Below the pieces are notes generated by a model, which saw nothing but the letters and a program-made list of their open reading frames with translations, had not been told where the DNA came from and did not search any database. This document shows positions 1-31,561 of a stretch of DNA of 31,561 bases, in pieces. Numbering within the stretch: the stretch's first letter is position 1; every line of letters begins with the position of its first letter. Position numbers and translations under genes: made by a program. Source of the DNA: a virus; the IMG/VR virus record IMGVR_UViG_3300044691_000352, positions 1-31,561 of that record; one strand, 5' to 3'.

Positions 1-244
1 CCGCGCCCTTGATGATGTAGTAGAAGAGATCCGTGGTGTATTTCTTCTCGCCCGGGCCGATGGCGCGAATCTCTTCAGGAGTGGCCTCGAAATAATGATC
101 GAAGCTATCAATATGGGGATGGACTGGTGCGTTCGGATGCTCGTCATACCATGCCGCTAGATTGCGGAGGCCTTGGGAGTACTTCTGCTGAGGGGTTGGA
201 TCGCAGGCAAGGATGGCTTCAGTGTGGTTGGTGGGGTTTTCCAT
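1..244 (-). CDS. Partial small phage protein, cut by the window edge
   Basis: The reading frame is open from an ATG at 244-242 to the left edge of the window, about 81 codons, so the C-terminus is missing. The visible part is hydrophilic and rich in His, Pro and Tyr, with no membrane segment and no motif I recognise. Its ATG shares one base with the TAA of the upstream gene (TAATG), which implies translational coupling and supports the start. It is the last visible member of the leftward early operon that begins at 1114. I cannot assign a function. Confidence 0.6.
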   Translation of the reverse strand, partial: MENPTNHTEAILACDPTPQQKYSQGLRNLAAWYDEHPNAPVHPHIDSFDHYFEATPEEIRAIGPGEKKYTTDLFYYIIKGA

Positions 245-609
245 TATTCACGTCCTTCGCTGGCAATAAAGTGCTCAATTCTGGCAACGGTTTGCTCGAT
301 GGTGGGATTCCAGCAAGCCGGCAAGGTGCCGTCGCCATCGTCATACCACCTACTGCCCTCCGGGAATGGCTCTTTGCCTTGGAACTGCTCGGGCCAATCG
401 GTCGCGTAGAAAAGCCGACTAGCTTGGCGGGAATTTATTCCGAGAGTTACTTCGCGATTCCAGCGATCACTTCCACCGAGTTCATCAACCCAGCCACCAA
501 TGCAATGCGTTGTGTTGCATGCGCCATGGTCATGGAATGCAGGCATGGCGAATTCAGCGGGCCGTTCCTGAATCACTGCTGCAATCTTGCGTAAGAGTTC
601 GATATTCAC
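244..609 (-). CDS. Small conserved-type phage protein with CNTTHCIGGW motif
   Basis: A 121-residue soluble protein. Residues about 31-41 hold a Cys/His-containing stretch (CNTTHCIGGW), followed by an Ala/Leu segment and a WP dipeptide before the acidic middle. This arrangement recurs in small uncharacterised phage and bacterial proteins that I know only as hypothetical; the Cys and His could bind a metal, which is inference. The start is GTG at 609-607, overlapping the TGA of the upstream gene (GTGA), with a GGCGGTG stretch just upstream as ribosome-binding site. The stop overlaps the next ATG. The tight packing suggests one early operon. Function unknown. Confidence 0.65.
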   Translation of the reverse strand: MNIELLRKIAAVIQERPAEFAMPAFHDHGACNTTHCIGGWVDELGGSDRWNREVTLGINSRQASRLFYATDWPEQFQGKEPFPEGSRWYDDGDGTLPACWNPTIEQTVARIEHFIASEGRE

Positions 610-827
610 AATTTCACCGCCAAATAAACAAGCACCGCAGCTGCACTCAGGCAGACCGATGCGATTATGGCCAGGTCGAACTTGGCGAGGTGTGTGCGCT
701 TAGGACCGGACCAGCCATAGAAATGCACGAGGTCTACGTGCTCCTCTTTGTGGTTCGGCGAGAGGCCGCACTGGTAGGTAGTCATAAGTGCTTGCTTGCT
801 GGCTTTGCAGCGGGGCGGGTAGGTCAT
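606..827 (-). CDS. Small protein with C-terminal membrane segment
   Basis: A 73-residue protein with a hydrophilic, His- and Cys-containing N-terminal half (several of the Cys and His could bind a metal) and one hydrophobic segment at about residues 49-71 (LAIIASVCLSAAAVLVYLAV), so it is probably a C-tail-anchored inner-membrane protein. The ATG at 827 has a good AGGAG ribosome-binding site about 8 nt upstream, located directly after the stop of the winged-helix gene. It overlaps the next gene at a GTGA junction. Superinfection exclusion or host-membrane modification would fit an early membrane protein, but nothing in the sequence proves either. Confidence 0.65.
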   Translation of the reverse strand: MTYPPRCKASKQALMTTYQCGLSPNHKEEHVDLVHFYGWSGPKRTHLAKFDLAIIASVCLSAAAVLVYLAVKL

Positions 828-838
828 CGCGGAAACTC

Positions 839-1114
839 CTAAGCGGATTTTTGGGTTGGGAACGGGAGGGGTTTGTCTGTCAGCCGGATGGATCGTCCTA
901 CGCCTACATCGCGGAGAACATAGCCCTTTCGCTCAAGAATCTCGAGAAGCTGTTTTGCGGTCTGCCGCTTCACGTTCAGGAGCTTGGCGATCTCAGAGTG
1001 CGTCGGGGGGAAGCCCCTCAGCAGCATGGTGCGGATGACCCCAAGACCGTATGCCTGCCTTGGGGTAAGGTCGATGCAATTTGGATCGTTGTCGAGTGTA
1101 ATTTGGACTGGCAC
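839..1114 (-). CDS. LexA-type winged-helix DNA-binding protein, no peptidase domain
   Basis: A 91-residue protein, first gene of the leftward early operon and divergent from the excisionase/integrase operon. Residues about 16-68 read as a LexA N-terminal domain: LTPRQ entry helix, then PPTHSEIAKLLNVKRQTAKQ as helix-turn-helix, then ILERKGYVLRD leading to the wing. Full-length LexA and S24 repressors are about 200 residues with a Ser-Lys self-cleavage domain, which is absent here. The likely job is transcriptional control of the 1115-1226 region, perhaps a lysogeny regulator or Cro analogue (inference). The GTG start at 1114 is chosen because GGAGG lies 11 nt upstream; the ATG at 1119 is out of frame. 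Confidence 0.7.
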   Translation of the reverse strand: MPVQITLDNDPNCIDLTPRQAYGLGVIRTMLLRGFPPTHSEIAKLLNVKRQTAKQLLEILERKGYVLRDVGVGRSIRLTDKPLPFPTQKSA

Positions 1115-1147
1115 TCCATCAATATCCTCCTAACACTGCCACCGCGT

Positions 1148-1193
1148 CAAGCACTATTTGTCTAAATTAGAATTATTTTTACAAAATAGCTTG
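1148..1193. promoter_or_regulatory. Operator-like inverted repeat in the divergent control region
   Basis: Between the two divergent early genes lies an AT-rich stretch. CAAGCACTATTTGT (1148-1161) pairs with ACAAAATAGCTTG (1181-1193) as an imperfect inverted repeat, one base longer on one side, and the spacer begins with the perfect palindrome CTAAATTAG (1162-1170). The right arm overlaps the -35 of the rightward promoter, so a protein bound here would block it. The adjacent winged-helix protein (839-1114) is the obvious candidate, by position only. Confidence 0.5.
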
Positions 1194-1218
1194 TAATTTG
1201 GAATTGGCGGGCTTATAA
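1191..1218 (+). promoter_or_regulatory. Promoter for the excisionase-integrase operon
   Basis: TTGTAA (1191-1196) and TTATAA (1213-1218) are separated by 16 bp, a reasonable sigma-70-type match. The expected transcription start, about 1224-1226, falls at or just before the ATG at 1227, and no Shine-Dalgarno sequence precedes that ATG. The transcript is therefore predicted to be leaderless or almost so. The -35 box overlaps the right arm of the inverted repeat at 1148-1193. Confidence 0.5.
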
Positions 1219-1226
1219 CACTGCCT

Positions 1227-1445
1227 ATGGGAAACCAGCTATCAACGGCCAAGGCAGCTAAGAGGCTCGGCGTCGAACCATCGACCCTCAGATATTGGCG
1301 CATGATCCATTACGGGCCAGCCTATGCACAGCTCTCCACCCGCAGCTTCGTTTATGACGAGGATGTTCTGATAAAGTGGGTCGCAGATCGGCAGGTCGTG
1401 CCTCCTGTGCGGGCAGCCATAAGGGAGACTCATGCCAATCGTTAG
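1227..1445 (+). CDS. MerR/AlpA-like helix-turn-helix protein, probable excisionase
   Basis: A 72-residue protein. Residues 4-24 (STAKAAKRLGVEPSTLRYW) form a MerR/HTH_17-type winged helix in which the first helix reads the start of the AKRLGV turn; such small proteins next to integrases commonly act as recombination directionality factors. It overlaps the integrase start by 14 nt, so the two are co-translated, which favours an excisionase role. The first ATG is used because the DNA-binding helix starts almost immediately and the promoter box ends only 8 nt upstream; the message would be leaderless. It could instead be a transcriptional activator of the same operon. Confidence 0.65.
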   Translation: MGNQLSTAKAAKRLGVEPSTLRYWRMIHYGPAYAQLSTRSFVYDEDVLIKWVADRQVVPPVRAAIRETHANR

Positions 1446-2508
1446 AAAAAGTGGCAGTCCTTATCTCTGGTACGACTTCCGCTTTGGCGGGAAGCGATAC
1501 CGGGAGAGCACCAAAGAAAAAAGTATGGCGGCGGCCCGCGCTGTCGAGGCGCAGAAGCTCTGCGACCTCAAGGCTGGAAAGAAGCCGGCGCCAGGCGGAC
1601 GAGTACCAACTCTTCGGGAACACCTTGAGAAGTTCACGGCATTCTTTGACAATCACCAGCAGCGCAAGCCGAAGACGAAGAAATATTACAAGTCTGGAGC
1701 CAAGCTGCTAAACCAAACATCTCTTCGGGATCTTCCCATCGATCAGATCACTACATCTCGGGTAGCCTGCATCGCATTCCCGGATTCTCCTTCAAACGGC
1801 AACATGGCGCTACGGACTCTTTCCAAGTCCCTAGCCCAAGCTGTCGAGTGGGGAATCCTGCATTCATCCCCGCGCATTCATTTGTTCGAGGAGTTCGGGC
1901 GCGAGACTACCTTCACCGCGGACTATGAGCGCCGGTTGCTCGCAGTTGCGCCCCAACCCTTGCGGGATGTGTTTGTGATTCTGATGGACCAGGGGATGCG
2001 GCCGGAGGAAGTCTACCGGATGAGCTGGGATGAGGTTCTGTGGGACAGGAACACCATCCACGTATCGAAGGGAAAGACGAAGGCTGCCAAGCGGTATATC
2101 GGGATGTCGGATCGGGTAGAGGCCTTACTGAAGGAGCGGGTGCGGGCACAGGGGCAGGCAAAGAACATGAAGATCGCAACATCTCCATGGGTCTTCCCGT
2201 CGCTGAAGTCGAAGAGCGGTCACATCGGCACCATAAATAAGGCATTCGCCAAGGCCCGCACAGTAGCCGGCTTACCCGCAACCGTGGTGCCGTATTCGGC
2301 CCGTCACACCTACGGGACGGACGCCATGATGGGAACAGGCAATCAGAAGCTAGTCGCCACGGTCATGGGCCAGTCCGACTTGAAGACCTCAGCCCGCTAT
2401 CAGCACCCGGCGACTGAAGGAGTTGGAGACATCATCAACGCCAGAAATCAGGAGCGGATAAAAGATGGTCACGTTTTTGGTCACAGTGGAAAGGAGACAG
2501 TTCAGTGA
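1432..2508 (+). CDS. int: Tyrosine site-specific recombinase (phage integrase)
   Basis: A 358-residue integrase that recombines the phage attP with a host tRNA gene. The N-terminal 55 residues form an arm-binding-type beta domain (YLWYDFRFGGKRYRES), followed by a core-binding helical domain (about 60-155) and a catalytic domain (about 160-330). Catalytic residues by alignment in mind are R190 (QGMRPEE), Lys near 213-220, R291 (PYSARHTYGT) and nucleophile Y323 (SARYQHP). The first His of HxxR is Tyr288 and the usual LGH histidine is Gln314, so both catalytic histidines are replaced. A GGGAG ribosome-binding site precedes the ATG. The gene ends 16 nt before the tRNA piece, the usual int-attP arrangement. 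Confidence 0.92.
   Translation: MPIVRKSGSPYLWYDFRFGGKRYRESTKEKSMAAARAVEAQKLCDLKAGKKPAPGGRVPTLREHLEKFTAFFDNHQQRKPKTKKYYKSGAKLLNQTSLRDLPIDQITTSRVACIAFPDSPSNGNMALRTLSKSLAQAVEWGILHSSPRIHLFEEFGRETTFTADYERRLLAVAPQPLRDVFVILMDQGMRPEEVYRMSWDEVLWDRNTIHVSKGKTKAAKRYIGMSDRVEALLKERVRAQGQAKNMKIATSPWVFPSLKSKSGHIGTINKAFAKARTVAGLPATVVPYSARHTYGTDAMMGTGNQKLVATVMGQSDLKTSARYQHPATEGVGDIINARNQERIKDGHVFGHSGKETVQ
2467..2488 (+). repeat. Direct repeat copy 1, probable integrase arm site
   Basis: A 22-nt sequence built from two GGTCAC half-sites (GGTCACG, T-tract, GGTCACAGTG). It lies inside the last codons of the integrase gene and encodes GHVFGHS. A copy lacking a single T occurs at 2703-2723 on the other side of the tRNA fragment. 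Paired short direct repeats around an att core are what arm-type integrase sites look like; binding is inferred, not shown. Confidence 0.6.
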
Positions 2509-2523
2509 AGTCTTTTAGAATCT

Positions 2524-2573
2524 TGGAGCCGATGAGCGGAGTTGAACCGCTGACCTACTGATTACGAATCAGT
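2524..2573 (-). other. attP: attP core: 3' fragment of tRNA-Thr(CGT)
   Basis: On the minus strand, 2573 to 2524 folds as the 3' part of a tRNA. It has anticodon stem ACTGA/TCAGT around loop TTCGTAA (anticodon CGT, threonine), variable loop AGGTC, T-arm AGCGG-TTCAACT-CCGCT, acceptor strand CATCGGC, then T and CCA. No D-arm or 5' acceptor strand (GCCGATG would be expected) precedes it, so it is not a working tRNA. Phages that integrate into tRNA genes carry exactly such a 3' copy to restore the gene. Phage-like genes lie on both sides, so I read it as an unrecombined attP. Confidence 0.82.
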
Positions 2574-2702
2574 TGGGTGGATTCCTCCTGTTCGCCTCCT
2601 AAGTCAATCAACGTAAACCACTTACCGTGTGCTGCCCGCACAGGAATCGGCCTAAATCTAATGCAAATAACGTTGGGGATAATAGCTTTATTGCGGGACG
2701 TT

Positions 2703-2723
2703 GGTCACGTTTTGGTCACAGTG
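2703..2723 (+). repeat. Direct repeat copy 2, probable integrase arm site
   Basis: Identical to 2467-2488 except for one missing T in the central T-tract, again two GGTCAC half-sites in tandem and the same orientation. It is 129 bp from the tRNA fragment on the side away from the integrase, while copy 1 is 35 bp away. The remainder of 2574-2782 shows no convincing gene. Confidence 0.6.
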
Positions 2724-2782
2724 ACCGACGGATGCAGAAAAGCCACATTGCGCAAAAGGTTGTCCGCTGGTATGTTGGTTCC

Positions 2783-2962
2783 TCATCCATTAGCCCTGCC
2801 CGATTTAGGAAGAATCTCGCCACGTTTGGCGGCATATTCCAGGAGTGCAATTCGCTGCATCGTGGACTTCGGGACGCCCTTTGCGTCGGCCAGCTTTTCG
2901 AGCAGCGCCAATTCATCATCGGTCAGCCACATGCTGACCTGGTTCGTTCTCTTCTTCCGCAT
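2783..2962 (-). CDS. Ribbon-helix-helix type DNA-binding protein
   Basis: A 59-residue basic protein. The segment TNQVSMWLTDDELALLEKLA gives a short beta strand then helix A, and GVPKSTMQRIALLEYAAKRG gives the second helix: the MetJ/Arc/CopG fold, whose members dimerise and use the strand to read tandem repeats. Three 10-bp tandem repeats lie 38 bp upstream of its start (3000-3029) and are the likely operator (inference). The ATG at 2962 is preferred; an in-frame TTG at 2980 would add six residues, and neither has a clear ribosome-binding site. It reads toward the att region, so it might affect lysogeny or the rightward cassette at 3105. Confidence 0.6.
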   Translation of the reverse strand: MRKKRTNQVSMWLTDDELALLEKLADAKGVPKSTMQRIALLEYAAKRGEILPKSGRANG

Positions 2963-2999
2963 GAAGCTTTTGTATCGCAAGCACTAAAGTTGTATGTCC

Positions 3000-3029
3000 G
3001 ATTAGGTGAGATTAGGTGAGATTAGGGGA
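3000..3029. repeat. Three 10-bp tandem repeats, likely RHH operator
   Basis: GATTAGGTGA occurs at 3000-3009 and 3010-3019, with a one-base variant GATTAGGGGA at 3020-3029. CTAAT at 3032-3036 forms a short inverted partner to the last ATTAG. A 10-bp period puts each copy on the same DNA face, as needed by cooperative repressors. It sits between the divergent RHH gene and the rightward cassette starting at 3105, so it could control both. Confidence 0.6.
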
Positions 3030-3068
3030 ATCTAATGTTCGACTCTGAAACACTGCCTCTGCCACAAT

Positions 3069-3097
3069 CTCTGTGTGTTCCCAATCCACGCACAGAG
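3069..3097 (+). promoter_or_regulatory. Leader hairpin overlapping the RBS of the 46-residue gene
   Basis: CTCTGTG (3069-3075) pairs perfectly with CACAGAG (3091-3097) around a 15-nt loop. The 3' arm includes the first four bases of the AGAGGT ribosome-binding site (3094-3099) for the ATG at 3105, so the fold would limit translation. Such a stem could arise by chance. Confidence 0.3.
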
Positions 3098-3104
3098 GTT
3101 ATCC

Positions 3105-3245
3105 ATGAAGCTTCGCGCCATCCTCGCAGGACTCGCCTTGGCAATTGCCACCCTTGCCTACTCCAACCATCACGTCGCCCATCAGGGTGCCGCCCCCATT
3201 CCCCTCTGCCCGCCCGACGCTCCGGACTGCACCGTAACCCCGTAA
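3105..3245 (+). CDS. 46-residue secreted peptide
   Basis: A very small gene with a clear ribosome-binding site (AGAGGT, 5 nt before ATG). The product begins with a Sec-type signal sequence: charged MKLR, hydrophobic AILAGLALAIATLA, possible cleavage after residue 18. The remaining 28 or so residues are His- and Pro-rich with two cysteines (IPLCPPDAPDC), which could form one disulphide in the periplasm. It is the first gene of a rightward cassette; the next start is 17 nt after its stop. Size and export resemble small spanin-like or toxin-like peptides, but there is no lipobox and I assign no function. Confidence 0.5.
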   Translation: MKLRAILAGLALAIATLAYSNHHVAHQGAAPIPLCPPDAPDCTVTP

Positions 3246-3251
3246 CTCCTC

Positions 3252-3276
3252 GGGGTGAGGCATGACACCTCACCCC
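3252..3276 (+). promoter_or_regulatory. Hairpin enclosing RBS and start codon of the 7-TM gene
   Basis: GGGGTGAGG (3252-3260) is perfectly complementary to CCTCACCCC (3268-3276). The 7-nt loop CATGACA holds the ATG at 3262-3264, and the 5' arm is the only Shine-Dalgarno-like sequence. In RNA this GC-rich 9-bp stem should hide the ribosome-binding site and limit initiation unless it is opened. There is no T-run after it, so it is unlikely to be a terminator. Confidence 0.55.
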
Positions 3277-3993
3277 TACGTGTACGCTCTATGGGCCCTC
3301 TCATGCGTTGCCGAGGCCGCCGTCGTGCTTTCGATCCTGAAAGGGGGAGCGGCGCGGAGGTGGCCTTTCCTACTGGCCTTGGTTGCATTCGACCTGATCC
3401 ATAACGCCCTGCTCGTCGCCCACCTCGGCCGCGCTCACTACCGGCACTACTTCTACATCTATTGGATTGGTCAGGGAATCCGCGCTCCGCTTAGCCTGGG
3501 GCTGCTTTGGGATGTGGCGCGGTCGATGCCGATCCTCAAATACGTCCCTAAGCACATAGGAGCTACACTGCTGACGCTGGGCCTCACCCTGACGGCCGGC
3601 GCGGTCTACATGACTGCCCAACATCATCCCCATACCTACCCGCTGATCGCTCACGTGCTGATGATTAGGGGGTGCGTCACCGTCGCATGGATGTGCTTCG
3701 CCCTGACACTCCTAGGCTCTATCTCGTTCCTAGGGCTCGGCTGGAGGATGGAGGCGGTGAACATAACTACGGGATTCGTCGTTTCAGGGATCGCCGCTGT
3801 TCTTGCCGCATCCCTCACAAGTTCCTGGCCGCACTATGGCCGTTTGATTGACCAACTCCAAACCTGCATTGACATTGTTGTACTTTGCTCCTGGGCAAGA
3901 ACGCTTTACCGCCCTCCCCTGCCCGATGCCCCCTTGTCGGACCTCACCCTGAACGCCGCTATAGAGATTTTCCAGGAGCACCCGACAGTATGA
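3262..3993 (+). CDS. Seven-helix integral membrane protein
   Basis: A 243-residue, strongly hydrophobic protein with about seven membrane segments. They start near YVYALWALSCVAEAAVVL, WPFLLALVAFDLIHNALL, YFYIYWIGQGIRAPLSLGLL, GATLLTLGLTLTAGAVYM, YPLIAHVLMIRGCVTVAWMC, ITTGFVVSGIAAVLAAS and TCIDIVVLCSWARTLY. It resembles a group of uncharacterised 7-TM proteins I associate with acidobacteria (memory, not a search). It is too large and has too many helices for a typical holin, so it is more likely a cargo (moron) gene altering the host envelope. It ends in an ATGA overlap with the next gene. Its start lies in a hairpin loop. Confidence 0.7.
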   Translation: MTPHPYVYALWALSCVAEAAVVLSILKGGAARRWPFLLALVAFDLIHNALLVAHLGRAHYRHYFYIYWIGQGIRAPLSLGLLWDVARSMPILKYVPKHIGATLLTLGLTLTAGAVYMTAQHHPHTYPLIAHVLMIRGCVTVAWMCFALTLLGSISFLGLGWRMEAVNITTGFVVSGIAAVLAASLTSSWPHYGRLIDQLQTCIDIVVLCSWARTLYRPPLPDAPLSDLTLNAAIEIFQEHPTV

Positions 3994-4484
3994 CCGCTTT
4001 GTATGTTCCCGTAGGTTTATCGGCCCTTTCCATCGCATGGTTTCTAACCCGCAGAGAATTACCGCCCACTGAAGAATTGCTTCGCAAGCTTCGCCCCGAT
4101 ACCCTGAAAGGCCTTGATAAATTCTTGCCCTACAACCCGATAAAAGGCCTAATAGAGTCGGATGAATCGTTCTGGAGGATTTCGGAAGGCTATAGAGGCC
4201 TCCTGTCCCGAATTGGGAATGCTGTATGCTATATCCAGCTATCTCAACAACTTGAACGGGATCACAGGATGCCTAGAGATGCTGTCCGGTGTATCTTCGT
4301 AAAAGCATTATGGCAATTATTCTTCTCGATTGGATCTCTCCCCGAGGAGTTCTTTCGCATCTTCATTAGGAGTATGCCTCACTTCTGCGCTCGAATCGCA
4401 ACGCACTTCTATTGGGAGTTGTCGAATCAAGCAGAAGCTCTGAACGCTCAATTCGGAATCGAAAGCTGGATGTCTCATGTCTGA
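3990..4484 (+). CDS. Membrane-anchored protein of unknown function
   Basis: A 164-residue protein starting at the ATG of an ATGA junction with the 7-TM gene; a longer upstream reading frame exists, but the overlap start is preferred for coupling. The first 20 residues (LYVPVGLSALSIAWFLTRRE) form a signal anchor; the remainder is helical and rich in Phe, Arg and Leu, with no catalytic motif I can see. It overlaps the next gene by 8 nt. The 7-TM protein, this protein and the next are probably made together and could form a complex at the membrane (inference). Confidence 0.6.
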   Translation: MTALYVPVGLSALSIAWFLTRRELPPTEELLRKLRPDTLKGLDKFLPYNPIKGLIESDESFWRISEGYRGLLSRIGNAVCYIQLSQQLERDHRMPRDAVRCIFVKALWQLFFSIGSLPEEFFRIFIRSMPHFCARIATHFYWELSNQAEALNAQFGIESWMSHV

Positions 4485-4914
4485 ACAAAACGAACTGTCA
4501 TTCCTCGAAGACAGGAAGGCGGAGTATATCGCAGAGCTTCGGAGGCGCGAGCCGGAGCTCATTGCGAAGTTCCTGAAGGTCACTGCCGCAATTGATGCGA
4601 TGAAGGCGATGGGCTCCACGGAGGAGACTCCCATAGCTGTTGATGAATACGCCAGCATCTTCAAGCCTCTCGACGCCATAGAGTCGTATCTCGACAAAAC
4701 AGGCAAGCCGGCAGCCCGTGAAGTCCTTGCGAAGTCTTTGGAGGATGGTGGCTGGGGAAAAGGGAGAGTGAAGCGGCCTTACTGGAACCTGCTATCCATC
4801 CTCGAATATCACCTCGGACCCTCTTTCAAGTCCGAGCCGCGGTTCAAGGAAATCAACGGCCTGGTCGGCAGGATCGAATGGCCGGATGATGTGTTTTACA
4901 GGGAAGACGTTTAG
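4477..4914 (+). CDS. Cytoplasmic protein with coiled-coil and winged-helix-like end
   Basis: A 145-residue protein. Residues 1-48 form a charged helical region (FLEDRKAEYIAELRRREPEL), likely coiled coil. Residues about 65-145 have the rhythm of a winged helix of the HARE-HTH kind: AIESYLDKTGKPAAREVLAK, then YWNLLSILEYHLG, then FKEINGLVGRIEWP. Such domains sense or bind DNA in restriction and chromatin proteins; the assignment is tentative. It overlaps the preceding gene by 8 nt and is followed 14 nt later by a small membrane protein with a good ribosome-binding site. It could couple the membrane proteins of this cassette to DNA, but this is inference. Confidence 0.6.
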   Translation: MSEQNELSFLEDRKAEYIAELRRREPELIAKFLKVTAAIDAMKAMGSTEETPIAVDEYASIFKPLDAIESYLDKTGKPAAREVLAKSLEDGGWGKGRVKRPYWNLLSILEYHLGPSFKSEPRFKEINGLVGRIEWPDDVFYREDV

Positions 4915-4928
4915 AAAAGGAGAATCAC

Positions 4929-5084
4929 ATGTATATCGCCATAGGTTTGGTTATTGCGGTAGTGTTAACTGGGATGGCAATTTACATCATGCTCGATGAA
5001 GATCTTCCTTGCCCCAGCAAAAAGGAACAGCGCCTCTACAGCTATCACGATGGGCATGACTTAGTGCGCGAGCCTAAGAGCTAA
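4929..5084 (+). CDS. 51-residue single-span membrane protein
   Basis: A small gene with an AAGGAGA ribosome-binding site before the ATG at 4929. The product has one membrane segment at residues 2-21 (YIAIGLVIAVVLTGMAIYIM) followed by a charged tail, suggesting N-out, C-in topology. It is the last gene of the rightward cassette and its final 11 nt overlap the 3' end of the convergent lysozyme gene. Closeness to the lysozyme and the single span make it a possible holin or antiholin, but the opposite strand argues against co-expression. Confidence 0.55.
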   Translation: MYIAIGLVIAVVLTGMAIYIMLDEDLPCPSKKEQRLYSYHDGHDLVREPKS

Positions 5085-5604
5085 AACATTGCTGAGTCCA
5101 GGTGTTGCGCCTGAGCCCTATCTGCAGGCGGTGACACTGAGCCTCGGCTACCTGTCCGTTGCCGGTGTTGACGCCGTGATTGAAGTCGGTAAATTTAGAA
5201 AGCCGATGCACGCCCATGTTGTAGCCCATGTCGAGCAGGCCAAGCTTCCATGAATCAGGAAGGCCAGCATAGCCGGGGTATATGGCTGGTAGCGCCCTGT
5301 CCACCAGCATTAGGCGCCGGAGTAGCTCGGCGTCGATCGCAGCATCCGGCAGGGTCAAGTCGCCCTTGTAGCGCCCCGGAGCCATGCCTTTCTGCATCAC
5401 GCTTACCCTGCAGAACTCGGCTGTGATCTCATCATGAGTTGCCGGCCGTCCCGCCTTCAACCATGGCAGCAATAGGGCCGCGGCAACGCTCGGGAGCATG
5501 CATCCGATGCCCGCCGTCACGTGGGCCTCAGTATCGAGATATAACCAATGGATGCGGGCCTCGAATGTCTCCAGCTTTGCAAGTGATTCCTCGATGTAGC
5601 TCAA
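5074..5604 (-). CDS. T4-type lysozyme (GH24 endolysin)
   Basis: A 176-residue muramidase that would cleave the glycan strand of peptidoglycan at lysis. Glu15, Asp24 and Thr30 (FEARIHWLYLDTEAHVTAGI) have exactly the 9- and 6-residue spacing of the T4 lysozyme triad E11, D20 and T26. The C-terminal lobe includes LPDSWKLGLLDMGYNMG, matching the conserved GH24 second lobe. There is no signal peptide, so a holin would be needed. The start is TTG at 5604, overlapping the upstream TGA (TTGA); a near-perfect AAGGAGG lies 5 nt before it and decides the start. It is the last gene of the leftward late operon and the only lysis enzyme visible. Confidence 0.85.
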   Translation of the reverse strand: MSYIEESLAKLETFEARIHWLYLDTEAHVTAGIGCMLPSVAAALLLPWLKAGRPATHDEITAEFCRVSVMQKGMAPGRYKGDLTLPDAAIDAELLRRLMLVDRALPAIYPGYAGLPDSWKLGLLDMGYNMGVHRLSKFTDFNHGVNTGNGQVAEAQCHRLQIGLRRNTWTQQCFSS

Positions 5605-5870
5605 TTATGCCTCCTTGACAGGTCGTAGCATTCCCAGCAGCGGACTGCCAGCCGATACTTCCTGCGGCCGCATTTGCATACTTTATTGGGCTGGTTTTTC
5701 TTCGGATGGTGAGCCAGGATCAGCTTTGCGACTCGCTCCAAGGCTTCCCTGGCATCACGGATGCGCGTCGCCTCCGCATTCACGAGGTCATAAAAGCATC
5801 GGTCGAGCAACTCTGCGAGATATTCAGGATCTTGTGAAGCAATGAATTCCGCCGTGAAGATCGGCTTCAT
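5601..5870 (-). CDS. Small protein with C-terminal zinc-ribbon-like motif
   Basis: An 89-residue protein. The N-terminal 55 residues are helical and acidic (EYLAELLDRCFYDLVNAEAT). The C-terminus holds two Cys pairs, CKCGRRKYRLAVRCWEC, typical of a small zinc ribbon. It contains ALERVAKLILAHHPKK, and a related LERVAKLIHTPKHP stretch is present in the Cys-rich protein at 28920-29324. The gene lies between the beta-helix fibre (3-nt gap after its stop) and the lysozyme (TTGA overlap). Role unknown; DNA or RNA binding is possible. Confidence 0.6.
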   Translation of the reverse strand: MKPIFTAEFIASQDPEYLAELLDRCFYDLVNAEATRIRDAREALERVAKLILAHHPKKNQPNKVCKCGRRKYRLAVRCWECYDLSRRHN

Positions 5871-5873
5871 GCC

Positions 5874-7946
5874 CTACTGAATCCTGCCCTGCATGATGGC
5901 GCCCTGAAACCGCACGAATGATGGTGCAGCGCTCACCGTGGCCGTCCCTGATCCCGATACCGAGCCAATCGTGGCCGTGATGAGCGAAGTTCCGGTAGCT
6001 ACTCCAGTCACAAGGCCGGTAGAACTGTCCACGGTAGCCTTCGCGGGGGTTGCCGACGACCAGACAGGGCTTGCGCAGAGGCCGGAGGATGAATCAGAGT
6101 AGGTCGAGATGCATGCGGGGGTTGCGGTGCCGCCAGCAGCCACTGACGTGGCTCCGACCGCAATCGAGACGAGGGTAGGGGTAGAGGCTAGCTGAAGTGC
6201 CCCAATGGCAGGAGGATTGGGACGCGTTGCGCCGTTGTAGTCGGTTGGGATTCCGGCAATGGTGACTCCTGCCCCCACGACTGCGCTGGCACCTGACGAC
6301 GGGGCCATGTTGCCAAAGCCGTAGACGTGGTAAGTCTCATCCACTAGGCCGGGGTCAGCACATACCGCCGCAGACTCCCCAGGCATGGGACAAGTCCATG
6401 ACCCCGCATTTAGGTATGAGTTATTTGACCACTGAGATCCAGCATGATACAGCGGGGCAATATTAGCAGAGGAGTTTCCGCCGCCTGCAGCTATGCTATA
6501 GATCGGATTTGAATTAGATCCATGGCCTGCATTGAAGAAGCCGAGGAAAGTATTGTTAACATACTTAAATAATTCAGTCCCCGCCCACGCAGGCCCAGCA
6601 TCGAATGGGTCCATTTCAAGGCCGATGTTTCCATCGGAATAGACCGTGTTGTACTCGAACAGGCTAGTAGTTCCAGGCGGAAGCTCCATTAACACGGCAG
6701 TGTTTCCGGCTCGGCAGAAGTTGCTTAGTTGGGTGTTATACCCCGCTGGAGTTCCGGGAATCGCAGTGTGCAGAGCTCCGCAATTGCCGACAATGAGGCT
6801 GTTTTGGATGATCGGTAAAGCACCGCCTACCTTGTACTGGTTCCCCATGTTTCCATAGGCTAGACCGCGCGTGACAGTCATGCTCGATCCAGGGCCACGG
6901 ATGTGTTTAGCGTCTAGGCCGTCCTGCGTGTTGTAGCTTGCGGTTCCCTGGTCGAAATGCACCTGCCAACCGGGCGAAGGGCTATCTACCGAAGCCGTTC
7001 CGAAGCCATCTCCATATCCACCACTAAGGTCATCCGTACAGTGATTGTATGGAAGTGCATCGACAATGGGGTATTCTTCCTGGCAACCATTCCAGCTAAT
7101 ATCGTAGTTGGTGACATTGAAGATTCCCACGCCCGTAGTGCCATCGGAGTGGTCTGTGTTCCATCCGCTTCCGCCATTGCCAACTAGCTGAATATCAGTA
7201 GCATTCATGGGGCCAGTTGGAGTTCCGAGAATGCCGGTGTTGCCAATGCCATGCACGCGGATATGCTGCAGAGTTATGTCGTGTGAGGCGAGAGCGAAAT
7301 CTATGCCATACTTAGCGAAATCAGGATTTGCCCCACCATTACCACCATCGAAGTCGGTAATGTCTAAGCACACCAAATCCAAAAATAAAGAGTCCGAGAA
7401 ATTGACGCTGGTGAATCTCAGCGGTACTCCGATGTTGATGACATTGTCAACGCCAAAGCCGCCGTGTAATTGCGTGCGGGCAGTTTGGGCAGTGCAGTTT
7501 GCGAAGTTACCACCGCGAATTATAGTATGCTGCGCTGAAGTTCCAGATGGAGGTGCAGGCATACCTGAGTCGTTAACGTCATTGCAAATTCCGCGAGCGT
7601 TGGGAGTGGTCCCGCAACCTGCCGCCGTATCCCATCCGATGCGATAAGTCACTCCGTCCGCAATAGACCCGCGAATGGTCACAATATCCCCGCCTGCGAT
7701 GATCCAGTTATAGCCGGGGTTATTGCCCCCGAATTGCTGAGTTCCGTCCTGCCAGAGAAGGCGCACATCGTTGAAGGCGCATGGCTGGTTGACTCCAGAT
7801 CCTGGATAATCCGCGTCAGCCTGACCATTGCATTGTCCATTGGTGATGTTTGTAGAAAAGCGCGTTCCGCCGAGCGGTCGGACATACCAGTTGGTTTGAG
7901 CGAAGACGGGGAGAGAAGAAAGCAGCAATGCGAGAAGTATTTTCAC
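5874..7946 (-). CDS. Secreted right-handed beta-helix fibre/spike with Big2 domain
   Basis: A 690-residue protein. A Sec signal peptide (MKILLALLLSSLPVFA) with probable cleavage at A16|Q17 is followed by a long pectate-lyase-like parallel beta-helix (about 20-585) rich in Asn, Gly and short repeats such as HDITLQHIRVHGIGN. A Big2 Ig-like domain spans about 589-675 (ATVDSSTGLVTGVATGTSLI). It carries 14 cysteines, unusual for a cytoplasmically assembled tailspike. Beta-helix folds in phages bind or cut surface polysaccharide, and no catalytic residues can be assigned here. It could be a tailspike, a secreted depolymerase or a surface adhesin. The GTG start at 7946 (GTGA overlap with the upstream stop, GAGGT 6 nt away) keeps the whole signal peptide. 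Confidence 0.75.
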   Translation of the reverse strand: MKILLALLLSSLPVFAQTNWYVRPLGGTRFSTNITNGQCNGQADADYPGSGVNQPCAFNDVRLLWQDGTQQFGGNNPGYNWIIAGGDIVTIRGSIADGVTYRIGWDTAAGCGTTPNARGICNDVNDSGMPAPPSGTSAQHTIIRGGNFANCTAQTARTQLHGGFGVDNVINIGVPLRFTSVNFSDSLFLDLVCLDITDFDGGNGGANPDFAKYGIDFALASHDITLQHIRVHGIGNTGILGTPTGPMNATDIQLVGNGGSGWNTDHSDGTTGVGIFNVTNYDISWNGCQEEYPIVDALPYNHCTDDLSGGYGDGFGTASVDSPSPGWQVHFDQGTASYNTQDGLDAKHIRGPGSSMTVTRGLAYGNMGNQYKVGGALPIIQNSLIVGNCGALHTAIPGTPAGYNTQLSNFCRAGNTAVLMELPPGTTSLFEYNTVYSDGNIGLEMDPFDAGPAWAGTELFKYVNNTFLGFFNAGHGSNSNPIYSIAAGGGNSSANIAPLYHAGSQWSNNSYLNAGSWTCPMPGESAAVCADPGLVDETYHVYGFGNMAPSSGASAVVGAGVTIAGIPTDYNGATRPNPPAIGALQLASTPTLVSIAVGATSVAAGGTATPACISTYSDSSSGLCASPVWSSATPAKATVDSSTGLVTGVATGTSLITATIGSVSGSGTATVSAAPSFVRFQGAIMQGRIQ

Positions 7947-8674
7947 GGCAGACCTCGCGTAACAAAGCAGGAGTGGACTGCCGGTTGGTAAGTTGCGTTT
8001 TGGTAGATCAGGAGTTCATAATCCGAGCCATTGAAGGGCGTTACTGCTCCACCGTTCCAGTTAGTGAATGCGCGATCAATGGGGTTGGAGATTGCCTGAA
8101 CATTCGTCCCACCTGAGTCGAGAGTGCCGTTGATGTAGAGGCCCCATGCGCCGGTGGAAGAGTTGTATAGCGCAGCTATTTCCGCCGCAGTCCCTGATGC
8201 CACCGTGCCGGTGCTTGTTGCGATGTTTGCCTGATTCTGCCTATCGAGAATCAGATGCCCAGTTGAATCGAAACCAGCCTGAACCGCAGCATTACCTACG
8301 CTTGACGCTGTGAGGTACGAAGCCGCTCCAGTGTTGTTTTTCACGACCGCATAGATGCCGTAAACCGATCCCCCAATAGCTGTGGTGAGTGTCCCATACT
8401 GGCTAGAGCCGTTGAAAGTAGCGCCAGCAAGGCCGGTGCCGAAGGTGTTGTTGGACCACGTCGGACTGCCGGTCATTGCGGTTGTGTTCGACGCTCCGGA
8501 GGTGTCAGGCCACGAAGAGAAGGGGCTGGTGCTGATGGAAGCTGCGGACAGATCGAGCACAAGGCTAGTGGCTGGCATGGTGCAGGAGCCGCCGCCGCCA
8601 CTGCTGGCGATCCCGCCTCTCTGCGGAATGGTGAACTGCAGTAGGAGCAATAGCCCTAGAATTATGTTGGTCAT
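7943..8674 (-). CDS. LamG/ConA-like fibre protein with N-terminal hydrophobic leader
   Basis: A 243-residue protein. The leader TNIILGLLLLLQFTIP is followed by a Gly/Ser linker. The rest reads as a single concanavalin-like jelly roll: FNGSSQYGTLTTAIGGSVYG, then GIYAVVKNNTG, then LYINGTLDSGG and LLIYQNATY. That fold commonly binds carbohydrates. Two cysteines flank the domain (GGGGSC and HSCF) and could pair. The leader lacks a strongly basic start, so export is less certain than for its neighbours. It sits between the other two secreted-type fibre genes, with overlapping or nearly touching junctions, which points to one adhesion module. Confidence 0.65.
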   Translation of the reverse strand: MTNIILGLLLLLQFTIPQRGGIASSGGGGSCTMPATSLVLDLSAASISTSPFSSWPDTSGASNTTAMTGSPTWSNNTFGTGLAGATFNGSSQYGTLTTAIGGSVYGIYAVVKNNTGAASYLTASSVGNAAVQAGFDSTGHLILDRQNQANIATSTGTVASGTAAEIAALYNSSTGAWGLYINGTLDSGGTNVQAISNPIDRAFTNWNGGAVTPFNGSDYELLIYQNATYQPAVHSCFVTRGLP

Positions 8675-8675
8675 G

Positions 8676-9509
8676 TTACCTCGCCGACACGTTGAACGTA
8701 ACTGATGCGCTTGGGGTAATGCTGGCGTTGGTTTGGTTGCAGACTTTGTAATTCAAGGTGTTGGCGGTGGGCCATGCGTCAACGGTCAGGCCGCCAGTCG
8801 AGCCCCACCCCGTGACGCCGCTAATGTCAGCGTTGGGACTAAAAGCGAACGTTGAGGTAGTTGCTACACCGGTCATGGTCACTGTCACAGCGGTAGCGCA
8901 GGTATTCGCAGCAATCGCTGTGACACCCACGGTCGTGGTCGCGTTGGCAATCGCTGCGCCACCATTCACGAAGGCCACATAAGCCGCCCCATTGTGGGTG
9001 TAGCTCATTACCCCAGCCTTCATGCAGAGGTAATCTTTGCCGGAAACCGGGGTGGGGCAGGTCGCATCGCCACCTGAGCCGGTCGCGAAACCATAGGCAG
9101 AATTGTTGACCGTATCGGTAGCAAGCAAAGCCGTGACATCGGAGGAAGTTGCGGCCCTCGGTGCGGCAGATGTGCTCCAGAACCCCAACCCGTTGAATGG
9201 CGTCACTCCTCCCACCACCGTCCCGCTGGAGGTGTAGTAGGCCGGGGATAGCGCCAGACCTGAAACAACCGTGCCAGATCCGCTCCCCCCGCTGCCTCCC
9301 TGCACCACCCACGCCTTATTGCTGCAGGAATACCCCTGCACTGGAGTCGCAGAGATGTCTAAATACGTGAATGCACCCACGCATACCCCAGAGGGAGGGG
9401 TATATCCGAAACATGAATTCTGCTGGCAGCGCTCCTGCGAGCTCTGGGCAGACGCCTTGTGTGGGCACAGGAAGAGCGGTATCAGCAGCAAAAACGCGAG
9501 TTTATTCAT
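8676..9509 (-). CDS. Secreted-type tail fibre / receptor-binding protein
   Basis: A 277-residue protein with a classical signal peptide: MNK, hydrophobic LAFLLLIPLFL, cleavage motif ASA|Q at residue 21. The mature part has eight cysteines, a Gly/Ser hinge near residues 70-82 (QGGSGGSGSG), and a C-terminal beta domain with TVTMTGVATTSTFAFSPN, GLTVDAWPTANTLNYKVC and SASVTFNVS. The C-terminal pattern is one I associate with short fibre and head-fibre tips in soil phages (memory). It has an AGGAG ribosome-binding site and is the first gene of the secreted fibre trio. Function as adhesin is inferred. Confidence 0.65.
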   Translation of the reverse strand: MNKLAFLLLIPLFLCPHKASAQSSQERCQQNSCFGYTPPSGVCVGAFTYLDISATPVQGYSCSNKAWVVQGGSGGSGSGTVVSGLALSPAYYTSSGTVVGGVTPFNGLGFWSTSAAPRAATSSDVTALLATDTVNNSAYGFATGSGGDATCPTPVSGKDYLCMKAGVMSYTHNGAAYVAFVNGGAAIANATTTVGVTAIAANTCATAVTVTMTGVATTSTFAFSPNADISGVTGWGSTGGLTVDAWPTANTLNYKVCNQTNASITPSASVTFNVSAR

Positions 9510-9560
9510 GATTCTCCTGATTTCACTAAAAGTTGTAGAGGGAATGAGCGGTAGAGGTGT

Positions 9561-9695
9561 ATGCTGGGGTCCGAGGTTTTTATGCTCACGATTGCCGGTG
9601 GAATTCTGATTTCCGTTGTTGCGTTTTTCTTGATTGGAGCGGTGGGCGTGGGCGCATGGCTATTGCGCGGCATGTGCAAAGCCACTAACGGCTAG
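9561..9695 (+). CDS. Tiny single-span membrane protein (44 or 37 residues)
   Basis: A rightward frame in the gap between two leftward genes. An ATG at 9561 (AGAGGT just upstream) or 9582 (GAGG 5 nt upstream) opens a product with one strongly hydrophobic segment, IAGGILISVVAFFLIGAVGVGAWLL split over residues 11-35, and a short basic tail. Its last 11 nt overlap the 3' end of the convergent gene at 9685, exactly like 4929-5084 against the lysozyme. A holin-like or toxin-like peptide is possible. The call rests only on hydrophobicity and RBS, and no clear promoter is seen. Confidence 0.4.
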   Translation: MLGSEVFMLTIAGGILISVVAFFLIGAVGVGAWLLRGMCKATNG

Positions 9696-11412
9696 TGTTC
9701 TTGGGGGCATAGAACAGCGGATTGGCCTGCAGCGGTGGAGTTGGCAATTTGCGAAGCGCATTACCTGCATTCATGCCGGACTGAGAGAATAGACCCGGCC
9801 TCGCGTTCAGCGGCGTCTCTGTTGGATTCTGGAAGCGATCGACCGCCGAATTTACCAGCGCATCATGGTTGGTCAGCTTCTTCAAGCCCTCCTGCACCAT
9901 GTAATTCCATGCCATGCTTGCAGGGTTTCCATGTCCCGCGACTATCTTCTGCGAGAGTGTCACAGGATCATGCCGCGCGTAGACGGGCTCTCGCTTGTTG
10001 GCTATGTCGGAAACATCGGAGAGCATGCCGTATTTGCTCTGCATGTCCGAAACTGTACCAGGCTGGAGCCCTGCATCCTGCTCTAGCTGCGGATACAGGG
10101 TATCGCGAGTCGAATCGCCTACCGCCTTTACTCGGGCCGTCTCTGGATTGGAAAGAGCCGCGGCGCGGTCCCCGCCTGTCTTGTTGTAGAATGCGTTCAG
10201 CTTCGCATTTGCATCCTCTCGAATCTGATCCAGTACAGGAACTGACATGTTCTTGCGGTAATTGTCGGCTACAGCCGCCGTCTTGTTCATGATTCCACCC
10301 GGAGCGGTTCCCGCCGTCGGTGCCCCCATGTTCATGGTCCCGCCTTCTCCGTCGGGGATGCTGAACAGCTTCGTTCGGGTCGCTCCTGGAGTTGACGGCT
10401 GCTCGATCCTGTCCATCATGGGAACGCTGCGCATTTGGGCATCAGCTATCGGTCCACCGAATAGCGAACTAGGGCGCACCGGGCCTTCGCCTCCTCCAGC
10501 CGGGAGCCTGTAGGGAGAGATTAGGTCGTTGTAGGGCTGGAAAGAGGCTTCCTTAGCTGCATCCGAAGCCTTCGCAAATCCAGATATTCCCTGAAGTTTA
10601 GGGTCCGCCGCTAGAACGTCAGGAAGCGACTTTTCTAGCATTTCACCAGCGCCAGCGCCATACTTCACGCCGGGCTTTAGGGCGCTCTGAAGAAGTTCCC
10701 CCGGCGTGCCCTTGGTGATAATCCGCGTTGTGGCAAGATTCCTGCTAGCGTTGTCCGCGGATGCCAGACGTGCAACTTGAGCCCCGCCGCGGATGGCTGC
10801 GGTTCCGAGCTTACCAGCAACCTTCGGGGCCAGCATGTCGGTTCCAAGCCCGAAAAGAGATGGAACCGCCCCGTAGGTCTGAGCGTCATTCTCGATACTT
10901 CTAGCCCATGGTCCGGCAACAGGAACGGCGTCCATGAGGCTAGATGCAACGCTGGGCCTGTATTTGTTGTCGGCATCATATGGTGCGCCAGCGATGTTCC
11001 CCGCTTTGTACTGATTCCCGGCCTCGCGCAGTGCTGAAACCGTAGGCTGCACAAATGCCCGGTCCATCTGAAGTGCCCCGGCCCCGAGTCCATTAGCGAT
11101 ATTCTCCTCAGTCCCTGACGGTGGAGCGGTAATTGTCGAGGCTACTCCGGTCGCAAAGTTCTTGAGGTGCTGGCCGACGACGGTGCCAGTATTCCTCAGA
11201 GGTTGGTCCCCGAGTAGCCGGGTCATGGCGCCGGGGATGGCCGACTCTTGCATATTGGGAGGAGCTTGCGTCGGGAATCCTGGAGTTCCAAGAGGTCCGG
11301 CGCCAGCTACGGTAGGTGTCGGGGCGGGCTGCACGGATGCAACGCCCCACGGATCGGCGGCGGGAGATGCCGTTACTGACTTCACTCCCCAAGGATCAGG
11401 TGCCTGTGCCAT
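9685..11412 (-). CDS. Internal virion / DNA-ejection type protein
   Basis: A 575-residue Ala/Pro/Gly-rich protein with no cysteine. The first 27 residues hold two copies of DPWGVxSV (residues 6-13 and 20-27), a short repeated linear motif seen at the ends of large phage internal proteins. The middle has helical stretches (ASLMDAVPVAGPWARSIEND) with a GLG-TDML-type amphipathic region. It follows the 558-residue protein at a TAATG junction and precedes the fibre genes. By position after the tail genes and by composition it matches proteins that are packaged and ejected with DNA in podoviruses, such as the P22 gp16/gp20 group. Homology is not visible by eye. Confidence 0.55.
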   Translation of the reverse strand: MAQAPDPWGVKSVTASPAADPWGVASVQPAPTPTVAGAGPLGTPGFPTQAPPNMQESAIPGAMTRLLGDQPLRNTGTVVGQHLKNFATGVASTITAPPSGTEENIANGLGAGALQMDRAFVQPTVSALREAGNQYKAGNIAGAPYDADNKYRPSVASSLMDAVPVAGPWARSIENDAQTYGAVPSLFGLGTDMLAPKVAGKLGTAAIRGGAQVARLASADNASRNLATTRIITKGTPGELLQSALKPGVKYGAGAGEMLEKSLPDVLAADPKLQGISGFAKASDAAKEASFQPYNDLISPYRLPAGGGEGPVRPSSLFGGPIADAQMRSVPMMDRIEQPSTPGATRTKLFSIPDGEGGTMNMGAPTAGTAPGGIMNKTAAVADNYRKNMSVPVLDQIREDANAKLNAFYNKTGGDRAAALSNPETARVKAVGDSTRDTLYPQLEQDAGLQPGTVSDMQSKYGMLSDVSDIANKREPVYARHDPVTLSQKIVAGHGNPASMAWNYMVQEGLKKLTNHDALVNSAVDRFQNPTETPLNARPGLFSQSGMNAGNALRKLPTPPLQANPLFYAPKNTSR

Positions 11413-13088
11413 TATTTGACCCTCAAAGGCTTACCGTTTTGGAGCGTCCATATTTGCCCGTTGTTGAATGTATGCTGCTGGCCTTCTTTGAGTTGCGCCG
11501 CTGCCTGCGGAGGCAAGGTTTCCCCCGCTCCCCCGCCTGTTGGTGGAGGCGTGACGCCTTTCTGCCCTCCCGCTGCTTTACTGCCTGCCGTGCGCACGGT
11601 ACCCGCCTTCTGGAAGCTCTTGTTCGCTCCAGAGAGTTGATCGACGCCAGCAATAGCAGCATCCGGATTGTCTTTGAATTGGCCAATGGCGTTGTCGAGG
11701 GCATCAAGAGCGGCCTCCGACCGGCCTCCGAATGTGCCCGCAAGGTGGTCTGCCGCAATCGTGCGTGCCGCCAGGAAGCGTTGCGCATCGGGAGACTGAC
11801 CGCCGATCCACTTTTTGAACTCGCTGGACTGCCCGTAGCCGGGTCCGAACATCGTCCGGTTCTTCTGCATGATTTCTTTAATGTCGGCAAGTTGCCTGTC
11901 TGCGCTTTCGGCCATGTCGCCCTTGTTGCGCTCCGTTCCGGTCGGTCGGACGTTGCCAGAGAAGGCTGATCCGACGGACTGCCCGTCATCGGTAATCATC
12001 GACCCGGCGAGAGGCTGATTGTCTGCGCCTGTGCCGAGGTAGCGAGCCTGATAGGTGAGCGTGGACTGATTCAGTCTCCCCGCCGAAGTTTCGGCATTCT
12101 TCCTTGCGGTAGCGAGCCGGGAGGCTACCTGTTGAGATATGAGGCTTTTCGGGTCGCTCTTGTTGTTCTCAAAGGCAGTCTGTGCAGCCCGCAATTCCTT
12201 CTGGGCGTTCGTCGCATCGACTTGAGCTGATACGAGTTCATCCTTCTGGGCTCGGCTCTTGGCGATGGGGGAGTTTTCGTCAGGAGCATAGCCGCTTAGA
12301 TTTCCGGCCTGGTCGTACTGGGGGATCATGCCCAGCTTGGCCGCGTCTGCAATCTGCTTCGACTTCATCTTTGCGGGATCACCAACGGCGTCCGCCTGGG
12401 CGTTCGCCTTGTTGCCCTGCGCTGTCCGGAGTGCAGTTTGGCTCTGAGTGTCGGCAAGTGCGGCCGCATCCTTGGCGGGCTGCACGACTGCTGCACCATA
12501 GCGCTGCTGGTTGACATCAGGGACGGCGCGGTCTTCTGCGGCTCTCTGAGCTACCCAGTTCGCTCCTGCCGTGGGATCGCCCTTAAGTCCTCCCGCCGCA
12601 CCGATCGTGCCGGCTGCGCCAAGGTTCAGTAGGGTCCCAAGCTTTCCGGCCCCCTTGAACATCGGCTTGGCCAGCTTGTCGGGGTTCGCCGTGCTCCAAT
12701 CCTGGAAGGACTGAAGCGGCGCGGGGCCGGTCGGCGAGGCAGGGGGTGCAGGAGCCGTCGGCGCAGTCATCCCCGGAGGGTTCATGCTGGCATACTGCCG
12801 CTGCGGAGGCTGCATGCTGGCCATGTTTTCAAAGCGCGGGTCTGGTGCGGGCGCATTGGGTGAAATCATCGGCGTATTTGGCGGAGTCATCCCAGAGGAG
12901 ACTTTTTGCTGATTGGCGGGGTCCGCCTTCCACTCCGTGAAGCCTGCGGCGGCGGGCGTCGGAGGCAAAGGTGCCATGGGCGGCGGGGGGAGGTTGGCGA
13001 GGGGCTTGGGGGTGGTGTCCGGTGCTTGCCCGAGTCCAAGCAAGCCTGCGAGTGGTTTGATGTCATCGAGTTTGAGAGTGAGTGCCAT
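11412..13088 (-). CDS. Internal virion protein with Pro-rich head and coiled coil
   Basis: A 558-residue, cysteine-free protein. Residues about 25-130 are dominated by Pro and Ala (PPPPMAPLPPTPAAA); about 135-190 include a glycine-rich hydrophobic patch (LLNLGAAGTIGAAGGL); about 195-350 are long charged/Ala helices (KDELVSAQVDATNAQKELRA), likely coiled coil. The start is the ATG at 13088 with GGGAAGG upstream; a 16-residue longer frame lacks any ribosome-binding site. It is 4 nt downstream of the next upstream gene and shares one base with the following one. It probably belongs to the ejected internal proteins. Confidence 0.55.
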   Translation of the reverse strand: MALTLKLDDIKPLAGLLGLGQAPDTTPKPLANLPPPPMAPLPPTPAAAGFTEWKADPANQQKVSSGMTPPNTPMISPNAPAPDPRFENMASMQPPQRQYASMNPPGMTAPTAPAPPASPTGPAPLQSFQDWSTANPDKLAKPMFKGAGKLGTLLNLGAAGTIGAAGGLKGDPTAGANWVAQRAAEDRAVPDVNQQRYGAAVVQPAKDAAALADTQSQTALRTAQGNKANAQADAVGDPAKMKSKQIADAAKLGMIPQYDQAGNLSGYAPDENSPIAKSRAQKDELVSAQVDATNAQKELRAAQTAFENNKSDPKSLISQQVASRLATARKNAETSAGRLNQSTLTYQARYLGTGADNQPLAGSMITDDGQSVGSAFSGNVRPTGTERNKGDMAESADRQLADIKEIMQKNRTMFGPGYGQSSEFKKWIGGQSPDAQRFLAARTIAADHLAGTFGGRSEAALDALDNAIGQFKDNPDAAIAGVDQLSGANKSFQKAGTVRTAGSKAAGGQKGVTPPPTGGGAGETLPPQAAAQLKEGQQHTFNNGQIWTLQNGKPLRVK

Positions 13089-13092
13089 TTCA

Positions 13093-13740
13093 TTACCTTC
13101 CCGCGTAGGCTTGTGCGCCCGCGCTTGCCAAGCCACCTACTGCACCAAGAGCAGCGCCCAAACCAGTCTGCTTCTGCTGCGATGCCGTACCGTACAGCCC
13201 ACCGTAATTCGAAGCCGCATTAGTATTGCCCTGCACTGAGAGATTGGCCGCTCCGGTTGCATTGGAGTTCAGCATGTTATTGGCGTTCTGGTAATTCGCA
13301 ACCGCTTCTCCGTGCTGCTGGCCGAAGAGGTTGGAGTAATTGTTGCCGTTCTGGGCCGTCTGATCCTGATAAGCTTTGCGCTCCTGGTCGGCGGCGAATC
13401 CTGCCGGACTCGAGCCCATGCCGCGCGAGGCAAGGTTCTGCATCGTGGTGCCGACGGCATCCGAAGCACCCTTAGCGGTCGCGTTGGCCTCGTTGTTGTA
13501 CTCGTTGGCAAAAGAGCCATTTAGTGAAGTGGTGTTTTGCGACGCTGGGTCCAGGTAAGCAGATTCTGTGCCGCCAGCATATTTGTTCGTCGTGGGGTCG
13601 TAGGTTCCGAAGAGCGTAGTACGCGTCTGGTCGCTGAAGGCTTGGTTCTTGGCAGCATTAGCGGCGAGCTGCGCGTCTTGCGCCTGAGCTCCGGTACTTG
13701 CTGCCGCCTGTGTCGTCGGATCTTGCGCCTTCGTTCCCAT
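13093..13740 (-). CDS. Small internal virion protein, Ala/Asn/Gln-rich
   Basis: A 215-residue protein without cysteines, rich in Ala, Asn, Gln and Gly. It includes a segment MQNLASRGMGSSPAGFAA, a pattern (LxxRGMGxS) I know from small podovirus virion proteins placed just before the large ejection proteins. The C-terminus is a Gly/Ala membrane-active-like helix (GAALGAVGGLASAGAQAYAG). The ATG at 13740 has AGGAG 5 nt upstream; an extended frame to 13815 overlaps the preceding gene and has no RBS. Likely role: P22 gp7-like ejection protein (inference from position and composition). Confidence 0.5.
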   Translation of the reverse strand: MGTKAQDPTTQAAASTGAQAQDAQLAANAAKNQAFSDQTRTTLFGTYDPTTNKYAGGTESAYLDPASQNTTSLNGSFANEYNNEANATAKGASDAVGTTMQNLASRGMGSSPAGFAADQERKAYQDQTAQNGNNYSNLFGQQHGEAVANYQNANNMLNSNATGAANLSVQGNTNAASNYGGLYGTASQQKQTGLGAALGAVGGLASAGAQAYAGR

Positions 13741-13748
13741 GTCTTCTC

Positions 13749-14135
13749 CTAGAATCTCTTGATGAAAATGGCTGCGCCCTTGTAGGTTCGTAGCCAGCCC
13801 ATTGCCTTCGCCCACTGCAAAACAGCACGGTTGCGCGTCACGCCAAAGGCGAGATGCACTCCTGTACCGTTCAAATCTCTATTTCCCAGCCATGCGGAGC
13901 AGGCCCGGTAGAGTTCGCGGGTCACTCGGCGGCGGGTCATTTTGTTTTTGACTTCTGGAAACACCGTCATCGGCTCGATTTGCCACACCAGGCGCGCGGC
14001 GATTAACCCGATGATTTTTCCGTCCTGCTCTGCCACCCAGACCGGATTGCCGCGGAGCTCGACTTTCTCTCCTTCGATCCGGCTGTTTAGATACTCGAGT
14101 TCATCGACTCGAGCCGTGCGGATTACGGGGTCCAT
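13749..14135 (-). CDS. GNAT-like protein within the virion gene block
   Basis: A 128-residue protein with an N-acetyltransferase-like order: TARVDELEYLNSR helix, VWVAEQDGKIIGLIAARLVW as paired strands, and a late NRAVLQWAKAMGWLRTYKG helix-strand that matches the GNAT C-terminus. The acetyl-CoA loop, normally Q/RxxGxG/A, is not recognisable around KMTRRRVTRELYRAC, so enzyme activity is doubtful. A GNAT-like fold in this position is reminiscent of T7 gp13-type virion proteins, so a structural role is plausible. It overlaps the 69-residue gene by 13 nt, and its ribosome-binding site is weak. Confidence 0.55.
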   Translation of the reverse strand: MDPVIRTARVDELEYLNSRIEGEKVELRGNPVWVAEQDGKIIGLIAARLVWQIEPMTVFPEVKNKMTRRRVTRELYRACSAWLGNRDLNGTGVHLAFGVTRNRAVLQWAKAMGWLRTYKGAAIFIKRF

Positions 14136-14332
14136 CCCGCCGCGATCATGCGGTTGCGCAATAGTGTGGCCGCCGCGTCCGTATCGGTAAGAATCTGCGC
14201 TATGGCTGCATTCACATCCGGCACGCCGTTCAAATAAAGGGTGTGTGCAGAGACGTTCCCAAAGGAGTCCTGAACGTTCACCATCACCGCGCCGTGCTGT
14301 AGATCAAATGTCCTAGAAAGTTCTTTACTCAT
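14123..14332 (-). CDS. 69-residue protein after the FN3/Hint fibre gene
   Basis: Starts at the ATG of an ATGA junction with the preceding gene; a longer frame to 14458 runs inside that gene and is rejected. The product has two beta strands (FDLQHGAVMVNVQDSFGN), then a helix at PDVNAAIAQILTDTDAAATL. It has no cysteines and no recognised domain. Its coupling to the fibre gene and position before the GNAT-like protein suggest a small virion component or assembly helper. Confidence 0.55.
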   Translation of the reverse strand: MSKELSRTFDLQHGAVMVNVQDSFGNVSAHTLYLNGVPDVNAAIAQILTDTDAAATLLRNRMIAAGWTP

Positions 14333-16212
14333 GGCAAATCCGCCTTTGAATTGTGTATCCGCACCATGCTCGGTCCAGCGTGATAGACCCCGCCTGGGCA
14401 GGTTCGTTTGACCTTTACGCCTTTGCCTTTGCAGTAATCGGCAATGCCGGTGCGCCACAGTCCGCCCTTGACTTCGATCCGATCAAACACCGTCAATTCC
14501 CGCGCCTTTTTGAACACAGAAACCAGCGTATCGGGGTGCATGGAAAGAGGTCCGTCGCCGCAATCAAGGACTATCCAGTCCTCGCAGGGCAAAAGTTCCT
14601 CGATCGTGCCTTCGGGAACCTCCACGATCGTTCCCTCTTCGACGCAGCCGCCGCGATAACCGCCACCGCCACCGGTGGGGCCTCCGCCGCCCGTTACTCC
14701 TGGGCTCCCTCCACCTACCACGGCGACACTTGGGGCTGTCGTGTATCCCGTCCCGCCGTTCGTCACGGTGTAGCTCACGACTCCGCCGCCGCTGATGTTG
14801 CCCGTCGCCTGCGCCCCTGAGCCGCCTCCGCCAGTGAAATTCACGCTCGCCGATCCATAGCCTGAACCTACGGCGCCCGGATTTACCTGAATCACATGGC
14901 CCAGCCCATCAATGACCGCCGTGGCCGTAGCTCCAGACCCTACTACACCCGTCGCGTTGGTCGTGATGAACGTACCGATGTACTCATAGCCGTCTGGAAG
15001 GGTCGAAGGGTAGGTTGTGACTGCAATAAATGCCGTGCCGGTCCAGAGAGCAACGTATTTCGTGGTGTAGGCAAGCCCGCTTATCGTACCGTTCGGTCTG
15101 GTCAGCGTTCCGAAGCCTGTAAGTCTGGTGTAGCTCGTACCGACCCCGCCAGCGCCGTAGATGCGAGCAAGGGCACTTCCGCCAGTGTCGATTGAATCAA
15201 TTGTTGCCGTGTTCGTGGTGTTCGATGGAACGTTCGGCGGGACTGTCGCTGAGGTGAAGAGGATCGTCGGGAAAGCAGGGAGAGACGGAAGGCTATCCCC
15301 CACTGAGTTCGTCGCGATGATGAAATACTCGCCATCCCCCAAGAGGCCGTTCGTGTCGAGATACTGCACCGTGCCTGCCGTGCTGGTAACTGTCGCCAGA
15401 AGGATGGCCGTGAGGAAGCTGTCCCCCCGCTGCGCACGGTAAATCTTGTACGTCGGCCCGGCGTCTAGGCTGGACTGAAAGCTGATCTGGTTTCCGGTTG
15501 CGATCTGCGTAACAAGAACGCCTTGGACTGCTGCCGGGACGGTCGCGGAACCGCTAAGGGTCAGGGTGGTTGTCGGTCCAGATGCTGCCTCCGCGCCTCC
15601 TGCGGATACGCCGATGGCCTTGAGGGTGATCGTCTCACCAGTGGCGTCTAGACTGAACTGGATGGGGCTTCTAGACTGCTGCGAGACTGCCACGAAAGCG
15701 GGGTTTCCGTGGTAGTTCTGCACGTAAATCTTGACGCTGGGCGAAGAGGCCGTGACGTTGACCGTAACGCGAAGCACGCCGTTTGTGATGGCCCCGTGCG
15801 AAGCGGAAATAGAGGTTGCCGGGATGGGTGCGGCTGTCTGTGGGTTCAGGAGGATAGATTGCGGCCCCACCTGCACTAGAGTTCCTGAAGTGCCTTGCGG
15901 AATCAGCCGGATCCAGTAATAAGCCGTTGCCTGCGCCTGCAGTGAAATGCTGGTGTCTGAATAGGTGAAGTCCGCCAGCGCGGGAAACCATGATTGAATC
16001 GCTATGGCCGTGTTCGGGTCGAGGACGTTATTGCGGTAGAGGGCGATTCCCGATATGCCAGTGAGGTCGTTCAGGGTGAAAGTAACGTCGATGCCTGAAG
16101 TGACTGGGTTGGACGCAGCCTTGAAACCAGAGACTGCGTTGGCCGAAATCGTTGGCGAAGATACGATCCGCGCGAGCTGCACCGCCTGAGTTGCACTGAT
16201 GGCCTCACTCAT
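14329..16212 (-). CDS. FN3-type fibre/host-specificity protein with C-terminal Hint-like module
   Basis: A 627-residue protein, probably a distal tail or fibre protein. Residues about 30-320 form two or three FN3-like sandwiches (ISFQSSLDAGPTYKIYRAQR is the clearest). About 430-510 hold the glycine-rich beta repeats common in phage fibres (TVTNGGTGYTTAPSV), then a Gly linker. The last 105 residues begin at Cys523 (CVEEGTIVEV), contain HPDTLVSVF (H559) and ELTVFDRIEV (D577), and end MVRIHN-S with H620 and N621. These match, in order, the N-terminal Cys block, the histidine block and the C-terminal HN of Hint/intein domains, although 99 residues is very short. There is no cysteine before 523. 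The start is the ATG of an ATGA overlap at 16212. Confidence 0.65.
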   Translation of the reverse strand: MSEAISATQAVQLARIVSSPTISANAVSGFKAASNPVTSGIDVTFTLNDLTGISGIALYRNNVLDPNTAIAIQSWFPALADFTYSDTSISLQAQATAYYWIRLIPQGTSGTLVQVGPQSILLNPQTAAPIPATSISASHGAITNGVLRVTVNVTASSPSVKIYVQNYHGNPAFVAVSQQSRSPIQFSLDATGETITLKAIGVSAGGAEAASGPTTTLTLSGSATVPAAVQGVLVTQIATGNQISFQSSLDAGPTYKIYRAQRGDSFLTAILLATVTSTAGTVQYLDTNGLLGDGEYFIIATNSVGDSLPSLPAFPTILFTSATVPPNVPSNTTNTATIDSIDTGGSALARIYGAGGVGTSYTRLTGFGTLTRPNGTISGLAYTTKYVALWTGTAFIAVTTYPSTLPDGYEYIGTFITTNATGVVGSGATATAVIDGLGHVIQVNPGAVGSGYGSASVNFTGGGGSGAQATGNISGGGVVSYTVTNGGTGYTTAPSVAVVGGGSPGVTGGGGPTGGGGGYRGGCVEEGTIVEVPEGTIEELLPCEDWIVLDCGDGPLSMHPDTLVSVFKKARELTVFDRIEVKGGLWRTGIADYCKGKGVKVKRTCPGGVYHAGPSMVRIHNSKADLP

Positions 16213-18176
16213 GGCGTACCCGAGTACATCGCCTTGTGCCACACGATTGTCTTGAGCACGATTTCATCAAACAGGCCACCCGGCATGACCACCGTGAACC
16301 GGATGTAACGGCCCACGTTCAGCCCTTTCACCTGCAGGTCTCCCCTGATGGCATATTGAGACACGCCGTTGGGCGAAGGGACGAGGGAGAGGTTCAGCAA
16401 AATCCATGTCGCAGGATCTTCGGCCGACTCTGAAACCGCAGCATAGACCTTGAAATTAGCAACGGGGCCACCTAGGTCCAACATGGAAATGTCTCCCTGA
16501 AGGAACAGGTCCACCCAGTAAAAGCGCGTCTTGCCTTCCGTCCCCAAAAGCGTCCAAGGGCTGGAAAAGCTCGATTCGTAGAGGTTTCCGTTGTCTTGAA
16601 ATCCATCGGGGAAACGAAAGACATTGCCGCTGGCATCGCCGAGGAAGACGAAGGGCTGATTCGAGACTTTCACGAGAGCCGCGTTGGTCATGCTGCTCGA
16701 AGGGATCTTGTCAGTCTGGTAAAGTCCTCCGATCTGGTTGTAGAAGGAGGACGTGCCGGTAAGCTGGCCGTCGCTCTGCGAGCCCTTTACGGGGATCGAC
16801 CAAATCTGCATGAGGTTCATGTTTGCATCAGGAGCATCCGTAGTCCGCGCGAGGAGCACTAGGATATGCACCTTCCCATAGCTGTACCAGAGAAGTCTTG
16901 CACTGGGGAGGTCGATTGCGCTCAAATCCTCCATGCCGTAAGTGCCGGGGTAGGCCTGCGCAACCCCTGAAGAAATCTCGGTTGGCGTACCGGTTCCATT
17001 CCAAAGCCACAGCCTCTTTGACTGCGATAGGTAGGCAATCCCGAAAGGCGTCTTGCACTGCGCGAATCCTCCCACGGTCCCCGGCTGCGCAACCTCATCC
17101 TGCTCGGTGAAGGTGGTAGCGTCGTAGCCCGCATATTGGTACTTGGAGTCTGCGGTATCGACCGTCAGGACCGCGCCGGTGGGGAGTTTGAGGGTGATGG
17201 CTGCAGTGGCCTGCCGGCTGCCGGCCGGGATGTTGAAGAACAGGCTGAGCGGCCAAGCCTCTTCGGGGATTCCCAAGTTGATTTCGGAGAAGCCTGAGAG
17301 TCTGATTTGGTTCACATTCACCGCCGCCACCCGATTCTGGAAGGTCGTCAGGATGGCAGAGGGAGGGGCCGGGTTGTTGTCGAACGGCGCCAGGCGGGTC
17401 TGGTCGAGGTTGGAGTCCAAAAGAGAATCACCAAAGCTCGTGGTCGCATTCGTGATTTCCGCTGCGAAAAAGAATGTCGAGGAGGTATCAACCGGCGAGT
17501 CCGACGTAGCAAAGATCCACTTGAAATTCACCTGCGGATCGGTCGAAATCGCGATCAAGCCGAGATTCACGACCTGCGACGCGATTGGTCCGGTGTGCGC
17601 AGAAAGTCCGGACGGAGGCCCGATTGAAACCCTCTGAACACCGAGAGAATCGGTGTATTTAGAGACATTGCAGACCACGTAACGGCGTCCGAAGGCCAAA
17701 GTCAGCGTGCCGGGGCTGAGGGAGATGGTAGGAGCGGTAGCGGGTGCAATGATGCCCCACGTGTACTTCGTCAAGACGCCAGCTACATCTACAAAGCGGT
17801 AGGCATTGACGCCGTTGGAGGCGTAGCAGATGAAAGAGTTCTGCACGAATTGAAACGGGACGGATGATTCCCCAGTCGAGAGCACGACCTGATTCGAGCC
17901 ATCCATATTCGAGACGATGAGCTGCGGACCTGAATGGGTCATCAGGAACTGCTTTGCATCAACATTGCGCTCGAAATCGAACTGGCTATAGACCGGACCC
18001 GGGCCAATCTTCGCCACCAGCGTATAGCCCGGTGCGCGCCGGACCTGATTGTCCGCCAGGATCATGATGTTCTTGGCTGAAAGCAGGGTGCCTGGAGTGG
18101 CGTCGGTGAGGTTCTGAGCTGTGTTCTTGCCGGTAAAGGCCGTCATTGTCGCTGGGATCAATCCACGAATTGCCAT
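16209..18176 (-). CDS. Tail nozzle / hub protein, beta-propeller-like
   Basis: A 655-residue beta-rich protein. The N-terminal segment (TPGTLLSAKNIMILADNQVRRAPGYTLV) is typical of P22 gp10-like and T7 gp12-like proteins, where a short 'npGEL...RPGY' lead-in precedes repeated blades. Further blades include FQNRVAAVNVNQIRLSGFSE, GIAYLSQSKRLWLWNGTG and FVFLGDASGNVFRFPDG, and the end (YIRFTVVMPGGLFDEIVL) is a jelly-roll-like stretch. It would plug the tail after DNA packaging. The gene comes after the adaptor and a small gene, with TAATG and ATGA overlaps, in the P22 order. I am fairly sure of the class, not of a homologue. Confidence 0.65.
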   Translation of the reverse strand: MAIRGLIPATMTAFTGKNTAQNLTDATPGTLLSAKNIMILADNQVRRAPGYTLVAKIGPGPVYSQFDFERNVDAKQFLMTHSGPQLIVSNMDGSNQVVLSTGESSVPFQFVQNSFICYASNGVNAYRFVDVAGVLTKYTWGIIAPATAPTISLSPGTLTLAFGRRYVVCNVSKYTDSLGVQRVSIGPPSGLSAHTGPIASQVVNLGLIAISTDPQVNFKWIFATSDSPVDTSSTFFFAAEITNATTSFGDSLLDSNLDQTRLAPFDNNPAPPSAILTTFQNRVAAVNVNQIRLSGFSEINLGIPEEAWPLSLFFNIPAGSRQATAAITLKLPTGAVLTVDTADSKYQYAGYDATTFTEQDEVAQPGTVGGFAQCKTPFGIAYLSQSKRLWLWNGTGTPTEISSGVAQAYPGTYGMEDLSAIDLPSARLLWYSYGKVHILVLLARTTDAPDANMNLMQIWSIPVKGSQSDGQLTGTSSFYNQIGGLYQTDKIPSSSMTNAALVKVSNQPFVFLGDASGNVFRFPDGFQDNGNLYESSFSSPWTLLGTEGKTRFYWVDLFLQGDISMLDLGGPVANFKVYAAVSESAEDPATWILLNLSLVPSPNGVSQYAIRGDLQVKGLNVGRYIRFTVVMPGGLFDEIVLKTIVWHKAMYSGTP

Positions 18177-18436
18177 TAGAAAGTTCGCCGAAGTTGCTTA
18201 TTGGGGGTGAGGAAGGAAAGAAAATTGTCACCATTGGTGAAAATGGGATCTCCTTCACGGCACATCCATCCCTTGGGGTGATTCCAGTTCACGCGAATTC
18301 CATACCATGCGCGCATCCATCCATAATCCGTTGCTCCGCTGGAAATCTGGATGTAGAACCAAGGGGTCATTAGCGCGAAAAGGTAGGTTTGTACTTGGAC
18401 CCTCCACATGCGCCAAAAAACAAAAGATTGTTCCAT
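18176..18436 (-). CDS. Small Trp/Phe-rich protein between adaptor and nozzle genes
   Basis: An 86-residue protein with many aromatic residues (FVFWRMWRVQVQTYLFALMT, then WMRAWYGIRVNW). It is not a clean membrane segment because charged and polar residues interrupt it. The ATG follows the adaptor stop directly, with a run of six Gs as ribosome-binding site, and its TAA overlaps the next ATG. It may be a small tail component. No family recognised. Confidence 0.55.
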   Translation of the reverse strand: MEQSFVFWRMWRVQVQTYLFALMTPWFYIQISSGATDYGWMRAWYGIRVNWNHPKGWMCREGDPIFTNGDNFLSFLTPNKQLRRTF

Positions 18437-19135
18437 TTATCCCCCCAAATACGGCGTGATTGTTGGCCAGCGAACGGTCTGACGATTCCTGACCCAGCTA
18501 AGGAAGGCGGTAAGGTGCTTGTCGCCCTTCCCCTCGTATTCCTTGGAGAGAGTGTCGTCATTGCCGCGATGGATTTCAGCAATAGCGTAATTCTGCTGCG
18601 CGTAGGTGCCTTCGTTCGGGAGAGTGTTGAGGCTGTTCTGATTCGTGATCGGAAGCCACTTTGCGGTATAGGCGATTTCGCACATGCGGACTGCATCGAT
18701 CGCCGGGGTGATGTTGATTTGCTGGATCTGCGCCGCGCCAGGGGTGGGCATCGGAAGGTAGGGACCGTAGAACCGGAAATGCGAGTCCCTATCGTCGTAC
18801 AGGTCATCCCAGTCGCTCCAGCTAACTATGCTCTGCGTGTTCGTAAGGGCATCGCTGAGAGATTCAGGGTTGATCTGATGCCAGTTCTCTGCGGCTGTCT
18901 GACGCTCGGCCAGGCATACAAGATTGCCGAGGTCCGGAGGCAGAGGGTAGACGCTCTGGCCCGGAGTAAGGACGATGCTGGTCGTGTCGAACTTGAGGAA
19001 GAAGCCTGAAAACTCCTTCAAAATCGCACTGAATACAAGGAAGCCAGCCTCCTCCAGCGCCGGATAGATTTCATCCGGGCGGGAGTATGCGGTCTTTGAG
19101 TTGACCGTATTGAACATCTGGAGGAGGTTGGGCAT
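18437..19135 (-). CDS. Head-tail adaptor (P22 gp4 / T7 gp11-like)
   Basis: A 232-residue protein. Residues 1-60 form the helical bundle of podovirus adaptors (ALEEAGFLVFSAILKEFSGF). It is followed by a strand region with VLTPGQSVYPLPPDLGNLV, a phrase typical of the family ('...G...Y.LP.D...l'), and then a C-terminal helix around AQQNYAIAEIHRGNDDTLSK. It would bind the portal ring and extend it for the nozzle. It lies downstream of capsid and two unknown genes and upstream of the nozzle gene, and it overlaps the preceding gene by one base. Recognition is by pattern, not by search. Confidence 0.65.
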   Translation of the reverse strand: MPNLLQMFNTVNSKTAYSRPDEIYPALEEAGFLVFSAILKEFSGFFLKFDTTSIVLTPGQSVYPLPPDLGNLVCLAERQTAAENWHQINPESLSDALTNTQSIVSWSDWDDLYDDRDSHFRFYGPYLPMPTPGAAQIQQINITPAIDAVRMCEIAYTAKWLPITNQNSLNTLPNEGTYAQQNYAIAEIHRGNDDTLSKEYEGKGDKHLTAFLSWVRNRQTVRWPTITPYLGG

Positions 19136-19722
19136 TATTTCCCTTGAGCGCTCTTAGCGCCGATCAGCTGATTGACGGTTGCGGTGAGTGCAGCAATCTG
19201 CTGCTGCAGGTCAAGGTTGCTCTGCTGACCCTCTTTGGCCTGCGCAAAGCCGGTGGCAATGTCCGCAGGGTCGGGCATGGCAAGTTCCTCAAGAACTCGC
19301 TTAAAGAGGCCGGTAGCGGCACGTGGAAGCTGGCCGGCCGCCTTGACTTCATAGACGATCTGATTCCACTCGTTGGCCTTGGCCTTCATGTACTCCTTCC
19401 AGATTGCATTGCCCTTCTTCTTGGCCTCTTCGTCGGTGGGCGCAATGTTCTCGTCTTCGCCACATTCGCGATTCGGAGTTACGAGGACCACGCCGCGCTC
19501 CGCGTAGGTCGAACGGACGAGTTCTTTGAAGCGGAGGGGAACGTCGTACTCTTCGCCGGTCGGCAGGGTCATCGTCATGGTGTCCTTGACGTTGAAAAAG
19601 CCGCGCGCTGGGGCGTCGATGCGGTAGTAGGAGATGTTGTTCATCTCGCGAATGTCGCCAACGGGGTTGTCGTACTTAAGGGTGTCGTTCCACGCGAAGC
19701 CGGGATTGAAGAATCGTGCCAT
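19135..19722 (-). CDS. Unknown structural-module protein with C-terminal coiled coil
   Basis: A 195-residue protein. The first half is beta-rich (DTMTMTLPTGEEYDVPLRFK), the middle charged (PTDEEAKKKGNAIWKEYMKA), and the last 30 residues a regular heptad-like coiled coil (LDLQQQIAALTATVNQLIG), probably an oligomerisation helix. Position between capsid and adaptor suggests a head-completion or head-tail joining role. It has an AGGAG ribosome-binding site and shares one base with the adaptor start. I do not recognise the family. Confidence 0.6.
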   Translation of the reverse strand: MARFFNPGFAWNDTLKYDNPVGDIREMNNISYYRIDAPARGFFNVKDTMTMTLPTGEEYDVPLRFKELVRSTYAERGVVLVTPNRECGEDENIAPTDEEAKKKGNAIWKEYMKAKANEWNQIVYEVKAAGQLPRAATGLFKRVLEELAMPDPADIATGFAQAKEGQQSNLDLQQQIAALTATVNQLIGAKSAQGK

Positions 19723-19770
19723 TGGTTCTCCTGTGCTGCGGAATCCCCTCGAGGAGGACTTGCAGGCGGG

Positions 19771-20163
19771 TTATTGGTTGACGCGGGCAACATCATGCCG
19801 TTGGATCAGGTTGTAGACCTGTCGCAACTGCCGTTTGTTGTCGAGGGAGTTGAGTCTGTAGTTCTCACGGATTGCTGCTTCACGTTTGGCCGCGTCTTCT
19901 GCGGCAACTTGAATGTTGTGCCGATGGAAGGCCTCGTAGCTGCCGTACTGCTTCCAGGCATCCATGCTCTTGATACGGTCGAGGGTGCTGTCAGAGAGTG
20001 GCATGAATTCGCCGTCTTCCGATTGCACAATCATGACGTTGGTGTTCAGTCCGTTTTCAGCTTTGCGGTCGATAACCCACCGCTGCTTGAACGGGTTGAA
20101 ATAGACGACTAGGTTGGGGTCAGTGTCGAAGAGGCGGGCTTTGAACCATGCTGGAACTTCCAT
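19771..20163 (-). CDS. Unknown protein directly after the capsid gene
   Basis: A 130-residue protein. The N-terminal half is compact alpha/beta with the phrase LVVYFNPFKQRWVIDRKAEN; the C-terminal half (about 80-125) is a charged helix with AAEDAAKREAAIRENYRLNS. It is the first gene after the capsid terminator, so its expression depends on read-through or a local promoter. The ATG at 20163 has GGAG 6 nt upstream, and a 48-nt gap follows before the next gene. No cysteines or membrane segments. Function unknown. Confidence 0.6.
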   Translation of the reverse strand: MEVPAWFKARLFDTDPNLVVYFNPFKQRWVIDRKAENGLNTNVMIVQSEDGEFMPLSDSTLDRIKSMDAWKQYGSYEAFHRHNIQVAAEDAAKREAAIRENYRLNSLDNKRQLRQVYNLIQRHDVARVNQ

Positions 20164-20172
20164 GAGACTCCA

Positions 20173-20200
20173 GAAAGAAAGGGGCTCCGAAGAGCCCCTT
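20173..20200 (-). terminator. Intrinsic terminator after the capsid gene, UUCG tetraloop
   Basis: On the minus strand AAGGGGCTC, loop TTCG, then GAGCCCCTT makes a perfect 9-bp stem (20192-20200 with 20179-20187) closed by the very stable C(UUCG)G tetraloop and followed by a T-rich run (TTTCTTTCT). It starts 6 nt after the capsid stop at 20206, so it should reduce transcription into the next genes. Confidence 0.8.
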
Positions 20201-20205
20201 CAGGG

Positions 20206-21456
20206 TTAGGCGGCGTAAGCGGGATTGCTGGTCGCGTAGGCCAGGGTATCGGCGCAAACGAGCTGGTTGGGGTTGGTATAAAGCATGTTTCCGAACTCGC
20301 GCACATATGCACGATAGGCCATGAAGCCGGGGTCCCACTTGAGAACGGTTCCGTCCAGATCGCCGAAGCCCAGCGGAGAGACTTCGCCGAACTTGATGGT
20401 GTCCTTCTTGAGGCCGTAAATGAGGGAACTCGGGACATCCACTTCCTTGATGAAGTCCTTGTCTCCGAACTTCAGGGTGCTGAACCCCTTATCCATCTTC
20501 ATCTCGGTGAAACGCTTCTGAGCAAACGACAGGGCCTCGTAAGCATCGAACTGGGCGAACCCAGCCAGATACTCATCGAGCTCCACGCCGGAACGACGCG
20601 TAACCACGGACTGCATGGAGCGCAGGATGCTTTCGGTCAGGGGCTGACCTGCGGCATTGATGCGGCTCGCTGCGAGCAAGGGGAAGGTGGAAGTGCTGAG
20701 GCCCTGGAAGGTGGTTGCCTGATTATGCGTGACACCGTAGAAGCCGATATACGACTTGTTGACGCGCCCGCCTCCGCGCACCACAATGTCTCCGGTGGTC
20801 GTAGTGACCGAAGCCGAAAGCACCACGGTTGCAGCACCGCCGCCAGAAGAAGGAGTGATCGAGTTCACGGTTGCGCCCGCTCCACCTGTGCGGCTGGTGG
20901 TGAGGGTCGAATCGTAGACGTCGATGACATCGTTCTGCTGCAGGTAGAGCGAGCCATACTGACCGAAGCCAGTACCAACCGCAAGGGTCTGCGTGGCCGA
21001 GGCTACGCCGGTTGCGATGGTGGACAGGATACCCGAACCATCTCCCGCCACGAGATCGATGTTGATGATCTTGAGCATGTCGCGGGTGATGCCAGAGATT
21101 TCGTCCTCTTTGTGAGAGATGAAGCTCTGGAAGTTCTTGGTGGCGTTGTCCATGTCCTTCTCAAACATGCGGATCTGGCCCGAGTAGCCGCGGTCGAACT
21201 GCGTGAACTTCTTCTCCTGTTGACGAAGAGCAGTCGGCAACGGATCGTCCGAGGCTGTAGGTGCAATGCCGCCGCGGTTTCCACCGATGCGGGCCGGGAA
21301 TTCGAAGTGATCGCCAGGCGAGCGGTAGAACTCATTGTCGGCCTTCCCGTAACGCTTCCGGGAGAATGCCGTCATGTTCTGCTGCTCCACCACGCGGGGG
21401 CCAAAGGTTGCCTTGAGGAGTCCCCCGATACGAGTAATAGTTCCTGCATCTGCCAT
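20206..21456 (-). CDS. Major capsid protein
   Basis: A 416-residue protein, expected to form the icosahedral shell with an HK97-type fold. Features consistent with this are an N-arm region followed by FRSP-type loop (FYRSPGDHFEFPARIGG), the E-loop-like FTQFDRGYSGQIRMFEKDM, a spine helix (DEISGITRDMLKIINIDLV), an inserted Gly/Ser/Thr-rich beta segment at about 185-235, and a P-domain end (GFMAYRAYVREFGNML). Position after scaffold and before adaptor fits. It is followed by a strong terminator and preceded by a structured 119-nt leader. GGAGAC is the RBS. Only one cysteine. Confidence 0.75.
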   Translation of the reverse strand: MADAGTITRIGGLLKATFGPRVVEQQNMTAFSRKRYGKADNEFYRSPGDHFEFPARIGGNRGGIAPTASDDPLPTALRQQEKKFTQFDRGYSGQIRMFEKDMDNATKNFQSFISHKEDEISGITRDMLKIINIDLVAGDGSGILSTIATGVASATQTLAVGTGFGQYGSLYLQQNDVIDVYDSTLTTSRTGGAGATVNSITPSSGGGAATVVLSASVTTTTGDIVVRGGGRVNKSYIGFYGVTHNQATTFQGLSTSTFPLLAASRINAAGQPLTESILRSMQSVVTRRSGVELDEYLAGFAQFDAYEALSFAQKRFTEMKMDKGFSTLKFGDKDFIKEVDVPSSLIYGLKKDTIKFGEVSPLGFGDLDGTVLKWDPGFMAYRAYVREFGNMLYTNPNQLVCADTLAYATSNPAYAA

Positions 21457-21462
21457 TGTGTT

Positions 21463-21523
21463 GTCTCCGTGTTCTTGGTTTTTGCCGCAGGGGAATCCTT
21501 CGGCTTGTCAGCCACACGGAGAC
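21463..21523 (-). promoter_or_regulatory. RBS-masking stem in the capsid leader
   Basis: A perfect 10-bp inverted repeat, GTCTCCGTGT and ACACGGAGAC, encloses 41 nt. Inside it GCCGCAGG and CCTTCGGC (21484-21504) form a second stem with one mismatch. In the leftward mRNA the 3' arm contains the capsid Shine-Dalgarno (GGAGAC, about 8 nt before ATG), so the fold would hide it. No gene lies in 21457-21575. Confidence 0.5.
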
Positions 21524-21575
21524 CGCCCAACCTCAATCGAGTCAAGGTGGACTGCTGGTGCAGACTGAAAAAGTT

Positions 21576-22493
21576 CTAAAGTGTGTCGCGGCCTTCAGCG
21601 AAAGCCTTTGCCATCGCCTTGGAGCGTCCGGCCTGAGTGGTCAGGTCTTCTTTGCCGTCGCCGGATGTCGCTGCGCTGCTTCCGCCCTTCGGTGTCGGTA
21701 CGGAACCCTTCAAAGTCTTGTACCGCGCCATCATGCGATCAGCGTAAGCCTTGGCCTGAAGGGTCTGGGCCTTCTCCGCCGCCTTATATGCCTTCTCCAG
21801 GTTCGCCATATTGCCCGAGAGCACTTGCTTCATGACATCCTGCGGATTTAGGCCCATCTTGTTGATCTGAGCACCAACGGCCTGTACCGCGCCCTGAATG
21901 TCTCCGTCGAAGATGCCGTTGCCGCCCTTGATGAGTTCCTCAAGCTTGACACCGCCCGCCTGCTCTGCTCGCTGCACATACTGCTGCTGTTCGCGCTGTT
22001 GTGCTTCCAGGAGAGGCGCTTGCTTCATGCGCTCCATTTCCGCACGCATCTCTGCGAGGGGATCAGGGGCAGTCTGCTCGCCGCCGAACTTCTTGCCGGT
22101 GATCTTTTCGATGTACGGAATGATGTCTTCCGTCACCGATTTCTCGTACTGTGCGGGGTTCTGAACGCGCATGGCTTCAAGCAAGCCTGACGCCGGGGAT
22201 TTGCCGCTTACGACGTCCCAAACTTCAGAGGCCGTCCGCACTGCTGATTCAACGTGTGCGGGCTCCTTCACGTATTCAGAGATGCCCAGAACCTTTGAGA
22301 ACTCCTCGGGGATCGCAGGAGGGGCCGCAGGATCAACCGGCGCGTCCGGCTTCAGGTCGCCCCACATTGCCTCATTGGGGTCAACGGGTGGAGTGTCGCC
22401 GGGGTGCGTTACTTCGATCGGGGTTGTTTCAACCGGAGTGGTATCGACCGGAGCTACGTCTACTGCCGGGGTGTCAATTACTGGCTCGTCCAT
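21576..22493 (-). CDS. Capsid scaffolding protein
   Basis: A 305-residue acidic, Pro- and Thr-rich (first 60 residues) and then helical protein, with charged helices such as DPLAEMRAEMERMKQA and EAQQREQQQYVQRAEQ, and a basic C-terminal tail (TTQAGRSKAMAKAFAEGRDT) as in scaffold proteins that bind the capsid with their C-terminus. Location directly upstream of the capsid gene and lack of cysteines fit. The start at 22493 is fixed by GGAGG 4 nt upstream; a nine-residue longer form has no RBS. It would be released or cleaved after shell assembly. Confidence 0.7.
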   Translation of the reverse strand: MDEPVIDTPAVDVAPVDTTPVETTPIEVTHPGDTPPVDPNEAMWGDLKPDAPVDPAAPPAIPEEFSKVLGISEYVKEPAHVESAVRTASEVWDVVSGKSPASGLLEAMRVQNPAQYEKSVTEDIIPYIEKITGKKFGGEQTAPDPLAEMRAEMERMKQAPLLEAQQREQQQYVQRAEQAGGVKLEELIKGGNGIFDGDIQGAVQAVGAQINKMGLNPQDVMKQVLSGNMANLEKAYKAAEKAQTLQAKAYADRMMARYKTLKGSVPTPKGGSSAATSGDGKEDLTTQAGRSKAMAKAFAEGRDTL

Positions 22494-22504
22494 GAATCCT
22501 CCAA

Positions 22505-22536
22505 AACCAAACGCACCCACGAGGAATGCGTTGGTT
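22505..22536. promoter_or_regulatory. Hairpin just upstream of the scaffold gene
   Basis: AACCAA-CGCA (22505-22515, one bulged A) pairs with TGCGTTGGTT (22527-22536). On the leftward transcript it is followed by TTTTGG and directly by the scaffold RBS (GGAGG). It could be a weak attenuator or a spacer stem between 22551-22778 and the scaffold. The T-run is too short for a firm terminator call. Confidence 0.35.
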
Positions 22537-22550
22537 TCGTGCTTTGGGTG

Positions 22551-22778
22551 TTACTGCTGGGGTTGAGGGTCGCCGGTTGTCGCTTCAGGAACTGCCGCGG
22601 GCTCGAAGTCTGCGAGGAAATCGGCCTTGGCAATGACAAAGACCTTGCCCGGTTCGGCGCCAATGAGGAAGTCGCCGGTGTTGCACAACTGCTCGCCCTT
22701 GCTGTCGCTGATTACTACCAGCTTGGGGCCTTCATGCTCGCGTGCTTCGATGCTGGCTACTTTGCGGGTGTATTGCAT
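22551..22778 (-). CDS. 75-residue beta-rich protein between portal and scaffold
   Basis: The product is mostly strands (GPKLVVISDSKGEQLCNTGD, KVFVIAKADFLADFE) with a Pro/Gln tail. It begins at a TAATG junction with the preceding gene. No motif I can assign. It is probably a head-associated or assembly protein because of its place and coupled translation. Confidence 0.55.
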   Translation of the reverse strand: MQYTRKVASIEAREHEGPKLVVISDSKGEQLCNTGDFLIGAEPGKVFVIAKADFLADFEPAAVPEATTGDPQPQQ

Positions 22779-23113
22779 TAGTTTCCCTCCACGAGAACGT
22801 AGTGTGCTGCTGTGCTGACGTTGACGCCGTTCGCGACTTCAACGCCGGTGGTGCCGACAACCAGATGCAGGGAGACGGATGCAATCGAGCCATCCACATT
22901 GAAGGTCTTGACCGCCACCGGGGTCCATACGGCGGCCGCTACTGTTGCAGGCTGGAGCTCAATGACGCGCTTGAGGACTTTGAGCCCGAATTGATCGGGG
23001 GTGAGAGGGTAGCCAGCGGGATTCGGGTAAGCTGCATCGCCCGTAATCGTCGCTTGAACGAGGGTGTCTGCGCCCGGCACTGTACGGGCTGTCTGTACTA
23101 CGGTAGCTGCCAT
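22778..23113 (-). CDS. Head decoration/cement-like small protein
   Basis: A 111-residue beta-sandwich-like protein without cysteines: ATVVQTARTVPGADTLVQAT, LKVLKRVIELQPATVAAAVW, then IASVSLHLVVGTTGVEVANG. Size, beta content and position directly after the portal (its ATG follows the portal TAA) are those of small capsid-decorating proteins, but I see no diagnostic motif. It could equally be a minor head protein. Confidence 0.5.
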   Translation of the reverse strand: MAATVVQTARTVPGADTLVQATITGDAAYPNPAGYPLTPDQFGLKVLKRVIELQPATVAAAVWTPVAVKTFNVDGSIASVSLHLVVGTTGVEVANGVNVSTAAHYVLVEGN

Positions 23114-25339
23114 TTAGTTAGCTCCTGATGTGTGTGGAATTGATGCAAAACCTTCTGTCTCCGCTGCCCTTTGAACCTGCGGCGTCGAAACCTGAATGCC
23201 TGGAGTCTGCCCCATCACGTGGCTCGGCGATGGGCCTGCAACGCCTCCTTTGGCCTGCTGCTGCTGGGTCGGCTTAGGCAGGGTCGCGTGCGGCGGCGTG
23301 CCGGTCGGCGGTGCTCCGGGAGGCGGTGGTGCGCCCGGTCCCAAGTTTGTCGCCGGAGGGTTCATGATTTCCTGAATCCACTGGGTGTATGCCAACACGC
23401 CAGCCTGGGTTTTAGGGTCGAGGCCTTCGAACTCCTCGGTCTTCGTGTACTGGCTGAAGACTTTGAAGTGGATCGGCCAGTTGCTGTACGGATTCGCCTG
23501 GGGCGTGATGCCCTGCAAGGAAACCTGCAAGTCTCTCTCAGCCTTCGAATAGTCGAGGTTGTCTGCGAGGTCGAAGTCTTGCACCCCAAGTTCATCGGTA
23601 ATGTAGACCCTCACTCCCGGGTCTGTCGTATCGACCATTCCCGCCTCTTGCAGGGTCTGCAAAACCTCCAGCTTCTCAGTCAACGTCTTTGGCCGGCTGG
23701 AATCAGGCACAACGTCAAGCTCGTATTCGCCCATCAGGTCTGCGGCCTCGAGCAGCTTCGCTCCCATGCGGTTATTGAATCCGGCCGTCTGGATCTTGCG
23801 CGGCGTCGTCCAAATCTTCTTCGCCATCTTCAGAATCTTCCGAGCCCGTAAGGTGTGAGCCTGCTCCCAGAGGTAGCGTTGAGTCTTCCTGCTCTCCTCC
23901 GTCTTGGCCGACGCAAAGGCTAGAGCCCTGAACGCCGGTGCGCCGGATGGCATGTCGCCCTCGGCAACCGCATTCGTGAATCCAAGCGCCTCAAAGTCTG
24001 CAACGATCTGCGCTCGCTTTGCCATCAGTTCGGTGCCATAAGCCTTGCCGCCGAAGTATTCAGGCTTGACCTTGCCATCTCCGAGCGGATCCCACTTCGT
24101 AATTTCAACCGGATCGCCCGTTGGCGCCGGGGTGCTCTGAGTGGTCGGCCACAGGAGCTTTACGACCGCGTTCGACATCAGAGCCCGCTCCATCAGCGAG
24201 TCCAGGCGGTTCAACTGCTTCTGAAGGGGTATCAGCTCGGTGGGAAGGCCCTTCGGATAAGGGCTGGCAACATCCTTCTGCCACGGAAAGAACGTGTACT
24301 CGCAATCTCCGTCCCATGGGTTCTCGCCCCACTCAATGACGTCGTTCTTATACAGAATCGCAAACAGTCCGAACTCAATTGCGGCCTCAGCCTTAGACAT
24401 GTTCGGGTACATCTGCGAAGGTTCGGCCCATTCCTTCTCTATCGCGTCCTGAACATCATCATCTAGTTCGCTCCAGTCACACCAGACCTCGGTAATGGTG
24501 CACATCTTTGCGTCTGGATCCACATTTGAGGAGTAAGCCAAAGACCTGAGCGAATTGTGGAAGAAAGATGCCAGCGACTCGCCGCTCTTGTCCTCCGAAT
24601 CGTCGCCGGTGAACTTCTCCTCGTAATTTGGGTACTTCTCCTTCGCCTTCCCGATGGCAAGTCTAGGCCTTGCAATCACAATAGGCGTCAAGTTCGGGTC
24701 TTTGCAGTCCCTGGGAAGATAAACCTCGAACACCGTCGGCAAATCGGTATCCAGCCGAGCCGACGGCACCTTCTGAGTACCCACAACCTGCGGCTCCTGC
24801 TCCATTGGCTGACCGTCCGGCCCCGGCTGAGGCTCTGGTGTCTGAATATCAGGAACTTCGTCCGTCGAATGATCGAATGCGACCGAATCCTTCGTGATTC
24901 CAAGGCCCCAGAGGACAACTTGCCGCGCCAGGGTGGGGTTCAGGACGTTCATGCCTGATTCTTCATTGGCTGCGTCGATCGCATTCATAGCCGCCTCTGC
25001 TGCACGGCGGTTCTTGGCGTCGTAGTTGTCCGACTTGCCCTGCATTTCAGGAACTGCCGCGCCAAGGGCGTTGGCATTGGTGGAGATGGTCTTCGAGAAG
25101 TGGTTCGTGACCGGCATCGGCCATTTCTTGCTGGAATCGACCTTCACCGGCTGGAGTCGCTTGCCGCCGTCGCCAGAGCTCTCCAGCCACTGCTTGAGCT
25201 GGTCGAACATGCCAGCCTGGAACCACTCTCTTTCTTCAGCCCAGCGCCCTCTTGAGAGCGATTTGAAGCGCTTATCCACCCATGCAGCGAGGGCGGTCTG
25301 CGCTGGGGTCTGCTGTGGCGCTTCTTGTTCTTCGGCCAT
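23114..25339 (-). CDS. Portal protein (P22 gp1-like)
   Basis: A 741-residue protein expected to form the dodecameric DNA entry ring. Typical P22-portal features are an acidic wing region with SLSRGRWAEEREWFQAGMF, a strand core including CTITEVWCDWSELD, a clip/stem with LIPLQKQLNRLDSLMERALM, and a late helical crown (RKILKMAKKIWTTPRKIQTA) followed by a Pro/Gly tail (PPPPGAPPTGTPP). GGAG precedes the ATG. It sits between the fibre/methyltransferase insertion and the decoration-like gene, in the order portal, small genes, scaffold, capsid. It is longer than siphovirus portals, as expected for this class. Confidence 0.8.
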   Translation of the reverse strand: MAEEQEAPQQTPAQTALAAWVDKRFKSLSRGRWAEEREWFQAGMFDQLKQWLESSGDGGKRLQPVKVDSSKKWPMPVTNHFSKTISTNANALGAAVPEMQGKSDNYDAKNRRAAEAAMNAIDAANEESGMNVLNPTLARQVVLWGLGITKDSVAFDHSTDEVPDIQTPEPQPGPDGQPMEQEPQVVGTQKVPSARLDTDLPTVFEVYLPRDCKDPNLTPIVIARPRLAIGKAKEKYPNYEEKFTGDDSEDKSGESLASFFHNSLRSLAYSSNVDPDAKMCTITEVWCDWSELDDDVQDAIEKEWAEPSQMYPNMSKAEAAIEFGLFAILYKNDVIEWGENPWDGDCEYTFFPWQKDVASPYPKGLPTELIPLQKQLNRLDSLMERALMSNAVVKLLWPTTQSTPAPTGDPVEITKWDPLGDGKVKPEYFGGKAYGTELMAKRAQIVADFEALGFTNAVAEGDMPSGAPAFRALAFASAKTEESRKTQRYLWEQAHTLRARKILKMAKKIWTTPRKIQTAGFNNRMGAKLLEAADLMGEYELDVVPDSSRPKTLTEKLEVLQTLQEAGMVDTTDPGVRVYITDELGVQDFDLADNLDYSKAERDLQVSLQGITPQANPYSNWPIHFKVFSQYTKTEEFEGLDPKTQAGVLAYTQWIQEIMNPPATNLGPGAPPPPGAPPTGTPPHATLPKPTQQQQAKGGVAGPSPSHVMGQTPGIQVSTPQVQRAAETEGFASIPHTSGAN

Positions 25340-25359
25340 CAGCAGTTCTCCTTAAGTCA

Positions 25360-25387
25360 TTGAAATTCCGTGGGTTGGGTGTAAACT
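25360..25387 (+). promoter_or_regulatory. Promoter for the methyltransferase gene, predicted leaderless
   Basis: TTGAAA (25360-25365) and TAAACT (25382-25387) are 16 bp apart on the plus strand. The expected start of transcription is about 25393-25395, only a few bases before the ATG at 25397, and no usable Shine-Dalgarno is present. The 57-bp interval also holds the portal RBS on the other strand. Confidence 0.45.
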
Positions 25388-25396
25388 TCTCAGGCT

Positions 25397-26140
25397 ATGC
25401 AAAAACTTGCTAAGAGGATCGCAAGATCCGGGCTATTCTTCCTGTCGAAGCTAGAGTCGGTATTCGATAATGCTTATCTGAACCATGAAGTGCCGCTCTC
25501 AAAGCGAATTGACGTTTCAGTGCTCCCCGAATACGTAAAGTCCCAAAACGGCAAGAAGCTGCGCGTCCTTGAAATCGGAAGCAGAGAAGTGACCGGCCCG
25601 TCAACAATGCGGGAGAGGTTTTCCGATGCGGAGTATGTTGGTTTCGACATCTACGCTGCCCGCAATGTGGATGTCGTTGGAGACGTGCACCGCCTCTCTT
25701 CTTACTTCGAAGGCGTGGAGAAGTTCGACATCATCTACACGGTTGCCTGCTTTGAGCATTTTGCGATGCCCTGGGTGGTTGCCACCGAAATATCCAAGAT
25801 GCTGAAGGTAGGGGGAGTCGTATGCGTTGCAACTCACTTCTCTTTCAGCGCACATGAAAGGCCGTGGAACTTCTTCCAGTTCAGCGACATGGGACTGCGT
25901 GTCCTGTTCTCGAATGCCCTTGGCTTTGAGTGCATCGACGCTGGCATGTCGAATCCAATCGTTGGCCGATTCTCAAGGCTCGCAGACAAGAATCTCCGCA
26001 ACGTGCCGGTCAGAGGGCTTTACTGTGGCAGTGAGTTTGTAGGACGCAAGGTTCGGGAGGAGCTAGACTTCGACTGGAACAAGGTATCTGTCGGAGACGT
26101 TGTTTCGGGGACAACCTATCCTGCCCCTAGTTGTGGATGA
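25397..26140 (+). CDS. Class I SAM-dependent methyltransferase, cargo gene
   Basis: A 247-residue methyltransferase of the Methyltransf_11/23 kind. The SAM-binding strand is VLEIGSREVTGPS, which lacks the usual GxGxG; the acidic ribose residue is in YVGFDIYAARNVD; motif IV is FDIIYTVACFEHF; then comes LKVGGVVCVATHFSFSAHER. The last part (PWNFFQFSDMGLRVLF) recalls methyltransferases of surface-polysaccharide clusters. The substrate is likely a glycan or envelope molecule, which would fit lysogenic conversion or protection from re-infection (inference). It is rightward in a leftward operon, has its own promoter, and overlaps the fibre gene end by 14 nt. The composition suggests an insertion. 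Confidence 0.75.
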   Translation: MQKLAKRIARSGLFFLSKLESVFDNAYLNHEVPLSKRIDVSVLPEYVKSQNGKKLRVLEIGSREVTGPSTMRERFSDAEYVGFDIYAARNVDVVGDVHRLSSYFEGVEKFDIIYTVACFEHFAMPWVVATEISKMLKVGGVVCVATHFSFSAHERPWNFFQFSDMGLRVLFSNALGFECIDAGMSNPIVGRFSRLADKNLRNVPVRGLYCGSEFVGRKVREELDFDWNKVSVGDVVSGTTYPAPSCG

Positions 26141-28070
26141 CGAAACAGGTAATAGTGCCGCCGCCGACGGAAGTAGTGGTGGATGCAATTTCCTGAACCG
26201 AAAAGCCGGTTGTGGTGAGAGAGAATGGAAATACTGTAGCGGCCGCACTCACTACGCTACAAACCGGGCTATAGTTGGTGTCGGGTTGGGGCACGGATAG
26301 GGTCGCCGTCTTGTTGCAGACGGTTCCAATCGTCCCCGCTGTGATGGCGCAGCCGGGGGTGGTCACTGTCTGTGATCCACTTCCTGTAATCCACGTATTA
26401 GCAGGAAAGCAGGTGTAAAAAGCCGTGGTTGCTGACGTGGCGGAGGCGTTGGTTGCGAAATCTCCGACGCTACAATTACCGGATGGAACCCCCGCAAAAG
26501 TTCGCCACGAAGTCCCGCTCATCCGTAGGCTGCCGTCGTTGCAAATATTGGCTATGCTTCCTGGACTCGTAAAGGATACGTTGGCGCATATCACCGGGCT
26601 GGTGGAATTATCCAAAGGAATCGCCTTTATAAAGGTTGCAAAAATGTGATTTATTGTGCCATCGTTGGATTCCGTTCGTAAGTCAATGGGCATCGAAGCA
26701 GAGTTATTTCCGACCGAAGCAGTATGCTGAGGGGATACCTGCAAAGCATCCTGCGATCCATTCCCGCCTCCGGGAAGCCCCGCCATAAAATTAGCGTCGG
26801 TTGCCTGCTCACTCCAGAATCCGTACTGCCAGCCCGACCCACCGCCTTGGTCGGTGGCATGATATCCAGCCACCATCTTGTTAGCGCCACCAGCCGTGGC
26901 GCTGAATCCGAGATACGGACCGCGAGTGAATGTATTCGTAGCCTGCAGCAAAGAGTTCGATCCGGAGTTATTGAAAGCATTCAGCTCTACACCCTGCCCC
27001 TGCACGAGAGGGTCAGTAGAGTTGATTTGCATGATGAAGTTGGCCGCTTCAAGAAAAGCCTTAGAAGTGGGGGTGTTAGAGACGGCCGCCATGAGGCCAA
27101 CGCAGCCATTGTTGTTGGGCGGATTGCCTTCCACTGTAGCGCTGCATACCTGATTCAGGTAAATCGGCGATACGTCGTTTGGGGAATTGTTGAACGACTC
27201 GATATGGATAATCGGAGTCTCGGTCAAATCTCCCTGTGGGTTCGGGTTGGTGCTGTACGTCGAGTTATCGTTCACGGCGTAGTAGAACTCAGGGTTCGCC
27301 CATGTTCTGCCGGTTGTTGCCGTTGGCGGCTGAACATTATTGCCTGAGAAAAGGTAGTTGAGGTAGTTCAATGGATTGCCATTATGCAAAATCGAACCCG
27401 TCCCGCTGGTGACGAAATTGAAGTTCGTATTCACCGGCTGCGTCACGGTCTGCGTACCAGTAGGTGCCGCCACTAAGCTGGCTGGGGCTTGCACCACGGA
27501 CCAGAAGGTAGGGCTAGACGCCGGGGTGTGGTTCAGATTCGGATTGACGAGTGAGATGTAGACCGCATTGGCAGAACTGACAGCCTGACCCATCGTATAG
27601 ACCGTGGCCGAGTTCCAGATGCCCAGAAAGGGGATCGGAGGGCCGGGGATGCCGCTATAGTTCAGCGGGCCGGTCTGGAGCGTAGGGACGACCGTGGTGA
27701 TGTCCTTGCTCTGGTAGGCGTAGTCGAAGAAGCAGGAGCCTGGAGTCGAGAAGTAGGGCTGAATACAAATCTTGTAGGATGTGCCGCCTGGGGTGATGGC
27801 CGTGTTCATGGTCACATTGCAGCCTCCGCTCACAATGCCACCGACGAAGCCTGAGAGAGTGCCGTCAACGTTGATATTGCAGGTAATCACTGAAGGCGTG
27901 AAGGTGCCGGTGCCGGGGATCGTGGTCGAGCTCGCAGGCGTCAGGGTGAACGCGACCTGCCCTGACGTCACAACCTGCTGGGCTAGATCCTTGATGACGC
28001 CGGTATAGGTCGCAATGGTCTGCGCTCCTGCCATTCCGGTCATCAGCAACATCATCAGCAGTTTACGCAT
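26127..28070 (-). CDS. Secreted-type large fibre with carbohydrate-binding-like segment
   Basis: A 647-residue protein. A signal peptide (MRKLLMMLLMTGMAGA|Q) precedes a beta domain (about 20-130) and then a chitin-binding-like segment (GIWNSATVYTMGQAVSSANA ... WSVV) seen in secreted carbohydrate-binding proteins. A long Asn/Thr-rich region follows, and a C-terminal tip (GSQTVTTPGC to the final HN). It has 14 cysteines. The pattern is that of a distal fibre adhesin. It is separated from the other three secreted fibres by the portal-to-ejection module, and may be a second adhesin. The start overlaps the preceding gene by 8 nt. Confidence 0.65.
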   Translation of the reverse strand: MRKLLMMLLMTGMAGAQTIATYTGVIKDLAQQVVTSGQVAFTLTPASSTTIPGTGTFTPSVITCNINVDGTLSGFVGGIVSGGCNVTMNTAITPGGTSYKICIQPYFSTPGSCFFDYAYQSKDITTVVPTLQTGPLNYSGIPGPPIPFLGIWNSATVYTMGQAVSSANAVYISLVNPNLNHTPASSPTFWSVVQAPASLVAAPTGTQTVTQPVNTNFNFVTSGTGSILHNGNPLNYLNYLFSGNNVQPPTATTGRTWANPEFYYAVNDNSTYSTNPNPQGDLTETPIIHIESFNNSPNDVSPIYLNQVCSATVEGNPPNNNGCVGLMAAVSNTPTSKAFLEAANFIMQINSTDPLVQGQGVELNAFNNSGSNSLLQATNTFTRGPYLGFSATAGGANKMVAGYHATDQGGGSGWQYGFWSEQATDANFMAGLPGGGNGSQDALQVSPQHTASVGNNSASMPIDLRTESNDGTINHIFATFIKAIPLDNSTSPVICANVSFTSPGSIANICNDGSLRMSGTSWRTFAGVPSGNCSVGDFATNASATSATTAFYTCFPANTWITGSGSQTVTTPGCAITAGTIGTVCNKTATLSVPQPDTNYSPVCSVVSAAATVFPFSLTTTGFSVQEIASTTTSVGGGTITCFVIHN

Positions 28071-28353
28071 TCATTTTCTCCAGAAATTCGCGGTCATCTT
28101 CAATGCTCAGAACGTCGCTTAGATGTTCAAAGGGGAGGTTCATGCCGTTGTTGGGCTGCTCTTGTGGGTGAGGCATCAAAGGAGGATCGAAGCGGGACTG
28201 GATTACGCGATCCAGGCATTCGATTAGCTTGCGATTCTGCGTCTGCGAGTCCTTCAATGAGTCAGCTAGAAGCTTCTGTAGCTGCCGATTGTGCTTCTGC
28301 GTCTCTTCGTGCTGCTTCGTGTCCGTGCTGAAGAATCGTTTGATCCAGTCCAA
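28063..28353 (-). CDS. Small coiled-coil protein
   Basis: A 96-residue protein with a long charged helix (KQHEETQKHNRQLQKLLADS, then LIECLDRVIQSRF) and an acidic C-terminus. The start is TTG at 28353 with GAGAGGA 9 nt upstream; the first 92 nt overlap the preceding gene in another frame. It overlaps the fibre gene by 8 nt, so it could be a fibre chaperone or attachment protein, but this is only positional. Confidence 0.55.
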   Translation of the reverse strand: MDWIKRFFSTDTKQHEETQKHNRQLQKLLADSLKDSQTQNRKLIECLDRVIQSRFDPPLMPHPQEQPNNGMNLPFEHLSDVLSIEDDREFLEKMNA

Positions 28354-28558
28354 GGATTACCGTCCTCTCCAGCGTTACAGAGACGCCGTTTCTGGTTAAG
28401 ATGTTAGGAGTTTCGGGGTGCTGCTCGAAGCCTACTGCCTTCAGTTGCTCCGCATGGGCCTCATGCTTGGCCTCTTGCTCTCTTGCGCACGCCACCGTGC
28501 AGTAAAGGTTGCCGTACTGCACCGCGCCGCCGCAGACCCTGCATACTGGCCTAGCCAA
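28262..28558 (-). CDS. Small protein with zinc-binding N-terminus
   Basis: A 98-residue protein whose first 26 residues hold CRVCGGAVQYGNLYCTVAC, two Cys pairs typical of a small zinc ribbon. A helical Glu/Ala/His-rich region follows. The start is TTG at 28558, inside the end of the preceding gene, with a GGTGAG-like RBS. Its C-terminal third overlaps the start of the coiled-coil gene by 92 nt in a different frame, which leaves either end somewhat uncertain. A nucleic-acid-binding role is possible. Confidence 0.5.
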   Translation of the reverse strand: MARPVCRVCGGAVQYGNLYCTVACAREQEAKHEAHAEQLKAVGFEQHPETPNILTRNGVSVTLERTVILGLDQTILQHGHEAARRDAEAQSAATEASS

Positions 28559-28910
28559 CGAGACTCACCAAGAGCTTGTCGCCGGTCGTGTCGCCGTCGA
28601 AGAAGATGTCATCCAGGGTAATGCCGCCGCCATACTGCCCCAGTGAAACAGGAGCCGCGGTCTTCGGGAGCACGATGCCCACCCCGGCAAGGGTTGCCTT
28701 GTTCATGGCACGCCCGCCGATGTAGATATTGGCTCCAGTGTTCGCGGGGTTCGCTTGCACCATGATCTGGAAGCCCTGCACCGTGGCCGAGCCTGCCGGG
28801 TAGGTGATGCCGCCCATGCTGATAGTAGGCAATGGCGGTGCAGTGGTTGCCGCTATGCTCTGTGGCGTCCCTGCCGCCGTGAGGGTGCAAGCTAGAAACA
28901 TTACTGACAT
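28551..28910 (-). CDS. Small beta-rich head/decoration-like protein
   Basis: A 119-residue protein. The stretch VQGFQIMVQANPANTGANIY, then IGGRAMNKATLAGVGIVL, then ITLDDIFFDGDTTGDKLLVS follows the pattern 'bring ... N.G.iyiG ... l.PG ... dl..iyv' known in phage decoration and stabilisation proteins. The hydrophobic N-terminus (MSVMFLACTL) is not a good signal peptide. AGGAG precedes the ATG. Its stop lies in the next gene's start region. Confidence 0.55.
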   Translation of the reverse strand: MSVMFLACTLTAAGTPQSIAATTAPPLPTISMGGITYPAGSATVQGFQIMVQANPANTGANIYIGGRAMNKATLAGVGIVLPKTAAPVSLGQYGGGITLDDIFFDGDTTGDKLLVSLVG

Positions 28911-28919
28911 TGGCTTCTC

Positions 28920-29324
28920 CTAGTAGCTCTGCTGGGTGAGCAGCTGGCTGTATGTTCGGTCGTCTTCGCCGCGGGCCTTCTTGCAGGCCTTCAGGTACTC
29001 TTTGTGGCGGGATTCACGGTCGTAAACCGCTTGAATGCAGGAGCGGCATAGCATTTTGAAGCGGAATGTCGTCTTCCCGTCTACCAAGACTTTCCAACCC
29101 TCTGTGATTAACTTAGGCTCTAGCTGCCCCTCGGGGTGCTTGGGGGTGTGGATCAGCTTCGCCACTCGCTCCAGCTTCAGAACTTCGTGCGCAAGCTTGG
29201 GGCAGCGATCGTGATGTGTTTCAGGACGCTCGTCTGCATCTGGCCGGCAGAGCTTGGGGTTGCACTTCGTCTCGTAATCGACGATGCAGCGATCGGGCTT
29301 GGAGCAGGACTCACATACTCGCAT
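28920..29324 (-). CDS. Cys-rich protein, probable multiple zinc-binding sites
   Basis: A 134-residue basic protein with Cys clusters at the N-terminus (CESCSKPDRC) and elsewhere (CNPKLC, CRSCIQAVYD), suggesting two or three zinc sites. It also contains LKLERVAKLIHTPKHP, similar to a stretch of the 89-residue protein at 5601-5870. The ATG is inside the end of the terminase gene (14-nt overlap) with a strong AAAGGAGG. Its role near the packaging genes is unknown; DNA binding is plausible. Confidence 0.6.
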   Translation of the reverse strand: MRVCESCSKPDRCIVDYETKCNPKLCRPDADERPETHHDRCPKLAHEVLKLERVAKLIHTPKHPEGQLEPKLITEGWKVLVDGKTTFRFKMLCRSCIQAVYDRESRHKEYLKACKKARGEDDRTYSQLLTQQSY

Positions 29325-30699
29325 TGGCCTCCTTTATTGCTCGCGCCCTGAATGCTTGCTCCTCTTCGGTCAGCTCAGTTTCAGGTGTTTCATAGCCTTC
29401 GGCTGGGCCTTGGAACTTGTATCTAAGTGCATCGCAGGCGTGATCCTCGGCCTTCGTATCAAGATCCTCGGGCTTCAATTTATCGTGGACCATGGCTGGC
29501 AGTGTGCGGACAAGATTGACGCAATTAGAGAAGACGCGAAGTCGAGGCGGATTACCTCCTGCTCCAACTGAGAGCGCCGTGCGCACCATGTTCCATCCTG
29601 CAACACGTGATCCTGGCCCTTTAGCACTAGGAGCATTGAGTACGCCGCACTTCCTGAACTGTTCAGCAATGGATTCCGCCCTTCCAGTTACGTCCCAGCA
29701 TGCGCTATCAAGGATGCCGATGCGCTCAATGTTCTTTCCCTGCTCCCATTCCAGAATCTTCGAGGCCTGCTCGGCTACCTTCATCCCGGCGCCGTAGACC
29801 TCGCCGATCACATACGAATAGCCTTCAGGGTCGGTTGCGGTCCACAGATGAGCGCATGGAGCAGCTTCTCCCCAGTCTGACGACCTCTCGATGCGCCAGT
29901 GCCACGGAATAGCGAATGGCTCTACGACGTGCCAGGGCTTACCGTCCTTCTCTTTGCGCCATTCCTTGAAATACTGACCGGCGAAGATGTCCCAACTACC
30001 CTCCGCATAAGCCTTCCTCATCTCCTCCGGGAGGCTTAGGAGCTGTGCGTAATAGGCGGGGTCGAGGTGCGGGTTGTCTTGGGCCTTGGCCGGGACATAG
30101 GCAAACTGGTCAGCCATCGCCAGCATCTCGCGGGGAAAGTCACGGTCAATCCACAGTTTCTTGACCCAAGCATGACCGATACCGCCTGGATTTGCAGCGG
30201 CAACGAAGTGCATGTCAGCGCTGGGAATTCCCGGCCATCTGATGCGTTTACGGAGCTCGTGGAATATAATCTCTGGATTTTCAGTTAGTTCCTCGATTGC
30301 TATTCCTGCGAACTCGGCCGAGTTGTATTTGCTCGGGTTGTCTAGGTTTCTGAGTGCTACCGTCCCGCTGCCAAGTTCAGGCGTCAAAGTCAGGTTGAAG
30401 CCGTCCGTCTGCGTCTTCTGAATCTTCCCGATGTGCGCCGGGATCTCAAATACCATCTTGCTAATCTGCCGGTCCAGCAGCGTGGGATAGTCCATCGAGA
30501 ACAGCCCGAGGCGGACGCCTCTTACCCCATAAACAGCGAATATCCTGATGCACTCCCTGATACACCACCAGCGCAGGAAATAGCTCTTGCCGCCGCCCAT
30601 CGCTCCTCCGTAGAGGAGGAACTGTGATGTCAGCGTGGCAGCAAAGGCCTCGCGTTGACGTTCAGTAGGGTTGATGGTGGCGGCAAGATCGAGAATCAA
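29311..30699 (-). CDS. terL: Terminase large subunit
   Basis: A 462-residue packaging motor and nuclease. Residues 31-39 are the Walker A loop (GGAMGGGKS), 133-137 Walker B (IAIEE), and about 166-173 the ATPase coupling segment (VAAANPGG). The nuclease half has acidic residues at D275 (SSDWGEAAP), D331 (IGILDSACW) and D419/D423 (EDHACDALRY), as in RNase H-like TerL nucleases. The start I prefer is TTG at 30699, whose TTGA overlaps the small-subunit stop. A GTG at 30786 would add 29 charged residues and has no RBS; neither start has a strong one. The C-terminus overlaps the Cys-rich gene. Confidence 0.9.
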   Translation of the reverse strand: MILDLAATINPTERQREAFAATLTSQFLLYGGAMGGGKSYFLRWWCIRECIRIFAVYGVRGVRLGLFSMDYPTLLDRQISKMVFEIPAHIGKIQKTQTDGFNLTLTPELGSGTVALRNLDNPSKYNSAEFAGIAIEELTENPEIIFHELRKRIRWPGIPSADMHFVAAANPGGIGHAWVKKLWIDRDFPREMLAMADQFAYVPAKAQDNPHLDPAYYAQLLSLPEEMRKAYAEGSWDIFAGQYFKEWRKEKDGKPWHVVEPFAIPWHWRIERSSDWGEAAPCAHLWTATDPEGYSYVIGEVYGAGMKVAEQASKILEWEQGKNIERIGILDSACWDVTGRAESIAEQFRKCGVLNAPSAKGPGSRVAGWNMVRTALSVGAGGNPPRLRVFSNCVNLVRTLPAMVHDKLKPEDLDTKAEDHACDALRYKFQGPAEGYETPETELTEEEQAFRARAIKEANASM

Positions 30700-30956
30700 A
30701 GATTGACGATGATCTGAGCGATCGATTCGCCTTTGCTCGTCATATCTACTGCCTGTGCGGGCTTGCCAAATGCCCGATTGTTCCACTCAATGAAGGCCTT
30801 GAAAGCCAACTCATCATCTTCATGGGCGAGGAATTTGCGCCATCGATTCTTTTCCTGCTCTTCGGAGAGCAATCCGAGCGCTGCGCTTTTACGCAAGAGA
30901 TTGACTTTATTAGGCTTTCTCCCAGCCCCTGGAGTCTTGCCACCCTTACCCGCCAT
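30696..30956 (-). CDS. Terminase small subunit-like DNA-binding protein
   Basis: An 86-residue basic protein. The N-terminus MAGKGGKTPGAGRKPNKVNL is the 'GAGRKP' leader common to terminase small subunits. It is followed by helices (LGLLSEEQEKNRWRKFLAHE, LAFKAFIEWNNRAFGKPAQA) in which 'RAxGKPxQ' is a frequent TerS ending. It would recognise the packaging site and hand DNA to the large subunit, whose start overlaps its stop. The ATG at 30956 is used; a longer frame to 31004 starts inside the previous gene. Confidence 0.65.
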   Translation of the reverse strand: MAGKGGKTPGAGRKPNKVNLLRKSAALGLLSEEQEKNRWRKFLAHEDDELAFKAFIEWNNRAFGKPAQAVDMTSKGESIAQIIVNL

Positions 30957-31107
30957 GATTGATTTCCATTGATTTCGCGGGCTCGATAAGGCCCAGACGG
31001 ACATACAGGTCCTTGTGATCTTCTGCTATCTGGTGGGGTTGGAGGCGAACCTTGCCCAGCATCCCAAATATCACCTTGTTCCGTTCGTCCCGCTCCTGAT
31101 CTGTCAT
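30946..31107 (-). CDS. 53-residue protein upstream of the small terminase
   Basis: A short gene with a strong GGGGAG ribosome-binding site 5 nt before ATG 31107. The product (MTDQERDERNKVIFGMLGKV, then LQPHQIAEDHKDLYVRLGLI) is a compact acidic helical protein, and its stop overlaps the terminase start by 11 nt, implying coupling. No family recognised. Confidence 0.55.
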   Translation of the reverse strand: MTDQERDERNKVIFGMLGKVRLQPHQIAEDHKDLYVRLGLIEPAKSMEINHGG

Positions 31108-31170
31108 TTCTCTCCCCAATCATTCGTGAGCATTGAATCAAGTCCAGCGCCCATCCGATTCAGACTTTTA

Positions 31171-31431
31171 TTACTTCACCACCAGCGTATAGCCGCCTTC
31201 GAATGCCTTTGCGGGCGAGAAGGAATGATAGCCGTCCGGGTAGACAATGTAATACCACCCCGCTTGCGGCTCGGGGCGCTTATCAATGTCAGACATGAGG
31301 GGCGCATAATGCTTGTCCTCGAAATGGAGGAGTACGGTCCTGCGCTCCAGCGTGAGATGCTCGACTGATTCAATCTTGAGAGCCCAGACCTTCTTGTGGC
31401 TCACATACTGCGGCATTTCCATTTCGCCCAT
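31171..31431 (-). CDS. Widespread small phage protein (MPQYxSHKKVWALKI type)
   Basis: An 86-residue protein. The phrases MPQYVSHKKVWALKIESVEH and GWYYIVYPDGYHSFSPAKAF are characteristic of a common but uncharacterised phage and prophage protein family that I know only as hypothetical. GAGGT lies 6 nt before the ATG at 31431. About 60 nt downstream is the 53-residue gene. It is probably an early- or middle-region accessory protein; the fold and role are unknown. Confidence 0.7.
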   Translation of the reverse strand: MGEMEMPQYVSHKKVWALKIESVEHLTLERRTVLLHFEDKHYAPLMSDIDKRPEPQAGWYYIVYPDGYHSFSPAKAFEGGYTLVVK

Positions 31432-31434
31432 TTG

Positions 31435-31561
31435 TTACCTCATGTGATACGACAGATACCAGCCAACCAACACCACCGCAGCCGCTACGACTCCCGATCC
31501 CCACGCGATCTTGTTTCCAAGCCCTTTGACCTCTTGGGAGAGCTGATTCACTGCTCCAGGC
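31435..31561 (-). CDS. Partial protein ending in a membrane segment
   Basis: The visible C-terminus (41 codons, start outside the window) is a short amphipathic helix (AVNQLSQEVKGLGNKIAWG) followed by one membrane span (GVVAAAVVLVGWYL) and SYHMR. This layout resembles small XhlA-like or holin-like phage membrane proteins, but too little is visible to decide. Its stop lies 3 nt before the next start. Confidence 0.5.
   Translation of the reverse strand, partial: PGAVNQLSQEVKGLGNKIAWGSGVVAAAVVLVGWYLSYHMR

Follow-up and report, generated by a model that had tools for sequence, protein, structure and literature searches.

Phage tail fibres are taken to be cytoplasmic in both folding and assembly, and the question raised by this locus is why adjacent fibre-type genes should begin with stretches that resemble Sec leaders. 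We analysed the 31,561 nucleotides of IMG/VR record IMGVR_UViG_3300044691_000352 over their whole length (the window), which encode an integrase and belong to a temperate podovirus-like phage, most likely of a Terriglobia acidobacterium. We infer this host; relatives were located in Terriglobia genomes and in Tunturiibacter phages. No relative of the window portal was found among 399 Terriglobia genomes, and an IMG/VR scan with the window capsid returned none. The sequence comparisons reported here suggest that fibres of phages of soil Acidobacteria are exported and disulphide-bonded by the host outside the cytoplasm before they act.

Three adjacent genes on the minus strand form the core of the locus, and each start has a ribosome site (GAGG or AGGAG) 4-6 nt upstream. 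The 277-aa mosaic fibre-like protein (8676-9509) possesses a Sec leader of 21 codons (9447-9509), MNKLAFLLLIPLFLCPHKASA, followed by QSSQ; eight of its nine cysteines lie in the mature part, and AGGAG stands 4 nt before its ATG. The 690-aa protein (5874-7946) starts at a GTG with GAGG 6 nt upstream, and its Sec leader of 16 codons (7899-7946), MKILLALLLSSLPVFA, is followed after the cleavage site by QTNW. All 14 cysteines are in the mature chain, which consists of a β-helix-type core (residues ~18-585), a Big_2 Ig-like domain (596-671) and the C-terminal tag FQGAIMQGRIQ. Between them lies the 243-aa protein (7943-8674) with the hydrophobic but atypical N-terminus MTNIILGLLLLLQFTIPQ and only two cysteines, Cys31 and Cys236; a search for its relatives found none. 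A lipobox was not seen in any of the three.

Leaders were called with a rule-based predictor; in its initial, stricter form, with one rule not yet eased, it recovered 11 of 12 signal peptides known from E. coli. The original prediction had assigned Sec leaders to the whole trio. This holds for the 690-aa and 277-aa proteins, which are textbook cases ending in A/Q, but not for the 243-aa protein, which the predictor rejects because its N-terminus has no positive charge and no good signal peptidase I site; its leader is doubtful. A fourth leader-bearing protein of 647 aa (26127-28070, minus strand) had been overlooked. Its leader MRKLLMMLLMTGMAGA ends in MAGA and is followed by QTIA, and the mature part contains 14 cysteines. 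It has segments in common with the leader proteins L081_6001, L067_11947 and L074_4559, and an IMG/VR scan with it gave no relatives. A charged n-region, a hydrophobic core and an AXA-type site are thus found in the 690-, 277- and 647-aa proteins and not in the 243-aa protein, and the three clear leaders all have Gln at P1'.

The position of the trio is that of fibre genes, after the genes for internal virion proteins. The 277-aa gene directly follows the gene for a 575-aa internal virion-type protein (9685-11412, minus strand), and the same order is seen in relatives. As had been stated, the internal virion proteins (575, 558 and 215/240 aa) are free of cysteine, the capsid has a single one, and the separate leaderless fibre (14329-16242, 637 aa) has none before residue 533. 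Downstream, the 690-aa gene is accompanied on the minus strand by genes for an 89-aa protein (5601-5870) and a 176-aa protein (5074-5604), the latter possibly lysozyme-like, for which family searches gave no significant match. This three-gene module is common to L002 and L003, which are otherwise dissimilar to the window: the 89-aa protein is 94% identical in both and the 176-aa protein 73-81% identical, and the relatives of the 690-aa protein (73% in L002, 67% in L003) retain the leader.

If the leaders were chance hydrophobic N-termini, shuffled N-termini should be called equally often; the rate was 0.9% overall and 3.2% with the leader genes' own composition, and this explanation was rejected. 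The same applies to the idea that translation really begins after the leader, since a Shine-Dalgarno sequence of four or more bases precedes 44 of 69 leader starts compared to 6 of 64 next in-frame starts. Five leader-bearing fibres with a head-binding domain have leaders of 16-19 aa that all differ while the mature start is conserved (for example QVPVAPIVQPHVTFVN). It is very improbable that the hydrophobic N-termini are uncleaved anchors which hold fibres at the inner membrane while they assemble. The 243-aa N-terminus, hydrophobic and devoid of charge and cleavage site, would suit such a role, but most leaders end in AXA-type sites, and a small residue followed by Gln stands at the cleavage site in 47 of 69 leader proteins.

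The even numbers of mature cysteines in the trio (14, 8 and 2 in the 690-, 277- and 243-aa proteins) were correctly counted in the original prediction, and on their own three even counts carry little weight (1 in 8). Across the relatives the mature chain has an even number of cysteines in 62 of 69 leader proteins (p=2e-12). A shared-ancestry artefact was rejected, as the bias persists after thinning at 50% identity (56 of 63) and with one protein per homology cluster (22 of 28, p=0.002). An effect of the β-helix family alone was likewise rejected, with 44 of 51 even outside that family. Leaderless genes are near chance (127 of 281), and leaderless Tunturi fibre and tail genes are even in 5 of 15 cases. 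Among the 27 proteins whose leader has an odd cysteine count, 23 have an even mature chain, and parity therefore fits the cleaved chain. That leader cysteines are left out of the parity is a further argument against uncleaved anchors. Cleavage and disulphide formation in the cell appear probable for the leader proteins.

A connection to the virion is suggested by relatives in which a virion-attachment domain lies at the mature N-terminus. The leader-bearing rows alone match the tailspike PDB 7eeq (E=1.7e-8), and a leader precedes this head-binding domain in 9 of 9 Terriglobia genomes and 6 of 6 IMG/VR contigs compared to 1 of 20 relatives elsewhere (Fisher p=5e-9). As a check on selection bias, the set was collected with two IMG/VR search patterns, one of them inside the leader; L078, L080 and L081 were found via the mature pattern because the leader pattern is absent from them. 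These relatives resemble P22/Sf6/Pam1-type tailspikes in that their mature N-terminus is formed by the domain, with variable parts distal to it, and in following genes for cysteine-free internal virion proteins; in Terriglobia prophages, too, the leader-bearing tailspike is often preceded by a gene whose product lacks cysteine. In classical tailspikes, however, the head-binding domain comes first, whereas in the Terriglobia phages a Sec leader stands ahead of it. Family searches recognised no such domain in the window trio, which differs in this from the tailspikes. Copies of the mature domain without leader, which would speak against export, do exist, but they sit in phages of other hosts, and the leader therefore follows the host lineage.

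This distribution also bears on the idea that the leaders are relics of captured host secreted genes and the proteins act in the cytoplasm as ordinary fibres. The 690-aa protein is indeed a member of a host secreted family. Yet phage-type fibres whose head-binding domain is leaderless in phages of other hosts carry leaders as well, leader features are kept while the sequences diverge, and the cysteine parity fits a cleaved chain; we give this idea hardly any credence. Export and oxidative folding, as originally proposed, are well supported by the comparison because leader divergence, cysteine parity and the host-linked leader on the head-binding domain point to them independently. Of the roles considered in that proposal, addition of fibres after export is the best fit for relatives that have a head-binding domain, and a depolymerase fits the 690-aa protein.

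Whole fibre cassettes with leaders occur in IMG/VR relatives and in the cultured acidobacterial phages Tunturi_1/2 (gp12, gp13, gp14, gp16 and gp17) and Tunturi_4 (gp113, gp114 and, when read from a start further upstream, gp111). The annotated start of Tunturi_4 gp111 was apparently placed downstream of the leader. Relatives of the 690-aa protein in Tunturi_1/2/4 are annotated as "virion structural protein"; the main text of the Tunturi paper contains no virion proteomics. Export is not obligatory, since Tunturi_3, Tunturi_5 (first 50 kb) and the acidobacterial L100, from outside the Terriglobia set, carry leaderless fibres. The genes could alternatively encode lysogenic-conversion proteins expressed from the prophage (surface adhesins, receptor blockers or superinfection exclusion factors), comparable to lambda Lom, which has a signal peptide and sits between tail genes (PMC12309495). 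The integrase of the window would agree with this, but the genes are part of the late structural operon and share its strand, there are several fibre-type genes per phage, and plaque-forming isolates possess them too, which renders this alternative improbable.

Distal parts of the leader-bearing proteins are swapped as modules, and longer fibres have those of the 277-aa protein at their tips: residues 204-277 correspond to the C-terminus of the fibre L067_5815 (80%) and residues 187-277 to that of L080_7216 (41%). Residues 106-187 correspond to Tunturi_4 gp113 (40%).

The 690-aa protein leads to the host. β-helix proteins of Terriglobia exopolysaccharide clusters belong to the same family, bear a leader or a lipoprotein signal and are cysteine-rich. 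The 690-aa protein matches one host paralogue at 47-51% over ~540 residues, and Tunturi gp17/gp114 match the other at 55-63%. A bacterial-genome search with a six-row alignment gave 39 loci; a scan with the L002 copy as a single protein gave no relatives. In the tree phage and host copies are interleaved with at least 10 switches, and the family appears to have been exchanged many times between phages and host exopolysaccharide clusters. Phage copies lie in fibre cassettes, and at the C-terminus several have a Big_2-type domain followed by a short tag, which is present in none of 59 host copies. Only 3 of 18 family members match the Pfam Beta_helix entry, and a PDB search with the β-helix profile found no solved relative. 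Structure predictions for the 690-aa protein (3-row alignment, pLDDT 27) and the L002 fibre (2 rows, pLDDT 31) were not used. The 690-aa protein most likely cuts or binds host exopolysaccharide.

The proteins might be exported and disulphide-bonded but never part of the virion, acting as free depolymerases or adhesins that are released during infection or lysis and clear or bind exopolysaccharide for progeny or neighbours. We regard this as rather unlikely. It agrees with the export leaders in the host clusters, with the separate leaderless fibre of the window and with the trio having no recognised virion-binding domain. Against it stand the leader directly ahead of the head-binding domain in relatives, Tunturi_1, where a search for fibres or spikes devoid of a leader recognised none, the 277-aa modules at long-fibre tips and the phage-specific tag. 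Virion attachment after export is a strong inference for relatives with a head-binding domain and a weaker one for the window trio. For the window cassette we moderately favor Sec export, cleavage, periplasmic disulphides and tail docking at lysis, with the 690-aa member directed at polysaccharide.

According to this favored course of events, host Sec and signal peptidase I would translocate and trim the fibre proteins, mostly exposing an N-terminal Gln, and the oxidising periplasm would be where the trimmed chains fold and gain disulphides. Once freed by lysis, the fibres would encounter completed particles and bind the tail, as do spikes and fibres that join a particle last. The 690-aa member, coming from a host exopolysaccharide-cluster family, would cut or bind that polysaccharide.

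We found no description of a Sec route for tailed-phage fibres in the literature searched. Porphyromonas gingivalis phages contain Q-rule leader genes of unknown function that are not fibres (PMC10367356). They share Sec leaders exposing Gln after cleavage, but the Q-rule was defined in Bacteroidota (PMC5837995), the hosts of those phages, whereas the relatives here were found in phages of Tunturiibacter and in genomes of Terriglobia. BcepC6B gp19 and Xanthomonas phage PBR31 orf035 are fibre-like podovirus proteins with Sec-like leaders which adjoin a tailspike or fibre gene; their hosts are Proteobacteria, with one such protein per phage in the stretch read, and in phages of Klebsiella and Pectobacterium the same distal domain is borne by fibres that have no leader. 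Signal-peptide and SAR endolysins and lambda Lom are also tailed-phage proteins that use host Sec, but they are lysis or membrane proteins and not receptor-binding fibres.

We consider it an even bet that Terriglobia phages make their receptor-binding apparatus outside the cytoplasm, through Sec and periplasmic disulphides with docking only at lysis, and repeatedly recruit its enzymatic member from the host. In annotation, leader-bearing fibres may pass for host secreted proteins. If true, the host-linked switch to Sec export would give tailed phages an assembly route not seen before and account for the making of fibres rich in disulphides, and it would allow a phage to use the exported polysaccharide enzymes of its host as tail parts.

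The late operon of the window, an IMG/VR record of 31,561 bases, lies on the minus strand and comprises genes for the large terminase (29311-30786), portal (23114-25339) and major capsid (20206-21456), tail and internal virion genes, and then three adjacent fibre-like genes; an integrase is encoded at 1432-2508. For these three proteins of 690 aa (5874-7946), 243 aa (7943-8674) and 277 aa (8676-9509), export and disulphide bonding had been proposed. Translation bore out their reading frames, hydrophobic starts and mature cysteine counts of 14, 2 and 8, respectively, and a GAGG/AGGAG motif with the right spacing is found upstream of all three starts. The leaders, called throughout with a rule-based predictor, stood for the 690-aa protein (MKILLALLLSSLPVFA/Q, the slash marking cleavage before Gln; 14 mature cysteines) and the 277-aa protein (MNKLAFLLLIPLFLCPHKASA/Q; nine cysteines, eight of them mature). 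The leader of the 243-aa protein (two cysteines) failed the predictor, having neither a positive charge nor a good cleavage site, and relatives of this protein were not found in the collected sets. A fourth, fibre-like leader protein of 647 aa (MRKLLMMLLMTGMAGA/Q, 14 cysteines) is encoded at 26127-28070 on the minus strand, beyond the range first considered, in the part of the operon between portal and terminase. Between it and the portal gene, a SAM-dependent methyltransferase gene on the plus strand (25397-26140; phrog_32762, E=1.5e-8) appears to be an accessory insertion.

The C-terminal 74 residues of the 277-aa protein match the tip of a 918-aa fibre (80%), a stretch of 94 residues there matches the tip of a 707-aa leader-bearing fibre (41%), and the protein's middle part recurs in gp113 of the Tunturiibacter phage Tunturi_4. 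The 690-aa protein is matched by leader-bearing proteins of two IMG/VR contigs, L002 and L003 (73% and 67% identity), which share with the window only a module of 690-89-176 aa; outside it, similarity was undetectable in the contig sequence compared. The upstream fibre genes of both contigs are likewise leader-bearing. Second fibre genes in four contigs or genomes (L002:6261-9782, L003:6551-8482, L078:7208-10351, L080:7216-9339) combine a leader and a constant mature start, QVQ(L/I)GK.VQ.G, with varying distal parts, which reads as a putative constant attachment end with an exchangeable tip.

Annotated relatives of the 690-aa protein, termed ‘virion structural protein’, occur in Tunturi_1, Tunturi_2 and Tunturi_4, all isolated on Tunturiibacter (Acidobacteriota). 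Leaders are carried by Tunturi_1 gp12, gp13, gp14, gp16 and gp17 and by Tunturi_4 gp113, gp114 and, when read from an upstream start, gp111 (L005:6558-9653). The annotated start of gp111 has probably been placed too far into the gene; initiation at the upstream site adds a leader (MNRISKAIGLCALALSVGSSYG/Q) of the same kind as that of gp113. Fibres are leaderless in Tunturi_3 and in the first 50 kb of Tunturi_5. Tunturi_1 gp78 (L017:3744-4946; 400 aa), an annotated tail protein of the early region, has a lipoprotein-like leader (LLLTGC). In the isolate paper (PMC11924767), the main text is silent on signal peptides, spikes and fibres and brings up proteomics only as a future step.

Counting cysteines in homologues, a check put forward with the original prediction, supported it. 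Among 69 different leader-bearing genes encoding 150 aa or more, collected from the window, Tunturi phages and IMG/VR relatives, 62 had even mature counts (binomial p=2e-12), compared to 127 of 281 leaderless genes (thinned). The window, L002, L003 and Tunturi subset gave 20/20. Thinning at 50% identity left 56/63 even, one protein per homology cluster 22/28 (p=0.002), and omission of the beta-helix family 44/51. With at least six cysteines, 48/51 leader proteins were even versus 52/94 leaderless ones; leaderless fibre and tail genes of Tunturi phages were even in 5/15. In 27 proteins with an odd number of leader cysteines the mature chain was even in 23 but the whole chain in only four, so parity belongs to the cleaved chain.

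A 372-aa fibre of L002 carries a leader followed by a domain matching the tailspike head-binding domain of PDB 7eeq (E=1.7e-8, with a profile made from leader-bearing rows alone). In the PBR31 paper, the equivalent N-terminal part of that phage's tailspike is called the apparent virion-binding domain, P22- and Sf6-like (PMC10975493). Homologues keeping the mature domain without a leader, which the original prediction had counted against export, do occur: the domain is the gene start in six phages, named or environmental, that infect other hosts. Among whole-genome matches, however, all nine from Terriglobia have a leader, including L087, counted by eye (predictor negative, but MKRILCLLVLALPMMA/Q at its start is clearly a leader); the single acidobacterial match outside Terriglobia is leaderless, and one of 13 proteobacterial matches has a leader. 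Terriglobia together with six IMG/VR contigs give 15/15 versus 1/20 elsewhere (Fisher p=5e-9, a guide only, given the incomplete independence of related prophages). Leaders vary in sequence ahead of a conserved mature start, a pattern that, as judged from the alignment, is characteristic of a functional signal peptide. Two of the conserved cysteines (PCAGC) are present only in the leader-bearing rows of that alignment.

Sec leaders are known in phage endolysins (PMC6116005), in Lom (PMC12309495) and, of the Q-rule type, in P. gingivalis phage genes of unknown function (PMC10367356); the open-access literature searched yielded no paper describing tail fibres with leaders as a class. The leader-bearing fibre proteins BcepC6B gp19 (L082:3001-4074, Burkholderia phage) and PBR31 orf035 (L011:5154-5963, Xanthomonas phage) point to single occurrences of the trait in proteobacterial phages as well. 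Their C-terminal domain (ending IRARRVR) is borne by leaderless fibres in Klebsiella and Pectobacterium phages.

In bacterial genomes, a profile scan located the 690-aa family at 39 loci, nearly all in Terriglobia. In loci read in detail its genes, often adjoining each other, lie amid glycosyltransferase, polysaccharide deacetylase, UDP-sugar dehydrogenase and acyltransferase genes. The Tunturi_1 host X5P2 carries two adjoining paralogues, one with about 47% identity to the window protein, the other with 63% to Tunturi_1 gp17. Exopolysaccharide clusters of three Edaphobacter/Tunturiibacter genomes (L021, L022, L023) hold two beta-helix paralogues side by side, both predicted to be exported, one near the window protein and the other near Tunturi gp17/gp114. 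In an 81-sequence tree, in which some IMG/VR contigs may carry host flanks, host and phage copies are intermixed, and its well-supported branches require 10 or more switches between phage and host, each of which may have gone either way. Several phage copies have a Big_2-type domain, and several a C-terminal tag (GxVxhxGxhxhQ-like) found in 0/59 host copies, perhaps a docking or trimer tag. It is a short run in which hydrophobic residues alternate with Gly (SGSVVIQ, SGAVSVQ, QGRIQ, QGARIQ), seen in L058, L059, L067, L073, Tunturi_1 gp14, Tunturi_4 gp114 and the window protein.

The leader-bearing proteins of the window may act free of the virion; the window also encodes a leaderless 637-aa fibre (14329-16242, minus strand). 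Its first cysteine is residue 533, about where the cysteine-containing C-terminal part (CVEEGTIVEV...), originally labelled Hint-like, begins; relatives were not found among the compared sets. In Tunturi_1, however, a leaderless fibre or spike was not recognised among the genes, which favors virion use there. Finished but tailless P22 heads accept tailspikes in vitro, which makes late attachment plausible. The best reading of these sequences is that Sec would export the fibre proteins, the leader would be cleaved, the mature chains would fold oxidatively in the periplasm, and they would attach to the tails at lysis.

Follow-up and report, generated by a model that had tools for sequence, protein, structure and literature searches.

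The Hint (Hedgehog/intein) fold is composed of two related halves, and in Hedgehog proteins Cys1 is preceded by Gly (Gly-Cys). Self-cleaving domains of the endosialidase-chaperone kind are known from tailspikes. According to excerpts of one account of the Hint domains (PMC7664689), the TxxH motif of block B is usual in these domains though not universal, inteins can do without the block B His and withstand many other active-site changes, and Hedgehog proteins use the N-S shift only. The A-type BIL domains, as portrayed in excerpts of the same account and of a second one (PMC7664689, PMC7765530), possess Cys1 and a His-Asn (HN) pair, have no conserved nucleophile at position +1, and reside in variable proteins. 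A Vibrio phage 'hint domain protein' (MG592631) places a Hint domain in the structural gene region, and in the open-licence papers searched no phage tail fibre ending in a Hint domain was found. Here, we describe the C-terminal 105 residues of a predicted phage tail fibre, which probably form a reduced and divergent Hint domain.

The stretch of DNA analysed, referred to as the window, is the whole 31,561-base virus record IMGVR_UViG_3300044691_000352 (IMG/VR). The source phage is a virus of soil bacteria. Its structural genes lie on the minus strand and encode a terminase and a major head protein (PHROG matches), a connector-type protein (weak PHROG match) and an SU10-type adaptor (Pfam), followed by a large putative tail protein and then by the predicted fibre; a phage integrase is encoded at 1432-2508 on the plus strand. 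The large tail protein has its sole match in bacterial genomes on a contig of an Edaphobacter MAG (L021), and the phage hosts are therefore probably Acidobacteriota. A 690-residue protein with a C-terminal Big_2 domain (5874-7946, minus strand) is a possible further surface or fibre protein. Among the virion-type genes lies a GNAT acetyltransferase-like gene (13749-14135, minus strand), which scores barely over the cut-off of Acetyltransf_1; similar GNAT-like genes are also present 3' of the fibre in several relatives. A small gene at 14123-14332 on the minus strand overlaps the fibre stop and contains a short Cys-x-x-Cys motif in L006, L020 and L083. On the plus strand, a gene at 25397-26140 that by eye resembles a SAM-dependent methyltransferase adjoins the minus-strand structural genes. 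In the relative L089, two genes (15472-17183) lie between the large tail protein and a short fibre protein; by eye they resemble a DNA adenine methyltransferase and a PAPS-reductase-type protein.

The protein is predicted to be a fibre because it follows the large tail protein and because PHROG families (virion structural, baseplate wedge) match it, solely within residues 413-518 in the Gly-rich module; the whole protein has no match in Pfam. The body, which to our eye resembles Fn3-type repeats, is followed by the Gly-rich module and linker, of which just the Gly linker is kept in L006, and then by the compact C-terminal domain (Table 1). Residues are numbered from the GTG start. An earlier sequence-only reading had counted from an ATG ten codons downstream, so that its residues 523, 559, 620 and 621 correspond to C533, H569, H630 and N631 here. 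That reading had recognised these four residues as the landmarks of a Hint domain following a Gly-rich linker, and all of them were located in the last 105 residues as described. It had also stated that every cysteine of the protein lies at C533 or beyond it. This is true of the window fibre, whose five cysteines are residues 533, 553, 561, 604 and 615, with none before C533, and of the L021 fibre, but not of two other homologues, which have C65 and C424 (L006) or C358 (L009) outside the domain.

Table 1. Features of the predicted tail fibre and of the second Hint-like carrier (window coordinates unless a contig is named).
Feature	Position	Strand	Remarks
Predicted tail-fibre gene, 637 aa from GTG	14329..16242	-	ATG at 16212 gives 627 aa
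Fibre body, residues 1-425	14968..16242	-	~50% identical in L002 and L006
Gly-rich module and linker, residues 430-532	14647..14955	-	Present in L002 and L021; mostly missing in L006
Compact Hint-like domain, C533 to N631, 99 residues	14350..14646	-	
Block A, CVEEGTIV, with C533 as position 1, after invariant Gly532	14623..14646	-	Cys-to-Cys profile match; C533 codon 14646-14644
HPDT, residues 569-572, in place of block B	14527..14538	-	Invariant in 4/4; aligned with TxxH of five Hint domains
Closing hairpin and block G, YHAGPSMVRIHN, residues 620-631	14350..14385	-	HN-to-HN profile match
Six-residue tail SKADLP after HN	14332..14349	-	Tail length 5 or 6 across the four members
Hint-like extensions of the second carrier	L083:15667-16038; L085:16990-17361; L087:19358-19732; L089:19555-19929		

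Besides the window, the compact domain is carried by three homologous fibres, encoded by the IMG/VR contigs L002 (= L009, L014) and L006 (= L013) and by the Edaphobacter MAG contig L021; these copies are 67, 60 and 50% identical to that of the window. It had been stated beforehand that C533, H569 and N631 should be conserved among homologues, and they are invariant in all four members, as are H630, Gly532, C553 and C615. Because 40 of the 112 positions in the four-member alignment are invariant, the conservation of C533, H569, H630 and N631 alone is modest evidence. The Cys-to-Asn span measures 99, 99, 100 and 106 residues in the four members. The residue immediately after HN is S, V, F and V, and the next one is K. 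A short tail after HN is not special to phages, since the bacterial protein L065 also terminates in a Hint domain and has HNIKIQTM as its last residues.

Judged from the sequence, the domain has the block A and the closing hairpin usual for Hint domains, the hairpin reading YHAGPSMVRIHN in the window fibre and YHVGPLRLRTHN in L060. Block B is a different matter. H569 had been read as the block B His; it is indeed invariant, but the residue three positions before it is L, L, V and V in the four members and the canonical TxxH is thus missing. For comparison, Hint/intein loci were gathered by Pfam family from Acidobacteriota genomes and five uninterrupted Hint domains were taken. MAFFT aligned HPDT with the T-x-x-H block of these five domains (TPEH in four and TARH in one), so that H569 falls on their Thr rather than on their His, and its assignment as the block B His is uncertain. 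Counted from Cys as position 1, the block B His lies at 69-75 in the five Hint domains and at 61 in the Hint domain of the L087 fibre (see below), and HPDT starts at 37-39 in the compact family, which therefore lacks about thirty residues between blocks A and B. When the domain sequence was tested for the internal two-fold repeat that characterises the Hint fold, the outcome was negative, with 203 of 500 shuffles scoring as high.

The Hint models of Pfam and NCBIfam match neither the window domain nor the other three members, PHROG yields no match for the compact domain, and phmmer finds no match to the window domain among PDB sequences. Profile matches to PDB sequences, such as neuropilin, were rejected as chance hits. 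PF13403 matched none of the four virus records (0/4), and the fibre did not stand out when a plain Hint HMM was run over the 455 frames of the window. Nor did an HMM built from the compact family recover the collected Hint loci or the Hint domain of L087. The likeness emerges in profile-profile comparison. The four-row family scored 27.7 against the five Hint domains, a value reached by none of 1000 column shuffles (highest 25.3), and the reversed profile scored 7.7. Larger Hint alignments, of 44 rows for the N-part and 30 rows for the C-part, were then grown with no compact-family member in either. Against the N-part the family scored 20.4 with Cys matched to Cys, a value attained by 0 of 500 shuffles; against the C-part it scored 16.3 with HN matched to HN, which 2 of 500 shuffles attained. 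None of 99 overlapping background windows, cut from 14 further proteins encoded by these phages, scored as high in any of the three comparisons (highest 16.4, 18.1 and 10.3), a control that corrects only in part for the domain having been picked by eye for its Hint likeness.

A Hint domain of Pfam level occupies the corresponding place on a homologous fibre, that of phage L087. The body of this fibre is recognised by the body profile at E 6.2e-11, and its end scores 28.3 against Pfam Vint (cut-off 27). The L087 domain resembles the compact one in its place after a Gly-rich linker and differs from it in having 113 residues, a retained TPGH, Thr at +1 and the Vint match over cut-off. With the L087 Hint added to the five Hint domains, the match to the compact family ran from Cys1 to HN with a score of 27.9; compared directly, the profiles of the L087 Hint and of the compact family matched weakly, from Cys to Cys, with a score of 15.2 and P 0.066.

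The fibre ends were compared in 14 phages, leaving out L017/L080, whose fibre is as in L016, and L015/L078, L084, L086, L090 and L091, which are cut off. Four of the 14 (window, L006, L009 and L021) bear the compact domain, one (L087) the Pfam-level Hint, and eight have no Hint on the fibre. Among these eight, the fibre of L020 ends in a Gly-rich stretch and those of L083, L010, L016 and L019 end just after one; L012 has a different C-terminal part, and L085 and L089 have short proteins only, of 154 and 134 residues. In the capsid tree of the 14 phages, the compact domain needs two changes, for example one gain and a loss in L012. The fibre end of L092 (17991-18365) looks Hint-like by eye, with a Cys after a Gly linker and HN near the end; its scores of 15.8 and 16.3 are not significant, no Hint model matches it, and a sixth fibre Hint among the 14 phages is accordingly uncertain. 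In bacteria, a first scan of genome contigs missed L021, which was reached via the neighbouring tail protein. At E 0.01, matches were obtained in 1 of 396 Acidobacteriota genomes drawn at the level of the phylum, 1 of 300 for the family, 1 of 397 for the order and 1 of 62 for the genus; the draws overlap and the match is the same Edaphobacter MAG. A weak match in the Edaphobacter genome (L023) looks like chance. Searching the INPHARED phages by tblastn returned no homologue of the whole fibre and none of the domain, two weak matches being attributed to chance.

AlphaFold2 failed on the family alignment alone (pLDDT 38.7), and no structural match exceeded Z 3.9. After five Hint rows were added to the alignment, the best model reached a pLDDT of 85.9 and a pTM of 0.78, the others scoring 77.8, 54.1, 41.7 and 34.3. 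Because the family alone failed, the Hint model leans on the added rows. In Foldseek, the best 29 PDB matches of this conditional model all belong to inteins, BIL domains or Hedgehog proteins (best E 7.5e-4), with a BIL domain at the top; VIA-align gave Z scores of 12.4 to 6frh, 11.8 to the BIL domain 2lwy and 11.2 to Hedgehog 1at0. Phage proteins in BFVD gave weak Hint-like matches (best E 3.6e-3), one entry being named Fibronectin type III, and many of the BFVD matches are to intein-interrupted proteins, terminases among them. The domain sequence appears to fit the Hint fold well, in a prediction helped by the Hint rows given, and it is from this conditional model that we infer the fold of the window domain. 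Overall, the similarity to Hint domains first claimed from the letters is supported by the profile-profile controls, by the Hint-row-conditional model and by the homologous L087 fibre, which likewise ends in a Hint, there of Pfam level, but not by a direct match to any Hint model.

With A-type BIL domains (2lwy) the compact domain has in common Cys1, HN near the end, the lack of a conserved +1 nucleophile and a setting in variable proteins; the 2lwy chain has 138 residues, whereas the compact family spans 99-106 from Cys to Asn, misses TxxH and sits on a phage fibre end. The conditional model resembles the inteins gp41-1, Mtu RecA and Ssp DnaB in fold (Z 11-12) and in blocks A and G, but the compact domain has no C-extein, no conserved +1 nucleophile and no TxxH. 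The Hedgehog C-terminal domain (1at0) is similar to the model in fold and has a Gly before Cys1; in contrast to it, the compact domain keeps HN and has no sterol-binding region. The domain is therefore described as Hint-like and would be expected to work like a BIL domain, without being called an A-type BIL.

The reading that we favour, at a probability of roughly 0.55, is that a reduced and divergent Hint has been appended to an otherwise complete fibre and that a thioester at Cys533 would release it. After synthesis of the fibre, Cys533 would attack the Gly532-Cys533 bond in an N-S acyl shift, and resolution of the thioester by water or a small nucleophile would let the domain leave. The mature fibre would end ...GGYRGG, and Asn631 may also cyclise, shedding the six-residue tail. 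The chemistry, timing and purpose of the domain are what we infer here; self-cleavage by the predicted domain is plausible. Release would leave an end comparable to those of relatives, because a Gly-rich stretch lies at, or directly before, the end of the fibres of L010, L016, L019, L020 and L083. Protein splicing is very unlikely, since the residue after HN is not a conserved nucleophile (S, V, F, V), the 5 or 6 residues after HN provide no C-extein and TxxH is missing. The sequence-only reading had considered the domain possibly degenerate, which suits the missing canonical TxxH and the +1 position without a conserved nucleophile but not the retention of Cys1 and HN. The missing TxxH does not settle activity, because inteins tolerate many active-site changes, as excerpts of PMC7664689 describe.

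The same departures from the canonical motif are what would be expected under the main rival, which we regard as possible but doubtful: a Hint fold whose chemistry has been lost and which forms the fibre tip, with a role in structure or binding. The considerable loss of length between blocks A and B fits such an inactive tip as well. Fibre ends in this group differ from phage to phage, and variable ends are expected of binding tips. Against loss of the chemistry speak Cys1, the preceding Gly and HN, which stay invariant in all four members at 50-67% identity, and absence of the block B His carries less weight given that inteins tolerate its loss (excerpts of PMC7664689).

A second virion-type protein of these phages bears on the remaining Hint-based readings. 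Homologues of the window protein encoded at 13093-13740 have 211-233 residues in nine of the 14 phages; in L019 the homologue is part of an ORF of 267. In L083, L085, L087 and L089 (4/14), the homologue is extended at its C-terminus by 124-125 residues; the extension starts with Cys, has GFWSLE, GIWSLI, GFWALS or EFWSLE as its last residues and lacks HN. Compared with the five Hint domains by hhalign, the four-row profile of the extensions gave P 5.4e-10, a value that stands without a shuffle control, and a probability of 96.6; single copies remain under the Pfam cut-offs, the best being Hint_2 at E 3.6e-5. The window copy has no extension, and L087 carries both the extension and the fibre Hint. 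Because the second-carrier domains lack HN, Cys1 thioester chemistry is what they and the fibre Hints could share, and transfer to another molecule therefore stays open. In a Hedgehog-like transferase, the Cys533 thioester would hand the glycine end of the fibre to a nucleophile on a virion protein or the host surface, forming a covalent bond. The extensions without HN and the use of the N-S shift only by Hedgehog (excerpts of PMC7664689) speak for such a transfer. We nevertheless consider it improbable, as the analysis turned up neither a partner nor an acceptor; the small gene 3' of the fibre was rejected as a partner because it occurs both with and without the domain (readable in eight of nine phages). 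Less probable again is that the minimal Hint fastens the fibre covalently to a neighbouring virion protein or the host surface, with the Hints of the second protein being the same device.

It is very improbable that the domain is no Hint at all but another small beta-rich Cys module, held together by C553 and C615 or by a metal and resembling the Hint blocks by chance. Such a module would account for the lack of a direct match to any Hint model, for the failure of the structure model without Hint rows and for C553 and C615 being invariant in all four members, yet it would have to explain scores that beat both the shuffle and the background controls and the undoubted Hint at the same place in the L087 fibre. 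An endosialidase-type C-terminal chaperone that cleaves itself (Peptidase_S74) would share the position at the end of a fibre and can practically be dismissed, the Pfam model giving no match to the domain at E up to 10 and the likeness found being to Hint.

If the appended Hint is active, as the favoured reading of a self-releasing domain would have it, it would be among the shortest Hint domains, with 99 residues from Cys to Asn compared with 118-249 for the chains compared, and would show what the Hint fold can lose. The occurrence of Hint or Hint-like domains on the fibre in five of the 14 phages, the sixth being uncertain, and on a second protein in four of the 14 suggests that this phage group makes use of Hint domains at virion protein ends.
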